A stretch of DNA of 64,000 nucleotides, taken from NCBI GenBank assembly GCA_903822185.1, contig CAIJOA010000011.1, positions 744,001-808,000 of the forward strand. Reading direction: 5' to 3'. The notes below the pieces were generated by a model. It made no database searches and was not told where the DNA came from. It worked only from the letters and a program-made list of their open reading frames with translations. Origin of the DNA: an uncultured Rhodospirillales bacterium. Lineage in GTDB: Bacteria; Pseudomonadota; Alphaproteobacteria; ATCC43930; CGMCC-115725. The translations under genes were made by a program, and so were the position numbers. Below, piece by piece: positions 1-64,000 of the stretch (its first letter is position 1; each line of letters opens with the position of its first letter).

Positions 1-348
1 CGTCAGATGCGTGCCGAACGTGCCCATGTCTTCGACGTGATCATCGAGGAAATGGCGGACCTGATCGATCACCGTCTGAAGACGGCTTCCGGTCTCGAGC
101 ACATCGACCTGATCCTGGGCCGTGCCGAAATAATGTTTATAGAGTTCGGCGTTGACCGCCTCGGCAAAGGGTGTCTGCGTCGCCATGATCGCGTCGATGC
201 TGCGCTTCAGCGCCGGCATCGTGCCCGCGGCGTAATTGTACCAGACCGTATAATTGTGGGGCGTCGGCGCGATGCCGTGGATGGCCATCATGCGGCACGC
301 ATCCTCGGCCAATTTGGCGGCTTCGTTCTTCGTCGGCGCAATCGTCAT
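1..348 (-). CDS. Diguanylate cyclase N-terminal region (partial, runs off the left edge)
   Basis: The reading frame is open from an ATG at 346-348 to the window edge, giving 116 residues. It starts MTIAPTKNEAAKLAEDACRM and has the pattern HGIAPTPHNYTVWYNYAAG, which is typical of the helical N-terminal region of many alphaproteobacterial GGDEF diguanylate cyclases. In those proteins a coiled segment and a GGDEF domain follow, making the second messenger c-di-GMP. The GGDEF domain itself lies outside the window, so the activity is inferred from the N-terminal pattern only. No signal peptide or membrane segment is visible, so a cytoplasmic protein is likely. A perfect CtrA-type box lies about 90 bases upstream. 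Confidence 0.6.
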   Translation of the reverse strand, partial: MTIAPTKNEAAKLAEDACRMMAIHGIAPTPHNYTVWYNYAAGTMPALKRSIDAIMATQTPFAEAVNAELYKHYFGTAQDQVDVLETGSRLQTVIDQVRHFLDDHVEDMGTFGTHLT

Positions 349-438
349 GCGTGCACGTCTGCTCCACCGACCGAATTGAGAACCGGGTCGATGAGGTGGT
401 ACCGCAATACCCGGTTTACGGGTTCTATCCGGCGATCG

Positions 439-454
439 TTAAGGAAGTCTTAAC
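439..454. promoter_or_regulatory. CtrA-type binding box TTAA-N7-TTAAC
   Basis: The sequence TTAAGGAAGTCTTAAC matches the full alphaproteobacterial CtrA consensus TTAA-N7-TTAAC without mismatch. It sits about 91 bases upstream of the start of the diguanylate cyclase gene, which reads to the left. A further half site (TTAAC) occurs near 499. CtrA controls motility and signalling genes in several Rhodospirillales, so control of a c-di-GMP gene would fit. The regulatory role is inferred. Confidence 0.55.
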
Positions 455-528
455 AAAGCCAAGCATCCGCTGCGAAGTCTGTGGATGGATCGGTGCGTTA
501 ACAAGGATCTTCGGGATAACTAGGGGTT

Positions 529-563
529 CCGTACAGCAGCGGACCGGGTCCGCCGCTGTACGG
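529..563. terminator. Strong hairpin downstream of the alpha/beta-hydrolase gene
   Basis: CCGTACAGCAGCGGACC is followed after one base by its complement GGTCCGCCGCTGTACGG. This forms an almost perfect 17-base-pair stem with one A.C mismatch. It starts 10 bases beyond the stop of the leftward hydrolase gene. There is no clear run of U after the stem on either strand, so it may be a Rho-type end, a processing barrier or an mRNA-stabilising stem rather than a classical intrinsic terminator. Confidence 0.5.
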
Positions 564-572
564 TATCCACAG

Positions 573-1718
573 TTAGAGAACCTTGCGGTTCGTCCAATCG
601 ACGAGCTTGTCGGCAAGGGTGTTGACGATCTTCTCGCCGTCCTTCTGCTTGAAGGGGAAGTGACGCGCGCCTTCGAGCGTATAGGACTCGCCCCGCGCGC
701 CGACGACCTGGTCGTAGATCGCCGTTTCGGTCGGGAACGTGCCTTCATCGGCGGAGAAGCGCACGTTCAGCACCGGCACGGAAGTTTCGGCGATGCGCTT
801 CGGCCCGTCGGCGATGGTCAGCGGGCTCCACTGGCTGAGATAGGATTTCAGCGTCGTGAAACGGCCATACATCGCCGCCGAGAAATTCGTCTGCTGCGCG
901 TTGCCGAAGATGGTGCCGTTGGCCGGACGATCGTTCGGGTCGATCGAACCATCGAGCGTCGCCGGGTTCGCATAAGTGCGATAGATGACGAAGCCCATGT
1001 CGCGCGCCGGCATATTGCCCTTGGGGTTGCGCAGTTCGCGCAACCGCGAAACCGCCCAATCGGTGATACGTTCGTGCCGCGCCTTTTGCGCCGCGCGATA
1101 ATGGGCAAGCCATTGTTTATCGTAAGGCGGGCCGTTCTCGGGATTGAACATATCCATCGCCGGATCGGTACCGAACGGATCGGTTTCCGAGAGGATCGCC
1201 GGATCGAGCGTGACGCGGAATTTCTGCGCCCGGCCCAGATGCCCGCCGACGATCGCGATGCCGTCGGCCTTCGGCAGATCGTCCTGAATAATGTCGAAGG
1301 GATCGCCGTCGGGCGTCGAGGTAATAGTGAGCTTTTCGGCCTGCGACTGATAGAGCGACATGACCGGACCGCCCGCCGAATTGGCGATCAGCACGACTTT
1401 CTTATAGCCCTGGTCGCGTAGGAATTTGACGCCGGCGCCGACGTCTTGAATCACGCGTTCCATCAACAGCGTGCTGTCGTTATTCGCGGCGCGGCTGTTG
1501 AGGCCGAGGATCGCGCTTTTGCGCGCGACCAGCGGCTCGATCAGATAATGATTCCAGAAGCTGACCGCCGGATGGAGAACGATATAGGCGACATCCTTGC
1601 TGCAGCCTTCATCCGCGAAGTTGCCATAGACCTTGGGGTTGGTCAGTTCCTGAACGCCCTGGCCCATTTCGACATTCTTGCTGGGCCGGCAACTGATCGC
1701 GACGATACGACCTACCAT
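573..1718 (-). CDS. Alpha/beta-hydrolase family protein (probable esterase)
   Basis: This 381-residue protein has an alpha/beta-hydrolase layout. An early strand reads VAYIVLHPAVSFWNHY (about residues 43-58). A nucleophile-elbow-like segment VVLIANSAGGPV follows at about 108-119, with the Ser in NSAG in place of the usual GxSxG. The C-terminal region has an acid-type segment (VLNVRFSADEGTFP) and a His in ARHFPF near the end, a plausible catalytic His. No signal peptide is seen. ATG 1718 is chosen because TTTAGGAG lies 8 bases upstream. The gene is the third in a leftward run after a cupin dioxygenase and a binding protein, so it may hydrolyse the imported compound or a product of it. The substrate is unknown. 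Confidence 0.65.
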   Translation of the reverse strand: MVGRIVAISCRPSKNVEMGQGVQELTNPKVYGNFADEGCSKDVAYIVLHPAVSFWNHYLIEPLVARKSAILGLNSRAANNDSTLLMERVIQDVGAGVKFLRDQGYKKVVLIANSAGGPVMSLYQSQAEKLTITSTPDGDPFDIIQDDLPKADGIAIVGGHLGRAQKFRVTLDPAILSETDPFGTDPAMDMFNPENGPPYDKQWLAHYRAAQKARHERITDWAVSRLRELRNPKGNMPARDMGFVIYRTYANPATLDGSIDPNDRPANGTIFGNAQQTNFSAAMYGRFTTLKSYLSQWSPLTIADGPKRIAETSVPVLNVRFSADEGTFPTETAIYDQVVGARGESYTLEGARHFPFKQKDGEKIVNTLADKLVDWTNRKVL

Positions 1719-1734
1719 CGGTAAAACTCCTAAA

Positions 1735-2754
1735 TTACTGAGCGAGAAATTCGTTTGTCATGAGTTCGGCCACGGCCGGCTTGCGGCTCATGTTCTGGTC
1801 GTACTGCATCAGCAGATCGACCATGCCCGACCATTCTTCGGGGCTCGACCAGCCGACCGGCTTGCCGGCGGATTCCTTCGACACCATCTTTTCCGGCACC
1901 ATCTCATAGGCATATTCGGCCAGGATTTCCGGCGCCGGGGTTTCGTCATACTGCTTGTGGACGATCACTGAGGCTTCGGGCACGGCCTTCTTCGGATCGG
2001 CGATCATGTAGGCCCAGGCCTTTTGCGTCGCCTTGACGAAATGCCGGATCATGTCCGGGTCTTTCTGGATCGTCTCCGTACGCACCATCAGGCCGCTGCC
2101 GATCAACGGCAGATAATCCGAGAACACGAATTGATGGACGATCTCGCCCTTCTGCTTGAACAGCCATTCGCCGGTCGAGCCGAGAATGAAATTGCCGGAG
2201 GCATCGACCTGCTTGGCGCCGAAGATGCCGTAATAGCTGCGGAAGTCCCAGTTGATCAGCTGTACCTTGCTGGCATCGACGCCGGTCGCCTTGGCGAAGC
2301 TGGGCCAGAGGATAAACGCCATCGAACCGGGCACGAAACCGAGCTTGCGGCCTTCGAGATCTTTCGGCGTCTTGATACCCGAGGATTCGAAATAAGCCAT
2401 CGACAACGCATCGCGTTGACCGAAGACCGCGACCATGCGCAGCGGCAATTCGCTTTTGCCCGCCGCCTCGGCCAGCGACGCCGCCGCAACGTTGCCGATA
2501 TCCGCCTGGCCGCCAGTCAGAATCTGCATCGCCTGGGTCGAACCGCTGCTACTTTTGATCGTGACGTCGAGGCCTTCATCGGCGTACCAGCCGCGTTCCT
2601 TCGCGATCCAGAAACCGAAATGCTGTGGTTGGATACCGGTCCATTCCAGCACCAACGTCACCGGCTTGAGTTTGTCGGCGGCAAAACTGCCGCCGGTCAT
2701 CGCCAGCAACGCCGCCCCCGCGACGAAACCGGCACGCAACACGCGATTGACCAT
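1735..2754 (-). CDS. ABC transporter substrate-binding protein, NMT1/THI5-like
   Basis: This 339-residue protein has an N-terminal signal peptide (about 25 residues ending SFAA). The mature part begins VTLVLEWTGIQPQHFGFWIA and has the family features of a periplasmic binding protein for small planar molecules: GWYADEGLDVTI, then SSSGSTQAMQILTGGQADIG. Relatives bind pyrimidine precursors, nitrate, taurine or aromatic compounds. Its ATG shares one base with the TAA of the upstream cupin gene (TAATG), implying translational coupling. The likely partners are the ATPase and permease transcribed divergently from 3916. The ligand cannot be assigned. Confidence 0.85.
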   Translation of the reverse strand: MVNRVLRAGFVAGAALLAMTGGSFAADKLKPVTLVLEWTGIQPQHFGFWIAKERGWYADEGLDVTIKSSSGSTQAMQILTGGQADIGNVAAASLAEAAGKSELPLRMVAVFGQRDALSMAYFESSGIKTPKDLEGRKLGFVPGSMAFILWPSFAKATGVDASKVQLINWDFRSYYGIFGAKQVDASGNFILGSTGEWLFKQKGEIVHQFVFSDYLPLIGSGLMVRTETIQKDPDMIRHFVKATQKAWAYMIADPKKAVPEASVIVHKQYDETPAPEILAEYAYEMVPEKMVSKESAGKPVGWSSPEEWSGMVDLLMQYDQNMSRKPAVAELMTNEFLAQ

Positions 2755-3746
2755 TACTTCACCCCTTCAGCCAGCTTGATGGTTCCCTTGGTTTCGAACA
2801 GCAGTGTCGCCGGCGCCGTCTCGCGCGTGCCGAAGGTATGTTCGATGCCGTAGGGCATGCAGAACATCGTTCCGGCGGGCGCATCGATATAACCAAGCTC
2901 GGTCTTTTGATCGGCATCGCCGGCATGGACGAAATGGATTTCGTTGCGGACGTTGTTGCGATGATAGAAAGGTGGGCCTTCACCGGCGCCCTGCTTGCTG
3001 ATGTCGAGTTCCATCATGCTGTTGGCGAACAAGCGTAAGGGACGATGCGTACCCGGCACGTCGTTCGGAATGGCATCCATGTCGATCGCATAAACGAGAT
3101 CATGCGAGCCGACGATGTCTTTGACGCCCAACGGATCGTAACGACGCTTCACATTGGCGGTCCAATCGAGGCCGTTGATCCGCTCTTCCCACGAAATCTG
3201 TTCTGGCTTTTCGACATCGGTCAGTGGGAAGGTCGGGCGGACGACCTGCAGATCGACCGTATGCCAATGCTCGCTGGGACGAAGCTCGATCTGGCTTTCG
3301 AGAATGAAGTCGAAGAAATCTTTGCTTTCCGGCACGACGCGATACCGCACACCACGGCCGATATGAATGAAGCGGCCCGGCTTGGCTTCAAGTTCACCCA
3401 ACTCGGTCAGGAAACGCGCGCGGCCGCGATGAATGAAATGCAGTTCCTCATGCGCGGTCGAGCGCCAGGTATAGGTCATCGGCGCGGTGCGCTTGCTGAG
3501 CTTGAAACGCATCTGTTCCAAATCGGCGAGAACCGTTGGTTCGGCCGAGGCATCGGTCTCGTCCGCCGTCGTCAGTTTGTGAAGGTCTAATTGAAAATAG
3601 GGAATGTTCCCGGTGAAGGATTCTGCGCCGTAGGATTTCACGTCCTTCACATCCATGGCAATGCGATCGCCGCCATCGATCTTTTCCAGAAATTCGTCGG
3701 CCCGCACTTCGCGACCGCGCGTCAAGATCGTTCGGGAAACAGCCAT
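2754..3746 (-). CDS. Double-cupin protein, homogentisate 1,2-dioxygenase-like
   Basis: This 330-residue protein has two cupin halves. The N-terminal half holds HEELHFIHRGRARFLTELG and then PGRFIHIGRGVRYRV, closely following the pattern of the homogentisate dioxygenase family. The C-terminal half holds FYHRNNVRNEIHFVHAG and MPYGIEHTFG, which supply His and Glu residues suitable for an Fe(II) site. It is shorter than true homogentisate dioxygenase (about 430 residues), so a related ring-cleaving enzyme is more likely. The ATG at 3746 is preferred over an upstream in-frame start because GGAG lies 7 bases before it. It is the first gene of a leftward set with a binding protein and a hydrolase. 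Confidence 0.65.
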   Translation of the reverse strand: MAVSRTILTRGREVRADEFLEKIDGGDRIAMDVKDVKSYGAESFTGNIPYFQLDLHKLTTADETDASAEPTVLADLEQMRFKLSKRTAPMTYTWRSTAHEELHFIHRGRARFLTELGELEAKPGRFIHIGRGVRYRVVPESKDFFDFILESQIELRPSEHWHTVDLQVVRPTFPLTDVEKPEQISWEERINGLDWTANVKRRYDPLGVKDIVGSHDLVYAIDMDAIPNDVPGTHRPLRLFANSMMELDISKQGAGEGPPFYHRNNVRNEIHFVHAGDADQKTELGYIDAPAGTMFCMPYGIEHTFGTRETAPATLLFETKGTIKLAEGVK

Positions 3747-3915
3747 ATTGATCTCCACTGATGACGTCGGCAGGGCGTGGCCGTCGAACACCACCACCCA
3801 ACAAAACCGATCTTAGCGGCAACGGTCGCATATTTGTGCTTGCCGTGGAAGGGGCGTTCATACACGTTAGAAAAGTAATGCGCGACAGTGCGCTGAAAGA
3901 TCGAGCATCGAACCG
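3747..3915. promoter_or_regulatory. Divergent promoter region of the uptake/catabolic cassette
   Basis: This 169-base gap separates the leftward cupin-binding protein-hydrolase genes from the rightward ATPase-permease genes, so both promoters must lie here or just upstream. I see no convincing -35/-10 pair and no strong palindrome, and no regulator gene is adjacent. Confidence 0.5.
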
Positions 3916-4755
3916 GTGACAATCGAAATTTCAACTGAACAGGTTACGCACGCCCACAAAAGCAAACCGTTCATCGAAGCCGAAGGGCTGCGTATCGCCT
4001 TCGGTGCGACCCCTGCACTCGACGGCATCGACCTCACTATCGCTGAAGGGGAATTTTTTTCCATTCTTGGCCCCAGCGGCTGCGGCAAAAGCACATTTTT
4101 GCTGCTGACGGCCGGATTGCTACACCCAACCGGGGGCAAAATTTCCGTCGAGGGAAAACCGGTGCGCGGCGCTTACACCAACGCCGGGATCACCTTTCAG
4201 AATCACAATCTTTTAGAGTGGCGCACGGTTCTCGATAACGTGCTGCTGCCGCTCGAAATAAGGCACATCAAGAACGACCGCTTCGTCACGCGCGCGCATG
4301 AATTGCTGGCAATGACCGGGCTGGATGAGTTCGAAAATCATTATCCGCATCAACTGTCAGGCGGCATGCGGCAACGCGTGGCCATTTGCCGCGCCCTCGT
4401 TTGCGACTTGCCGCTGCTGTTGATGGACGAGCCGTTCGGCGCACTCGACGCGCTGACGCGCGAGGAACATCAACTATTGTTGCAGGATATTTGGCTGCAT
4501 GAACGCAAGACGGTGCTGTTCATCACCCACGATATTCGCGAGGCGATCCTGTTGTCCGACCGTGTCGCGATCATGTCGCCGCGGCCGGGACGTATTCTCG
4601 ATCTGCTGACCATCGATCTGCCACGACCGCGCAGTCAGGATGTCAGCGAGTCACCCGAATTCATCGAGTATTCGCGCCGCATCCGCAGTCAGCTTTTCGC
4701 CAAGCCGCTCTCTTCCAAGATGGCGGCTTCCAAGATGACCGGAAAAACCAAATGA
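3916..4755 (+). CDS. ABC transporter ATP-binding protein, NitT/TauT type
   Basis: This 279-residue ATPase has Walker A GPSGCGKST (about residues 53-61), the signature LSGGMRQRVAICRAL, Walker B LLLMDEPFGALDA and the switch His in FITHDIREA. The sequence type belongs to the SsuB/TauB/NrtD group that energises uptake of sulfonates, nitrate, pyrimidine precursors and aromatic acids. The start is a GTG at 3916 with only a weak ribosome site. The final ATGA overlaps the permease start. The likely binding protein is the one at 1735-2754 on the divergent arm. Confidence 0.9.
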   Translation: MTIEISTEQVTHAHKSKPFIEAEGLRIAFGATPALDGIDLTIAEGEFFSILGPSGCGKSTFLLLTAGLLHPTGGKISVEGKPVRGAYTNAGITFQNHNLLEWRTVLDNVLLPLEIRHIKNDRFVTRAHELLAMTGLDEFENHYPHQLSGGMRQRVAICRALVCDLPLLLMDEPFGALDALTREEHQLLLQDIWLHERKTVLFITHDIREAILLSDRVAIMSPRPGRILDLLTIDLPRPRSQDVSESPEFIEYSRRIRSQLFAKPLSSKMAASKMTGKTK

Positions 4756-5537
4756 ACTGGTTCAACCGCACTTGGCCTTCGATCCTTTTCGCCGTGTTGC
4801 TTGTCGTCGTTTGGGAAGCTGCCGCCGATTATTTCCACATCCCTGACATCCTGCTGCCGGCGCCGTCTAAGGTCATTGCCGGCATGATCGGCGCAACGCC
4901 GCTGTATCTCAAACATGTCTGGCCGACACTTAACGAGATCCTGCTCGGGTATGCTATCGCCTTGGCGCTCGGGACACTCTGTGGCCTGATCATCGCCTTC
5001 TCCCGCTTCATGGGGAATGCGATCTATCCCGCGCTGGTCGCAACCCAGATCATGCCGAAGGTCGCCTTCGCACCCCTTCTCGTCGTCTGGTTCGGCTTTG
5101 GACTGATGCCGAAGCTGATCTTGATCGCGCTGATCGCGTTCTTCCCGATCGTTATCAACACGGTCGTCGCGCTCAACATGACGTCGCAGGAAACGATCTA
5201 TCTTTTCCGCTCGATGGGCGCCGGCCCGGTGCAGACCTTCTTCAAGCTGCGCCTGCCCGCCGCGCTGCCGGTGTTTTTCGGTGGTCTGAAAATCGCCGCG
5301 ACCTTCGCCGTGATCGGCGTCGTCGTCGCCGAGTTCTATAGCTCGGACAAAGGGCTCGGCTATCTGTTGCTGCTGGAAGTCTCGAACGGCGACACGACGC
5401 GCGCGTTTGGCTCGATCATCTATCTGACGCTGCTCGGCCTGCTGGTCTTCGGCGTCGTCGTGCTGATCGAACGGCTGATGGTGCCGGCGCATATGCTCAA
5501 ACGTTTCGACGAGACGAGCGGACGCACGGCGGGGTAA
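4752..5537 (+). CDS. ABC transporter permease, NitT/TauT type
   Basis: This 261-residue inner-membrane protein has about six hydrophobic segments (first at roughly residues 8-28). The cytoplasmic loop that contacts the ATPase follows SMGAGPVQTFFKLRLPAALP (about 156-175), the classical EAA-type region of SsuC/TauC proteins. Its ATG overlaps the ATPase stop (ATGA), so the two are coupled. It would work as a homodimer with the ATPase and the periplasmic binding protein encoded at 1735. A palindromic repeat follows the stop. Confidence 0.9.
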   Translation: MNWFNRTWPSILFAVLLVVVWEAAADYFHIPDILLPAPSKVIAGMIGATPLYLKHVWPTLNEILLGYAIALALGTLCGLIIAFSRFMGNAIYPALVATQIMPKVAFAPLLVVWFGFGLMPKLILIALIAFFPIVINTVVALNMTSQETIYLFRSMGAGPVQTFFKLRLPAALPVFFGGLKIAATFAVIGVVVAEFYSSDKGLGYLLLLEVSNGDTTRAFGSIIYLTLLGLLVFGVVVLIERLMVPAHMLKRFDETSGRTAG

Positions 5538-5572
5538 TGCCCTCTTTACTTCGTCGTCGTTATTTTTCTTAT

Positions 5573-5652
5573 CGTCACCCCCGCGAAAGCGGGGGTCCAT
5601 CTCGATAACGGATTCGCTGCCCGGATGGATTCCCGCATACGCGGGAATGACG
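5573..5652. repeat. REP-like palindromic repeat, family A, copy 1
   Basis: An 80-base element begins CGTCACCCCCGCGAAAGCGG and ends ATTCCCGCATACGCGGGAAT followed by GACG. Two short hairpins (CCCCCGC-gaaa-GCGGGGG and TTCCCGC-atac-GCGGGAA) are joined by about 30 less conserved bases. The termini CGTCA and TGACG are complementary. A second copy is at 28364-28441. Elements of this sequence are widespread between genes in alphaproteobacteria. It lies between convergent genes (permease and metH), where it may also limit read-through. Confidence 0.8.
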
Positions 5653-5675
5653 AATTAAAAGAAGGTCGAGCAGTC

Positions 5676-8600
5676 CTAAACCGAGAAATACTTCGCCTGG
5701 GGATGAACCAGCACGATGGCCGAGGTCGATTGCTCGGGTTCAAGCTGATCCTCGTCCGATAGCGCGAGGCCGATCTGTTCGGCCCCCAGCAACGCCAAGA
5801 GCTGACGCTGATCGCCCAGATTGGGGCACGCCGGATAACCGAAGGAATAGCGGCTGCCGCGATAGTTCTGCTGCAGCATCGTCGCCATGTCGCGCGGTTC
5901 GTCGGCAGAGAAACCAAGCTCGGCTCGAATGCGCTTGTGCGTGTATTCGGCGAGCGCTTCGGCCATTTCTACCGAAATGCCATGCAGGTAGAGATAATCC
6001 TGATAACGGTTTTCGGCGAACCATTCGCGCGCGACTTCCGAGGCGCGTGCGCCCACCGTCACCAACTGTAACCCGATGACATCGCGCTGCGGGTCGCTGA
6101 CATCGCGCAGGAAGTCCGCGATGCAGAGACCGCCATCCTTGTTCTGGCGCGGCAAGCTGAAACGCCCGGCTTCGGTCTTGCCGTCTTCATCGAACAGGAT
6201 GACATCGTTGCCGTCAGCGGCGGCGCGCCAATAGCCGTAGGCTGCCTTTGGCTGAAGAATGTCGTCCTGCGCGATGAGGTCGAGCATGCGCTTGAGGATC
6301 GGACGCAATTCGTGATGCGACCATTCCATGAATTCCTCGAGCGTGCGGCCTTCCTTGCGATAGCCCCACTGGAATTGATAGAGCATGCGTTCGTTGATGT
6401 AGGGCACCAGCGCCTTGACCGGCACATGCTCGATGATGCGCGGCCCCCAGAACGGCGGCGTTGGCACCGTCATTCCCTGATGCAGCTCGGCACGGCGCAT
6501 GCGGATTTCTTCGACATCGACCGGACGCAGGATCTTCGCATCGGCGGCGCGGCCTAGCTTGCGCTTCTCATTGACCGGCCTGCCCTCGTTGGCGGCGCGG
6601 CGTTCGGCTACCAATTCGTCGAACTTGCCGGTGGCGATCGTCTCCATCAGGCTCAACCCGTCGAACGCGTCGCCCGCATAAACCACGCCGCCGGTGCCAT
6701 AGGCCTTGGCACAATCTTCCTCGACATAGCGCCGCGTCAGCGCCGCGCCGCCAAGAACGACGGGATATTTGAGGCCCTGGCGCGTCATCTCTTCCAGATT
6801 CTCGCGCATCACCACGGTCGATTTGACCAGCAGGCCCGACATGCCGATGGCGTCGGCCTTGTTGGCGAGGGCCGCTTCGAGAATCGACGAGATCGGCTGC
6901 TTGATGCCGAGATTGATGACCTTGTAGCCGTTGTTGGTGAGGATGATATCGACGAGATTCTTACCGATGTCGTGCACGTCGCCCTTCACCGTCGCGAGGA
7001 CGATGGTGCCGCGCTGATTGCCTTCCTTGCGCTCCATATGCGGCTCGAGGAAACCAACGGCGGCCTTCATCGTCTCGGCCGATTGCAGGACGAAAGGCAA
7101 CTGCATCTTGCCCGAACCGAACAATTCACCGACGACCTTCATCCCGTCCAATAGGAAGGTGTTGATGATCGTCAGCGGCGGATGCTTTTTCATCGCTTCG
7201 GCGAGATCGTCTTCGAGACCCGGACGGTCGCCATCGACAATGCGTTGCGACAGGCGTGGACCGACCTCGGTCGGGCGTTCCTTCTTCTTCACTTGATCCA
7301 GCGTACGATCGCGGAACAGCGCGATGAAGGCATGAAGCGGATCGACGCCTTCGCGGCGGCGGTCGAAGATCAAATCCTCGGCCGCGTTGCGCTCTTCTTC
7401 GGCGATCGAATGAAGCGGCATGATTTTGGAGATATGAAGGATCGCCGAGGTCAAGCCGCGCTTCAACGCATGATCGAGATAGACCGAGTTGAGCACCGCA
7501 CGCGCCGCCGGATTGAGGCCGAACGAAATGTTCGAAAGGCCCAGCAAAATCTGGCAAGACGGCATCGCCTTTGAAATCTGCTCGATCCCATCGAGGGTTT
7601 CGATGCCGAGCTTGCGGTCGTCCTCGTTGCCGGTGCAGATCGTGAAGGTCAGCGGATCGATGATGAGATCGGATTCCTTGAGGCCGAACTTGCCGCAGGC
7701 GAAGTCGCGCAAACGCAGCGCCAGTTCGACCTTGCGAGCGCAATCCTTGGCCATGCCCTGCTCGTCGATGGTCAGGGCGATGACGGCGGAACCGAAGCGG
7801 CGTGCGAGTTCCAGGCGCTTCGCCGCCGGCTCCTCGCCGTCTTCGAAATTGATCGAATTGAGGATCGCCTTGCCGCCATAGAGCTTCAGCGACGCTTCGA
7901 TCACCGGCAGTTCGGTGCTGTCGATCACCAGCGGCGCCGTCACCGAGCCGCGCATACGGCTGATGACTTCACCCATTTCGGCGATCTCGTCGCGGCCAAC
8001 GAACGCGGTGCAGACATCGAGCGCGTGCGAGCCTTCCTTGATCTGCTCGCGCGCCATCTCGATGCAGCCGTCCCACTCGCCTTGTTCCTGATATTGGCGA
8101 AATCGCTTCGAGCCGTTGGCGTTGCAGCGTTCGCCGACCGAGAGATAGGCATTTTCCTGGCGCAGCGGGGTTTGGGAATAAAGCGATGCGACGGCAGGCA
8201 CCCAGACGAAGCTGCGTTTCTTCGCGCGCGGACGCAGGCCGCCATCGGCCAGCCGGCCCAGCATCGCATGTAGCGCGCCGATATGTTCGCCCGTGGTGCC
8301 GCAGCAGCCGCCGATGAGGCTGACGCCGTCTTCGGTGACGAAGCGTTCTTGCCATTGCGCCAGTTCGTGCGGTGACAGCGGATAGTGCGCGTGGCCGTGA
8401 TGCAGTTCGGGCAGGCCGGCATTGGGCTGCACCAAGATGCGGCCCGGCCAGTTATCCGACAGCCATTTGACGTGCTCCGCCATTTCCTGCGGGCCGGTGG
8501 CGCAGTTGATGCCGATGAGCGGCACGTCCAGCGCATCGATCACCGTCGCCGCAGCGGCGATGTCGGCACCGACGAGAAGCGTGCCCGTCGTTTCAACCGT

Positions 8601-9170
8601 CACCTGAACGAAGATCGGTTGATCACCGCCGGCATCGGCGCGGGCGCGCTTGGCGGCATTGACGGCGGCTTTGATCTGCAGCGTGTCCTGGCAGGTCTCG
8701 ACGAGGATCGCATCGACACCGCCTTCGACGAGGCCGCGGCATTGCACTGTCAGCGCGGTTTCCAGCGTTTGATAATCGGTATGGCCCAGCGAAGGCAGGC
8801 GCGTGCCCGGCCCGACCGCACCGAGGACGAAACGCGGGCGGCCATCGGCCTTGAATTCGGCGACCGCTTCGCGCGCCAGTTCGGCAGCGCGGCGGTTGAT
8901 GTCATAGGCTTTGTCGGCGATGCCGAATTCGCCGAGCGTCAGCGGCGAGCCGCCGAAGCTGTTGGTCTGAATCGCGTCCGATCCCGCCTTGAGAAATTCG
9001 CGATGGATATCGAGCACGAGATCGGGGCGCGTCTCGTTGAGAATTTCGGTGCAGTTCTCGTGGCCTTGGAAGTCTTCTTCCAGGCGCAGCGGCAAACCCT
9101 GAACATGGGTGCCGATCGCGCCATCGCACAGCAGGACATAGTCGGATAGGAAGTCGAGGATATGCGGCAT
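5676..9170 (-). CDS. metH: Cobalamin-dependent methionine synthase
   Basis: This 1164-residue enzyme transfers a methyl group from 5-methyltetrahydrofolate to homocysteine through a cobalamin cofactor. The domain order is complete. The homocysteine domain (about 1-315) has the zinc-site cysteines in INCATGP and GGCCGTT. The pterin domain follows (about 330-610, FEDGEE and the preceding strands). The cobalamin domain has the axial His in GDVHDIGKN near residue 730. The C-terminal activation domain (about 860-1164) binds S-adenosylmethionine for reactivation. The ATG at 9170 is chosen over the TTG just before it. It begins 8 bases after the metF stop, so metF and metH form one operon with the ArsR-type regulator. 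Confidence 0.97.
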   Translation of the reverse strand: MPHILDFLSDYVLLCDGAIGTHVQGLPLRLEEDFQGHENCTEILNETRPDLVLDIHREFLKAGSDAIQTNSFGGSPLTLGEFGIADKAYDINRRAAELAREAVAEFKADGRPRFVLGAVGPGTRLPSLGHTDYQTLETALTVQCRGLVEGGVDAILVETCQDTLQIKAAVNAAKRARADAGGDQPIFVQVTVETTGTLLVGADIAAAATVIDALDVPLIGINCATGPQEMAEHVKWLSDNWPGRILVQPNAGLPELHHGHAHYPLSPHELAQWQERFVTEDGVSLIGGCCGTTGEHIGALHAMLGRLADGGLRPRAKKRSFVWVPAVASLYSQTPLRQENAYLSVGERCNANGSKRFRQYQEQGEWDGCIEMAREQIKEGSHALDVCTAFVGRDEIAEMGEVISRMRGSVTAPLVIDSTELPVIEASLKLYGGKAILNSINFEDGEEPAAKRLELARRFGSAVIALTIDEQGMAKDCARKVELALRLRDFACGKFGLKESDLIIDPLTFTICTGNEDDRKLGIETLDGIEQISKAMPSCQILLGLSNISFGLNPAARAVLNSVYLDHALKRGLTSAILHISKIMPLHSIAEEERNAAEDLIFDRRREGVDPLHAFIALFRDRTLDQVKKKERPTEVGPRLSQRIVDGDRPGLEDDLAEAMKKHPPLTIINTFLLDGMKVVGELFGSGKMQLPFVLQSAETMKAAVGFLEPHMERKEGNQRGTIVLATVKGDVHDIGKNLVDIILTNNGYKVINLGIKQPISSILEAALANKADAIGMSGLLVKSTVVMRENLEEMTRQGLKYPVVLGGAALTRRYVEEDCAKAYGTGGVVYAGDAFDGLSLMETIATGKFDELVAERRAANEGRPVNEKRKLGRAADAKILRPVDVEEIRMRRAELHQGMTVPTPPFWGPRIIEHVPVKALVPYINERMLYQFQWGYRKEGRTLEEFMEWSHHELRPILKRMLDLIAQDDILQPKAAYGYWRAAADGNDVILFDEDGKTEAGRFSLPRQNKDGGLCIADFLRDVSDPQRDVIGLQLVTVGARASEVAREWFAENRYQDYLYLHGISVEMAEALAEYTHKRIRAELGFSADEPRDMATMLQQNYRGSRYSFGYPACPNLGDQRQLLALLGAEQIGLALSDEDQLEPEQSTSAIVLVHPQAKYFSV

Positions 9171-9178
9171 CAAAAACT

Positions 9179-10045
9179 CTATTCGGCGGGAACGACGGCA
9201 GGTTCGACACCCAGCGCGGCGCAGATGCCAAGGACGAGATCGGCGCGGTTGAGCGTGTAGAAGTGAAAGTCATCGACGCCCGCATCGGCGAGGCGTCGGC
9301 ATTGTTCGGCGGCGGCACGGATACCGATGGCAGCGCGCCGTTCGGGATCGTTTTCGGTGCCGTCGAACTGCGCGGCGAGCGAGGCCGGAATGCCGGCGCC
9401 GCACGCCGCCGCGAATTTCTGCACCTGCTGAAAATTCGCGATCGGCAGAATGCCCGGCACGATCGGCACGCGAATGCCCGCCGCGCGCGCGCGATCGAGG
9501 AAGCGCAGGAACTTGTCCGTGTCGAAGAAAAACTGCGTCAAGGCACGCTCGGCGCCGGCATCGATCTTGCGCTTCAGGTTATCAAGATCGGTTTCGGCGC
9601 TGACGGCTTCAGGATGCGTCTCGGGGTAGGCGGCGACGCTAATTTCGAAATCGCCGATACGCTTGAGGCCCTCGACCAGATCCGCCGCCTGGGCATAGCC
9701 GTCGGCTTGCGGTTGGTAACGGCCCGTGCCGGCCGGCGGATCGCCGCGTAGCGCGACGATATGACGAACACCGGCATCCCAATAATTTTGCGCGACGGCA
9801 TCGATCTCCGCACCGCTGGCGCCGACACAGGTGAGATGCGCGGCCGGTTCCAGCGCCGTTTCACGTCGGATGCGCGCGACGATCGCATGGGTGCGTTCGC
9901 GGGTCGATCCACCCGCGCCGTACGTCACCGAGACGAAAGACGGCGCGAGAATTTCGAGCCGCTTCACCGCTTGCCAGAGCGCCGTTTCCAACGCCTCCGT
10001 CTTCGGCGGGAAGAATTCGAAGGAGATCGACGGTTGTTTTTTCAT
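9179..10045 (-). CDS. metF: 5,10-methylenetetrahydrofolate reductase
   Basis: This 288-residue flavoprotein makes 5-methyltetrahydrofolate, the methyl donor used by MetH. It starts MKKQPSISFEFFPPKT with the conserved active-site Glu in FEFFPPK, followed by SVTYGAGGSTRERT, HLTCVGAS and IVALRGDPP, all hallmarks of the family. QFFFDTDKFLRF and VPGILPI mark the later barrel strands. The start at 10045 is preferred because the protein then begins at the family N-terminus. It overlaps the stop of the upstream regulator gene (ATGA) and precedes metH by 8 bases. Confidence 0.96.
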   Translation of the reverse strand: MKKQPSISFEFFPPKTEALETALWQAVKRLEILAPSFVSVTYGAGGSTRERTHAIVARIRRETALEPAAHLTCVGASGAEIDAVAQNYWDAGVRHIVALRGDPPAGTGRYQPQADGYAQAADLVEGLKRIGDFEISVAAYPETHPEAVSAETDLDNLKRKIDAGAERALTQFFFDTDKFLRFLDRARAAGIRVPIVPGILPIANFQQVQKFAAACGAGIPASLAAQFDGTENDPERRAAIGIRAAAEQCRRLADAGVDDFHFYTLNRADLVLGICAALGVEPAVVPAE

Positions 10046-11016
10046 GATGCCACCGTGCGCGGAATAGCCGGCGTGACCACAGCCGGCAGATCGATGCGGC
10101 GCGCCACCCAGATCGAAACCGTCAAAGGTTGTCCGAGAAGATGCCGTACCGGTTCGGGAACAAGGCCGGCTTCGCGGCACCATTCGATCACTTCGGCATC
10201 GGCAAAGCCCATATGACGATGCGCGCGATCGGTGCGCAGGAATTCCAGCGCGTGCGGCGCGAAATCGACGATCACCAGCCGGCCCTGCGGGCGTAGCACA
10301 CGCGCAGCCTCGGCGATCGCCAGCGAGGGGCGGTCGGCGTAATGCAGAACCTGATGAAAGATCGCCGCATCAAACGAGTCGCCGGCCAGCGGGAGCTGAT
10401 AGACATCGCCTTGGCGAATGGTCGTGTTGCGCAGATCGGCCTTTTCGAGATTGACCCGCGCCACCGCAAGCATTTCGCGCGAATTGTCGATCCCAACCGC
10501 ATGATCGACCCGGGACGCGAAGATTTCGAGCATCCGCCCGGTGCCGGTGCCGAGATCGAGAAAATCCTTCACGGCGTGATCGGCCAGCGCATCGAGCACG
10601 GCCTGCTCGACTTCGCGTTCGTCGATATGGAGCGAGCGGATTTCGTCCCATTGCTCGGCATTCGCACGGAAATAGGCGCTGGCCGCGTCGGCACGCTGCC
10701 GCTTCACCGTCTCGAGCCGGGCCATGTCGAGGATGACGGTTGGATCGTCCGTCGGCACCGAGGCGCAAATCTGTTTGGCCAGTTCAGACACTCGGCCACG
10801 CTCGGCCAAGCGGTAGAACACCCAGGTGCCCTCGCGGAACCGGTCCAGCAAGCCGGCCTCGCAAAGCAGCTTGAGGTGTCTGGATACCCGGGGCTGGCTT
10901 TGGCCGAGAATGTCCGTGAGTTCGGTCACGGTCAGCTCACCATGGGCGCAGAGCAGGACCAACCGCAACCGGGTCGATTCCGCCACCGCGCGTAAACTGG
11001 AGAGAACCGTCTCCAT
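10042..11016 (-). CDS. ArsR-family regulator fused to a SAM-dependent methyltransferase domain
   Basis: This 324-residue protein combines an ArsR-type winged helix (about residues 1-90, with the recognition helix around LGQSQPRVSRHLKLLCEAGL) and a class I methyltransferase domain. Motif I is FLDLGTGTGRMLEIFA at about 150-165, and the motif II acidic residue is in VGIDNSREML. The family is known next to methionine-cycle genes. An S-adenosylmethionine or S-adenosylhomocysteine sensor repressing metF-metH is the natural hypothesis, comparable to SahR-type regulators. No metal-binding CxC motif is seen in the winged helix. AAGGATC lies 7 bases before the ATG. A palindrome overlaps its probable promoter. 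Confidence 0.85.
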   Translation of the reverse strand: METVLSSLRAVAESTRLRLVLLCAHGELTVTELTDILGQSQPRVSRHLKLLCEAGLLDRFREGTWVFYRLAERGRVSELAKQICASVPTDDPTVILDMARLETVKRQRADAASAYFRANAEQWDEIRSLHIDEREVEQAVLDALADHAVKDFLDLGTGTGRMLEIFASRVDHAVGIDNSREMLAVARVNLEKADLRNTTIRQGDVYQLPLAGDSFDAAIFHQVLHYADRPSLAIAEAARVLRPQGRLVIVDFAPHALEFLRTDRAHRHMGFADAEVIEWCREAGLVPEPVRHLLGQPLTVSIWVARRIDLPAVVTPAIPRTVAS

Positions 11017-11044
11017 CTCTGATCCTTGTTGCCATCACTTGATT

Positions 11045-11064
11045 ATATAAACATATCTTTATGT
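11045..11064. promoter_or_regulatory. Operator-like palindrome upstream of the ArsR-methyltransferase gene
   Basis: ATATAAACATATCTTTATGT reads nearly the same on both strands, with eight of ten base pairs symmetric. It lies 29-48 bases upstream of the regulator start. On the minus strand it falls inside a candidate promoter (TTGATT, 17 bases, TTATAT), placing it between or over the -35 and -10. This is the expected position of an autoregulatory repressor site controlling the regulator-metF-metH operon. Confidence 0.55.
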
Positions 11065-11215
11065 CTAAATCAAATGGGCAATCTGCCGCACATTGATTTA
11101 TGGGACGAATGAATGGGCCGAAATGGGCGGGATTTGCCAACGCTTGTCGCGGAACAATACGGGACCTATGCTTGGGACAGCATTAACGTCCCAAAAAGAA
11201 GGCCCGTTCGTCCCC

Positions 11216-11854
11216 ATGTATCAGCGCATTTTGACCTTCGCGTCGGTTCTCCTGCTGGCCTCCGGACTGTCGCTGGGAAGTGCCCGCGCGATCCAGGCCA
11301 CCGATCCGGCAGCCGCGATCAACGACGTCGTCAAACAGGCCATCAGCACCATGCAGAGCACGCAGGGTTCCGACGCCGACCGCGAAGGCGAATTCCGCAA
11401 ACTGCTGACTTCGGGCTTCGACATTCCGCGCATCTCGCGCTTCGTGCTGGGACGCTATTGGAACGGCGCCGACGACGCATCGCGGCACACTTTCTCAGAC
11501 CTGTTCGAGAATTGGATCATCCGGACCTACGGCTCGCGCTTCCGCGAATATGGCGGCCAGACCATTCAGGTGACGAGCACGCGCCCGGAAAGCGACACAA
11601 CCTCGGTCGTGATGAGCCAGTTCATCAATCCGAACACCAAAGCGCCGCCGGCGAAGGTCGAATGGCACGTCCGCAAGATGGGCGATAACGATTACAAGAT
11701 CATCGACGTGTCGGTCGAAGGCGTCAGCATGGCGCTGACCCAACGCGACGAGATCGCGGCTGTGGCCGACCGTAGCGGCGGCACGATCGAGGGCCTGAAC
11801 AAGGCGCTGCAACAGCGTCTCGCGAACGGCGACACCGCGCCTCCCGCCAAGTAA
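11216..11854 (+). CDS. MlaC/Ttg2D-family phospholipid-binding periplasmic protein
   Basis: This 212-residue protein starts MYQRILTFASVLLLASGLSL with a signal peptide cleaved near GSARA. The mature part contains DIPRISRFVLGRYW, FENWIIRTYGSRFREYGGQ and WHVRKMGDNDYKIIDVSVEG, which match the MlaC (toluene tolerance Ttg2D) family. MlaC carries phospholipids between the outer membrane and the inner-membrane MlaFEDB transporter. No mla transporter genes are nearby. An upstream in-frame start (11093) would add an unlikely extension before the signal peptide. It ends at a shared terminator with ettA. Confidence 0.88.
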   Translation: MYQRILTFASVLLLASGLSLGSARAIQATDPAAAINDVVKQAISTMQSTQGSDADREGEFRKLLTSGFDIPRISRFVLGRYWNGADDASRHTFSDLFENWIIRTYGSRFREYGGQTIQVTSTRPESDTTSVVMSQFINPNTKAPPAKVEWHVRKMGDNDYKIIDVSVEGVSMALTQRDEIAAVADRSGGTIEGLNKALQQRLANGDTAPPAK

Positions 11855-11870
11855 GGCCGCCAAATAAAAA

Positions 11871-11900
11871 AAGGGCCTTTCGGCCCTTCTTTATCGTTTT
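11871..11900. terminator. Bidirectional intrinsic terminator between the mlaC-like gene and ettA
   Basis: AAGGGCC-TTTC-GGCCCTT forms a 7-base-pair stem. On the plus strand it is followed by CTTTATCGTTTTT. On the minus strand it is followed by seven Ts. The two flanking genes converge here, so the hairpin can end both transcripts. The minus-strand (ettA) version is the stronger. Confidence 0.85.
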
Positions 11901-11919
11901 TCGAACAACCCCTCCGCGC

Positions 11920-13602
11920 TTAACCGCGCGTGAGGGGTTTATATTGCAGGCGATGCGGCTGATCGGCCTGAATGCCGAGACGGCGATGCCGGTCGGCTTC
12001 GTAATCCTGATAATTGCCTTCGAACCACACGACCTGACTGTCGCCTTCAAAGGCGAGGATATGGGTCGCGATGCGATCGAGGAACCAGCGATCATGGGTG
12101 ATGACCACGGCGCAGCCGGCAAATTCCAACAACGCGTCTTCGAGCGCGCGCAGTGTATCGACGTCGAGATCGTTGGTCGGTTCGTCGAGCAGGATGACGT
12201 TCGCGGCCCGCTTCAGCATCTTGGCCAGATGAACGCGATTGCGCTCACCGCCCGATAGCTGCCCGACCTTCTTCTGCTGGTCGGTACCGCGGAAGTTGAA
12301 CAACGAGACATAGGCGCGCGACGGCATCTTGCGGCGGCCAAGATCGATCTCGTCATTGCCGTCCGAGATTTCTTCCCACACGTTCTTGGTCGGCGCCAGC
12401 GTATCGCGCGACTGATCGACATAACCGAGCTTCACGGTTTCGCCGACGCGGAAGGTACCGCTGTCGGGCGTGTCTTGGCCGGTGATCATGCGGAACAACG
12501 TCGTCTTTCCGGCGCCGTTGGCACCGATGATGCCGACGATACCGCCCGGCGGCAGGCGGAAGGACAGATTTTCGATCAGCAGCCGGTCGCCATAAGCCTT
12601 GGAAATGCCTTCGGCCTGGATGACCAGATCGCCGAGACGCGGTCCCGGCGGCAGCACGATCTGCGCGGTATCCGGGGCTTTCTCTCGGCTCTCGGCCAAC
12701 AGGGTTTCGTAGGCGGCGACGCGCGCCTTGCTCTTGGCCTGACGGGCGCGCGGGCTCTGTTGCACCCATTCCAATTCGCGCGACAAAGTGCGCTGACGCG
12801 CTTCTTCCGATTTGCCTTCCTGGGCGAGGCGTTTCTGCTTCTGATCCAGCCAGCCGGTGTAATTGCCTTCGTAGGGAATGCAGCGGCCGCGATCGACTTC
12901 GAGAATCCAGCCCGCCACCTCATCGAGGAAGTAGCGATCGTGGGTGACGGTCACGACCGTACCCGGATAATCCTTCAAGAAACGCTGCAGCCAGGACACC
13001 GATTCGGCGTCGAGATGGTTGGTCGGTTCGTCGAGCAACAGCAGGTCGGGCTTTTGCAGCAGCAACCGGCACAGCGCGACGCGGCGGCGCTCGCCGCCCG
13101 ACAACTTCGTGACATCGGCATCGCCCGGTGGGCAACGCAGCGCGTCCATGGCGATCTCGATCGTGCGATCGAGTTCCCAGCCATTAGCGGCGTCGATCTT
13201 TTCCTGCAACTCACCCTGCTCGGTGATGAGGTCGTTCATCTCGTCGTCGGTCAGCTCTTCGCCGAACCGCGCGCTGACGGCCTCGAACCGATCCAGCAGA
13301 TTTTTGATCTCGCCCAACCCTTCGCGGACATTGGCGGCAACGTCCTTGGTCGGATCGAGTTCGGGTTCTTGCGACAGGAAGCCGACCTTGGCGCCCTCGG
13401 CGGCCCAGGCCTCACCGACATAGCTCTTATCCGTCCCGGCCATGATCCGCAGGAGGGTCGATTTGCCGGCGCCGTTCGGGCCGAGAACGCCGATCTTGGC
13501 CCCCGGAAGGAAGGACAGAAAAACTTCCTTCAGGACCTCGCGGCCACCCGGATAGGTCTTGCCAAGACCTTTCATCACGTAAATGTATTGATAAGCTGCC
13601 AT
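11920..13602 (-). CDS. ettA: Energy-dependent translational throttle protein EttA
   Basis: This 560-residue ABC-F protein has two ABC cassettes. The first has Walker [26 protein letters not shown] and [11 protein letters not shown]. The second has Walker [25 protein letters not shown] and [12 protein letters not shown]. The linker between them carries the basic P-site tRNA interaction region ([20 protein letters not shown]). There are no membrane segments. EttA binds the ribosomal exit site and gates the first elongation cycle according to the ATP/ADP ratio. The N-terminus [20 protein letters not shown] matches the family start. It is transcribed alone. Confidence 0.95.
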
Positions 13603-13688
13603 GCAGGACTTCTAGCCGAGGGGGTCCCGCCTCGCAATGTGGCAGGCGATACCCAGGCTCAAACGAGGCCAATGAGGAGAATGACGAT

Positions 13689-14195
13689 ATGACCACCGAA
13701 ACCGCGATTCTGGCCGGCGGCTGTTTCTGGGGCGTGCAGGATTTGCTGCGCCGTTACCCCGGCGTCATCAAGACCCGGGTGGGCTATTCGGGCGGCGAGG
13801 TGCCCAACGCGACATACCGCAATCACGGCAACCATGCCGAGGCGGTCGAGATCATTTTCGACCCGGACAAGCTGAGCTATCGCACGCTGCTCGAATTCTT
13901 CTTTCAACTGCACGATCCCAGCACGCCGAACCGCCAGGGCAACGATCGCGGCGCCAGCTATCGCTCGGCGATCTATTACACGACGCCCGAACAGAAACAG
14001 GTCGCCGAGGACACGATCGCCGACGTCAACGCGTCGGGCCTGTGGCCCGGCAAGGTCGTGACCGAAGTCACCGCTGCCAGCGACTTCTGGGAAGCCGAGC
14101 CGGAACATCAGGATTATCTTGAGCGCATTCCGAACGGCTACACCTGCCATTTCGTCCGGCCCAACTGGAAGCTGCCGGTCCGCGCCAAGGCATGA
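13689..14195 (+). CDS. msrA: Peptide-methionine (S)-S-oxide reductase MsrA
   Basis: This 168-residue repair enzyme reduces methionine-S-sulfoxide in proteins. The catalytic motif GCFWG is at residues 11-15 with the nucleophile Cys12. [20 protein letters not shown] and [16 protein letters not shown] follow the family pattern. A second Cys lies near the C-terminus in NGYTCHF. GAGGAG precedes the ATG by 9 bases. The ATGA overlap couples it to the next gene. It is divergent from ettA. Confidence 0.95.
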
Positions 14196-15010
14196 GCAGC
14201 ACCGTCACTAAAAAACGCGCGGCCTTTCGCGCGCTGCATGAACGCGGCTGCTTCGTCATCCCCAACCCGTGGGATGCCGGCAGCGCGCGGATGCTGCAAC
14301 ATATGGGTTTTGCTGCGTTAGCTTCGACCAGTTCGGGTTATGCTTGGACCACAGGCCGATCCGACAACAGCGTCACGCGAGACGATGTGCTGAACCATCT
14401 GACAACCCTGTGCAGCGCGGTCGATCTGCCGGTGAACGCCGATTTCGAATCCGGCTTCGCAACAGCGCCCGAAGACGTCGCCGCGAATGTCGGACTGGCG
14501 ATCGAAACCGGCGTTGCGGGTCTTTCGATCGAAGATTTGAACAGCCCCGGCGTGCTGTACGAAACGCCACTGGCCATCGAGCGTATCCGCGCCGCCCGAA
14601 GGACGATTGATCGTTCCGGCCATGACGTTCTGTTGGTTGCACGTACCGAACGACTGCTGAGCGAGCCACGGGCGCTGACCGCTGCGATCGACAGACTAAC
14701 CGCTTTCGCTGCAGCCGGCGCCGATTGCCTTTATGCGCCGGGCGTGCGCGACAAGGCCGACATCGCCGCGATGGTTCGCGCGGTCGCACCGAAGCCGCTG
14801 AACGTGCTGATGATGGGACCGGGCCTCAGCGTCGCCGAATTGGCCGATCTGGGCGTGCGGCGGATCAGCGTCGGCGGTGCACTCGCCCGGGTCGCTTGGG
14901 GCGCGATGATGGCCGCCGCCGAACAGTTCAAAGCCGGATCGTTCGACGGTCTTGCAAGCGGCGCACCGGGTAAACTACTCAACGACATCTTCAAAGCCGG
15001 CATCGAATAA
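14192..15010 (+). CDS. Isocitrate lyase/PEP mutase superfamily protein
   Basis: This 272-residue (beta/alpha)8-barrel protein has [35 protein letters not shown] and the metal-binding NADFESGF, then GLSIEDL. The KKCGH-type loop that carries the catalytic Cys of isocitrate and methylisocitrate lyases is absent: EDLNSPG runs directly into the next helix. It therefore belongs to the group annotated as phosphonomutase-like or oxaloacetate-hydrolase-like, with an unknown reaction. It overlaps msrA by ATGA, so the two are co-translated. Confidence 0.8.
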
Positions 15011-15037
15011 AACCGGGATCAGGATCGTTATCAGATT

Positions 15038-15457
15038 ATGGGTGCGCTTCGTTTTCTGCTGAATGTGTTGTGGATTTTCACCGGCGGTTTATGGATGACC
15101 GCCGCCTGGCTGATCGCCGGCCTCGTCATGGCGATCACCATCATCGGCCTGCCCTGGACGCGCGCCGCCTTCAACATCGCGCTCTATACCTTCCTGCCGT
15201 TCGGCCATCGCGTCGTGTCGCGCGCGGAATTCACCGGGCGCGAGGATGTCGGCACCGGGCCGCTCGGCTTAATCGGCAATGTGATCTGGTTCGTCCTCGC
15301 CGGCTGGTGGCTGGCGTTGATCCATATTCTGCACGCCATCTGCCTTGCCGTCACGATTATCGGCATCCCTTTCGCCTGGGCGCATCTGAAACTCGCCAAG
15401 ATCGCTTTGTGGCCGGTTGGACGGATGATCGTCACCGTGGAAGAAGCAGCTTCATAA
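15038..15457 (+). CDS. YccF domain-containing membrane protein
   Basis: This 139-residue protein is composed of two YccF repeats. Each has a hydrophobic segment followed by an ITIIGLPW or VTIIGIPF signature and a short hydrophilic stretch, giving about four membrane segments. FLPFGHRVV and ALWPVGRMIV are the paired trailing motifs. The function of YccF proteins is not established. The gene follows the PEP-mutase-like gene by 27 bases and is probably in the same transcript. Confidence 0.88.
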   Translation: MGALRFLLNVLWIFTGGLWMTAAWLIAGLVMAITIIGLPWTRAAFNIALYTFLPFGHRVVSRAEFTGREDVGTGPLGLIGNVIWFVLAGWWLALIHILHAICLAVTIIGIPFAWAHLKLAKIALWPVGRMIVTVEEAAS

Positions 15458-15506
15458 AACTGACTTATCGGGTTGCTAGGGTCGCGTCCGACACCTGGAG
15501 AACCCG

Positions 15507-17330
15507 ATGAACCGAATGCTCTTTCCCTTGCTTGCCGCCGCGACCCTGACCGCCGCCACGGCCCACGCCGCCGACCGCCCCCATAACCTCATCCTGTTCG
15601 TGCCCGATGGCCTCCGCGCCGTCAGCGTCACGCCGGAAGCGTCGCCTACCTTCGCCGCCATCCGCGACCAGGGCACGAATTTCCAGAACAGCCATTCGAT
15701 CTTCCCGACCTTCACCATGGCCAATGCCTCGGCGCTCTCGACCGGGCATCTGCTGGGCGATACGGGCGTCTTCTCGAACGCCATCAGCTCGGGCTTTGCC
15801 GTGACGGCCGCTGCCGGCAGCGTCACGCCCAATCTCGAGAACGACGCCGTGCTGGGCGAAATGGACAGCAAGCTCAACGGCAACTTCGTCGATGAAACCG
15901 CCATTGTCGCCGCCGCGCGCCAAGCCGGTTTCGGTACGGCGCTGATCGGCAAGCTGGGACCGACCCTGATGTTCGATCATCAAGACCGCACCGGCGGCCC
16001 GACCATCGTCGTCGATGACGCGACCGGCACCGCCGCCGGCATTCCCCTGTCGCCGGAAATGACCGATGCCATGAACGCGGCGCAACTGCCGCTCTCGACC
16101 CCGACGCGCGGCGTCAACAGCGATGCCGGGGACATGAAAACGCCCGGCACCACCTTCGCCAACGTCATCCAGCAGAATTACTTCGCCGATGTCGCGACCA
16201 AAGCCGTGCTGCCGATGCTGAAAGCAAAAGGCCAGCCCTTCGTTCTGGTATTCTGGTCGCGCGATCCCGACGGGACGCAACACAATCAGGGCGACAGCCT
16301 GATGAAGGTCACGCCCGGCATCAACGGTCCCAGCTCGAAACTGGCGATCAAGAATGCCGACGACGATCTCGCCAAACTGCGCGCGACGCTCGAGACGCTG
16401 GGCCTCGCCGCCGATACCGACATCGTCGTCTCGGCCGATCACGGCTTCTCGACCATCTCGAAAGAGAGCCAGACCAGCCCGGCCGCACGCGCCAGCTACG
16501 CTGATACGCCGACGGGCTTCCTGCCGCTTGGCTTCCTCGCCATCGATCTCGCCAACGCGCTGCACCAACCGCTGTACGATCCCAGTGACAAGAATGCGCA
16601 AATTCTTGCCGAGCATCATCCGAAATCCGGCAGTGCCCTCATCGGTGCCGACCCGGCGCATCCGGATGTGATCGTCGCGGCGAATGGCGGCTCCGATCTG
16701 ATCTATCTGCCGAAGGCGGACAAATCCCTGGCACAGCGGACGGTCGCAGCCTTGCTGAAGCAGGATTATGTCAGCGGCATCTTCGTCGATGATCGTCTAG
16801 ACCGCATCGCCGGCACGCTGCCGCTGAGCGCCATCGGCCTTCACGGCGCGGCGGTTACGCCCTCGCCCGCCATCGTCGTCAATTTCCGCAGCTATGCCGC
16901 CGGTTGCGATCAGCCGATCGCCTGCAGCGTCGAAATCGCCGATGCGCCGTTGCAGCAGGGCCAGGGCTATCACGGCAACTTCAATCGCGGCGACACGCGC
17001 AACTTCATGGCGGCGATGGGTCCGGACTTCAAAACCGGCTTCGTCGATCCGGCCCCGGTCAGCAATGCCGATATCGGCCGGACCATCGCCCATGTCCTGA
17101 AGCTCGACATCAAAGCCAAGGGCAAGCTGGAAGGCCGCGTCATCGGCGAAGCGATGCCGGGCGGCGCAGTACCGAAATACACGGCGGGGACGCTGAAGTC
17201 ACAACCGGCGAATGGCCTCGCGACGACGCTGCTATATCAAGACGTGCAAAAGACCCGGTATTTCGATGCCGCGGGCTTCCCCGGCCGTACCGTCGGCGTG
17301 GACCCGGCGAAAGCCACCGCCTCGCGCTAA
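15507..17330 (+). CDS. Secreted alkaline-phosphatase-superfamily phosphodiesterase/nucleotide pyrophosphatase
   Basis: This 607-residue protein has a signal peptide (MNRMLFPLLAAATLTAATAHA). The mature part starts ADRPHNLILFVPDGLRA with the first metal-binding Asp. HSIFPTFTMANASALSTGH places the nucleophilic Thr as in NPP-type phosphodiesterases. FWSRDPDGTQHNQGDS and VVSADHGFST supply the other Asp and His metal ligands. It is longer than many family members and would act in the periplasm on nucleotides or phosphodiesters. TGGAG precedes the ATG. Confidence 0.82.
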   Translation: MNRMLFPLLAAATLTAATAHAADRPHNLILFVPDGLRAVSVTPEASPTFAAIRDQGTNFQNSHSIFPTFTMANASALSTGHLLGDTGVFSNAISSGFAVTAAAGSVTPNLENDAVLGEMDSKLNGNFVDETAIVAAARQAGFGTALIGKLGPTLMFDHQDRTGGPTIVVDDATGTAAGIPLSPEMTDAMNAAQLPLSTPTRGVNSDAGDMKTPGTTFANVIQQNYFADVATKAVLPMLKAKGQPFVLVFWSRDPDGTQHNQGDSLMKVTPGINGPSSKLAIKNADDDLAKLRATLETLGLAADTDIVVSADHGFSTISKESQTSPAARASYADTPTGFLPLGFLAIDLANALHQPLYDPSDKNAQILAEHHPKSGSALIGADPAHPDVIVAANGGSDLIYLPKADKSLAQRTVAALLKQDYVSGIFVDDRLDRIAGTLPLSAIGLHGAAVTPSPAIVVNFRSYAAGCDQPIACSVEIADAPLQQGQGYHGNFNRGDTRNFMAAMGPDFKTGFVDPAPVSNADIGRTIAHVLKLDIKAKGKLEGRVIGEAMPGGAVPKYTAGTLKSQPANGLATTLLYQDVQKTRYFDAAGFPGRTVGVDPAKATASR

Positions 17331-17349
17331 TCGGCAGCTCATGCTAAAT

Positions 17350-17382
17350 TCCTCCGACCCGGACACCAACCGGGGCGGAGGA
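17350..17382 (+). promoter_or_regulatory. Hairpin that buries the ribosome site of the VOC dioxygenase gene
   Basis: TCCTCCG-a-CCCGG pairs with CCGGG-g-CGGAGGA around a 7-base loop (ACACCAA). This gives 12 base pairs with one internal mismatch. The 3' arm contains the whole GGAGGA Shine-Dalgarno sequence of the gene starting at 17387. As RNA, the stem would mask ribosome entry unless melted or remodelled. No known riboswitch class is recognised in so short a leader. Confidence 0.6.
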
Positions 17383-17386
17383 ACGC

Positions 17387-18307
17387 ATGATCAATCTCCA
17401 AGATATCCGTTATGTGCGGCTCGGTACGCGCGACCTTGAGGGCGCGATCGATTACGCGACCAAGATATTGGGGCTGCAGCTCGTCTCGCGCGAAGGCAAG
17501 TCGGCCTATTTCCGCAGCGACAAGGTCGAAGTGCGCGGCGACACCCGCGATCACACGCTGGTCTATTTCGAGGGCGACCCGAACGACCACACCATCGGCT
17601 TCGACCTGAAAGACCCGGCCGATTTCGATACGGTCGGCGCGGCGCTGGATAATGCCGGCTATCGCGCGACCGCCGCCAACAAAGAAGCCTGCGAACTGCG
17701 CCGCGCGAAAGGCGTCCTTCAATCGATGGACCCGACCGGCAACAAGATCGAGATCGTCGCCCGTCCCTATCATTCCGGGCCGCGTTATTTCCCCGGCCGC
17801 GACGCGGGCATCACCCATTTCAGCCATATCGGGCTCAATTCGACCGATACGATTCGCGACGAGAAATTCTGGACCAATATCTGTAACGCGCGCGTTTCGG
17901 ATTGGCTGGGCGATGCGCCTCTGCTGCGCATCTCGACCTGCCATCATTCGATCGCGATGTTCCCATCGACGGTGCCCGGTGTGCAGCACATCAATCATCA
18001 GGTCGAAGACATCGACGACGTGATGAAGTCCTATTATTTCCTCAAGGAAAAGGGCGTGAAGATCGCCTGGGGTCCGGGGCGTCATCCGCTGTCCACAGCG
18101 GTGATGGTCTATTTCTATGGGCCGGACAACATGGTCTATGAATATTCCTGCGGCGTGAAACACATCAGCGCCGAGGACGAGAAGACCTATCGCCCGCGCC
18201 AGTTCCCCTCGACTCTTACCTCGTTCTGCATGTGGGGCTCGATCCCGGATTTTCCCTCGATGCAATCCGCGATGGAACCGGCGAAGCCTTCATTGAAAGC
18301 CGTCTAA
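17387..18307 (+). CDS. VOC-family extradiol dioxygenase-like protein
   Basis: This 306-residue protein has two vicinal-oxygen-chelate modules, as in type I extradiol ring-cleavage dioxygenases (BphC-like). The expected 2-His-1-Glu iron ligands can be placed in the second module at His147 (THFSHIGL), His204 (HINHQV) and Glu252 (MVYEYSCG). FYGPDNMVYEYSCG is the usual closing motif. It probably cleaves a catechol-type ring in the cytoplasm. Its ribosome site is in a strong hairpin. A binding-protein gene follows 69 bases downstream, suggesting joint use of one compound. Confidence 0.78.
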   Translation: MINLQDIRYVRLGTRDLEGAIDYATKILGLQLVSREGKSAYFRSDKVEVRGDTRDHTLVYFEGDPNDHTIGFDLKDPADFDTVGAALDNAGYRATAANKEACELRRAKGVLQSMDPTGNKIEIVARPYHSGPRYFPGRDAGITHFSHIGLNSTDTIRDEKFWTNICNARVSDWLGDAPLLRISTCHHSIAMFPSTVPGVQHINHQVEDIDDVMKSYYFLKEKGVKIAWGPGRHPLSTAVMVYFYGPDNMVYEYSCGVKHISAEDEKTYRPRQFPSTLTSFCMWGSIPDFPSMQSAMEPAKPSLKAV

Positions 18308-18329
18308 ACCAACCGACGAAGATCGGCCT

Positions 18330-18347
18330 TCCGGTCGCAAGACCGGA
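18330..18347 (+). promoter_or_regulatory. Intercistronic GNRA-capped hairpin
   Basis: TCCGGTC-GCAA-GACCGGA forms a perfect 7-base-pair stem closed by a GNRA tetraloop. It lies between the dioxygenase gene and the binding-protein gene. No U-run follows, so it is more likely an mRNA-stability or processing element than a terminator. It could allow the downstream binding protein to be made in excess. Confidence 0.45.
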
Positions 18348-18376
18348 CCTTATCAGATCAGGGAGCTATAAACTTC

Positions 18377-19348
18377 ATGCGCGCCTCCACCGCCCTTCGC
18401 ATTTCGGTCATCGCCCTCGGCGCTTCGCTGAGTGCATTCGCCCCCGCCTTTGCTGCCGACAAGCTGGGCGTCGGCAAAGCCTTCGCGACAGCCTTTGCCT
18501 TCATTCCCATCGATGTCGGCGTCGAAAGCGGCATCATGCAGAAGCATGGTCTCGACGTGACCATCTCCGGCTTCAACGGTTCGGCCGGCTTGCAGCAGGC
18601 GGTCACCGCCGGTCAGCTCGACATCAGCCTCGGCTCGGGCACCGATGTGGCTTTCATCGTGAAGGGCGTTCCGGTGAAAGCCGTTGCCGCGATGGCGGGA
18701 CCGCCGCTCGCCTATGGCATCGTCGCCGGTGCAGATAGCGGCATCACCACGGTCGAAGGCTTGAAAGGCCGTAAGGTCGCTGTCGCGTCGCGCAACTCGC
18801 TGGTCTATTGGCTGACACGGCATCTGTCGGACAAGATGGGCTGGGGCCTCGACGGCATTCAGATCGTCTATATCAGCGGCGGTAACCCCGCCAACATCGC
18901 CGCATTGCGCACCAAACAGGTCGATGCCCTGACCAACGGAATCGACGTCGGCTATCAGCTCGAGAAAGACGGCCAGGGCAAGCAGCTCGTCAATTTCGGC
19001 AAATATGTCGATGAATATCTGACCCATGCGATCTACGCGACCAACACGATCATGGCAGACCGCCCCGAGGTGCTGCGCCGATTCCTCGTCGCCTGGTTCG
19101 AGACCATCGCCTATATGAAAACGCACCGCGACGACGTGGTGAAGATCGGAATGCGCGTCGGCAACGTCAAAGATCCGGATGTCGCTGGACGCGTCTTCGA
19201 CGAAGCGATGCCGATGTTCTCGCTCGACGGGCGCTTCGATCCGGTAGCCATGGTTGCCGTGCGCAAGGCGACCGTCGAACTCGAAATGTTGACGGAAGAG
19301 CCGGATATGGCGCCGCTTTATACCGACGCGTTCCTGCCGAAGAAGTAA
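18377..19348 (+). CDS. ABC transporter substrate-binding protein, NitT/TauT type
   Basis: This 323-residue protein has a signal peptide ending AFAPAFAA. The mature part holds GKAFATAFAFIPIDVGVESG, HGLDVTISGFNG and GQLDISLGSGTDVAFIVKG, the typical two-lobe binding-protein pattern. It resembles the protein at 34207-35166 (both have a KLxxGK...FxFxPxDVG opening and a SGTDV/AGTDI segment), suggesting paralogs. No ATPase or permease is adjacent. GGGAG precedes the ATG. The linked VOC dioxygenase suggests an aromatic ligand, but this is inference. Confidence 0.85.
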   Translation: MRASTALRISVIALGASLSAFAPAFAADKLGVGKAFATAFAFIPIDVGVESGIMQKHGLDVTISGFNGSAGLQQAVTAGQLDISLGSGTDVAFIVKGVPVKAVAAMAGPPLAYGIVAGADSGITTVEGLKGRKVAVASRNSLVYWLTRHLSDKMGWGLDGIQIVYISGGNPANIAALRTKQVDALTNGIDVGYQLEKDGQGKQLVNFGKYVDEYLTHAIYATNTIMADRPEVLRRFLVAWFETIAYMKTHRDDVVKIGMRVGNVKDPDVAGRVFDEAMPMFSLDGRFDPVAMVAVRKATVELEMLTEEPDMAPLYTDAFLPKK

Positions 19349-19361
19349 TTCGGAACAGCGG

Positions 19362-20786
19362 TTATTCGCTTGCTGCCTTCGCGGGTGGCGAATAGCCGCT
19401 GACTTCCGCCCCGGCGCTGCGGCTGAGGCGGATGAAATAAGGGCATGACGTCAGCGTCAGAAGGCCCATCAACAGCAGCGTCAGGTGCATATCACCAAGC
19501 GGAATGTCGTCCGCCGAATGGCCCCGCAGCACCAAGATCAAATTCAGCAGCACCGCCGCGACGGCAACGCCCATGCCGTTCGAGATTTGTTGCAGCATGG
19601 CGTGCAGGCTGGCGGCGGCGCTCATCCGCGGCTGCGGGATGTCGGCGAACGCCATGCTGTTGAGCGCCATATATTGCAGCGAGCGCGAGCAGCCGCCGAT
19701 GATCAGCAGCGCAAAGATCACGCTGAGCGGCGTCGCATCGGTGAAGAAGGCGCAGACCAGCACGCCCAGCGCGCTGAGGATCGCATTACCGAACAGCACA
19801 TTGCGAAAACCCCAGCGCCGCAGGATCGGAATGGCGCCCAGCTTCATCGAAAAGGCCCCGAACGCCGGCCCGACGATGATGAGTCCGGAACTGAACGCGG
19901 TTAAACCGATGCCGATCTGCAGGAGAATCGGCAGCATATAGTTCAGCGAGGCCGTCCCGACGCGATAAAGCGTGCCGCCAAGAACGCTGGACGAAAAAGT
20001 CGGGATTTCCAGCAAGGTCGGATCGAGCACCGGATGCGGATGACGTCGGACATGGCGGATCGCCGCCCAGCCTGCGATCACCGCGGCAACGCAGAGGATG
20101 ATTGCCTCGATGATATCAATGTCGGGTCGCACCGCGAGGTCGCAGACATAAACGAGACAAGCAAGCGCGAGGCCGGTCAGCAGGAACCCGATCCAATCGA
20201 GCGCCGGCGGACGCGGCTCATACGTCTCCTTAATGAAATGAAGGACGAGCCCAAGGCCCAAGATGCCGACAGGCACATTGATGAAGAAGATCCAGCGCCA
20301 AGAGGCGTAATCGGTGATGAAGCCGCCGACGGGCGGGCCGAGGATTGGCCCTACCAGCGCGGGGAAAGTCAGATAGGCCATCGCCGAAACGAATTCCGAT
20401 TTGGCGACGCTGCGGAACATGATCAGCCGCCCGACCGGCACCATCATCGAGCCGCCGATGCCCTGCAGCACGCGCGAGGCGGCAAGCTGCGACACGTCGT
20501 TGCAAAAACCGCACAGGGCCGATCCGACGGTGAAGACGACGATCGCGCTGCAAAACACCGTGCGCGCACCGAACTTGTCGGCGACCCAGCCGCTGACCGG
20601 GATGAAGATCGCGAGGCTGAGAACATAAGCGGTGATGCCGACGCTGAGATGGATCGGCGTCGTGCCGAAAGACACCGCCATCTGCGGCAACGCCGTCGTG
20701 ATGATCGTGCTGTCGAGATTTTCCATGAACAACGCCGATGCGACGATCAACGGCACGACCATGCTGGGTGCGATCGACAGTTTCAT
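19362..20786 (-). CDS. MFS transporter, DHA2 (14-helix drug exporter) type, tandem copy 2
   Basis: This protein is 474 residues from the ATG at 20786, which places the start just before the first helix (SMVVPLIVASALFMENLDST). TTALPQMAVSFGTTPIHLSV and PVSGWVADKFGARTVF follow DHA2 exporters. At least twelve hydrophobic segments are present. The closest relative in view is the gene immediately upstream, with the same order of motifs throughout, so this is a tandem duplication. The two genes are 20 bases apart and co-oriented. No membrane-fusion or TolC-type partner is adjacent. Exported compounds are unknown. Confidence 0.85.
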   Translation of the reverse strand: MKLSIAPSMVVPLIVASALFMENLDSTIITTALPQMAVSFGTTPIHLSVGITAYVLSLAIFIPVSGWVADKFGARTVFCSAIVVFTVGSALCGFCNDVSQLAASRVLQGIGGSMMVPVGRLIMFRSVAKSEFVSAMAYLTFPALVGPILGPPVGGFITDYASWRWIFFINVPVGILGLGLVLHFIKETYEPRPPALDWIGFLLTGLALACLVYVCDLAVRPDIDIIEAIILCVAAVIAGWAAIRHVRRHPHPVLDPTLLEIPTFSSSVLGGTLYRVGTASLNYMLPILLQIGIGLTAFSSGLIIVGPAFGAFSMKLGAIPILRRWGFRNVLFGNAILSALGVLVCAFFTDATPLSVIFALLIIGGCSRSLQYMALNSMAFADIPQPRMSAAASLHAMLQQISNGMGVAVAAVLLNLILVLRGHSADDIPLGDMHLTLLLMGLLTLTSCPYFIRLSRSAGAEVSGYSPPAKAASE

Positions 20787-20806
20787 GGGTTCGTGCGCCA
20801 CCTCAC

Positions 20807-22234
20807 CTAGTCCGTACCCTCCGCCTCGACCGGGCGGCGATGGCCGCTGACCTCGGCCCCGGCATTCGGCGCGAGTCGGATGTAAAAATAACATCCCGAT
20901 GCGGCGATCATCGCCATCATCAGGAAGACGAGGCGGATATCGATGCTCGACAGCATGTCCGCGGACTCGCCGCGCAAGAACTGCGTCATATGGACGAGGA
21001 CCGCGGCGACAGCAACGCCCATGCCATTGGTTATCTGCTGCATCATGCTCGAAAAACTGTTGGCCGCGCCCGTGCGCTCGGACGAGATTTCGGCATAGGA
21101 CAATGTCGTCAGCCCGGTGAATTGCAGCGAGCGGAAGAAACCGCCGATCAGCAGTATCAGGAACACGACATAACCGGACATACTCGGCACCACCAAAGCA
21201 CAAGCGGCGATGGCAGAGGCGCTGAGGAGGCCGTTAACGAACAGCACGTTGCGGAAGCCCCAACGTCGCAAAACCGGCGGAATCGCGACTTTCATGAACA
21301 GCGAGCTGAGCGCCGCCGCCAACGTGATCATGCCCGACGCAAAGGCCGTCATGCCCATGCTGACCTGCAGCATGATCGCCATGAGATAGCTGACGCCGCC
21401 CGCGCCGATGCGGAACAGCCCGCCGACGAGAACACCGTTGAAGAAGCACGGTTCCTTGAGCAAGGTCAGATCGACCGTCGGTTCGGCAAGGCGCGCCATA
21501 TACCAGCAAGCGAAACCACCAGAGGCAAGACTGAGCGCGAACAGCCCCCACGTCAGCAGGGCGTTGGCGTTGGGCTGAATGACCATGTCGCAATCGAGGA
21601 CCAAGCTAGCGATCGCGATCCCGGTGAAGATAAAGCCGATCCAATCGAAGGACGCTTTTCTCTCTTCGCGGTAATTCTCGATGAAGATGAAAACGAGGAT
21701 CACGCCGACAATGCCGATCGGCACATTGAGGAAGAAAATCCAGCGCCAGGACGCATAGGTCGTGATAAAGCCACCCAGCGGCGGACCGAAGACCGGCCCC
21801 AACATCGCCGACATCGTCAGGTAAGAAAGCGCGCGGACCAAACCCGCCTTGCCCACCGACCGGAACAGCACCAGCCGCCCGACCGGCACCATCATCGCGC
21901 CGCCGAGACCCTGGAAAATGCGCGAAAGGGTGAATTGCGTGATGTTGTCGCAAAGCCCGCACAAGATCGAGCCCAGCGTGAAGACCGCGATTGCAGCACC
22001 GAAAACCGTGCGCGACCCCAGCCGGTCGGAAACCCAACTACTGACCGGAATGAAGACAGCGAGGCTCAGCATATAAGCGGTGATGCCGATGCTGAGATGG
22101 ATCGGCGTCGTGCCGAATGAGACCGCCATTTGCGGCAGCGCCGTAGTGATGACGGTGCCGTCGATATTCTGCATCAAGAACGCGGCCGCAACGATCGCCA
22201 GCAGGATGTTTTGACGCGAAATGGCGAACGACAT
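20807..22234 (-). CDS. MFS transporter, DHA2 type, tandem copy 1
   Basis: This 475-residue inner-membrane exporter starts MSFAISRQNILLAIVAAAFL. TTALPQMAVSFGTTPIHLSI, PVSSWVSDRLGSRTVFGAAI and GGAMMVPVGRLVLFRSVGKA match the DHA2 family and align with the next gene along the whole length. The start at 22234 is chosen over longer in-frame options because those would add a low-complexity leader before the first helix. It is divergent from the DUF1993 gene, with about 170 bases between them. Confidence 0.85.
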   Translation of the reverse strand: MSFAISRQNILLAIVAAAFLMQNIDGTVITTALPQMAVSFGTTPIHLSIGITAYMLSLAVFIPVSSWVSDRLGSRTVFGAAIAVFTLGSILCGLCDNITQFTLSRIFQGLGGAMMVPVGRLVLFRSVGKAGLVRALSYLTMSAMLGPVFGPPLGGFITTYASWRWIFFLNVPIGIVGVILVFIFIENYREERKASFDWIGFIFTGIAIASLVLDCDMVIQPNANALLTWGLFALSLASGGFACWYMARLAEPTVDLTLLKEPCFFNGVLVGGLFRIGAGGVSYLMAIMLQVSMGMTAFASGMITLAAALSSLFMKVAIPPVLRRWGFRNVLFVNGLLSASAIAACALVVPSMSGYVVFLILLIGGFFRSLQFTGLTTLSYAEISSERTGAANSFSSMMQQITNGMGVAVAAVLVHMTQFLRGESADMLSSIDIRLVFLMMAMIAASGCYFYIRLAPNAGAEVSGHRRPVEAEGTD

Positions 22235-22403
22235 GCAACCGATGTCCGGGAAAACGGCGTGAGTGGACAATCTATTGCCTGGCCGTGGCTTTACAACCCG
22301 CGCCGGGGCATTCCCGCCCCTCGCCCTAACCCGCTTCACCTGGCCTCCGAAGCCCGCTAAATTCGGGGCGGGATACTCGAAACCCCAAGAGGAGGAACGT
22401 TTC

Positions 22404-22913
22404 ATGGCGATCACGATGTATTCCGGCTCCGTGCCGGTTTTCTTACAGCTTCTGCCCGCGATCTCGGGCTGCCTCGATAAGGCGCAGGCTTTCGCCGAAA
22501 GCCGCAAATTCGATCCGAATGTGATCCTGCAGCACCGTCTGGCGCCCGATCAGTTCACCTTCACCCGTCAGGTTCAGCAGGCTTGCGCCCATGCCTGTGC
22601 GCCCGGTCGTGTCGCCGGCGTGCCGGTGCCGGCCTTCACCGATACCGGCGCGACCATCGCCGAACTGAAACAGCGCATCGCCACCACCATCGATTATCTG
22701 AAGGGCCTCGACGCCAAGCAGATCGACGGCAAGGAAGACAGCGAAGTCAGCGTCCAGCTCGGCCCGAACACGCGCGTCTTCAAGGCGCAGGTTCTGGTGT
22801 TCCATCACGCCCTGCCGAACTTCTATTTCCACACCGTCACCGCCTACGACATTCTGCGCCAGATGGGCGTCGAAGTCGGCAAGCGCGATTACATGGGCCA
22901 ACTGCCCGCCTAA
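22404..22913 (+). CDS. DUF1993 domain-containing protein
   Basis: This 169-residue soluble protein has the DUF1993 pattern: MYSGSVPVFLQLLPAISGCL near the start, RLAPDQFTFTRQVQQACAHA, then AELKQRIATTIDYLKGL and a C-terminal FHHALPNFYFHTVTAYDILR. The fold resembles DinB-like four-helix proteins with His residues that could bind metal. The function is unknown. GGAGG lies 8 bases before the ATG at 22404. An intrinsic terminator follows 21 bases after the stop. Confidence 0.9.
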   Translation: MAITMYSGSVPVFLQLLPAISGCLDKAQAFAESRKFDPNVILQHRLAPDQFTFTRQVQQACAHACAPGRVAGVPVPAFTDTGATIAELKQRIATTIDYLKGLDAKQIDGKEDSEVSVQLGPNTRVFKAQVLVFHHALPNFYFHTVTAYDILRQMGVEVGKRDYMGQLPA

Positions 22914-22934
22914 TCGACAACATCGATAAAGTGT

Positions 22935-22966
22935 AAAGGGCCGGTCATTACACGACCGGCCCTTTT
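22935..22966 (+). terminator. Intrinsic terminator after the DUF1993 gene
   Basis: AAAGGGCCGGTC pairs perfectly with GACCGGCCCTTT around ATTACAC and is followed by TTTTG. It is a 12-base-pair stem with a T-run, and the flanking A-run makes it usable on both strands. Confidence 0.88.
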
Positions 22967-23026
22967 GCTATAGGGTCGGATAAAAGGCGGCACAGGCCGC
23001 ACGCGGAAGTTGGGGGGAAATCTGAG

Positions 23027-25396
23027 ATGCACGACAAGAAGTTCGGGATCGGTCAGCCCGTGCGTCGCAAGGAAGATCTTCGGCTTCTGACCGGCAAAGG
23101 CCGCTACACCACTGACGTCGAATTGGCGGAGCAACTGCGCGCCGTCGTGCTGCGCTCGCCCCACGCCCATGCCAATATCAAATCGATCGATGCCGCGGCC
23201 GCGCTGGCGATGCCAGGCGTTGTCGCCGTTCTGACCGGCGCGGATGTTACCGCCGACAATCTGAAACCGACGCCGACCGACAACGCAACCTTCGGCCCGC
23301 GCCAGGCGCAGATGGCCTTTCCCGATGTCGTCCTGTGGAATCGCGATGGCTCGGACATGCATCCCTCGCCGCTGCTGCCGCTGGCCGTCGGCAAGGTCCG
23401 CTATGTCGGCGAAGGCCTCGCCCTGATCGTGGCCGAGACGCTGGCGATCGCCAAGGATGCCGCGGACCTCGTCGAGGTCGATTACGACACCCTGCCAGCC
23501 GCCACGCATCCCGAAGACGCGGCAAAGCCGGATGCGCCGCAGCTATGGGCCGAACCGACCAATGTCTGCCTCGATGCCGAGATCGGCGATGCGCCCGCAA
23601 CTGAGGCGGTCTTCGCCAAAGCCGCCCACACGGTTCGCTTCAAGACCTGGATTCAACGCGTCACCGGCGTGACGATGGAACCGCGCTCGGCGACGGCTTT
23701 CTATGACACGAGCAACGACCATATCATCCTGCATGTTGCGGCCGGGTCGGGCTCGGTGCGCATGCGTGCCGGGGTTATCGCGATGATCGGCATCGCTCCC
23801 GAAAGGCTGCGCGTCATCTGCAATGACGTCGGCGGCAATTTCGGCACGCGCAACGCGCTCTATCCCGAGACAGCCCTCATCACCTGGGCGTCGATGCGGT
23901 TGAAGCGCTCGATTAAATGGGTATCGGAACGGACCGAATCTTTCGCCGCCGATTTCCAGGGCCGCGATCTCGCCGCCGATATCGAGCTGGCGATAGATGT
24001 GAAAGGCAAGTTTCTTGCCATGCGCGGCTCGTATCTCGGCAATGTCGGCGCTTACAATCTGTCGATCGTGCCGCTGCGCAAGGCGGTCGGCATCCTGACC
24101 AGCGTCTATGACGTCCCGACCGCCTATGTCACTGCCCGCAGCGTGCGCAGCAACACGCCGACGACCGTGCCTTACCGGAGCGCGGGCCGACCGGAAGCGA
24201 TGTTCATCATGGAACGGCTGATCGATCTCGCCTGCAAGAAACATGGCTTCGACCGCGTCGAACTGCGTCGCCAGAATCTGATCGGGGTCGATGCTTTCCC
24301 CTACAAGAACGCGACCGGCATCACCTACGACAACGGCACCTATGAAGCGGCGATGAATTCGGCGCTGAAGCTTGGCGACTGGGATGGCTTTGCAGCACGG
24401 CGCGAAGAGGCGCGCAAGCGCGGCAAGCTCGCCGGGATCGGCCTCGCCAATTACATCGAATGCACCACCGGCGTGCCGCGCGAACGCGCCGAGTTGATCG
24501 TTCAGCCCGAAGGCCGCGTCGATGTTATCATCGGCACCCAGTCACACGGTCAGGGCCACGAGACCAGTTTTGCCCAATGCGTCAGCGAATGGCTGGGCGT
24601 GCCGTTCGACAAGATCACGCTGATCACCGGCGACACCGATGTCGTGCCGGTCGGCGGCGGCAGCAATTCCGGCCGCTCGATGCGTTATGCAAGCATCCTG
24701 ATGGGCTACGCCTCCGACGAAATCATTGCCAAGGGCAAGCGCATCGCCGCCCATGTCTTTGAAGCCAACGCCGCCGATATCACCTTCGATGACGGTGTCT
24801 TCAAGGTCGAAGGCACCGACAGGCAGATGGATATCTTCGCCGTCGCCGCAGCCGCGCTGGGCCGCAATGACCTGCCCGAAGAACTGCGCGGTCGCCTCGC
24901 CGCCGAACGCGACGAAGTCTTCAAAGTCGCCGGCTTTCCCTTCGGCGCGCATGTCGCCGAGGTCGAGGTCGATCCCGACACCGGCGTCGTGGCGCTGACG
25001 CGCTACGCCGCCGTCGATGACGTGGGTCGCGCGGTCAATCCGATGATCCTTCACGGCCAAACCCATGGTGCGGCCGCCCAGGGCATCGGCCAAGCGCTGT
25101 GGGAGCAGTGCGTTTATGACAGCAAGACGGGGCAACTTCTGTCCGGGTCGCTGATGGATTACGCATTGCCGCGCGCCGACGTGCTGCCGACCTTCGCAAC
25201 GGAATTGAGCGAAGTGCTCTCGCCGACCAACCGCCTGGGCGTGCGCGCCGGCGGCGAAGGCGGCACGACGCCGGCGCTGGCCGTGGTCGTCAACGCCATC
25301 GTCGATGCGCTGTCGGATTACGGCATCGACCATATCGAGATGCCCGCGACATCGGAGCGCGTCTGGCGCGCGATGCAGGATGCGCGGGCACATTGA
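23027..25396 (+). CDS. Molybdenum hydroxylase large subunit (CoxL/xanthine dehydrogenase family)
   Basis: This 789-residue protein covers the molybdopterin-binding subunit of the aldehyde oxidase/xanthine dehydrogenase family. It starts at KFGIGQPVRRKEDLRLLTGKGRY (residues 3-25). The active-site loop VPYRSAGRPEA (about 380-390) replaces the AYRCSFR loop of true CO dehydrogenase. The catalytic Glu is in AGGEGGTTPA near residue 744. This subunit hydroxylates an aldehyde or N-heteroaromatic substrate, but the enzyme normally needs FAD and [2Fe-2S] subunits. Neither is encoded beside it. GGGGGGA precedes the ATG. It heads a rightward run with three binding-protein genes. Confidence 0.88.
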   Translation: MHDKKFGIGQPVRRKEDLRLLTGKGRYTTDVELAEQLRAVVLRSPHAHANIKSIDAAAALAMPGVVAVLTGADVTADNLKPTPTDNATFGPRQAQMAFPDVVLWNRDGSDMHPSPLLPLAVGKVRYVGEGLALIVAETLAIAKDAADLVEVDYDTLPAATHPEDAAKPDAPQLWAEPTNVCLDAEIGDAPATEAVFAKAAHTVRFKTWIQRVTGVTMEPRSATAFYDTSNDHIILHVAAGSGSVRMRAGVIAMIGIAPERLRVICNDVGGNFGTRNALYPETALITWASMRLKRSIKWVSERTESFAADFQGRDLAADIELAIDVKGKFLAMRGSYLGNVGAYNLSIVPLRKAVGILTSVYDVPTAYVTARSVRSNTPTTVPYRSAGRPEAMFIMERLIDLACKKHGFDRVELRRQNLIGVDAFPYKNATGITYDNGTYEAAMNSALKLGDWDGFAARREEARKRGKLAGIGLANYIECTTGVPRERAELIVQPEGRVDVIIGTQSHGQGHETSFAQCVSEWLGVPFDKITLITGDTDVVPVGGGSNSGRSMRYASILMGYASDEIIAKGKRIAAHVFEANAADITFDDGVFKVEGTDRQMDIFAVAAAALGRNDLPEELRGRLAAERDEVFKVAGFPFGAHVAEVEVDPDTGVVALTRYAAVDDVGRAVNPMILHGQTHGAAAQGIGQALWEQCVYDSKTGQLLSGSLMDYALPRADVLPTFATELSEVLSPTNRLGVRAGGEGGTTPALAVVVNAIVDALSDYGIDHIEMPATSERVWRAMQDARAH

Positions 25397-25416
25397 ATTT
25401 ATCGGGGGAATAGCAA

Positions 25417-26403
25417 ATGCGTTTGGGGACAAAGGCCGCACTGGCGGCAGCGGCGATATCACTGACGGCGATCGGCCCGGCCCATGCCGCCGATAAGATG
25501 AAAATCACCGTCTCCGGCTGGTTTTCGTCTTTCTCGAATTACTTCCTTGCCATCGATAAAGGCTATTACGCGCAGGAAGGTATCGAGACCGAGATCATCC
25601 AGGCCGGCGGCGGGACTGCAACACCGGCGCTGCTATCCGGCGATGTGCAATATTCAAGCTCCGCCAGTGTCGCCATCACCGCGATCCTCAAGGGCGGCGA
25701 ATTAAAAATCGTCTTCGCCGACAATGATCGCGTGCCCTATCAGCTCTGGTCGGCACAGCCCGCGGTCAAGACGCTGGAAGACCTCAAAGGCAAGCAGGTT
25801 GCGATCGAAAATCGCGGCGACACGCACGAGATCGCCGTCCGCGAAACCTTCCGCAACGGCAAAGTCGATTCGGCCACCGTGATCTTCACCCCGTTGCAAT
25901 CGCGCGCGACCATTCTGGCCGGCCTGAGTTCGGGTTCGCTGGCCGCCGCCAGCGTCACCAACGACGAGGTGCAAAAGCTGCAGGCCTTGCCCAACGCCCA
26001 TATGGTCGCGGACATGACCAAGATCGTCCACACCATCACCGGCGGCGGCGTTTTCAGCGACGACTTCCTGGCCAAGCATCATGACCTCGCCGAGCGTTTC
26101 ATGCGGGCGACGGTCAAAGGCCGCCGTCATGCCGTCGCCTTTCCGGAAGATATGGTCGCTTCGGTGCTGAAGCGCGATCAAGGGCAAAACCACGACGCGA
26201 TCCTGCAAAGCTGGAACACGCAGATGCCGTTGCGTACCGCCGATGGAACGATCTCCGAAGACGCGCAGAAAGACGAGATCGTCGTCCGGTCCGAGTTGCT
26301 GAACGTGCCGCCCGAAAAGCGGCGTACCCCGGCGCAGGCTTTCGACTTCTCGTTGATCCGCCAGGCGAACGCCGAACTCGACAAGCAAGGATGGAAGCCA
26401 TGA
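25417..26403 (+). CDS. ABC transporter substrate-binding protein, tandem paralog 1
   Basis: This 328-residue protein has a signal peptide ending GPAHA and a mature part beginning ADKMKITVSGWFSSFSNYFL. The ligand-pocket segments GYYAQEGIETEIIQAGGGTA, ATPALLSGDVQYSSSASVAI and AILKGGELKIVFADND are almost identical in the next gene. It is an NMT1/TauA-like periplasmic protein. It lies 20 bases after the molybdenum hydroxylase gene, with GGGGGA before the ATG. The probable translocator is the ATPase/permease pair on the opposite strand at 28451-30083. Confidence 0.87.
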   Translation: MRLGTKAALAAAAISLTAIGPAHAADKMKITVSGWFSSFSNYFLAIDKGYYAQEGIETEIIQAGGGTATPALLSGDVQYSSSASVAITAILKGGELKIVFADNDRVPYQLWSAQPAVKTLEDLKGKQVAIENRGDTHEIAVRETFRNGKVDSATVIFTPLQSRATILAGLSSGSLAAASVTNDEVQKLQALPNAHMVADMTKIVHTITGGGVFSDDFLAKHHDLAERFMRATVKGRRHAVAFPEDMVASVLKRDQGQNHDAILQSWNTQMPLRTADGTISEDAQKDEIVVRSELLNVPPEKRRTPAQAFDFSLIRQANAELDKQGWKP

Positions 26404-27380
26404 ACCGCATCGCCGCCATTGTCACCGCTATCACGCTTACCGCCACCGCCGTTCCCGCTCATGCTGCCGATAAGATGAAGATCACCGTCTCGGGTTGGTT
26501 TTCGACTTTCTCGGGCTACTTCCTCGCCATCGACAAAGGCTATTACGCACAGGAAGGCATCGAGACCGAGATCATTCAAGCGGGCGGCGGCACGGCAACA
26601 CCCGCCCTGTTGTCGGGCGACGTGCAATATTCAAGCTCGGCCAGCGTCGCCATCACTGCCATTCTGAAAGGCGGCGAATTGAAGATCGTCTTCGCCGACA
26701 ATGATCGCGCACCCTACCAGCTCTGGACGGCGCAGCCGGCGATCAAGACCTTGGCCGATCTGAAAGGCAAACAGATCGCCATCGAGAACCGTGGCGATAC
26801 GCACGAACTGACCGTGCTTGAGACGTTCCGCGCGGAACATGTCGATCCCTCGACCATCGTCTTCACCCCGCTGCAATCGCGCGCGACGATCATCGCGGCT
26901 TTAAGCTCAGGCTCGCTTGCCGCGGCCAGCATCATCACCGACGAAGCCGAGCGGGTGAAGAACCTGCCCAATGCGCGCATGATCGCCGACATGACCAAGA
27001 TCGTGCATACGATCAATGGTGGCGGCGTTTTCAGCGATGCCTTCATCAGCAAGAACCGCGACCTCGCCAAGCGCTTCATGCGCGCCTCGATGAAAGGCCG
27101 GCGCCACGCCGTCGCCCTTCCCGAAGACATGGTCGTGTCGGTGCTGAAGCGTGACTCCGGCCAAAACCACGATGCGATTATGCAAGGCTGGGTCGCGCAG
27201 GAGCCGCTGCGCACCGCCGACGGAACGATATCGCTCGATGCCCAAAAAGAAGAGATCACCGTCCGGTCCGAGTTATTGAACGTTCCGTCGGAAAAACGCC
27301 GCACGCCGGATCAGACTTTCGATTTTTCCATAATCCGCGAAGCCAATGCCGATCTCGACAAGCAGGGATGGAAACCATGA
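26400..27380 (+). CDS. ABC transporter substrate-binding protein, tandem paralog 2
   Basis: This 326-residue protein starts at the ATG overlapping the previous stop (ATGA). Its signal peptide ends VPAHA. It shares most residues with paralog 1, including the block from ADKMKITVSGW to the FADND segment. Main differences are in the hinge and second lobe (SIITDEAERVKNLPNARMIA compared with SVTNDEVQKLQALPNAHMVA). This points to a recent duplication with early divergence, possibly altering ligand range. There is no separate ribosome site, so expression depends on paralog 1. Confidence 0.87.
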   Translation: MNRIAAIVTAITLTATAVPAHAADKMKITVSGWFSTFSGYFLAIDKGYYAQEGIETEIIQAGGGTATPALLSGDVQYSSSASVAITAILKGGELKIVFADNDRAPYQLWTAQPAIKTLADLKGKQIAIENRGDTHELTVLETFRAEHVDPSTIVFTPLQSRATIIAALSSGSLAAASIITDEAERVKNLPNARMIADMTKIVHTINGGGVFSDAFISKNRDLAKRFMRASMKGRRHAVALPEDMVVSVLKRDSGQNHDAIMQGWVAQEPLRTADGTISLDAQKEEITVRSELLNVPSEKRRTPDQTFDFSIIREANADLDKQGWKP

Positions 27381-28351
27381 TCCGCCGTTTCATCGCCGCC
27401 GCCGCGCTGTGCGCCATTGCGACCGGACCGGCGCACGCCACCGATCCGATGAAGATCACCGTAACCGGCCTTGTTTCGGGCTTCGCCGATTATTTCATCG
27501 CGACGGATAAGGGCTATTTCGCGGAAGAAGGTATCGTTCCCGAGATCGTCCAAGCCGGCGGAAGCACCGCGACCCCGGCGCTGCTTTCCGGCGACGTACA
27601 ATATTCGACCTCGGCCAGCATCGCCATCACCGCGATCCTGCGCGGCGGCGAGTTGAAGATCGTTTATGTGAACAACGATCACGTCCCCTATCAGCTTTGG
27701 ACGACGCAGCCGGCGATCCAGACCCTGGCCGATCTGAAGGGCAAGCAGGTCGGCGTCGAGACGCGTGGCGACACGCACGAACTGGCGATGCGCGCGGCAT
27801 TCCTCAATGTCGGCGTCGATCCGGCGACGGTGATCTATACGCCGCTCTCGAACCGCTCGGCCATCGTCGCTTCAGTCATGACCGGTTCGCTTGCCGCGGC
27901 GAGCATGGTCATCGACGAGTTCGAGCGCATCAAAGCGGCGCCCAACGCGCGGCTGCTGTTCGATTTGCAAAAGATCGAGTTGATCGCCGGCGGCGGCGTC
28001 TTTTCCGACAAACTACTGAAGGAAAACCGACCGCTGGCCGAACGTTTCATGCGCGCCGTCGTCAAAGGCCGCCGCGCCGGGCGGGACAATGTCGAGGAGA
28101 TCGTCAATTCGGTGCGCAAGCGCAACCCGGCGCAATCCGCCGAAGACATTCGTACCGCCGTCAATCTGCAACGGCCGCTCAACACCATCGACGGCACGAT
28201 ATCGCTCGAGACGGAAAAGTTGGAGATTGCCAACCGCTCCGACCTCCTCAATATCGCACCCGACAAACGCCGCAAGCCGGAACAGGCGTTCGATTTCACG
28301 TTGCTGAAAGAAGCGAACGCCGACCTCGACCGCAAAGGCTGGAAGCCGTAA
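27377..28351 (+). CDS. ABC transporter substrate-binding protein, tandem paralog 3
   Basis: This 324-residue protein is again coupled by ATGA to the preceding gene, with a signal peptide ending GPAHA. It is clearly related to paralogs 1 and 2 but more divergent: TDPMKITVTGLVSGFADYFI replaces the WFS opening, and the second lobe has FDLQKIELIAGGGVFSDKLL. Both the pocket strand ATPALLSGDVQYSTSASIAI and the final helix ANADLDRKGWKP are kept. A palindromic repeat follows the stop, then the ATPase/permease genes converge from the other side. Confidence 0.87.
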   Translation: MIRRFIAAAALCAIATGPAHATDPMKITVTGLVSGFADYFIATDKGYFAEEGIVPEIVQAGGSTATPALLSGDVQYSTSASIAITAILRGGELKIVYVNNDHVPYQLWTTQPAIQTLADLKGKQVGVETRGDTHELAMRAAFLNVGVDPATVIYTPLSNRSAIVASVMTGSLAAASMVIDEFERIKAAPNARLLFDLQKIELIAGGGVFSDKLLKENRPLAERFMRAVVKGRRAGRDNVEEIVNSVRKRNPAQSAEDIRTAVNLQRPLNTIDGTISLETEKLEIANRSDLLNIAPDKRRKPEQAFDFTLLKEANADLDRKGWKP

Positions 28352-28363
28352 CGAAAACCTTGC

Positions 28364-28441
28364 CGTCACCCCCGCGAAAGCGGGGGTCCATGACGCAACG
28401 AATTCGCTGCACGATGGATTCCCGCTTTCGCGGGAATGACG
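28364..28441. repeat. REP-like palindromic repeat, family A, copy 2
   Basis: This 78-base copy of the element at 5573-5652 keeps the same outer ends (CGTCACCCCCGCGAAAGCGG and TTCCCGCTTTCGCGGGAATG) and has a less conserved centre. In both copies the element lies between convergent genes, here the third binding protein and the ATPase, 10 bases before the ATPase stop. Confidence 0.8.
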
Positions 28442-28450
28442 AAGTATTTT

Positions 28451-29251
28451 CTAATCCGCGTGCTGCATGCCGCGTTGCAGTTCGTCCTTCATCAGCCGCC
28501 AGATACGCTGGCGATAGGCGACGAAGGGCGCGCTGGCTTTGATCTTTTCGTCATCGACCCAGCGCGGTTTCGGCAGATCGACCGGCACGATATCGAGAAT
28601 GCGGCCCGGCCGCGCGCCGAAGACAAAAATCCGATCCGACAGGAAGATCGCTTCGTCGATACTGTGGGTGACGAAGACGATGGTGCGATTGTCTGCGCTG
28701 AGCAGCTTCAGCAATTCGATCTGCATCAATTCGCGGATCATCGGATCGAGCGCGCCGAACGGCTCGTCCATCAGCAGATATTTCGGCGCGGTGCTGAGGG
28801 CGCGGGCGATACCGACGCGCTGCTTCATGCCGCCCGATAGCTGATGCGGGAAATAGCCGCCGAAACTCTTCAATCCAAGCTTCGACAGATTTTCCTCGGC
28901 GATGCGTTCGCGATCGGCGCGTTTGGTCTTTTGAATCTCCAACTCGAGCCCAAACTCTGCGTTCTTCTCCGCCGAGCGCCAGGGCAGCAGGTTGAATTCT
29001 TGAAACACCATCGAACGGCTGGGCGCGGGTCCGCGCACATGCGTCCCGTCGATCGTCACATTGCCCATGCTGGGCAGGATGATGCCATCGATGATGCGCA
29101 GCATCGTCGTTTTGCCGCAGCCGCTGGGGCCGAGGAACGAGACGAATTCGCCGTCGGCGATAGTGAAGGACACGTTTTCGAGCACATTGGCCGGCGCAGC
29201 GGCGCCGCGCTTGTTGCCGAAACGATGGGTGACGTTGGAAATCTCGATCAT
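28451..29251 (-). CDS. ABC transporter ATP-binding protein, NitT/TauT type
   Basis: This 266-residue ATPase has Walker A GPSGCGKTT (about residues 38-46), the Q-loop segment VFQEFNLLPWRSA, signature LSGGMKQRVGIARAL, Walker B LLMDEPFGALDP and FVTHSIDEA. It belongs to the SsuB/TauB group. The permease gene is 13 bases upstream on the same strand, forming an operon. The three tandem binding proteins converge on it, so a shared importer is likely. A repeat element lies just past its stop. Confidence 0.9.
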   Translation of the reverse strand: MIEISNVTHRFGNKRGAAAPANVLENVSFTIADGEFVSFLGPSGCGKTTMLRIIDGIILPSMGNVTIDGTHVRGPAPSRSMVFQEFNLLPWRSAEKNAEFGLELEIQKTKRADRERIAEENLSKLGLKSFGGYFPHQLSGGMKQRVGIARALSTAPKYLLMDEPFGALDPMIRELMQIELLKLLSADNRTIVFVTHSIDEAIFLSDRIFVFGARPGRILDIVPVDLPKPRWVDDEKIKASAPFVAYRQRIWRLMKDELQRGMQHAD

Positions 29252-29264
29252 GATCTGTCGCCCC

Positions 29265-30083
29265 TCAATCCGAATTCTTGGCTTGCCATGGGGCGATCCA
29301 GCCTTCGACCCAGCGCATCGCCGAATTGAGGATCACGCCCGCACCGGCGAGAATAAACACGCCGGCAAACAGAAGCGCAGTGTCGTAATTGGCGCCCGCC
29401 TGGAAAATCAGATAGCCGAGGCCCGAGGTCGAGGCGTAAAACTCGGCCACCACGACCATGATCAGCACGCGGCCGATGGCGAGGCGGAAGCCGGCCAAAA
29501 TGAACGGCAACGCCGCCGGAGCGATGATCTTGAACAGGATCTCGCGTTCGTTGGCGCAAAAGGCGCGCCCCGTCTCGATCAGCTTCTTGTCGATGCTGGA
29601 GACGCCGACTTCGGTATTGATGATGATGACGAAGATCGCGCCCAGCACGACGAGGACCACCTTCGACCAAACGCCGAGGCCCAGCCACAGGATGATCAGC
29701 GGCAGGAAGGCGACGGTTGGCGAGGCATAGGACGCCATCACGAAGGGTTCCGTGCTATCGCGGATGAAGCGGCTGCGCCCCATGGCGATGCCGACCGGCA
29801 CGCCGAGGACGATGGAGATGGCGAAGCCCAGCCCGGCGATCTCGGCGGACGAAGCGATATGGGGCCAGATGCTGCCGTCGGCGAAAACCTCGTAGAGTTT
29901 TTCGAACACCAACGAGGGGCTGCTAAGAAACAGCGGGTTCACCTTGCCCGCGCGGACGACCCATTCCCACAGGCCCAGGGCGATGACCACCGCCGCCAGC
30001 CGCGTGATCGCCGTCTGATGCCGCGCCCATATCTCCGACAGGATCGTTGTCGGCGGCTCGAGCACTTGGACCTGTTGCGACAT
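29265..30083 (-). CDS. ABC transporter permease, NitT/TauT type
   Basis: This 272-residue permease has about six membrane segments. After an N-terminal cytoplasmic stretch the first helix is AVVIALGLWEWVVRA (about 33-47). The ATPase-contact loop is around KLIETGRAFCANEREILFKI with IAPAALPFILAGF after it. GAGGGGG precedes the ATG. The ATPase gene follows after 13 bases. The promoter would lie between 30084 and 30177, shared with the divergent metallo-hydrolase gene. Confidence 0.9.
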   Translation of the reverse strand: MSQQVQVLEPPTTILSEIWARHQTAITRLAAVVIALGLWEWVVRAGKVNPLFLSSPSLVFEKLYEVFADGSIWPHIASSAEIAGLGFAISIVLGVPVGIAMGRSRFIRDSTEPFVMASYASPTVAFLPLIILWLGLGVWSKVVLVVLGAIFVIIINTEVGVSSIDKKLIETGRAFCANEREILFKIIAPAALPFILAGFRLAIGRVLIMVVVAEFYASTSGLGYLIFQAGANYDTALLFAGVFILAGAGVILNSAMRWVEGWIAPWQAKNSD

Positions 30084-30177
30084 TCTTCCCCCTCCCCGAC
30101 CTGGCCGAAGTTCGGCCAGCCTTTAGCTTTACTTGCAACCATAGAGCGCCTCGCTCAGGATCGCTATGGAGGGACCG

Positions 30178-31137
30178 ATGTCACACTGGCGATTCACTAA
30201 AGGGCTGCATGACCTGGGGGCGGGATGCCACGCATACTTGCAGCCGGAAGGAAGTTGGGGCTGGAGCAATGCCGGCCTGATCACCGATAGCGGCGAGGCG
30301 CTGCTGGTCGATACGCTGATGGACGTGCGGCTTACCGCCGAGATGCTGGCGACGATGCGCGACGCTGTCCCGGCCGCCGTCAATATTGGCACGCTGGTCA
30401 ACACCCACGCCAATCCGGACCACACCTTCGGCAATCAATTGTTGAGCGGCGCGTCGATCATCGCATCGACCTCCTGCGCCGAGGAGATGCGCGAGACGCC
30501 GCTGCCGATGCTGATCGCCATGTCGAAGAACTGGCAGACGATGGGCGAAGCCGCCGCGTTCTTTTACGAGCAGATGGGACGGCATTTTCGCTTCGAGGAA
30601 GTTGTCCTGACCCTGCCGACGCGAACCTTCGACAAGGAGCTGACGCTGAAGGTCGGCAACAAGACGGTCGAGCTGGTCAATGTCGGGCCCGCCCATACCG
30701 GCGGCGACGTCATGGTGCATGTGCCCGAGGACAAAACCGTTTTCACCGGCGACGTGCTGTTCATCGGCGGCCATCCCGTGATGTGGGCGACGCCGGTGTC
30801 GAGTTGGATCGCGGCTTGCGACCGCATCCTCGGCTGGGACGTCGAAACCATCGTCCCCGGCCATGGCGCGATCACCGACAAGAACGGCGTGCGCAAATTC
30901 AAAGCCTATCTCGAAGATATCAGCCATGAGGCGCGCAAGCGGTTCGATGCCGGCATGAGTTGGATCGACGCCGCCAACGACATCGAACTGGATCGTTATG
31001 CCGACTGGATCGACGGCGAGCGGATCGTCACCAATGTGGCGACCCTCTATCGCGAATTCTCAGGCGGCAAGGAAGAACACAACATCGCCGAGTTGTTCGC
31101 CGCGATGGGCCGTTACCGCAAGGCGCACGGGAACTAA
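30178..31137 (+). CDS. MBL-fold metallo-hydrolase with an HxNxDH variant motif
   Basis: This 319-residue protein has a metallo-beta-lactamase fold. The metal motif is HANPDH (residues 77-82), so the usual second His of HxHxDH is Asn, a variant known in one subfamily. Later ligands are in GPAHTGGDVMVHVP, VFTGDVLF and IVPGHG. The start at 30178 is preferred because GGAGGGA lies 4-5 bases before it. The C-terminal helical extension has SWIDAANDIELDRYADWIDG. The substrate is not identifiable. Its neighbours are an importer (divergent) and a Rieske oxygenase downstream. Confidence 0.82.
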   Translation: MSHWRFTKGLHDLGAGCHAYLQPEGSWGWSNAGLITDSGEALLVDTLMDVRLTAEMLATMRDAVPAAVNIGTLVNTHANPDHTFGNQLLSGASIIASTSCAEEMRETPLPMLIAMSKNWQTMGEAAAFFYEQMGRHFRFEEVVLTLPTRTFDKELTLKVGNKTVELVNVGPAHTGGDVMVHVPEDKTVFTGDVLFIGGHPVMWATPVSSWIAACDRILGWDVETIVPGHGAITDKNGVRKFKAYLEDISHEARKRFDAGMSWIDAANDIELDRYADWIDGERIVTNVATLYREFSGGKEEHNIAELFAAMGRYRKAHGN

Positions 31138-31146
31138 CTCGTAACG

Positions 31147-31257
31147 CCCTCTCTCCTCGGGGAGAGGGTTGGGGTGAGGGGCCACGGCGCTGATATCTCC
31201 CCCTCACCTTCCCATCGCTGCGCGACGGGCCCCTTCCTCTCCCCAAGGGGCGAGGAG
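31147..31257. repeat. REP-like palindromic repeat, family B, copy 1
   Basis: Two pyrimidine/purine-biased units are joined here. The first reads from CCTCTCTCCTCGGGGAGAGG through GTTGGGGTGAGGGG. The second reads from CCCCCTCACCTTCCCATCGC to CTCTCCCCAAGGGGCGAGGA. Both units recur at 32802-32904, each as the reverse complement, so the Rieske oxygenase gene is bracketed by inverted copies. Such elements are common between genes in alphaproteobacteria. Confidence 0.75.
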
Positions 31258-31499
31258 AATAACTTCACCCGCTTGCATCGCTCGCCGGAAGACGGCACCA
31301 TCCCCTGAGATAAAGGCGCGTCAGCCGCCGCATCGCAGGGATTGGAAATGTCGCGGATCGGTCTCGATCTTGGGACGTCGCATAGGCCGCCGCTTTTACG
31401 GATAAAAGCGCGCGCCCCTCTCAATTGCTTCAAACACGCGTTCCAAAGCTTGCCCAACGGGCGGCGGTGCGAAGTCTTGCCTGACCGGAGGATGACGGG
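31258..31499. promoter_or_regulatory. Leader region of the Rieske oxygenase gene with a palindrome
   Basis: No gene is seen in this stretch. At 31391-31410 CGCTTTTA-CGGA-TAAAAGCG forms a perfect 8-base-pair inverted repeat, about 90 bases before the start of the oxygenase gene. It could be a regulator-binding site or an mRNA hairpin. No clear -35/-10 pair is assigned. Confidence 0.4.
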
Positions 31500-32801
31500 A
31501 TGCTGACCAAAGAGAATAACGACCGCGTCACCCAAACCGGCCCGGGCACGCTCGGCGGCGATCTGCTGCGCCGCTATTGGCAGCCGGTCGCCCTCTCCGT
31601 CGAGCTCAAGCACGACGAGCCCTTCGCCGTTCGGATCATGAGCGAAGATCTGGTGCTGTATCGCGACGAGCAGGGCAAGCCTTGCCTGATCGGACGGCGT
31701 TGCCCGCATCGCGGTGTCGATCTGAGCTATGGCCGGGTCGAGGATGGCGGCCTGCGCTGCCTCTATCACGGCTGGCTGCTGTCCGGCGACGGACGCTGCC
31801 TCGACCAACCGGGTGAAGGCACCGCCAGCAACTACAAGGACCGGATCAAACACAAGGCCTATCCCTGCAAGGAAGCCGGCGGGCTGATCCTCGCTTATAT
31901 GGGCCCGGGCGATCCGCCCAACCTGCCGAAATTCCCCTTCTTCCTCGCCCCGCCGGAGCGAAGCTGGACGACCAAGATCCATCACGACTGCAATTACCTG
32001 CAGGGCAATGAAGGCAATGTCGATCCGCAGCATTTGTCCTATCTGCACCGCTTTCTCGATCCACGGCAATCGGTCGATGAGCGGGTCAATTCGCTGCTGA
32101 TCCGCGATTCGGCGCCCAAGCTCGAAGTCGAGGAAACCGGTTACGGCTTTCGGCTTTTCGCCGCGCGCGCCGCCGCGGAGGGTGAAATTTATATTCGCAT
32201 GAGCAATTTCATCATGCCGAACTGTTCAGCCTTTGACGGCTCACCTTTGGTCGATCCGCGCACCGGTAAGTCACGTGAGAACCTGGGTTACCAGATGCAC
32301 TGGCATGTGCCAATCGACGACGACACGCATTGGAAATACACGATCCTTTACGGCCATGAAATTCCGATTGATCTCAACTGGATCGAGAAGATCGTATTCG
32401 CCGATGTCGATGAGAATTACCAACTCGCGCGAAACCAGGGCAATCGCTACCAACAGAACCGGCAGGAAATGAAGACCATGAGCTTTGCCGGCATGGGACA
32501 AAGCTTTTGGGCGCACGACAAATTCGCCGTCGAGGCGCAGGGCGCGATCGTCGATCGCAGCGCCGAACATCTGGGCACCACCGATAAGCCGACCATGCTG
32601 ATGCGGCGGCAATTGCTGCAAGCAATCGACGCCATGGAAGCGGGCCAAGACCCGTTGTTCGTCGAACGCGACAAAGCCGCCAACGCCCTCGCCGATATGG
32701 CGGTGCTGTCGAAGGTCGTGCCGGAGGGAACCGATCTTTTGAGCGGATGGTGGCGCGACTTTCGTCCAAAGATAGGACCGATAATGGAGATACTAGAGTA
32801 G
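31500..32801 (+). CDS. Rieske non-heme iron oxygenase, alpha subunit
   Basis: This 433-residue protein has a Rieske [2Fe-2S] site with Cys68-His70 (CPHRG) and Cys87-His90 (CLYHGW). Its catalytic domain keeps the mononuclear iron motif in GNVDPQHLSYLH (Asp and two His). RRYWQPVALS near the start is typical of the aromatic-ring and O-demethylase oxygenases of the phthalate/vanillate type. It would insert oxygen using electrons from a reductase, which is not encoded nearby. GGAGG lies 9 bases before the ATG. Inverted copies of repeat family B lie on both sides. Confidence 0.88.
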   Translation: MLTKENNDRVTQTGPGTLGGDLLRRYWQPVALSVELKHDEPFAVRIMSEDLVLYRDEQGKPCLIGRRCPHRGVDLSYGRVEDGGLRCLYHGWLLSGDGRCLDQPGEGTASNYKDRIKHKAYPCKEAGGLILAYMGPGDPPNLPKFPFFLAPPERSWTTKIHHDCNYLQGNEGNVDPQHLSYLHRFLDPRQSVDERVNSLLIRDSAPKLEVEETGYGFRLFAARAAAEGEIYIRMSNFIMPNCSAFDGSPLVDPRTGKSRENLGYQMHWHVPIDDDTHWKYTILYGHEIPIDLNWIEKIVFADVDENYQLARNQGNRYQQNRQEMKTMSFAGMGQSFWAHDKFAVEAQGAIVDRSAEHLGTTDKPTMLMRRQLLQAIDAMEAGQDPLFVERDKAANALADMAVLSKVVPEGTDLLSGWWRDFRPKIGPIMEILE

Positions 32802-32904
32802 CCCCCTCACCCAACCCTCTCCCCAAGGGGCGAGGGCTTTAAGTTCCTCGCCCCTTGGGGAGAGGAAGGGGCCTATCGCGTCAGCGATGGGAAGGTGAGG
32901 GGGA
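32802..32904. repeat. REP-like palindromic repeat, family B, copy 2
   Basis: The element starts one base after the oxygenase stop. It contains a perfect 19-base-pair inverted repeat: CTCTCCCCAAGGGGCGAGG at 32817-32835 and its complement at 32846-32864, with a 10-base loop. The distal part CAGCGATGGGAAGGTGAGGG is the reverse complement of the distal part of copy 1. The stem would strongly separate the oxygenase mRNA from the downstream binding-protein gene. Confidence 0.78.
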
Positions 32905-32933
32905 AGAATCGATAAAACAAAGGGGAGGATGAT

Positions 32934-34139
32934 ATGAAACAAAAGATTCTCGCAACGGCCGTCGTACTGGTGATGGCTGGTTTCGCAGTGACAGCCACGG
33001 CGCAAAATAAATACGGGCCGGGCGTCAGCGACACCGAGATCAAACTCGGTTCGACCGGCCCCTATAGCGGTCCCGTATCGATGGCCAGCACCGTGACCAA
33101 GTCGATCGCCGCCTATATGGACAAGGTCAATGCCGAGCATGGCGGCGTCAATGGCCGCAAGATCAACCTCATCACCGCCGATGACGGTTATTCACCGCCG
33201 CGCACGGTCGAGACCACGCGCAAGCTGGTCGAGCAGGACAATGTCTTGTTCATGGTCGATTCCGTCGGCACCCCGACGCAGCTCGCGGTGCGGCAATATC
33301 TCAACGACCGCAAGGTGCCGCAGTTGTTCCCCGCGACGGGCGCGGCGCCCTTGTTCGACGTGCAGAAGTCACCCTGGACCGTCGGTTTCGCGCCCAGCAA
33401 TTACAGCGAAGGCCAACTGGTCGGGAAATATGCCAGCAAGACTTTCCCGGGTGCGAAGATCGCGGTGCTGTATCAGAACGACGATCTCGGGAAAGACTAT
33501 CTGCGCGGTGCCAAGGAGATGATGACCAATGGCGCCAGCATCGTCGCCGAGGTCAGCTTCGAGGTCAGCGATCCGACGGTCGATTCACAGATCGTGACAT
33601 TACAATCGAGCGGCGCGACCGTGCTGTTCGCCTTCGCGACCCAGAAAGCCGCCGCCCAGTCCATCCGCAAATCCGCCGAGATCGGTTGGAAGCCGAAGAT
33701 TTTCATTCCTTCGATCGTCAGCTCGATCAGTCAGGTATTGCAGCCTGCGGGGCTCGAAAATTCCAAGGGCGTCATGACCGCCACCTATGTCAAAGACCCG
33801 ACCAGCCCGAAATGGGCTGACGACCCCGACGTGAAAGAGTTCGTTGCCTGGGTGAAGAAATACAACACCGCCGTCGAGGTTCGCGACAGCTTCGCCGCAT
33901 CGGGCGGCTATATGGTCGGCATCCTGACCGAGAAAATCCTCAAGGCCGCCGGCAATGATCTGACCCGCGAGAATATCCTCAAGGAAGCGACCAACCTGCA
34001 CAATGTCGCCGTGCCGATGCTGTTGCCTGGCATCACTGTCAGCACGTCCCCGACCGATCATCGCTCGATCAAGCAGATGCAGTTCGAATATTTCGATGGC
34101 GCGAACTGGGTGCTGACCGGTGAGGTGATTTCGGATTAA
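32934..34139 (+). CDS. Leu/Ile/Val-type ABC substrate-binding protein (family 6-like)
   Basis: This 401-residue protein has a signal peptide ending TATAQ. The mature part starts GPGVSDTEIKLGSTGPYSGP and has GGVNGRKINLITADDGYSPP and ETTRKLVEQDNVLFMVDSVG, the classic LivK/AmiC-like binding-protein pattern. KIAVLYQNDDLGKDYLRGAK continues it. Members bind branched-chain amino acids, but in catabolic loci often aromatic acids or amides. No livHMGF genes are in the window. GGGGAGG precedes the ATG by 6 bases. Confidence 0.9.
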   Translation: MKQKILATAVVLVMAGFAVTATAQNKYGPGVSDTEIKLGSTGPYSGPVSMASTVTKSIAAYMDKVNAEHGGVNGRKINLITADDGYSPPRTVETTRKLVEQDNVLFMVDSVGTPTQLAVRQYLNDRKVPQLFPATGAAPLFDVQKSPWTVGFAPSNYSEGQLVGKYASKTFPGAKIAVLYQNDDLGKDYLRGAKEMMTNGASIVAEVSFEVSDPTVDSQIVTLQSSGATVLFAFATQKAAAQSIRKSAEIGWKPKIFIPSIVSSISQVLQPAGLENSKGVMTATYVKDPTSPKWADDPDVKEFVAWVKKYNTAVEVRDSFAASGGYMVGILTEKILKAAGNDLTRENILKEATNLHNVAVPMLLPGITVSTSPTDHRSIKQMQFEYFDGANWVLTGEVISD

Positions 34140-34149
34140 GGCAGACGTC

Positions 34150-34172
34150 ATGGCCGGGCTCATCCCGGCCAT
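34150..34172. repeat. Single palindromic repeat, family C
   Basis: ATGGCCGGG-CTCAT-CCCGGCCAT forms a perfect 9-base-pair hairpin 10 bases after the LivK-type gene. Closely similar palindromes are abundant in alphaproteobacterial intergenic regions. There is no U-run after it, so it may protect or separate the mRNA rather than terminate it. Confidence 0.6.
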
Positions 34173-34206
34173 CTACGCCCTTCGATCGAAGCAATAAAGA
34201 AAAGCG

Positions 34207-35166
34207 ATGATGACATTCAGAAAATATAGCGTTGCGATCTTGTTGGTGGCGGCGCTTGCAATGACCGCCACTACCGCTTCCGCCGAGAAATTGCGTATCG
34301 GGAAAAGTTCGGCCAGTGGTTTCACTTTCTTCCCACTGGATGTCGGCATCGATCAGCATATCTTCGAGAAGAACGGGCTCGACCTGGAATCGATCGAGCT
34401 TGGCGGCAGCGCCAAGCTGCATCAGGCGATGATCGCCGACGGCATCGATATCGGGCTCGGCGCAGGCACCGATATCTCGTTCCTGGTGAAGGGTGCGCCG
34501 GAGATGGCCGTCGGCGCGGTCGCTTTATCGCCGGCGTTGTTCGGTCTTGTCGCGCTCACCGATTCGCCGATCCAGAAGCCTTCCGACATCAAGGGCAAAC
34601 GCGTCGGTATCTCGACCGCCGGATCGTTGACCGAATGGCTGGTGCTGCAATTGCAAAAGAACGAGAAGCTTCGGCCCGGCGACGTCACCCGCATCGCGGT
34701 CGGATCGGACACGACGCCGCAACTCGCCGCGTTACAGACGAAGCAGATCGACGCGGTGATGACTGCCGCCGCCCTCGGGCTTAATCTGGCGCAGCAAGGC
34801 CGCGGCAAGCTGGTGATCCCGGCTTCACAGATCGTCGGCCAGTTCGTCATGAACGCGCTCTATGCGACCAACAATGTCCTGGCGAAGCGGCCAGACGAGG
34901 TGCGACGCTTCACCAAAGCCTGGTACGAATCCGTCGCCTATATGAACGCGCACAAGGCCGAGACCGTGAAGGTTGCTGTAAACATCACCCATTTCTCGCC
35001 CGAGGTGCAGAGCGAGCAATATGATCAGGTGATGCCGTCGCTGTCGGTTGACGGAAAATTTCCGCCGGCCGCGGTCAAAGCGGTGGAAGAGTCCTTCGTC
35101 GATCTCGGCATCCTCGACAAAAATCCCGATATGTCGAAATACCTGACCGAGAAATATCTAAAATAA
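34207..35166 (+). CDS. ABC transporter substrate-binding protein, NitT/TauT type
   Basis: This 319-residue protein has a signal peptide ending TTASA. EKLRIGKSSASGFTFFPLDV, NGLDLESIELGG and ADGIDIGLGAGTDISFLVKG match the family and resemble the protein at 18377-19348, including YATNNVLAKRPDEVRRFTKA compared with YATNTIMADRPEVLRRFLVA. The two are probably paralogs with related ligands. Neither has adjacent translocator genes. It converges on the DUF72 gene with a 6-base gap. Confidence 0.87.
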   Translation: MMTFRKYSVAILLVAALAMTATTASAEKLRIGKSSASGFTFFPLDVGIDQHIFEKNGLDLESIELGGSAKLHQAMIADGIDIGLGAGTDISFLVKGAPEMAVGAVALSPALFGLVALTDSPIQKPSDIKGKRVGISTAGSLTEWLVLQLQKNEKLRPGDVTRIAVGSDTTPQLAALQTKQIDAVMTAAALGLNLAQQGRGKLVIPASQIVGQFVMNALYATNNVLAKRPDEVRRFTKAWYESVAYMNAHKAETVKVAVNITHFSPEVQSEQYDQVMPSLSVDGKFPPAAVKAVEESFVDLGILDKNPDMSKYLTEKYLK

Positions 35167-35172
35167 CGCCGC

Positions 35173-35913
35173 TTATCCCAGCCGCTTGATCAATGCCTGC
35201 GCCGCCGCCGGGGCACGGACCTTCGCGCCGGAGATGAAATAAACAAAAGCATCGCCGCGCTTGGCCCAAGCCTGGCTGCGCTTCGCCCATTTGTCGATAT
35301 CGGCTTTGGCATAGCCGGTTTCGATATCTTCCTGCGTGCGCATCAGCCGCGCATAGGTGAAATCCGCCGTCGGTTCGTCGATCTCGGGGAAGTCGTCGTC
35401 ATCGGCGAAGATGATCGCGACATTGTAGCGCCGCGCCATGTCGAAGAATTCTTCGCACTTGAAGCTGGGGTGACGCAATTCCAGTGCGTGGCGCAGCGGC
35501 AGCTTATCCACCTCGCGCGGCAGCAATTTGAGGAACGCCTCGAAATCGGTGGGGTCGAATTTCTTCGTGCCCATGAACTGCCAGTTGATCGGCCCCAGCC
35601 TATCGCCCAATTCGTTCATGCCTTGGCCGATGAAGCGTTCGACCGATTCGCCGGCCCCAGCCAACTCCTTGCGGTTGGTACAATAGCGCGAGGCTTTCAC
35701 TGCGAAGACGAAACCGTCCGGCGTCTCGGCCCGCCATTTGGCCCAACTGGCCGGCTTGAACGTCGAATAATAGGTGCCGTTGATCTCGATCGAGGTCAGG
35801 TGCTGGCTGGCATATTCCAGCTCGCGCTTTTGCGGCCATTTCTCGGGATAAAAAGTCCCGCGCCACGGCTCGAACGTCCAACCGCCGATCCCGACTCGGA
35901 TTTTGCCGCTCAT
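35173..35913 (-). CDS. DUF72 (YecE) family protein
   Basis: This 246-residue protein starts RVGIGGWTFEPWRGTFYPEK, followed by LTSIEINGTYYSTFKPASWA and GFVFAVKASRYCTN, the standard DUF72/YecE TIM-barrel pattern. LPLRHALELRHPSF and FTYARLMRT continue the family motifs. The function is not established. It is transcribed alone on the minus strand, divergent from the hybrid kinase gene. Confidence 0.92.
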   Translation of the reverse strand: MSGKIRVGIGGWTFEPWRGTFYPEKWPQKRELEYASQHLTSIEINGTYYSTFKPASWAKWRAETPDGFVFAVKASRYCTNRKELAGAGESVERFIGQGMNELGDRLGPINWQFMGTKKFDPTDFEAFLKLLPREVDKLPLRHALELRHPSFKCEEFFDMARRYNVAIIFADDDDFPEIDEPTADFTYARLMRTQEDIETGYAKADIDKWAKRSQAWAKRGDAFVYFISGAKVRAPAAAQALIKRLG

Positions 35914-36058
35914 GCCCGATACTCCTCACGGAATCGGCATCCGGCCTGCCTTAAAACCGCCATATCGCCGTCGCTCATTGAGGCGCGGGGGCTTTCTGGC
36001 ATACTGGCAGCGTTTCGGGCCCTCTCGGCGCTCAGGATTTGGGTACGATAGACCGTCG

Positions 36059-38401
36059 ATGACATTGCGTGCGCGCCTTACCCTACTGCTGATCGCGGCG
36101 ATCATACCGCTCATTGCAGTCGAGATTTACAGCGAAATCAACATCCGGGAATCGCGCAAAGCGGAAATCGCGCGCGATGCCTCACGGCTTTTGCAGCTTG
36201 TCGCCTCCGAGCAAGGTCATATCGAAGGGACCGTCCGCCAAGTCCTCTCGACTTTCTCCCAGACCGCATCGGTGCGTAACCGCAACTGGCCGAGTTGCAG
36301 CGACACCGCGAAACATATTTTCCCCAAGATCGAAGGTTTTTCGAATATCGGTGTCGCCGATCTGGACGGCAACGTGCTGTGTTCGGCGGTTCAGGTCGTT
36401 CAAGGGATCAGCTATCGCGATACCTCGATCTATGCCGCCATCGACCAGAACAAGGAATTCGCGGCGGGCAATTATTGGATCGGCCGCCTCGCCGGGACGA
36501 AGCTTCTTCCCTATTCGATGCCGTGGCGCGACGAGGCCGGCAATGTTTTGGGTGTCATCTGGGCAACCGTGAATGTCGATTGGCTGGCCGATCAGTACAA
36601 GAACCGGTTTTTCTCGCCCGACGTGACCCTGCTGATTGCGGATTCGGCGGGAACGATCGTCGTCCGGCTACCCAACCAGGCCGACTATGTCGGGAAGCCG
36701 ATGGGCGAGCAGTATATGTCGCGCGTCAGGGACTCGCGTAACGGTCTCGCCCATATTATCGGGATCGACGGAGAACCACGGCTGCTCGCCTACAATCCCG
36801 CCAATGTCGAGCCCGCTTTGGTGTATGTCGGTGTCGGGGTCAGCGACAGGCCCTATTTCACGCAGATCAATACCGCGACTTGGCAGAAAGTCCTGCTGAT
36901 CGCGGTCGCCCTTTCTCTTGGACTGCTGGCTATCTGGTTCGGCAGCGACAGACTGATCCGGCGGCCGGTCGAACGGCTGCTCAGCGTTACCGACCGCTGG
37001 CGGCACGGCGACAGCGGCGCCCGAGTCACCTTTCAAGACCGGCGTTCGGAGATCGGCCGATTGAGCGCCGCCTTCAATGAAATGGCGGTCTCGCTGGAAG
37101 AACGGCAGCGCAAACAGAAGAGCGCCGAAGACGCGCTGGCTCAGATCAACGTCAATCTGGAACGGCAAGTCAAAGAAGAAGTCGAGGCGCGCGAGAGCGC
37201 CCAGCGCACCCTGCAACAGGTGCAAAAGATGGATGCGGTCGGCCGATTGACGACCGGCATCGCGCACGACTTCAACAATCTTCTGACCGCGATCTCGGGC
37301 AATCTCGAATTGCTGCACAAACGCATTGCTAAAGACGAACGGGTCGAACGCCTGTTGACCGCAGCGGAACGGGCGACAGAACGCGGCGCGAAACTGACGC
37401 AACAGCTATTGGCTTTCTCGCGCCAGCAACGTCTCGAAAGTACACCACTCAATCTCAATCAGATTGTCGATAACAGCCGGAGCCTGTTGTTCAGCACGAT
37501 CGGCACGACGGTGAAAATCGAAACTGTGCTGACCGATGATTTGTGGCTGGCGCTGGGCGACGCCAATCAGTTGGAGCTGATGATTCTCAACCTCGCGATC
37601 AACGCGCGGGACGCCATGGAGATCGACGGCGCCATCACAATCCATACGGCGAACCTGACGCTGGGCGAACCCGACCGGCCGGAAGATCCAGTGCCCGGCG
37701 ACTATGTCATGCTGTCCGTGACCGATACCGGCCCGGGCATCCCGCCCGAAGTGCTCGATCATGTCTTCGAGCCGTTCTTCACGACCAAGAGCGTCGGCAA
37801 AGGATCGGGATTGGGGCTGCCGCAGGTATTGGGCGTCGCGCAACAATTGGGCGGTGGCGTGCGCATCGAGACCAAGATCGGCGAAGGCACCAGCGTGAAG
37901 ATTTATCTGCCGCGCGCCACCGACATCGTGGTAGCGGCCGTCGCGTCAGCCTCTGGAAATACGGCCTTGCAGGACAGCCCGCGCTTGGCGCGAATTCTGC
38001 TGGTCGATGACGATGCCGAAGTTCGGGCGGTCACCGCCGGCATGCTGCGCGACGCCGGTCATACCGTCATTGATGTCGGCAGCGGCGGCGCCGCGCTGGA
38101 ACGCATGGATATCGAAGGCGAGCATATCGATGTTGCGATCCTCGATTTCGCTATGCCCGGCATGAATGGCGCCGAGGTGTCGCGCATCATCCGACGCAAC
38201 TGGCACCGGGTCGCGATTCTGTTCATCACCGGATTTGCCGATATGGCATTGCTGTCGGTCGAAGCCAACGACGAAGATATCTTATCGAAACCGTTCCGCT
38301 GGGCCGACCTCGAGGAAAAACTGAGCGCCGCCATGGAACGCTCGGCCATCCTGCGCGGCAAAGTCTCGGAGCTTCGGTCGCCGACCAGCCGCCGGAATTA
38401 G
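36059..38401 (+). CDS. Hybrid sensor histidine kinase with periplasmic sensor, HAMP and receiver
   Basis: This 780-residue protein starts from the ATG just before the first membrane helix (RLTLLLIAAIIPLIAV). A periplasmic Cache-like sensor spans about 30-275 (SNIGVADLDGNVLCSA, SYRDTSIYAAIDQNKEFAAG). A second helix (VLLIAVALSLGLLAIWFG) leads to a HAMP region and a coiled coil. The H-box is GIAHDFNNLLTAISGN at about 400. The ATPase domain has NAxD (NLAINARDAM) and GSGLGL. The receiver has VDDDAE, the phospho-accepting Asp in LDFAMPG and the Lys in LSKPF. The stop overlaps that of the convergent cupin gene. A DNA-binding output partner is not visible. Confidence 0.9.
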   Translation: MTLRARLTLLLIAAIIPLIAVEIYSEINIRESRKAEIARDASRLLQLVASEQGHIEGTVRQVLSTFSQTASVRNRNWPSCSDTAKHIFPKIEGFSNIGVADLDGNVLCSAVQVVQGISYRDTSIYAAIDQNKEFAAGNYWIGRLAGTKLLPYSMPWRDEAGNVLGVIWATVNVDWLADQYKNRFFSPDVTLLIADSAGTIVVRLPNQADYVGKPMGEQYMSRVRDSRNGLAHIIGIDGEPRLLAYNPANVEPALVYVGVGVSDRPYFTQINTATWQKVLLIAVALSLGLLAIWFGSDRLIRRPVERLLSVTDRWRHGDSGARVTFQDRRSEIGRLSAAFNEMAVSLEERQRKQKSAEDALAQINVNLERQVKEEVEARESAQRTLQQVQKMDAVGRLTTGIAHDFNNLLTAISGNLELLHKRIAKDERVERLLTAAERATERGAKLTQQLLAFSRQQRLESTPLNLNQIVDNSRSLLFSTIGTTVKIETVLTDDLWLALGDANQLELMILNLAINARDAMEIDGAITIHTANLTLGEPDRPEDPVPGDYVMLSVTDTGPGIPPEVLDHVFEPFFTTKSVGKGSGLGLPQVLGVAQQLGGGVRIETKIGEGTSVKIYLPRATDIVVAAVASASGNTALQDSPRLARILLVDDDAEVRAVTAGMLRDAGHTVIDVGSGGAALERMDIEGEHIDVAILDFAMPGMNGAEVSRIIRRNWHRVAILFITGFADMALLSVEANDEDILSKPFRWADLEEKLSAAMERSAILRGKVSELRSPTSRRN

Positions 38402-39450
38402 CTGTTGCCGCGACGCTCGCGCCAGATACCGAGCTTTTCCTGGGCAACGCGGTCGGAATAGCTGAACAACACGGCATCCCCGTCCGTTTCCAGACGATAA
38501 GGAATCCAGCACGGTACCGCGAAGATATCACGCGGCTTCCAGGCGATGGTCTTTTGCGCATCGCCCTCGCCGACGATCAACCGTCCCGTGCCTTCGATCG
38601 GCGAGAAGACGGTGTTTTCCGTCGTTTGATAGAACTCGGTTTTGAAACCCTTCGGGATAAGCTGCAGGAACGCCGAGATCGTCGGCATCGCACTGCCGCC
38701 CGTCGTCGGGTTGATGTAGGCAAGCTTCAACCCCGCATAGGGGTCCCATTCTTCGTTCTTGCGCAACTGTTCCAGCACTTCGCGCGAACGCTCGTAAGGG
38801 TAGGAAAAGATCGGCGATTCCGGCTTCGACCAGGTTTCATTCACCGGCCGCATATTGGCACCGTAGCGCGCGAGGCTATCGCCCGCCGGACGTTTCAGCG
38901 GCGCGCGGTCTTCGGCGTAATGCTCGAAGAACATCGGCCCAAACGCGGCGATCATCGGGATGTCGAGCCCGTCCATCCAAAAGTAGGGACCGTCGCCGTC
39001 ATGACCGTGATCGTGCCAGGTATCGGAGGGCGTGATGACGAAGTCACCGGGTTTCATATAGGACTTCTCGCCCGAGACAGCGGTCCAGGCCCCACCCTGA
39101 CCTTCGATGATGAAACGCAGCGCCGACGGCGAATGTTTATGCGCCGGGGCGCATTCGCCCGGCAGCAGCATCTGCAGACCGGCATAAAGCGATTCAAGAA
39201 TGCGGTGCGAACCATCAAGGCCCGGGTTCTCGAGCGTCAGGACGCGCCGGTTCGCTTCATGCGCCGTGATAAGGCCGCCAGCCTCGAACAAGGTCGGGCG
39301 CAGCACATTGTCGAAGTCCCAGAGGAACGGCACCGCCCTAACCGAATCTTTCGGCAGCGGCGGCACCAGCCGCGTCGTCCAGAGCGCCGACACGTTGAGG
39401 GTCGCGGCTTTGGCGTAATAAGCTTCGCGCGCCGCCTGATTGTCGCTCAT
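38398..39450 (-). CDS. Cupin protein, gentisate 1,2-dioxygenase-like
   Basis: This 350-residue protein is about the length of gentisate dioxygenase. The N-terminal cupin has the metal His pair in PAHKHSPSALRFIIEG, then GDFVITPSDTWHDHGHDG. The C-terminal cupin holds FSPIEGTGRLIVGEGDAQKT and DIFAVPCWIPYRLET, with metal ligands apparently degenerate, as is usual in the second half. It should open the ring of gentisate or a relative such as 1-hydroxy-2-naphthoate or salicylate. GGAG lies 7 bases before the ATG at 39450. The flanking genes are two hybrid histidine kinases; kinase 2 lies 73 bases upstream on the same strand. Confidence 0.8.
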   Translation of the reverse strand: MSDNQAAREAYYAKAATLNVSALWTTRLVPPLPKDSVRAVPFLWDFDNVLRPTLFEAGGLITAHEANRRVLTLENPGLDGSHRILESLYAGLQMLLPGECAPAHKHSPSALRFIIEGQGGAWTAVSGEKSYMKPGDFVITPSDTWHDHGHDGDGPYFWMDGLDIPMIAAFGPMFFEHYAEDRAPLKRPAGDSLARYGANMRPVNETWSKPESPIFSYPYERSREVLEQLRKNEEWDPYAGLKLAYINPTTGGSAMPTISAFLQLIPKGFKTEFYQTTENTVFSPIEGTGRLIVGEGDAQKTIAWKPRDIFAVPCWIPYRLETDGDAVLFSYSDRVAQEKLGIWRERRGNS

Positions 39451-39523
39451 GAGTCGTCTCCTACCACGGGCCGTCCTTCCGCCCATGATGACGGAAATTC
39501 GCGTGCCGGGCAAAGCCGCGGCT

Positions 39524-41086
39524 TTACGCCGAGGGGCTATGCTGAAGGGCTTGGCGAACCGCCTCGACCAAGGCGGCGACGGCGAAAGGCTTCTTGATCA
39601 GCGGGTCATGGCCTGCCTGCGTATCGAGCGCCGATGTTTCGGCATAGCCGGTGACAAAGAGGACGCGCAAACCTGGGCGCTTCTCGCGAGCGCGGCGGAC
39701 GGTTTCAAACCCATTCACCTCCGCCATCGCCACATCGACGACCATCAGATCGTACACAGCGCCCTTGTCGAGAGTCTCCCATGCTGCGGGGCCACTCTCG
39801 GCCTCGGCAACCTGATAGCCGGCATAGCGCAGCATTTGCACTGTGGTTTCTCGCACATCGGCGTCGTCATCGACGACCAGCACGCTGCCGACAAAATCCA
39901 TCGCCATGGGCTGCGTTCCGGCCGCTTCGGTGATGGGCATTTGCGCCGCGCGGGGGAAATAGAGGCGTACGGTCGTGCCCACGCCGGGTTGGCTTTCGAT
40001 ACGGATCGCACCACCCGATTGCTGCACGACGCCGTGAACCTGGCTAAGGCCGAGCCCGCTGCCCTTGCCGATTTCCTTGGTCGTGAAAAACGGCTCGAAG
40101 ACCTTGGCAAGCGTCGCCGCATCCATGCCGGTCCCCGTATCCGACAGCGATATCCCGACCGCATCCATGGCCTCGCCCCATTCGGCCGGAATGAGGTCGG
40201 AACCACGTGGGATATTCACAGTTTCGATCGTCACCGTTCCCCCCGACGGCATCGCATCCCGCGCATTGATCGCGAGATTGAGGATCACCAGTTCGATCTG
40301 AGTCGGATCGAGCGACACGGGCCAAAGCTGCGGTTCGCATTGCGTGCGGATACTGACCACGCCACCCATCGTGCGCGCCAGGAGATCACCCATCCGCGCG
40401 ATGTTGGCATTGAGGTCCAGCGCCTCGGGTCGCAGATGCTGCTTGCGCGAAAACGCCAAAAGCTGTTCGGTCAATTTCGCCGCGCGATCGGCGGCATGCA
40501 GCGCGGCCTGCGTCCGACGCGCCGCTTTCGGATTATCTTGCGTTTCGCGCGCCAGCAAATCGAGATTGCCGATAATCGCGGTGAGCAGATTGTTGAAATC
40601 ATGCGCGATGCCGCCGGTTAGCTGCCCGACGACTTCCATCTTCTGCGCCTGCAACAAATGAGCCTCGGCTCTCTTCTCGGCGGTGATATCGACCGTCGCG
40701 GCCCAAGTTCGGATCAGCCGGCCCGTCGCATCACGTTCGCCGCTCGATGAAAGCCGTCCGTCGAAAATTTCACCCGACCGCTTCATAAAACGATAATCGA
40801 AGGTCCTTATCGCTTCGGTACTGCTGAGCATGTCCGGCCATGCCCGTTCGCGATAAAGCTGCGCCGATTCAGCGATCATAAAATCAGGCGGCGAACGGCC
40901 CAGCACCTCTTCGCGACGATAACCGAACAACGTCAACCAATGATCGTTGACCTCGATGATGCGCGCATCGCCATCGACCGAGTGAAGCGCCATCGGCGTA
41001 CGGTTATAGAGTTGAAGATACCGCTCGGCGCTTTCCTTCTGCGCCTCTTGGGTATTCGCCGCGTCGCTATCGGACATCGCCGTCAT
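39524..41086 (-). CDS. PAS-containing hybrid histidine kinase with receiver
   Basis: This 520-residue protein is soluble. The PAS domain (about 20-140) includes ALHSVDGDARIIEVNDHWLT, GRSPPDFM and the PAC-like DITAEKRAEAHL. The H-box is GGIAHDFNNLLTAIIGN near residue 155. The ATPase domain has NLAINARDAMP and GKGSGLGLSQ. The receiver has VDDDADV, the Asp in MVVDVAMAEVNG and Lys in IKKPF. The kinase core is strongly similar to the membrane kinase at 36059, so the two are paralogs. The start is uncertain: MTAMSD at 41086 or 41077. It may share a transcript with the downstream cupin gene. Confidence 0.87.
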   Translation of the reverse strand: MTAMSDSDAANTQEAQKESAERYLQLYNRTPMALHSVDGDARIIEVNDHWLTLFGYRREEVLGRSPPDFMIAESAQLYRERAWPDMLSSTEAIRTFDYRFMKRSGEIFDGRLSSSGERDATGRLIRTWAATVDITAEKRAEAHLLQAQKMEVVGQLTGGIAHDFNNLLTAIIGNLDLLARETQDNPKAARRTQAALHAADRAAKLTEQLLAFSRKQHLRPEALDLNANIARMGDLLARTMGGVVSIRTQCEPQLWPVSLDPTQIELVILNLAINARDAMPSGGTVTIETVNIPRGSDLIPAEWGEAMDAVGISLSDTGTGMDAATLAKVFEPFFTTKEIGKGSGLGLSQVHGVVQQSGGAIRIESQPGVGTTVRLYFPRAAQMPITEAAGTQPMAMDFVGSVLVVDDDADVRETTVQMLRYAGYQVAEAESGPAAWETLDKGAVYDLMVVDVAMAEVNGFETVRRAREKRPGLRVLFVTGYAETSALDTQAGHDPLIKKPFAVAALVEAVRQALQHSPSA

Positions 41087-41172
41087 GAAGGGGGTTGTCT
41101 CATCTTGACCCGACTTTGGGTGGCAATGTCGAGAACGGCAATAAAATTCGAGCCGTCTATCCTCCGGGGTAT

Positions 41173-41871
41173 TTACCGACGCTCGCTTTCGAGAACATCG
41201 ACACCGCCCGGTCGTCCAATGAAGGCTTGGTGGGCCAAGCCGATGAAAAGCCCGCTTTCGACGACGCCGACCATTCGCCCGAGTTGCATTTCCAAACCGG
41301 ATGGATCGGGGATAACGGCGATCCCGCAATCAGCGATGTAATGTCCGCTGTCGGTGATGAAAGGCGTACCGCCATCCAGCCGGAGCGTCGGTTCAAAGCC
41401 TCCAGCCGCCAGTCGATCCAGCACTGTTTCGTAACCGAAGGCGACGATCTCGACCGGCAGCTTGGTCTTGCGGCCCAGCCAATCGACTAATTTCGTTTCG
41501 TCGGCCACGATGATCAGCCGGTTGCTGGCGGACGCAACGATCTTTTCATGCAACAGGGCGCCGCCCAATCCCTTGACCAGATTGAGCGTGCCGCGTTCGA
41601 TCTGATCCGCGCCGTCGATGGTCACGTCGATACGGCGATGTTGCGCGAAATCCGTCAGCGTTATCCCGAGCCGATGTGCCAACCCAGCCGTGTTCTCGGA
41701 TGTCGGAATCCCGACGATGCGCAATCCCGTGGCGACGCGCGCAGCCAAAGCCTCGACCGCGAATTCCGCTGTCGATCCGCTGCCGAGCCCGACGACCATA
41801 CCGTCTTCGATTTCTTCGACCGCGCGCAAAGCGGCCGCCCGTTTCATCGCATCTTGTTCGAGAGAAACCAT
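41173..41871 (-). CDS. rpiA: Ribose-5-phosphate isomerase A
   Basis: This enzyme is 232 residues from the ATG at 41871, which has AGGA 9 bases upstream and gives the usual family length; an ATG at 41916 is also in frame. GLGSGSTAEFAVEAL, GIPTSENTAGLA, TIDGADQIE and KGLGGALLHEKIVA are the family signatures, including the active-site Asp pair and Lys. It interconverts ribose-5-phosphate and ribulose-5-phosphate in the pentose phosphate pathway. It is divergent from the DapA-family gene. Confidence 0.95.
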   Translation of the reverse strand: MVSLEQDAMKRAAALRAVEEIEDGMVVGLGSGSTAEFAVEALAARVATGLRIVGIPTSENTAGLAHRLGITLTDFAQHRRIDVTIDGADQIERGTLNLVKGLGGALLHEKIVASASNRLIIVADETKLVDWLGRKTKLPVEIVAFGYETVLDRLAAGGFEPTLRLDGGTPFITDSGHYIADCGIAVIPDPSGLEMQLGRMVGVVESGLFIGLAHQAFIGRPGGVDVLESERR

Positions 41872-41969
41872 CGCGCGCGATCCTGAAGTGGCCGAGGATT
41901 CGAAGGAGGGTGACATTTAGCCCATTTTCCGCTGAAATAAACGATAAGGCACGGCGATAGAGGCAGGCC

Positions 41970-44178
<2,209 letters not shown>

Positions 44179-44265
44179 CGCTTGACCCTAAGCCGCATGT
44201 TTCGCGTGAACAAGGTGCTCTAGGCAACGAGACCGCCGCGACCGTGCGGACGAGAAGGGAAAGAT

Positions 44266-44342
44266 TGGTAGGCCCGGCAGGACTCGAACCTGCGACAGCT
44301 CCGTTATGAGCGGAGAGTTCTAACCAACTGAACTACAGGCCC
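44266..44342 (-). tRNA. tRNA with anticodon CAU, probably tRNA-Ile2 (lysidine type)
   Basis: The 77-base gene folds with a 7-pair acceptor stem (GGGCCTG with CGGGCCT, two G.U pairs), D arm GTTC/GAAC, anticodon stem CTCCG/CGGAG with loop CTCATAA, T arm GCAGG-TTCGAGT-CCTGC and encoded CCA. The C4-G69 and C5-G68 pairs are the TilS-type determinants of tRNA-Ile(CAU), whereas elongator Met tRNA of E. coli has U4-A69 and A5-U68. Initiator features (three G-C pairs in the anticodon stem near the loop) are absent. It begins only 6 bases past the rpoD stop, on the same strand. Confidence 0.85.
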
Positions 44343-44348
44343 AAAAGC

Positions 44349-46304
<1,956 letters not shown>

Positions 46305-46342
46305 ATCCGTCCCGCCCTGCAAATAACGTCTAGCAATGAACG

Positions 46343-46374
46343 GATGCGATGCGGGCCAGGCCCCGCACCGCATC
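46343..46374 (-). promoter_or_regulatory. Hairpin between dnaG and rpoD
   Basis: GATGCG-A-TGCGGG pairs with CCCGCA-C-CGCATC in the complementary layout, giving about 12 base pairs with one mismatch and a 6-base loop. It lies 39-70 bases upstream of the rpoD start. In E. coli this interval holds an RNA processing site, so a processing or attenuation role is plausible here. No U-run follows. Confidence 0.45.
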
Positions 46375-46449
46375 ACATTCGGTTATCTCTTCGCCTGCCG
46401 CATCGATCTGGTTCCCCCTAGAGACGCCCGTTACCGGGCGACCCCCGTG

Positions 46450-48309
46450 TCATAACCCGTCATCGCCATCGTCCTTCGATTCGAACAGAGGCTGCATCCG
46501 GGTCCAGTTTTCGACGCTCATATCGCCCGCCAGATTGCGCTCTGCGTCCCTGATCTGCGCGCCGATGCGGCGCTGCTCGAAAAGGTTGCGGGTATCTGCC
46601 CAGGCGAGCCGCACTGTCTCCGGATCCGCATCGTGCCGCGCGAACGAGGCATGATCGAGGACCTCTGCGGACAGGACCCTGTCCACCGCCTCGGCGAATC
46701 CATTACTTTTCAAGTGGAGCTTCAGTGTGTCAGCGTCAAGATCGGGTTGCGGGGCATGGCCTTTTAGGATCGCGATTCTGAGATTGTCAAGCTCAGAAGA
46801 GAGGAATTCGACCTGTGCAAATTCTTCCTCTACTTCATTCAAAATAAACGGATGATTCAGCACGAGCGCGAGCAGCACTTCCTCGCGCCGGCGGGCCAGA
46901 CGTTGAGGGTCCATCGAGGGCGCTTCCTCGCGCCATGGCGACTGCGCCGCGAAGCGCCGCATCCGGGCGCGATCCGCCGCCGTGCGGCCCGCACCGAGCT
47001 TTGATCCGAACTTGCCGAAGTTGCCCCGGGCGCCCATCGGCGCACGCTTGCCGCCGAGCAATTCACGCAGCTTTTCGCGGAAATGGTTGCGGTAATGCTC
47101 TTGGACGCTGCGGTCGGCGATCAGTTTGACTTGATCATCAAGCCGTTTTTGGAGCGCGGCGCGGCGCTCGGGCGTGTCGATCGGCACCGCCGTCTCGATC
47201 CGCCACAGCACGTCATCCAGCGATCGGGCTCGGTCCAAGACCTCTTTCATCGCGCCCGTACCGTGGCGCTGGATCAGGGAATCGGGATCGTCGGTGCCCG
47301 GCAGAGTCGCGAAGCGCAACGAGAAGCCTGGCTTGAGGATCGGCAGTGCCCGCGCCAAGGCGCGCGCCGCCGCGCGCTGACCGGCGGCGTCGCCGTCGAA
47401 ACACAGCACCGGCTCCGGCGCCATGCGCCACAGCTCTTCGATCTGGGTTTCGGTCAACGCCGTGCCCAGTGGCGCCACCGCCGTGTTGAACCCGGCGCGG
47501 TGCAGCGCGATCACGTCGGTGTAGCCCTCGACGACAACGGCAGAGGGCTGCTTTGCCGCCCCGGCCCGGGCCAAGGCCCAGCCGTAGAGCACGCGGCCTT
47601 TTTGAAAGAGCGGCGTATCGGGTGAATTGAGATATTTCGGCTGGCTGTCATCCATGACGCGGCCACCGAAAGCGATGATCCGGCCACGCCGGTCGCCGAT
47701 CGGGAAGATCACCCGGTTGCGAAAATAGTCGTAGGTCTCGCTGCTGCCCTCGCGCCGGCGCATCAGCCCCGCCTCGATCAGCAGGGCCTCGGGGATGGAA
47801 TTACCCAGCGCACGTTTGAGACTGTCGCGGCTTTCCGGCGCGAAGCCGAGTCGAAACCGCTGGATCGTTTCCTCATCGAAGCCGCGGCGTTCGAGATAGG
47901 CGCGCGCTTCGCGGCCTTCCGGCCCTTGCAGCATCTTTTCGAAATGACCGCAGGCGGCATCGACCGCACCTTGCAGCGTCGCCTCGCGCGAAGCCCGCTC
48001 GCGCTCCTCGCGCGATTCCTGCGGCACTTCCATGCCGGCGACGCGCGCCAACTGTTCGACCGCTTCCGGGAAAGACAGATTCTCGGTCTGCATGGTGAAG
48101 CCGATGATGTCGCCATGCGCGCCGCAGCCGAAGCAGTGATAGAAGTCCTTTTCCTCCACGACGTTGAAGGACGGCGACTTCTCGTTGTGGAATGGGCACA
48201 ACCCGACGAACTCGCGGCCGCGCCGGATCAATTTGACGCGGCGGCCAACGATCTCAGCCAGCGATACACGCTGGCGTAATTCATCGAGGAAACGAGGCGG
48301 GAACGCCAT
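46450..48309 (-). CDS. dnaG: DNA primase
   Basis: This 619-residue enzyme makes RNA primers at the replication fork. The N-terminal zinc site is CPFHNEKSPSF and YHCFGCGAHGD (Cys, His, Cys, Cys at about 38-65). The RNA polymerase core has YLNSPDTPLFQKGRVLYG. The TOPRIM part has VVVEGYTDVIALHRAGF and LCFDGDAAGQRAA, with the acidic metal residues. The C-terminal region is the DnaB-binding domain (about 450-619). It is downstream of the YqeY gene and upstream of rpoD on the same strand. Confidence 0.96.
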   Translation of the reverse strand: MAFPPRFLDELRQRVSLAEIVGRRVKLIRRGREFVGLCPFHNEKSPSFNVVEEKDFYHCFGCGAHGDIIGFTMQTENLSFPEAVEQLARVAGMEVPQESREERERASREATLQGAVDAACGHFEKMLQGPEGREARAYLERRGFDEETIQRFRLGFAPESRDSLKRALGNSIPEALLIEAGLMRRREGSSETYDYFRNRVIFPIGDRRGRIIAFGGRVMDDSQPKYLNSPDTPLFQKGRVLYGWALARAGAAKQPSAVVVEGYTDVIALHRAGFNTAVAPLGTALTETQIEELWRMAPEPVLCFDGDAAGQRAAARALARALPILKPGFSLRFATLPGTDDPDSLIQRHGTGAMKEVLDRARSLDDVLWRIETAVPIDTPERRAALQKRLDDQVKLIADRSVQEHYRNHFREKLRELLGGKRAPMGARGNFGKFGSKLGAGRTAADRARMRRFAAQSPWREEAPSMDPQRLARRREEVLLALVLNHPFILNEVEEEFAQVEFLSSELDNLRIAILKGHAPQPDLDADTLKLHLKSNGFAEAVDRVLSAEVLDHASFARHDADPETVRLAWADTRNLFEQRRIGAQIRDAERNLAGDMSVENWTRMQPLFESKDDGDDGL

Positions 48310-48371
48310 AAGCTGTCTGCTCTCAGCTATCAGCCATTACGAAGGCTGAGTTCCGAGTGCAGAGTCTAGCG

Positions 48372-48388
48372 CGCCGGGGAGCCCGGCG
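48372..48388. promoter_or_regulatory. GC-rich hairpin between the YqeY gene and dnaG
   Basis: CGCCGGG-GAG-CCCGGCG forms a perfect 7-base-pair stem, flanked by a further partly paired CTAGCGC/GCGCCTAG. It lies in the 86-base interval downstream of the YqeY stop and upstream of the dnaG start. There is no T-run. It may be a processing or pausing element. Confidence 0.4.
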
Positions 48389-48395
48389 ATAGCGC

Positions 48396-48851
48396 CTAGC
48401 CCAGCAGTTTCTTGACCATCGCGCTGGACTTCGACGGGTCCAGTTGGCCGGCATATTTCTCGCGCAACGCGGCCATGACCTTGCCCATGTCCTTGATGCT
48501 CGACGCACCGATGGCGGCAATCGTCTCCTTGATCACCGCTTCGGCCTCGTCGTCAGACATCGACTTCGGCAGGAAGCGTTCGATGATCGCGATCTCGTTG
48601 CGCTCTTTTTCGGCCAGTTCCGGACGACCGCCTTTGTCGTAGAGCTCGATCGATTCGCGGCGCTGTTTGATCATGCCCTGCATCATGGATTGGATGTCCG
48701 GATCGGCGATGCCATCGGCATTGCCTTTCGGCCGCGCCTCGATGTCGCGCTCCTTCAAACGCGCCAAAACGAGGCGAATCGTCGATGTCGCCAACGCATC
48801 CTTGTCCCGCATCGACTGCTTCATCGAGTCGCTGAGTTGTTCGCGCAACAT
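48396..48851 (-). CDS. GatB/YqeY domain-containing protein
   Basis: This 151-residue protein starts MLREQLSDSMKQSMRDKDAL and has TIRLVLARLKERDIEARPKG, RRESIELYDKGGRPELAEKE and IIERFLPKSMSDDEAEAVIK, the YqeY pattern. The domain resembles the tRNA-binding tail of the amidotransferase GatB, but the free protein has no settled role. AGGAG lies 7 bases before the ATG. It heads the YqeY-dnaG-rpoD-tRNA set and is divergent from carA. Confidence 0.94.
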   Translation of the reverse strand: MLREQLSDSMKQSMRDKDALATSTIRLVLARLKERDIEARPKGNADGIADPDIQSMMQGMIKQRRESIELYDKGGRPELAEKERNEIAIIERFLPKSMSDDEAEAVIKETIAAIGASSIKDMGKVMAALREKYAGQLDPSKSSAMVKKLLG

Positions 48852-49030
48852 CGCATTTCTCCTATGCCCGAGTCGGCGATGATTAGCGCAAAGCCGCGCT
48901 TGACGGAAGGTTATGCGCGCTCTATCTCCCGCTCTTAGCCCGATCACAATCTTGTCGCGCCGCCAAAGCGTTCGTAGCGGTGCGTTTTGATGCGGGCGGC
49001 TCGCCACCTTTCATAAGGCTCGCCGCAAGT

Positions 49031-50212
49031 ATGCCCGCTGCCAATTCGACCGACGTTCTGCCCTCCGCCCGTCCGCCGGGCACCAATGCCGCTCTGGTTT
49101 TGGCCGATGGCAGCATTTTCTGGGGCCGCGGCCTCGGGGCGCCGGGAATCAGCACGGGTGAAGTCTGCTTCAATACCAGCATGACGGGATATCAGGAGAT
49201 CATGACCGATCCCTCTTATGCCGGTCAGATCATCACCTTCACCTTTCCCCATATCGGCAATGTCGGCGCCAACGCCGAGGACGTCGAAACGATCACCCCC
49301 GCTGCGCGCGGCCTTGTCCTGCGCGCCGACATCACCGACCCGTCGAATTTCCGTGCCCTGCAGCATTTCAATGAATGGCTGAAACTGCGCGGCCTGACCG
49401 GCATCGCCGGCGTCGATACGCGCAAGCTGACGCGGCGCATCCGTGACGGCGGCGCGCCCAGCGGCACGATCGCCTATGCCGCCGATGGCAACCTCGATAT
49501 TCCCGCCCTGCTGGCGCAGTCGAAGACGTGGCCCGGCCTTGAAGGCATGGACCTCGCCAAGGATGTCACCTGCCGCCAGACCTATCATTGGGACGAGACC
49601 GGTTGGACGCTCGGCAAGGGCTACGGCAAGTTGACCGAGCCGCGCCACCGCGTCGTCGCGGTCGATTACGGCGCGAAGCACAATATCTTGCGCATGCTGG
49701 CGAGCGAGGGCTGCGACGTGACCGTCGTGCCGGCCGGCACCAGCGCCGAAGACATCCTGGGTCACAAGCCCGACGGCATCTTCCTGTCGAACGGTCCCGG
49801 CGATCCGGCCGCGACCGGCGAATATGCCGTGCCGGTCATCCGGAAACTGGTCGAAAGCGGCAAGCCGGTCTTCGGCATCTGCCTCGGTCACCAGATGCTC
49901 GCGCTCGCGCTCGGCGGCAAGACGCAGAAGATGGCGATCGGCCATCGCGGCGCCAATCAGCCGGTCAAAGACCTCACCACCGGCAAGGTCGAGATCACCA
50001 GCCAGAATCATGGCTTCGTCGTCATCCAGGAATCGCTGCCGGCGAATGTCGAAGTGACCCATGTCTCGTTGTTCGACGGCACGAACGAAGGGCTGAAGCT
50101 GAAAGACAAGCCGGTCTTCTCGGTTCAATACCACCCTGAAGCGAGCCCCGGTCCGCAGGATAGCCATTACCTTTTCAAGCGCTTCGCCGACGCGATGAAA
50201 GCGCACGAGTAG
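49031..50212 (+). CDS. carA: Carbamoyl-phosphate synthase small (glutaminase) subunit
   Basis: This 393-residue subunit takes ammonia from glutamine and channels it to CarB. GEVCFNTSMTGYQEIMTDPS and GIAGVDTRKLTRRIRDGG mark the N-terminal domain. The class I glutamine amidotransferase part has VDYGAKHNILRML, the nucleophile Cys284 in FGICLGHQML and the catalytic His/Glu in YHPEASPGP. The ATG at 49031 begins MPAANSTDVL; an upstream in-frame start would be implausibly long. carB follows after 3 bases. Confidence 0.97.
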   Translation: MPAANSTDVLPSARPPGTNAALVLADGSIFWGRGLGAPGISTGEVCFNTSMTGYQEIMTDPSYAGQIITFTFPHIGNVGANAEDVETITPAARGLVLRADITDPSNFRALQHFNEWLKLRGLTGIAGVDTRKLTRRIRDGGAPSGTIAYAADGNLDIPALLAQSKTWPGLEGMDLAKDVTCRQTYHWDETGWTLGKGYGKLTEPRHRVVAVDYGAKHNILRMLASEGCDVTVVPAGTSAEDILGHKPDGIFLSNGPGDPAATGEYAVPVIRKLVESGKPVFGICLGHQMLALALGGKTQKMAIGHRGANQPVKDLTTGKVEITSQNHGFVVIQESLPANVEVTHVSLFDGTNEGLKLKDKPVFSVQYHPEASPGPQDSHYLFKRFADAMKAHE

Positions 50213-50215
50213 AAC

Positions 50216-53200
50216 ATGCCGAAACGCACCGACATCAAAACCATCCTGATCATCGGTGCCGGGCCGATCGTCATCGGCCAAGCCTGCGAGTTCGATTACT
50301 CCGGCGCGCAGGCGGTGAAGGCATTGCGGGCCGAAGGCTATCGCGTCGTCCTGGTCAATTCGAACCCGGCGACGATCATGACCGATCCGGGCCTCGCCGA
50401 TGCGACCTATATCGAGCCGATCACGCCCGAGATGGTCGAGAAGATCATCATCGCCGAGAAGCCCGACGCGCTGCTGCCGACCATGGGCGGTCAGACCGCA
50501 CTCAACACCGCGATGGCGCTGTCCAAAAGCGGCGCGCTGAAAAAACACAATGTCGAGCTGATCGGCGCCTCCGAGAAGGCGATCGAAAAAGCCGAGGACC
50601 GGCTGCTGTTCCGCGAGGCGATGGACAAGATCGGTTTGCAATCGCCCAAGAGCAAACTGGTGCGTTCCGCCGAAGAAGGACGTGCGGCGCTTGAGTATGT
50701 CGGCCTGCCGACGATCATTCGGCCGTCCTTCACGCTGGGCGGCATGGGCGGCGGCATCGCCTATAACAAAGAAGAATATGACGACCTCGTGCGCGGTGCG
50801 CTGCGCGCATCGCCGGTCCACGAGATCCTGGTCGAGGAATCTGTGCTCGGCTGGAAAGAATACGAGATGGAGGTTGTCCGCGATCACGCCGACAACTGCA
50901 TCATCATCTGCTCGATCGAGAATATCGATCCGATGGGCATCCATACCGGCGACAGCGTCACCGTCGCACCGGCGCTCACACTGACCGACAAAGAATATCA
51001 GATCATGCGCAACGCCTCGATCGCGGTGCTGCGCGAGATCGGCGTCGATACCGGCGGATCGAACGTGCAGTTCGCGGTCAATCCGGTCGATGGCCGTCTG
51101 GTCATCATCGAGATGAATCCGCGTGTCTCGCGTTCGTCGGCGCTCGCCTCGAAAGCGACCGGCTTCCCGATCGCCAAGATCGCGGCGAAGCTCGCTGTTG
51201 GCTACACGCTCGACGAGCTGACGAACGAGATCACGCGCGTCACACCGGCCTCGTTCGAACCGACGATCGATTACGTCGTCACCAAGATGCCGCGCTTCAC
51301 CTTCGAGAAGTTCCCCGGGGCCGAAGCGACGCTGACCACCTCGATGAAGTCCGTCGGCGAAGCGATGTCGATCGGCCGCAGCTTTGCCGAATCCGTGCAA
51401 AAGGCTTTGCGCTCGATGGAAACCGGCCTGACCGGCTTTAACGAGATCGAGATTCCCGGCGCCGAGAACGGCGACAAGAATGCGATCCGTGGTGCGCTCG
51501 CGAAGCCGACGCCCGATCGTCTTCTGACCATCGCACAGGCCTATCGTCACGGCCTGACGACTACCGAGATTCAATCCGCCTGCAAATACGATCCGTGGTT
51601 CCTCGAGGAAGTGCGCAAGATCGTCGCCGCCGAAGCGGTGGTGAAGCGCGATGGATTGCCGACCGACGCACCTGGCCTGTTGAAGCTCAAAGCCATGGGC
51701 TTTTCCGACGCGCGCCTCGCGCAACTCGTCGGGATGAAAGAAGCCGCGGTGGCGGCGAAACGCGATCAACTCAACGTTCATCCGGTCTATAAGCGCATCG
51801 ACACCTGCGCCGGCGAGTTCCCCTCGCTGACGCCTTATATGTATTCGACCTACGAAGGCGATGGCGTCTCCGAGCCGGAATGCGAATCCGACGTGTCGTC
51901 GCGCGAGAAGGTCGTCATCCTCGGCGGCGGTCCCAACCGCATCGGCCAGGGTATCGAATTCGACTATTGCTGCGTTCACGCCGCCTACAGCCTCAAAGAG
52001 GCCGGCGTCGAGACCATCATGGTCAATTGCAATCCCGAGACCGTATCGACCGATTACGACACTTCGGATCGCCTCTATTTCGAGCCGCTGACCGCCGAAG
52101 ATGTGATCGAGCTCGTGCGTGTCGAGCAGCGTAAAGGCACCGTCAAAGGCGTCATCGTTCAGTTGGGTGGCCAGACGCCGCTGAAACTCGCCGCCTCGCT
52201 GGAAGCCGCAAATATTCCGATCCTCGGCACCTCGCCCGATGCGATCGATCTGGCCGAAGACCGTCAACGTTTTCAGGAATTGCTGCATAAGCTCAACCTG
52301 AAGCAGCCCGAGAACGGCACCGCCATGAACATGGCCGATGCCGAAGCGGTGGTGGCACGCATCGGCTATCCGGTCGTCATCCGCCCGTCCTACGTACTGG
52401 GCGGCCGCGCGATGGAAATCGTTCACGAGAAATCGGCGTTGGCTCGCTACATGGCGAACGCGGTCAAAGTGTCCGGCCCCAACCCAATCCTGATCGACCG
52501 CTATCTGCAAGATGCGATCGAAGTCGATGTCGATGCCTTGAGCGACGGCACCGATGTCTTCATCGCCGGCATCATGGAGCATATCGAAGAGGCCGGTATT
52601 CATTCCGGCGACAGCGCCTGCTCGCTGCCGCCCTATTCCCTGTCCGACGAGATCATCACCGAGATCAAACGCCAGACCACGGCGATGGCCAAGGCGCTGA
52701 ACGTCGTTGGGCTGATGAACGTCCAATATGCGATCAAGGCCGGCACGGTTTATGTGCTGGAGGTCAATCCGCGCGCCTCGCGCACGGTGCCCTTCGTCGC
52801 CAAAGCCATCGGTGTGCCGATCGCGAAGATCGCAGCGCGCGTCATGGCCGGCGAGAAGCTCGCCACCTTCACGCTGCAGGCCAAAGAGCGCCGCGCCCAT
52901 ATCGCGGTGAAAGAAGCCGTCTTCCCCTTCGCCCGCTTCCCTGGCGTCGATCTGATTCTTGGACCCGAAATGAAATCGACCGGCGAAGTGATGGGTCTCG
53001 ACACCGACTTCGGCCGCGCCTTCGCCAAGGCGCAGCTGGGCAGCGGCGTTCGGCTGCCACTGGAAGGCCGGGTATTCGTTTCGGTCCGCGACCACGACAA
53101 GGCGGCGATCATCGAGCCCTGTCAAAAACTGATCGCGATGGGTTTCAGCTTGGTCGCAACCCACGGCACCGGCGAATATCTGCGCCAGGCCGGGCTGGCG

Positions 53201-53467
53201 GTCGAGCTGGTGAACAAGGTCGTCGAGGGCCGCCCGCATATCGTCGATCAGATGTTGTCGGGCGAAGTGCAGCTTATTTTCAACACGACCGAAGGCGCGC
53301 AGGCGATTTCAGACAGTTTCAGCCTTCGCCGGACCGCCCTGACCAATGATATTCCGTATTATACAACTGTTGCGGGTGCTAAGGCCTCGGTTCAGGCGAT
53401 CAACGCCTTGAAGACGGGTAGCCTTGAAGTTGCGCCGGTCCAGTCTTATTTTGAGACATCGTTCTGA
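50216..53467 (+). CDS. carB: Carbamoyl-phosphate synthase large subunit
   Basis: This 1083-residue enzyme makes carbamoyl phosphate for arginine and pyrimidine synthesis. It has two homologous ATP-grasp halves. The first begins [20 protein letters not shown] (about 13-32), with [16 protein letters not shown]. The second begins [20 protein letters not shown] (about 565-584), with [16 protein letters not shown]. An oligomerisation domain lies between, and a C-terminal MGS-like allosteric domain ends the protein ([20 protein letters not shown]). It is coupled to carA and followed by greA. Confidence 0.98.
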
Positions 53468-53519
53468 GCGGCATTCCTAATTTGTTCGAATTTAACGCCA
53501 CGGGGCCCAAGATACCCGC

Positions 53520-53993
53520 ATGACGAAGATACCGATGACGTCCCCTGGCTATAACCGCCTGCGGGAAGAGCTTCAGAAGCTCAAATCTACCGACCGTCCG
53601 GCGATTATCCGGGCGATCGCGGAAGCACGCGAGCAAGGCGATTTGGCGGAAAACGCCGAATATCATGCCGCGCGCGAACGTCAGGGCTTCATCGAAGGCC
53701 GTGTCATGGAGCTCGAGGACAAGATTGCCCGGGCCGAAGTGATCGACGTGTCGAAGCTGTCGGGCAAATCGGTCAAATTCGGCGCCACCGTCACCCTGCA
53801 GGACGAAGAGACGGACGAGAAAACCGTCTATCAGATCGTCGGCGAAGACGAAGCGGACATCAGCAAGGGCCGCCTGTCGGTGACCTCGCCTTTGGCGCGG
53901 GCGCTGATCGGCAAGACCATCGGCGACAACGTCGAAGTCTCGACCCCGCGCGGCGCCCGAGCCTACGAAATCTCCAAAGTCCAGTTTAAGTAA
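53520..53993 (+). CDS. greA: Transcription elongation factor GreA
   Basis: This 157-residue factor rescues backtracked RNA polymerase by stimulating transcript cleavage. The N-terminal coiled coil has [20 protein letters not shown] and the acidic tip in [20 protein letters not shown], including the Asp and Glu that reach the active site. The C-terminal FKBP-like domain has [20 protein letters not shown] and [19 protein letters not shown]. It follows carB by 52 bases. Its stop overlaps the convergent Lrp gene by 8 bases. Confidence 0.97.
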
Positions 53994-54474
53994 GCGACTC
54001 TTCGGCGTCGATCGGCACACCGGGCTGGTATTTGGCGGTGTGGTTGAGCGGCATCGACCGGACGTTCTTGACGTTCGGCGCTGGCGTCAGCTTTTCCGCA
54101 AGGAAATGCTTGTAGCTGTCCCAATCGGTCGCGACGATTTTCAGCAGGAAGTCGATTTCGCCCGATAATTGATGCGCCTCGCGCACCTCCGGCCAAGATC
54201 CGACCAGAGCCTCGAATGCCTTTAGATCTGCTTCGGCTTGGCTGGCCAGCCCGATCTGGGCGAAGATCGTGACCCCGAACCCCAAGGCTTCTGGATCGAT
54301 TTCGGCGTGATAGCCGCGAATGAGCCCGGCCTCTTCCAACGCGCGCACACGACGCAAGCAGGGCGGCGCCGAAATGCCCGCACGCTGCGCGAGATCGACA
54401 TTGGTCATGCGGCCATCGTCCTGGAGATCGCGCAAAATGCGCAAATCGATCTGGTCGAGCTTGCTGCGACGCAT
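53986..54474 (-). CDS. Lrp/AsnC-family transcriptional regulator
   Basis: This 162-residue regulator has an N-terminal helix-turn-helix ([20 protein letters not shown], then [20 protein letters not shown]) and an RAM ligand domain ([40 protein letters not shown]). Such proteins sense amino acids as octamers. The start at 54474 is chosen because AAGG precedes it. It is divergent from the ELM1-like gene, and a long palindrome overlaps its promoter, consistent with autoregulation. Confidence 0.92.
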
Positions 54475-54510
54475 GAAAAAACCTTGTCTCGCCTGATTTA
54501 TAATCGTTCG

Positions 54511-54534
54511 TTGCGCCATTCTAAGAACGCGCAA
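54511..54534. promoter_or_regulatory. Long imperfect palindrome upstream of the Lrp-type gene
   Basis: TTGCGC-CA-TTCT-A-AGAA-C-GCGCAA is a dyad over 24 bases. The inner TTCT/AGAA and outer TTGCGC/GCGCAA arms are both exactly complementary. It lies 37-60 bases upstream of the Lrp-type start, overlapping the likely -35 position, with TTATAA as a candidate -10 on the minus strand. It also lies about 93 bases upstream of the ELM1-like start. Confidence 0.55.
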
Positions 54535-54626
54535 TATTATTTCAAGACGATCCGTACCCGTGCTTGCGCCTCCGGATAGAGGCGGCTACCACGAGGCGCG
54601 GGGCATTCTCAGCAAGCAGGAAGCGC

Positions 54627-55592
54627 ATGGAAACGGTCGGCGCACAGCCCACCGTCTGGGTGCTGCATGACGGCAAGATCGGCATGGCCAACCAGGTCAT
54701 CGGCCTGGCCGAGGCGCTGGGCTGGCCGTTTCAGGAAAAGCGCCTGGCGATCCGTGCGCCCTGGCGGCACCTGACTCCGCAGTTTTGGCTACTCCCCGAA
54801 TATGCGATCGATCCCAGCGGCGACCAACTGAACGCACCCTGGCCCGATATCATCATCGGCTGCGGCCGGAATTCGGTCGCGCCGGCCCGGATGGTCAAGC
54901 GCCGCAGCGGCGGCAAAGCCTTCTGGGTGCAGATCCAGGACCCGCGTTGCTTCCACGACGAGATCGACCTGATCATCGCGCCGCAGCACGACCCGGCGCG
55001 CGGCGATCATATCTTCACGACCTTCGGCGCAGTTCATCGCGTGACGAAAGAAAAGCTCGCCAAAGCCGGCGCGACATTCGCGCCGCTGTTCGCGGATTTG
55101 CCGCGCCCGCTCGCCGCTGTGCTGATCGGCGGCAATAACGGCGTCTATACACTCAGCGAAGAACGTTTCGCGTCGCTCTGCGATCAACTGGCAACGCTCG
55201 CCAAAAGCGGCATCGGCCTTGCGATCACGCCGTCACGCCGCACCGCGCCCAACGCAGCGCAGACGTTGCGTGAAAAGCTGAAAGGCCTGCCGGCTTTCGT
55301 CTGGGACGGCAGCGGCGACAATCCTTATTTCGGCATGCTCGCCGCCGCCGACGTGATCCTCGTCACCGTCGATTCCGTGTCGATGGTCAGCGAAGCCGCA
55401 TCGACCGGCAAGCCGGTGCATGTCATCGATCTCGAAGGTGGCTCGAAGAAATTCGCCCGCTTTCATCAGGCGATGCGCGATGCCGGTATGACGCGGCCTT
55501 TCACCGGAGCCATCGAGACCTGGACCTACACGCCGCTCGACGATACCGCGCGCGCCGCCGCCGAAATCCGCCGCCGCGTCGGAAAAGCCTGA
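54627..55592 (+). CDS. ELM1-like (mitochondrial fission ELM1 family) protein
   Basis: This 321-residue protein has VWVLHDGKIGMANQVIGLAE at its start, PDIIIGCGRNSVAPARMVKR, VQIQDPRCFHDEIDLIIAPQ and VTVDSVSMVSEAASTGKPVH. These match the bacterial family annotated after plant ELM1. The two-lobed pattern and the C-terminal DSVSMVSEA segment resemble GT-B glycosyltransferases of lipid A or oligosaccharide assembly. AGGA precedes the ATG by 6 bases. A phosphatase gene starts one base after its stop. Confidence 0.88.
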   Translation: METVGAQPTVWVLHDGKIGMANQVIGLAEALGWPFQEKRLAIRAPWRHLTPQFWLLPEYAIDPSGDQLNAPWPDIIIGCGRNSVAPARMVKRRSGGKAFWVQIQDPRCFHDEIDLIIAPQHDPARGDHIFTTFGAVHRVTKEKLAKAGATFAPLFADLPRPLAAVLIGGNNGVYTLSEERFASLCDQLATLAKSGIGLAITPSRRTAPNAAQTLREKLKGLPAFVWDGSGDNPYFGMLAAADVILVTVDSVSMVSEAASTGKPVHVIDLEGGSKKFARFHQAMRDAGMTRPFTGAIETWTYTPLDDTARAAAEIRRRVGKA

Positions 55593-55593
55593 G

Positions 55594-56916
55594 ATGACGA
55601 AGCGTGTTGCCTGGTTCGTCGCCGCGTTCCTGCTGATCTGCGGCGGGCTCATCCTCATGCCGGCCGTCGATCTCTGGGTTACAGGATTATTCTATCGCGC
55701 CGGTGACGGCTTCTATCTCGGTGAATGGGCGCCGTTCCGCCTGCTGCGCAGCGGCTTGCCCTACGCGGTGACGATATATGCCGTCGCCGTAGGGCTCTTG
55801 CTGATCGCGGCCTTGATCCGCCGCCGCGCCGTCCTCGGTCTCGATGTACGCGCTGCGTGTTTTCTGCTGCTCGCGCTGGCGCTGGGGCCGGGCCTCACCG
55901 TCAACACGATCTTCAAAGACCATTGGGGCCGCGCCCGTCCATCGCAGGTCACTGAATTCGGCGGCGACAAGCATTTCAGCCCGGCCTTCGTCCCCAGCGA
56001 TCAATGCACGCGCAATTGCTCATTCAGCGCGGGCGATCCGTCGATGGGTTTTTATCTCGTCTCGCTGGCTTTTCTTGCCGCCCTACCGCGACGGCGCAAA
56101 CTCGGCATCGCCGGCGCGGTGACGGTCGGCGCGATCCTCGGTGTGGTTCGCTTGGCGCAAGGCGGGCATTTCTTCTCCGACATCATCGCCACCGGCTTCT
56201 TCGTCTTCGCGGTAAGTTGGCTGCTGCATCGCTTCATCATCGTGCATGACGGCCTCGGCATGCTGATGCGGGCGTTGCGCTATCCCTCGCCGAGACTAAT
56301 ACGTTGGGCGTTCATCACGATCGCAACCGCGTTGCTGTTCTCACTGAGCTACATCTTTGTCGATCGGCCTTTGGCTTACGCACTCAAAGACATCGACCCG
56401 ACGGTGCATTCGATCTTCGCCATCATCACCAAAGCTGGTGAAGGCGTCTTCTATCTCGTGCCGTCGGGGCTTCTGATGTTGTGGGCGTTATGGACGCGCC
56501 GCCAACATCTGTTGGAACGCGCCGGCTTTGTCTTCGCCGCCGTGGCGATCCCCGGCCTCATCGCCGACATGATGAAACCGATCTTCGGCCGGGCCCGACC
56601 GGTACTGTTGTTCCGCGAGGATCTTTTCGGTTTTACCTGGCATGGCGCGCGCGCGAACTACTGGTCGTTCCCGTCGGGCCATACTATCACCATCACGGCG
56701 CTCGCCTTGTCGCTGACGGCGATCTATCCGCGGTTATGGCCGCTTTACGCGACTGTTGCCGTGCTGGTCGCGTCGAGCCGCGTGATCATCGACGCGCATT
56801 ATCTCAGCGACGTGATCGCGGGCGCTTATATCGGATTGACGGCCTATTGGTGTCTTATCGCTTACGCGCAGGCGAAGAAAATCCCGTTGCGCCTTACCGC
56901 GCCGGATAGCCCTTGA
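55594..56916 (+). CDS. Membrane protein with two PAP2 phosphatase domains
   Basis: This 440-residue inner-membrane protein is a tandem of two PAP2 (lipid phosphatase) domains. The first (about 5-215) has KDHWGRARPSQ, FSAGDPSMGF in place of the usual SGH motif, and RLAQGGHFFSDII. The second (about 240-440) has KPIFGRARP, YWSFPSGHTITI and SRVIIDAHYLSDVIAG, which is a complete active site. The first domain keeps the KxxxxxxRP and the last His but has Asp in the middle motif, so only the second is clearly competent. The substrate may be lipid A or an isoprenoid phosphate. Confidence 0.9.
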   Translation: MTKRVAWFVAAFLLICGGLILMPAVDLWVTGLFYRAGDGFYLGEWAPFRLLRSGLPYAVTIYAVAVGLLLIAALIRRRAVLGLDVRAACFLLLALALGPGLTVNTIFKDHWGRARPSQVTEFGGDKHFSPAFVPSDQCTRNCSFSAGDPSMGFYLVSLAFLAALPRRRKLGIAGAVTVGAILGVVRLAQGGHFFSDIIATGFFVFAVSWLLHRFIIVHDGLGMLMRALRYPSPRLIRWAFITIATALLFSLSYIFVDRPLAYALKDIDPTVHSIFAIITKAGEGVFYLVPSGLLMLWALWTRRQHLLERAGFVFAAVAIPGLIADMMKPIFGRARPVLLFREDLFGFTWHGARANYWSFPSGHTITITALALSLTAIYPRLWPLYATVAVLVASSRVIIDAHYLSDVIAGAYIGLTAYWCLIAYAQAKKIPLRLTAPDSP

Positions 56917-58390
56917 AGCCGCGCAGTAACTGGACGCGATAGGTCCGGCTGTCGCCGCCGCCCAGCGGAATGGTGATGCGCTCGATCGGTCCGGCATCCT
57001 GGAAACAGGCGACGATCTCATCGACGTCATTGCGGAAGCTGACCATCAGGAAATCCTGACCGATGAAGCTTTCGGGATGCGCGGTCAGATCGAACTGATC
57101 GTGAATCCCGCCCATCGCGTTCCATTTAAGGCCATTGATCGGATGCGGGCGTACGTAATAGACCAGCGCCGCCATCAATTCGCGGTCATCCGCCAACAGA
57201 TGCACGCCCGGCGTTTCCGCCAGCATCCGCGTCACCGCGCTGCCCAGCGTATGCCAGCCCTTGAGGCGATGCAGCGGATCGTATTTGCCGCGCAGATCGT
57301 GCCCGACGAGATGCGCCGCCGGCTTCAAGCCCGCCGCAACCACGACGACACCGGTATGGAGAAGGATCGAGCCGAGGATCAAAATCCGCTGGCCATGCGC
57401 CAACAGGAATGCGACGACCAGTACCGTTGCCGAGACATAAGTCGGGGCCGACCAGTTCGGTTCGGCGCGCGAGATGAAGCTGACCACCAGCATCATCACC
57501 AATGTCGGTAAAGCGAAGAAAGCGAGTATCGCGTCGCGCCGCGCGCTGAGGCTGCGCCGCGCGAGAAACGCGCAGAGAATAAGTGCCGCGAAAAACACCG
57601 GCCCAAACACACCGAACTGCGAGCCGAAGAAGCTAAGGAATTTGTCGGGATGGAACAGCGAGCCGGTGAAAGCCGCGTTCGCTTCGGTATGACGATAGGA
57701 AACGAAGCGGTGGCTTTGGTTCCAGAGGAAGTTCGGTAGATAAATCAGAAGGGCGACAACGACGCCACCGAGGAAGCGCGGGAAATGCCGCCGCTCGTCG
57801 CGGTAGGTCGCCAGGAACAGCGCCGCAGACAGCAGCCAATAAGCCATCGCGTATTTGGCAAGGAGCCCGGCCCCAGCCGCTGCCCCCACCGCCCACCACC
57901 ACCGCTGACCGCCCGGTTCACGGGCGCGGACAAAGGCGTAGAGCGCGATCGACCAGCAGAACAGCAGCGGCGCGTCGGTCGAGATGATGATCGAGGACAC
58001 CCAGACGCCCGGCAAAGTCGCATAAGCGATCGAGGACCAGAAGGCGGCCCGCGTATCGTAAAGCCGCTGCGCCACGGCATAGACCATCAGCGCCGTGCCG
58101 AAATGGAGGAGCGGCGCCGAGAGCCGGACCGCGATCTCGTTGTCATTGCCGGCGAGCGCCGTCGTCGCCGCGATCAGCCAGGCCACCACCGGCGGCTTCG
58201 AGTAGTAGCCCCAATCGGGCGTCAGCGACCAAAGCCAGTATTGGGCTTCGTCGGGATAGAGATCGGTCGTTCCCGCCGCGATCCAGACCAGCCGGACGAG
58301 TGTCAGCGCGAAGATCACGAAAATGGCGGTCCGGAACGAACGCTCGTCCTCGGTCCGGATTAACTGCTTAGTCGGGGTGCCGATGGCCAT
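56894..58390 (-). CDS. ArnT-like glycosyltransferase (GT39/GT83 family)
   Basis: This 498-residue integral membrane protein starts at MAIGTPTKQL. The catalytic acidic residues are in the first periplasmic loop (TTDLYPDEAQYWLWS), as expected for lipid-linked-sugar transferases. YYSKPPVVAWLI and a series of about a dozen hydrophobic segments follow, with a C-terminal soluble domain (about 385-498). It would move a sugar from a polyprenyl donor onto lipid A or another acceptor. The last 23 bases overlap the convergent PAP2 gene. The neighbours support an envelope role. Confidence 0.85.
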   Translation of the reverse strand: MAIGTPTKQLIRTEDERSFRTAIFVIFALTLVRLVWIAAGTTDLYPDEAQYWLWSLTPDWGYYSKPPVVAWLIAATTALAGNDNEIAVRLSAPLLHFGTALMVYAVAQRLYDTRAAFWSSIAYATLPGVWVSSIIISTDAPLLFCWSIALYAFVRAREPGGQRWWWAVGAAAGAGLLAKYAMAYWLLSAALFLATYRDERRHFPRFLGGVVVALLIYLPNFLWNQSHRFVSYRHTEANAAFTGSLFHPDKFLSFFGSQFGVFGPVFFAALILCAFLARRSLSARRDAILAFFALPTLVMMLVVSFISRAEPNWSAPTYVSATVLVVAFLLAHGQRILILGSILLHTGVVVVAAGLKPAAHLVGHDLRGKYDPLHRLKGWHTLGSAVTRMLAETPGVHLLADDRELMAALVYYVRPHPINGLKWNAMGGIHDQFDLTAHPESFIGQDFLMVSFRNDVDEIVACFQDAGPIERITIPLGGGDSRTYRVQLLRGFKGYPAR

Positions 58391-58541
58391 GAGGCGGGCA
58401 GAATAGCGGTGCCGAGTCCCCACCCCAACCCTTTCCGCAGGCAAAATCTTGTGACCGGCGAAAGGCTTGCCGGAGGGGCGATGGGGCACATCGCGGTAGC
58501 AATCGAGCCGCTTGCTTGCTAAGTCAGGAGCCAGGCTCTCC

Positions 58542-60443
58542 ATGCTGAAGATCGAGACTTTCAACAACAGCCGGGGTGGCAACGCCTTCTTCAAGGCGGT
58601 GACGCACCCGCTGGCGGCCCGCGCCGCGACGTCGCTACTGCACCGATTGCGTGCAGGCAAAGTCGCGATCTACGACATCGACGGTCAGGCCGAGGCGCTG
58701 GCGGAACTGTACGATCTTCGTAGCCTCGATCTCGCCGGTTGCTTCGTTCAGGACATCGCGGCGATCGGCAAGCCGCTGCTCGGCCAGCCCGCCCAACCCG
58801 TTACCGCCCTCAAAGAGTCCGCCGCCCAGATCGTTTTCGTCGTCGCCTTCGAGGCCGACCGACCGATCAGCCATATCCGCCATCTTTTGCCGCCGGGTGC
58901 CGAAGTCGTCAGCCTCGACGCGTTGCGCCTGCCAGAGGCCATCGTCCCGGCCGGACGGCGCTATCTCGACCCGCTGAATTTCGCCACCAACTTCGTCTTC
59001 TTCCGCGAGGCGCGCGGCGTCTCGACGCGGCTGGTCACGACCAATTACTGGTCGGGCTATGGCGCGGGGAATCTCAGCTTCTTCGCGATGCTATTTGACG
59101 AAAGCGGTCAGGTCATCGCCGAATGGACTGAGCCAGTGCCGTCCGGCAATGCCGCCTTCACCATCGACAGCCGCGCCGTGCGTGAACGCTTCAAGCTGCC
59201 GGAATTCACCGGGCAGTTGTTCATCCATGCCATCGGCGCCGTGGTCCACGACGTCGTCAAATACGCGCTCGACATCGACGGTGTCGAAGACGGCAAGCGA
59301 GTCTTTTCCTGCACGCACGACGCCAATTCCTGGCCGGCGGATTTCTATGCCGGCCTGCCCGCGCCTGATGCCGGCGAGAGCGTGACCTTATGGGTGCAGA
59401 ACAGCCAGCCGTGCGAAATTCCCGCCGGTGCGATTGCGCTCAATCTGATGGGAGACGACGAGACGGCAGCGCTCGATCGCAGTGTCGCGCCGTTCGCCAC
59501 CGTCGCGCTGGATGTCGCCAAGCTATTACCCAACGCGCATTGGCCGCAGCAGATCGAGATCGCCGCCGGCAAATACATGGTGCGGCCGCGCTACGAAGTG
59601 GCGACCAAGACGCATGGCCGCATCGCCCATGTGAATGTCGAGCGCACCGATCTGAAGCCCGACGCGAAACTGCCCGAAATCGGCAATCTGTTCGGCAAAG
59701 GTTTTCTGTTGCCGGCACCGATCCTGCCGCGCGCACAATGGAAGTCGCTGGCCTTGCCGACGCCGATGGGACGCTCGCAGGAAGAACTGCCCGTCGCGCT
59801 GATTATTTATGATCCGGCGGGCAAAGAAATCGCGCGTCATCGCTGCGGCAAACTTGCCCGGCGCGATTCCGTTTCGCTCGAGATCGATACGATCTTGCCG
59901 CCCGATGCGTTGAAAGACGGCGGGCATATGGAACTGGTCTATGACTTCGCCGATGGCGGCAGCGGCGACGGTTGGCTGCACGCGCTGTTCCGGTATGAAA
60001 ACCGCGCCAGCGGCCACAAGGCCGAAACCAGTTTCGGCGCGCATATCTTCAACACGGTGCTGACCTATAAGGGCGAGCCGCAATCCTATTCGGGCCGCGC
60101 GCCAGGGCTTTCGACTCGGTTGTTTTTGCGACTCGGCCGTGGGGATCACGACACGCTATGCCATCTGATCTATCCGACCTCGATGCCTTGGCACGCGAGC
60201 AGCGCCACCGATCTCATTCTTTGTGACGGCGCAGGCGGGGAAATCGCGCGGGAACGGCTGGCCATCGCTGGCAGCGGCTCGCGTTTCTGGCGTTATCACG
60301 ATGTCTTCGATTCGGCGACTCGTAAAAAAGCCGGCGAGACGCCCTATATCATCATTCGCGATTTGAGCTGCCGGCTTTTCGGCTATCATGGCGTCTTGGG
60401 AAATGATGGGGCTTTCAGCCTCGATCACATGTTCGGATTCTGA
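58542..60443 (+). CDS. Protein of unknown function, 633 residues
   Basis: I do not recognise a family. The protein has no signal peptide or membrane segments and is mostly soluble, with alternating hydrophobic patterns suggesting beta-rich modules. Notable stretches are KVAIYDIDGQAEALAELYDL (about 40-60), LATNFVFFREARG-type strands in the middle and FGYHGVLGNDGAFSLDHMFG at the end. Two similar-looking modules around ELPVALIIYDPAGKEIARHR and ATDLILCDGAGGEIARERLA could be repeats. The stop overlaps the trxB start (TGATG), so it is translated with thioredoxin reductase. AGG lies 7 bases before the ATG. Confidence 0.75.
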   Translation: MLKIETFNNSRGGNAFFKAVTHPLAARAATSLLHRLRAGKVAIYDIDGQAEALAELYDLRSLDLAGCFVQDIAAIGKPLLGQPAQPVTALKESAAQIVFVVAFEADRPISHIRHLLPPGAEVVSLDALRLPEAIVPAGRRYLDPLNFATNFVFFREARGVSTRLVTTNYWSGYGAGNLSFFAMLFDESGQVIAEWTEPVPSGNAAFTIDSRAVRERFKLPEFTGQLFIHAIGAVVHDVVKYALDIDGVEDGKRVFSCTHDANSWPADFYAGLPAPDAGESVTLWVQNSQPCEIPAGAIALNLMGDDETAALDRSVAPFATVALDVAKLLPNAHWPQQIEIAAGKYMVRPRYEVATKTHGRIAHVNVERTDLKPDAKLPEIGNLFGKGFLLPAPILPRAQWKSLALPTPMGRSQEELPVALIIYDPAGKEIARHRCGKLARRDSVSLEIDTILPPDALKDGGHMELVYDFADGGSGDGWLHALFRYENRASGHKAETSFGAHIFNTVLTYKGEPQSYSGRAPGLSTRLFLRLGRGDHDTLCHLIYPTSMPWHASSATDLILCDGAGGEIARERLAIAGSGSRFWRYHDVFDSATRKKAGETPYIIIRDLSCRLFGYHGVLGNDGAFSLDHMFGF

Positions 60444-61411
60444 TGAGCGAGCGCATTCACACTAAGTTCCTGATCATCGGCGCAGGCCCCGCCGGCTACA
60501 CCGCCGCGATCTATGCCGCGCGCGCCAATCTGCACCCGATCATGGTGCAGGGGCTGCAGCCCGGCGGCCAGTTGATGATCACCACGGACGTCGAGAATTA
60601 CCCCGGCTTCGCCGATGTCATCCAAGGCCCTTGGCTGATGGAGCAGATGCAGCGCCAAGCCGAGCATGTCGGTACGCGCATCATCTCGGATATGATCGTG
60701 TCGTGCGACCTGTCCAAGCGGCCCTTCACCTGCATCGGTGATTCCGGCGACATCTATACGGCGGATGCGATCGCACTTTGCACCGGCGCCCAGGCGCGTT
60801 GGCTCGGCATTCCCGGTGAGGAAAAGCTGCGCGGCTTCGGCGTATCGGCCTGCGCGACCTGCGATGGGTTCTTCTTCCGCAACCGCAGCGTCGTCGTCAT
60901 CGGCGGCGGCAATACGGCGGTCGAGGAAGCGCTCTACCTGACCAATCACGCGACCAGCGTCACGCTCATCCATCGCCGCGACACGCTGCGCTCGGAAAAG
61001 ATTTTGCAGACGCGGCTTTTCAGCAATCCGAAGATCACGGTCGTCTGGGACAGCGCGGTCGAGGAAATCATCGGCGATGCGACGCCGGCCCACGTGACGG
61101 CAGTGCGGCTGCGCAACGTCAAGACAAACGCGATCAGCGATCTGGCGTGTGACGGCGTCTTCGTCGCCATCGGCCATGATCCTGTGACCGACATCGTCAA
61201 AGGCCAACTCGCGCTCGACCCGAACGGTTATGTCATCACCAAACCGGATTCGACCGCGACGGATATCCCCGGCGTCTTCGCCGCCGGCGACGTGCGCGAT
61301 CATATCTATCGCCAGGCGGTGACCGCCGCCGGCATGGGCTGCATGGCGGCACTCGAAGCCGAAAAATTCCTGGCCGCGTCCGAGGCCAAAGAACGCACGG
61401 CGGCGGAGTAA
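60443..61411 (+). CDS. trxB: Thioredoxin reductase
   Basis: This 322-residue flavoenzyme passes electrons from NADPH to thioredoxin. The FAD site is IIGAGPAGYTAAIYAARA (about 11-28). The redox pair is Cys137 and Cys140 in ACATCDG. The NADPH site is VVVIGGGNTAVEEAL with the HRRD motif after it. GVFAAGDVRDHIYRQAVTAA closes the FAD domain. The ATG overlaps the previous stop. A LysR gene follows after 4 bases, a pairing seen in related alphaproteobacteria. Confidence 0.97.
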   Translation: MSERIHTKFLIIGAGPAGYTAAIYAARANLHPIMVQGLQPGGQLMITTDVENYPGFADVIQGPWLMEQMQRQAEHVGTRIISDMIVSCDLSKRPFTCIGDSGDIYTADAIALCTGAQARWLGIPGEEKLRGFGVSACATCDGFFFRNRSVVVIGGGNTAVEEALYLTNHATSVTLIHRRDTLRSEKILQTRLFSNPKITVVWDSAVEEIIGDATPAHVTAVRLRNVKTNAISDLACDGVFVAIGHDPVTDIVKGQLALDPNGYVITKPDSTATDIPGVFAAGDVRDHIYRQAVTAAGMGCMAALEAEKFLAASEAKERTAAE

Positions 61412-61415
61412 GCCG

Positions 61416-62327
61416 ATGAGCACCCCGATGGATTGGGACAAGCTGCGCGTCTTTCACGCCGTGGCCGAAGCCGGCAGCTTCACCCATGCGGGCGAATCGC
61501 TGAACCTGAGCCAATCCGCCGTCAGCCGTCAGATCAGCGCGCTGGAAGAAAGCCTGTCCGTGCCGCTGTTCCATCGCCATGCGCGCGGTTTGATCCTGAC
61601 CGAGCAAGGCGATCTGCTCTATCGCACCGCGCGCGAAGTCTTCGCCAAGCTGGCGATGACAGAAGCGATGTTGCAGGAATCGAAAGACCGCCCGAAAGGT
61701 CCGCTGAAAGTCACGACGACGGTCGCCTTCGGTTCGGCCTGGCTGACGCCGCGTATCCGGGAATTCGTCGATCTCTATCCCGAGATCGAAGTGACGGTCG
61801 TGGTCGATGATACCGAGCTCGATCTGTCGATGCGCGAGGCCGACGTCGCCATCCGCATGACGCCGCCGCGCCAACCCGATCTGGTGCAGCGCCATTTGAT
61901 GACGGTGCGGCACCATGCCTATGCCTCAGCCGATTATCTGAAGAAATACGGTATTCCGCAGCGCCCGGAAGAACTCGATAAGCACCGCATCATCATTTAC
62001 GGTTCGGATTCACGGCCGCCGATCCGCAACGTGAACTGGCTCTTGGAATCCGGCGCGCGCCCGGGTTTCGAGCGTCAACCGATCTTCGCCGTGAATAATC
62101 TCTATGCGATCTTGAAGGCGCTGCAATCGGGCCTCGGCATCGCGTCCCTGCCCGATTTCATGGAGCAGGAAACTTCGGGTCTCGTTCGCGTCCTGCCCGA
62201 TATGCTGGGCGGCGAGTTCGAGGCGTTCTTCGTCTATCCCGAAGAACTGCGCACCTCGAAGCGCATCTCGGTCTTCCGCGACTTCTTGCTGCGCAAAGTC
62301 GCGGACGCCAAGAACGGCCTGCCCTAA
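61416..62327 (+). CDS. LysR-family transcriptional regulator
   Basis: This 303-residue regulator has an N-terminal winged helix (DKLRVFHAVAEAGSFTHAGE, then LNLSQSAVSRQISALEESLS) and a C-terminal ligand-binding domain (GPLKVTTTVAFGSAWLTPRI, ELDLSMREADVAIRMTPPRQ). It lies 4 bases after trxB, and could respond to redox state, but the effector is unknown. It converges on the AhpD-like gene with a 6-base gap. Confidence 0.95.
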   Translation: MSTPMDWDKLRVFHAVAEAGSFTHAGESLNLSQSAVSRQISALEESLSVPLFHRHARGLILTEQGDLLYRTAREVFAKLAMTEAMLQESKDRPKGPLKVTTTVAFGSAWLTPRIREFVDLYPEIEVTVVVDDTELDLSMREADVAIRMTPPRQPDLVQRHLMTVRHHAYASADYLKKYGIPQRPEELDKHRIIIYGSDSRPPIRNVNWLLESGARPGFERQPIFAVNNLYAILKALQSGLGIASLPDFMEQETSGLVRVLPDMLGGEFEAFFVYPEELRTSKRISVFRDFLLRKVADAKNGLP

Positions 62328-62333
62328 GCCTGT

Positions 62334-62882
62334 TTAGTCGAGCGGACGCGTGCCGTCCGGCGTCGGCACCTCGAAGGCGTTCAGCGTAATCCCGACCATG
62401 TTGTAGAAGCCGATCGAGAAGATCAGCTCGATCATCACCGGCTCGCCCAGCACCGCCTTGGCGCGCGCATAGGTCGCCGCGCTCAAGACATTCTTGGTCA
62501 TCATCTCGGTCGTGACGTCGTAGATCACCTGCTCGTCCTCGCGGAAGACGGTCGCGGTCTTGCGCGTGCGGATCGCCTCGACGCTTGCGGCGGCAACGCC
62601 CAATTCCTGCGCGCGCGGCCCATGCGCCCACCAGGCGAATTGCGCCGACCAATGGCGAATGACGACTAACGTCATCAATTCGAACAGGCGTTTCTCGAGG
62701 ATGCCTTTTTTGCGTTGGGCAACGAACAGATCGATGATCGCCGGCCCAATGCCCGGCATCCGGATCCAGACCGAAAACGGCCCACCGAGACCGTTATGCG
62801 CGATTACCGTCTGCAGCTTCTTAAGCGCTTCCTGTTGTTCCGGATTGAGATCGCTGACGGTGAGATCGGCGAGACGGCCCAT
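62334..62882 (-). CDS. Carboxymuconolactone decarboxylase (AhpD-like) family protein
   Basis: This 182-residue protein belongs to the CMD/AhpD family. FVAQRKKGILEKRLFELMTL and IRHWSAQFAWWAHGPRAQEL match the family core. The reactive Cys-x-x-Cys of AhpD is not present: the HWSAQFAWWAH segment has Ser and Phe at those places. It therefore probably is not a peroxiredoxin reductase but a decarboxylase-like or structural homolog. The ATG at 62882 is preceded by GGGGG at 7 bases. Confidence 0.85.
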   Translation of the reverse strand: MGRLADLTVSDLNPEQQEALKKLQTVIAHNGLGGPFSVWIRMPGIGPAIIDLFVAQRKKGILEKRLFELMTLVVIRHWSAQFAWWAHGPRAQELGVAAASVEAIRTRKTATVFREDEQVIYDVTTEMMTKNVLSAATYARAKAVLGEPVMIELIFSIGFYNMVGITLNAFEVPTPDGTRPLD

Positions 62883-63042
62883 AGCATTTCCCCCAAGACT
62901 TCGTGGCTTTCGACTTGGCCGCACGATGCCACAAAGCGTCCCACATCGTCTTGCGGATTCGCAGCGATGCAGAATTTGCATTGGAGGCAGACGGTTTTCC
63001 CGTTGGCGGTGAAAGAATCCAAGACGCATGTTGCGCCTGTCG
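62883..63042. other. Intergenic stretch with no recognised gene
   Basis: This part of the 395-base gap between the AhpD-like gene and the last binding-protein gene has no credible coding frame. It should contain the promoter of the AhpD-like gene (leftward) and perhaps that of the structured RNA to the right. I cannot assign a convincing -35/-10 pair. Confidence 0.4.
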
Positions 63043-63176
63043 CCGCAAGCAATTGCGGCCTCCGGATTTCCGGTCTCGGCTGCCGGAAAGGAGATCCTTG
63101 GATCTCTTACGTCTCGAAGACGTATTTAGCCTCCCTGTTCAAACTGACCCCGGCATCTTGTCGGGGTTTTTCTTTT
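63043..63176 (+). ncRNA. Candidate structured small RNA ending in an intrinsic terminator
   Basis: Four consecutive perfect inverted repeats are present: CCGCAA-GCAA-TTGCGG (63043-63058), TTTCCGG and CCGGAAA (63067-63089), GAGATC-CTTG-GATCTC (63091-63106) and TACGTCT-CGA-AGACGTA (63108-63124). A single-stranded CCTCCC segment (63131-63136) follows, then ACCCCG...CGGGGT with TTTTTCTTTTT. The CCTCC segment could pair with ribosome sites. There is no coding frame. I do not recognise the family. Confidence 0.45.
63147..63176 (+). terminator. Intrinsic terminator of the candidate small RNA
   Basis: ACCCCG at 63147-63152 pairs with CGGGGT at 63162-63167 around a 9-base loop and is followed by TTTTTCTTTTT. 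It ends about 100 bases before the next gene start and follows no coding gene on the plus strand, so it implies a separate short transcript upstream. Confidence 0.75.
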
Positions 63177-63277
63177 TGGGCTTTTCGTTTCGCGAGGCCA
63201 ACGAAGCTGTGCTAGCTTCGATTCAACCCAAAAATGGCGACACAACGCCCACGGGTACCGGAGGAAAAGCCACCCCC

Positions 63278-64000
63278 ATGAGCAAACGGCCCATGCGCAA
63301 GACCATCGTCTTGGCCATTCTGCTGACGGCGGCCGCCGTCGGCGCGATGCCGGCGCAGGCCGAGATCGCCGCCATGACACCCGCCTTGGCTCAGGTGGTC
63401 GCCGGTGCGAAGGCCGAAGGCAAGCTTGTCATGCGCTCGACCATCACCATGTTCGGCGGTCCCGAAGGGGCCAAGGTGGCGCAGGACGGCATTAACCGGA
63501 TGTTCGGCACCAACCTGACGATCGAATGGAGCCCCGGACCGGCCTATGGCGCGCTCGCCGCCCTGATCTATCAGGAGATGCAGGCGGGACATGATTCCTC
63601 GACCGACGTCTTCACCTCGACCGCGGTGCAGCTCGCGCCCTATCTCGACAAGAAGATGTTCCGGACGATCGACTGGGTCAGCCTGATGCCCCAGCGGATC
63701 ACGCCCGGCATCGTCGAGGCCGAAGGCCGTGCCCTGCGCCGGTCCACCGCGATGCCCGGCATTCTCTACAACGTCAAAGCCGCGCCATGGGTCAAAGAGA
63801 TCAACACCACCGCCGACCTGTTGAAGCCCCAATATACGGGCAAGTTTTCAACGACGCCGTTCCTCGGCGGGTTCGACGTGATGCTGGCGCCCGATGTTTG
63901 GGGCGTCGAGAAAACCCAGGCCTATATCCGCGAATTTTCCAAGCAACTGGGCGGGCTCGCCGGTTGCGAAGCGACGGATCGCATCGCCTCGGGCGAGGTA
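63278..64000 (+). CDS. Extracellular solute-binding protein (family 1-like), partial
   Basis: The frame is open from ATG 63278 to the right edge (241 codons). The signal peptide runs to MPAQA. EGKLVMRSTITMFGGPEGAK is followed by LTIEWSPGPAYGALAALIYQ, and then DVFTSTAVQLAPYLDKKMFR, typical of the iron/spermidine-type (FbpA/AfuA/PotD-like) binding proteins of ABC importers. The C-terminal lobe is missing. GGAGG lies about 14 bases before the ATG. Downstream permease and ATPase genes may lie beyond the window. Confidence 0.8.
   Translation, partial: MSKRPMRKTIVLAILLTAAAVGAMPAQAEIAAMTPALAQVVAGAKAEGKLVMRSTITMFGGPEGAKVAQDGINRMFGTNLTIEWSPGPAYGALAALIYQEMQAGHDSSTDVFTSTAVQLAPYLDKKMFRTIDWVSLMPQRITPGIVEAEGRALRRSTAMPGILYNVKAAPWVKEINTTADLLKPQYTGKFSTTPFLGGFDVMLAPDVWGVEKTQAYIREFSKQLGGLAGCEATDRIASGEV

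Follow-up and report, generated by a model that had tools for sequence, protein, structure and literature searches.

Importers of the TauABC, SsuABC and NrtABC type, which we take to be the NitT/TauT family, are encoded in one operon with one substrate-binding protein (SBP). The active-site motif of CoxL in aerobic CO dehydrogenase is AYXCSFR. Several SBPs around one ABC transporter are described for the Opp system of Borrelia burgdorferi, in which five OppAs, i.e., paralogous SBPs with pocket variation, surround one transporter (PMC7822543). An over-representation of SBPs of the TTT type is described for Bordetella and for Rhodoplanes sp. Z2-YC6860, with 434 genes and a longest array of 9 in the latter (PMC5994714).

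The locus analyzed here lies in a 64,000-nucleotide stretch of DNA from an uncultured Rhodospirillales bacterium (the window). Open reading frames and Pfam matches confirmed the sequence-only reading, according to which a CoxL-like gene and three ATGA-coupled paralogous SBPs converge with a single ATPase/permease pair; the SBPs are of the NMT1/THI5 type. The features are as follows; identities refer to the sister species record L023 (CAIKMD010000007.1).

22401..22913, + strand: DUF1993 protein, conserved upstream neighbor (PF09351, E 1.9e-50; 70% identical in L023)
23027..25396, + strand: CoxL-like molybdenum hydroxylase large subunit, 789 aa (PF01315, PF02738, PF20256; 67% in L023)
25417..26403, + strand: SBP1, NMT1-type, putative pocket type A (PF09084, E 2.6e-19)
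26400..27380, + strand: SBP2, NMT1-type, duplicate of SBP1, putative pocket type A (PF09084, E 8.1e-22; ATGA overlap)
27377..28351, + strand: SBP3, NMT1-type, putative pocket type B (PF09084, E 4.5e-20; ATGA overlap)
28364..28441, no strand: hairpin between the convergent halves (segment 28350-28452 folds at -57.4 kcal/mol, z -8.83)
28451..29251, - strand: ABC ATPase, TauB/SsuB/NrtD-like (PF00005, ABC_tran; 79% in L023)
29265..30083, - strand: ABC permease, TauC/SsuC-like (PF00528, BPD_transp_1; 81% in L023)
30166..31137, + strand, divergent from the permease: metallo-beta-lactamase-fold hydrolase, MBL (PF00753, E 1.3e-24; 68% in L023)
31500..32801, + strand: Rieske oxygenase alpha subunit, phthalate-dioxygenase/LigXa-like (PF19301, PF00355; 75% in L023)
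32934..34139, + strand: LivK-type binding protein, Peripla_BP_6 (PF13458, E 4e-54; 73% in L023)
34207..35166, + strand: fourth NMT1-type SBP of the block, in another clade of the SBP tree (PF09084, E 1.1e-23; 63% in L023)

The open reading frames of SBP2 and SBP3 were listed from 26391 and 27368; the next ATG was adopted (26400 and 27377, respectively), which yields exact ATGA overlaps at both junctions. The locus resembles TauABC, SsuABC and NrtABC in its NMT1-type SBPs, whose fold is near those of TauA and SsuA, its BPD_transp_1 permease and its ABC_tran ATPase. However, three SBPs (two in L023) are convergent with the ATPase/permease pair, and the SBPs, ATPase and permease fall below every NCBIfam taurine, sulfonate or nitrate cut-off among the matches listed (25 of 183 for the ATPase). 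Compared to the Borrelia Opp system, the window SBPs belong to other protein families, are translationally coupled and lie beside oxidizing enzymes. The claim that no system of such form has been described was too strong, given the Borrelia OppAs (PMC7822543) and the TTT-type SBP excess (PMC5994714). Arrangements with several paralogous SBPs next to a single permease/ATPase pair, found here in two genomes, belong to a known kind; more surprising is the genome-wide excess of SBPs.

The search for the same order in a relative was successful: in L023, the order is DUF1993, CoxL, SBP and SBP, convergent with ATPase-permease, followed by MBL, Rieske oxygenase, LivK-type SBP and NMT1 SBP. Thus, two NMT1 SBPs precede the ATPase/permease junction in the sister species and three in the window genome. 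Protein identity across the block is 63-81% (69-71% for the SBPs at the triplet position), and dN/dS is 0.11-0.40 in all ten gene pairs compared; the compared block genes are under purifying selection. Because the sister species retains the order and dN/dS is in this range in the ten pairs, the block is not a chance arrangement. As the MBL, the Rieske oxygenase and the two further SBPs are kept as well, the unit extends to ~35.2 kb (35166): the span proposed earlier (23027-30083) was correct as observed, but ends too early. Likewise, the proposed Mo-enzyme beside an importer was borne out by a Mo hydroxylase in a block of conserved order, but the unit also contains the MBL, the Rieske oxygenase and two SBPs. 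It should be noted that between-genome comparisons, here and below, rest on preliminary candidate matches rather than scored genes. SBP1 matched at E 1e-60 in 2 of 61 genomes searched, including its own, and the block has been seen in just two genomes. At E 1e-65, the permease had matches in one of 289 genomes of the class, namely its own; this sample evidently did not include the sister, which would have matched. In named relatives other than the sister, SBP identity is 22-39% in the best segment (24 of 25 loci).

SBP1 shares 79% identity with SBP2 and 59% with SBP3. For SBP1/SBP2, dS is 1.14, where values near 1 are saturated, and dN/dS is 0.114; the pair is an old duplicate under retention, judging by these sequences. 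On these values and the SBP doublet in an independent MAG (the sister), a very recent tandem duplication or an assembly artefact was rejected for the triplet. The AlphaFold2 model of SBP1 (mean pLDDT 89.3) matches the thiamin SBP 4nmy, Thi5, 3ix1, TauA and SsuA, so that the nearest folds are binders of thiamin, HMP precursor, taurine and sulfonate, together with Thi5; of 21 distant homologues with an ORF, 14 entered the structure alignment. A signal-peptide-like N-terminus was found in 82/82 SBPs versus 84/139 genes of 280-400 aa from the same loci (SBPs included); the rule applied was a crude one based on hydrophobicity, and it covered a wider range in SBPs than in the comparison genes. Putative pocket loops (58 residues) were assigned by hand from the predicted secondary structure of the model, with neither ligand nor coordinates used. 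Between SBP1 and its sister counterpart, 52/58 loop residues and 163/246 of the remaining residues are identical; for SBP3, the corresponding numbers are 45/58 and 163/245. SBP1 and SBP2 have 51/58 loop residues in common, SBP1 and SBP3 have 40/58, and the sister's own SBP pair has 34/58. For example, loop 1 of SBP3, TGLVSGFADY, is identical in the second SBP of the sister (SBPb), versus SG.FS.FS.Y in type A. Because the putative loops form two types (SBP1/SBP2 and SBP3) that are conserved across species, the model suggests two ligand types and one retained duplicate rather than three ligands. Of the multi-ligand capture proposed from the sequence alone, several SBPs plausibly feeding one translocator is retained, but the loops point to two ligand types with a duplicate, not three.

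The permease probably functions as a homodimer, because a single permease gene is present. Its closest paralogue in the genome (C4:47021-47752, 59% identity) belongs to a locus in which an SBP, a permease and an ATPase follow each other on one strand; they are 36% (to SBP1), 59% and 58% identical to their window counterparts, respectively. In a tree of 82 SBPs (86 matches, 4 removed by length), the C4 SBP groups in the clade of the triplet with support 1.0. Of the tree's 66 own SBPs, 13 belong to this clade, and the window's three other NMT1 SBPs lie outside it. The gene calling for this tree, based on GC frame, misplaced some genes, e.g., over the permease at window positions 4791-5486, and some SBPs are absent from the tree because they were hidden behind false frames. 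As the SBP next to the paralogous transporter is of the triplet's broad clade, the sequences support a cognate relation between the triplet and the convergent ATPase/permease pair.

The CoxL-like protein contains the Pfam domains MoCoBD_1, MoCoBD_2 and Ald_Xan_dh_C; MoCoBD_1, MoCoBD_2, the hammerhead domains and GEGG at residue 743, the Glu of which we take to be catalytic, are features of large subunits of the xanthine oxidase family. Its large-subunit domains resemble, over most of the length, those of CoxL (8uem), 6-hydroxypseudooxynicotine dehydrogenase (7dqx) and quinoline 2-oxidoreductase (1t3q). Unlike xanthine-oxidase-family Mo hydroxylases, it has no adjacent small-subunit gene: no CoxS was found near CoxL in either genome or on its contig in the window genome, and no CoxM among the neighbors scanned with Pfam. 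No signal peptide was seen by eye. The motif YRSAGR begins at residue 383 (PYRSAGR at 382-388) and AYXCSFR is absent; with no CoxS nearby, CO dehydrogenase identity was rejected. N-heterocycles are a possible substrate. Sequence matches of the Rieske oxygenase in the PDB are 7fjl, 9ina and 7fhr.

Since the ATPase/permease pair and the SBPs are on opposite strands, separate promoters are needed. A promoter scan of 22.2-36.0 kb returned none versus 3.8 expected, and a terminator scan returned 16 versus 13.1 expected (sd 3.8), not above chance. The hairpin between the halves is absent in L023, where 8 bp separate the two stop codons. Its repeat pattern matched 12/69 loci, several of which merely repeat the window site or count a single site twice; the four matches in the window (up to 2 mismatches) are not above chance (18/100 shuffles reach four). 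The opposite strands, the lack of a promoter in the scan and the strong hairpin in the window are observations against a single unit. By eye, stem-loops are present 3' of the DUF1993 gene in both species; the one in the window (22938-22962, between this gene and CoxL) is not among the results of the terminator scan. A palindrome at 30101-30119 in the divergent region was rejected as an operator; the region of the sister has no perfect palindrome of such kind.

The genome encodes at least 209 NMT1-type SBPs versus 49 related permease genes (38 systems). The SBP count is a lower bound from two family searches, in which the best 150 of 252 and the best 150 of 227 candidates were scored; PF13379 was among the families searched (151 matches, 150 listed). 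A neighboring permease is not the rule, because just 58/209 SBPs are within 5 kb of a related one. Ten tandem runs of three or more SBPs were found (17, 10, 5, 5, 5, 4, 4, 4, 3 and 3), and two arrays are collinear with the sister species, orthologue by orthologue. The two other SBP families tried gave no sign of a general SBP expansion: TctC (PF03401) has 4 matches in the own genome and 6 in the sister, and Peripla_BP_6 has 19 and 22 (32, 12 and 68 in the relatives G002, G010 and G014). The nearest precedent for this excess is the TTT-type expansion of Rhodoplanes, also an alphaproteobacterium, with orphan SBPs in large excess over membrane partners and tandem arrays (PMC5994714). Here, however, ABC-type NMT1 SBPs are expanded rather than TctC, the longest array is 17 versus 9, and two arrays are collinear between species. 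No earlier report of such an ABC-type expansion was found in the open-licence literature searched, at the level of titles and abstracts. It should also be noted that, inside the clade of the triplet, the C4 SBP is closer to C11 SBPs than to the triplet (nodes 0.969 and 0.986) and some of these C11 SBPs lack a related permease within 50 kb, an observation against one translocator for the triplet.

We lean, with modest conviction, toward the block at 23.0-35.2 kb being a conserved uptake-and-oxidation island, in which SBP1-3 serve one translocator and the enzymes oxidize what is imported. SBP1-3 would probably share a transcript with CoxL and would capture two related ligand types in the periplasm, A by SBP1 and its duplicate SBP2, and B by SBP3. 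All three would dock on the single TauC-type permease (probably a homodimer) with its ATPase, encoded convergently, and the two halves would be co-regulated. The Fe-S and FAD subunits of the hydroxylase would be supplied in trans, and, inside the cell, the hydroxylase and the phthalate-dioxygenase-like Rieske oxygenase may oxidize imported aromatic or heteroaromatic acids. On this reading, the block would exemplify a pattern found across the genus, with NMT1-type SBPs in large excess over translocators.

The same numerical excess, with few SBPs near a permease, is what would be expected if the NMT1-type SBPs of the genus were a shared pool docking on several translocators or sensors, with the ATPase/permease pair of the window as one partner. 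An array at C11:664-671k points in this direction: it contains members of the triplet's clade, yet the closest related permeases of that contig lie at 608 kb and 749 kb. Given the conserved convergent order and the same-broad-clade SBP adjoining the nearest permease paralogue in C4, we consider a shared pool rather unlikely. A simple dosage effect, in which SBP1-3 bind one ligand and the copies merely raise binding capacity, fits the nearly common loops and low dN/dS of SBP1/SBP2; it is decidedly improbable for the triplet, considering the different, conserved loop 1 of SBP3 and its sister counterpart and the divergent SBP1/SBP3 loops.

The hydroxylase, in turn, might be unrelated to the imported ligand, or not work for want of Fe-S/FAD subunits, leaving the transporter part as the unit. 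Among 19 large-subunit genes in the genome, 15 have no CoxS on their own contig (5 CoxS in all), and SBPs are common anyway: 8 of the 15 CoxS-less genes are within 5 kb of an SBP, as is ~31% of the genome (contig ends untrimmed; an informal comparison), so that a CoxL-SBP linkage as a general rule is unsupported. Conversely, CoxL is followed by SBP1 after 20 nt in the same direction, an adjacency kept in the sister, and motifs that we presume to be catalytic are present; thus, we regard an unrelated or non-working hydroxylase as unlikely. No title or abstract on orphan CoxL genes was found in the open-licence literature searched.

If SBP1-3 share one translocator, as in the island reading that we prefer, the block would allow a compact test of how duplication of the receptor, rather than of the pump, increases specificity. 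At the scale of the genome, it is possible, and is proposed here tentatively, that the NMT1-type SBPs of the genus are interchangeable capture modules: more than 200 periplasmic receptors, maintained in stable, collinear arrays much as a receptor repertoire, would share a few dozen TauBC-type translocators (and perhaps sensors), and the triplet would be a small linked case of such a hub. If this is true, the two-type SBP set of the triplet would illustrate how a specificity can be gained while the existing translocator is kept. The genome-wide excess extends the pattern of TTT transporters to importers of the ABC type, and two species have orthologous arrays; therefore, the role of orphan SBPs, as transport parts, sensors or both, can be asked directly.

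The ORF positions bear out the layout proposed in the sequence-only reading, in which a CoxL-like gene and three ATGA-coupled NMT1-type binding proteins (SBP1, SBP2 and SBP3) converge on one ATPase/permease pair:

23027-25396: CoxL-like gene, followed after 20 nt by SBP1
28451-30083: ATPase and permease, in the opposite direction to CoxL and SBP1-3

The ATGA overlaps at SBP1/SBP2 and SBP2/SBP3 hold provided that the second in-frame ATG is taken as the start. Identity to SBP1 is 79% for SBP2 and 59% for SBP3; the window's three further NMT1 proteins stand at 20-22%. Pfam assigned NMT1 to SBP1-3, along with ABC_tran, BPD_transp_1, and three Mo-hydroxylase domains in the CoxL-like protein; among the NCBIfam matches listed, none of the SBPs, the ATPase, the permease or the CoxL-like protein reached the cut-offs. 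A second NMT1 system lies at 1735-5486, with an SBP and a cupin protein on one strand; its ATPase (3916-4755) and permease (4791-5486) diverge from them on the opposite strand.

The same order, for which other Rhodospirillales were to be searched, is present in one named relative, an uncultured Rhodospirillales bacterium taken to be of the same genus (locus L023, CAIKMD010000007.1, MAG Umea3_bin-2224; hereafter, the sister species). There, DUF1993 (70% identity), CoxL (67%), SBPa (71% to SBP1) and SBPb (69% to SBP3) converge with ATPase (79%) and permease (81%), followed by MBL (68%), a Rieske oxygenase (75%), a LivK-type SBP (73%) and an NMT1 SBP (63%). Thus, the order within the span first read is kept, but its end at 30083 was set too early, because the conserved order continues through the NMT1 SBP to ~35166. 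SBP1 matches at E 1e-60 were found in 2 of 61 genomes, namely, the genome under study and the sister species. The dN/dS values against the sister are 0.31 for CoxL, 0.20 for the permease and 0.22 for the ATPase. For SBP1/SBP2, dS is 1.14 and dN/dS is 0.114, so that the duplicate shows no decay; dS near 1 is saturated, and therefore no dates are claimed.

In the sister species, the stop codons of SBPb and the ATPase are 8 bp apart; the window has a gap of ~100 nt between SBP3 and the ATPase, with a folding energy of -57.4 kcal/mol (z -8.83). Pairs of CCCGC...GCGGG palindromes ~50 bp apart occur at 5580-5645 and 28371-28434. Similar pairs separate SBP genes of L014 and L015 (a 17-gene SBP array described below), and locus L067 has such pairs too; their count within the window is not beyond chance. 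The permease/MBL divergent region (30084-30165) includes a perfect palindrome at 30101-30119, and none was found in the corresponding sister region.

The closest paralogue of the permease in the same genome (C4:47021-47752, 59%) lies in a row, on one strand, with an SBP (36% to SBP1) and an ATPase (58%). A tree of 82 SBPs, 66 from this genome and 16 from the sister, unites the triplet, the C4 SBP, the SBPs of loci L067 and L068 and the C11:664-671k array in a clade with support of 1.0. This clade comprises 13 of the 66 own SBPs, and inside it the C4 SBP lies closer to those of C11 than to SBP1-3. Because the C4 SBP falls in the triplet clade, the SBP and permease clades meet at two loci, which supports SBP1-3 as probable cognates of the convergent ATPase/permease. 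This is support rather than proof, since around the C11:664-671k members the contig lacks any related permease from 608 to 749 kb.

Putative pocket positions were taken from eight loops, picked from the secondary structure of an AlphaFold2 model of SBP1 (mean pLDDT 89.3). In these loops, 52 of 58 positions are identical between SBP1 and SBPa (163/246 elsewhere) and 45 of 58 between SBP3 and SBPb (163/245 elsewhere); identity within a genome is lower (SBP1/SBP3, 40/58; SBPa/SBPb, 34/58), and SBP1 and SBP2 have 51/58 in common. SBP1, SBP2 and SBPa carry SG.FS.FS.Y as loop 1; SBP3 and SBPb carry TGLVSGFADY. Given that the putative pocket loops are kept between species and differ more within a genome, we infer ligands of two types, with one of the three SBPs a duplicate that has been kept. 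Among the best structural matches are the thiamin SBP 4nmy, Thi5, 3ix1, TauA and SsuA, which would allow small heterocycles or anionic ligands, without deciding between them.

By sequence, the nearest match of the CoxL-like protein is CoxL 8uem (476.5 bits), followed by CODH 1ffu (383), 6-hydroxypseudooxynicotine dehydrogenase 7dqx (365), CODH 1n5w and 1zxi (358 and 357), and quinoline 2-oxidoreductase 1t3q (354.5). The CO dehydrogenase motif is absent from the protein, with PYRSAGR at that place. Large-subunit genes number 19 in this genome (from 22 matches, after three pairs were merged), and CoxS genes 5. A CoxS gene lies within 1.4 kb of 4 of the 19; the other 15 sit on contigs, some of them short, that carry no CoxS. 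In the sister, all 6 CoxS genes are on other contigs or no closer to the block than 350 kb. Either electron transfer has its source elsewhere, or the enzyme operates in another way. Of the 15 CoxL-type genes whose contigs lack CoxS (e.g., C14:127811, C14:131295, C42:124352, C5:2517), some lie near SBPs and Rieske oxygenases. The Rieske protein of the block is phthalate-dioxygenase/LigXa-like; the simplest guess at the substrate is an aromatic or heteroaromatic acid, and N-heterocycles are possible.

The union of listed PF09084 and PF13379 matches, a lower bound, places NMT1-type SBPs at at least 209 sites in this 4.27-Mb MAG (95% completeness), and 58 of the 209 listed are within 5 kb of a related permease; the permease query matched 49 genes, merged to 38 systems. 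There are ten runs of three or more SBPs (17, 10, 5, 5, 5, 4, 4, 4, 3 and 3), the window triplet being one of the two shortest. First-look PF09084 candidates number 250; in samples of the class (289 genomes) and of the phylum (397 genomes), the next highest counts listed are 50 and 63. The sister reaches 281, and G014, a genome of the same family, reaches 121, of which 110 matched. With SBP1 as query, first-look counts are 214 here, 226 in the sister and 114 in G014; of the 61 genomes, the remaining 58 have no more than 37 each. Permease candidates number 57 versus 54 in the next genome (best 21 of 289 genomes); thus, the excess sits in SBPs, not permeases. TctC (4 matches; 6 in the sister) and Peripla_BP_6 (19; 22) are not expanded in either genome. 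In a Pfam scan of ten proteins from the loci, eight were NMT1, the others being a MutY-like glycosylase (L012:15627-16724) and a DctP-type SBP (L021:15508-16524). G014 belongs to another genus, with its 110 PF09084 matches in 6.5 Mb; G005, from the genus of G014, has 18 first-look candidates for SBP1 versus 114 in G014, and the expansion may have had several origins or been lost.

The longest array, C48:85895-102989, consists of 17 NMT1-type SBPs head to tail with no permease inside, an ATPase and two permeases following ~11 kb further on. An 11-gene array in the sister species is collinear with it, with 8 tree pairs in the same order (support 0.87-1.0); five pairs of the C11 array are likewise in the same order. 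Such pairing in the trees would not be expected from homogenised or random expansion. Ten tandem NMT1-type SBPs at C39:70370-80192 (L017) belong to a different clade, and the related permeases listed for that contig are ~36 kb or more away.

The earlier view that no system of this form had been described goes too far, as multi-SBP importers are on record (PMC7822543). Rhodoplanes sp. Z2-YC6860 has 434 TTT SBPs, the longest array being nine, and orphan SBPs have been proposed to serve in a shared or sensory capacity (PMC5994714); the richest strain in a 49-strain survey has 189 SBPs of all kinds together (PMC9602780). No report of NMT1-type SBP expansion was found in the open-licence literature searched.
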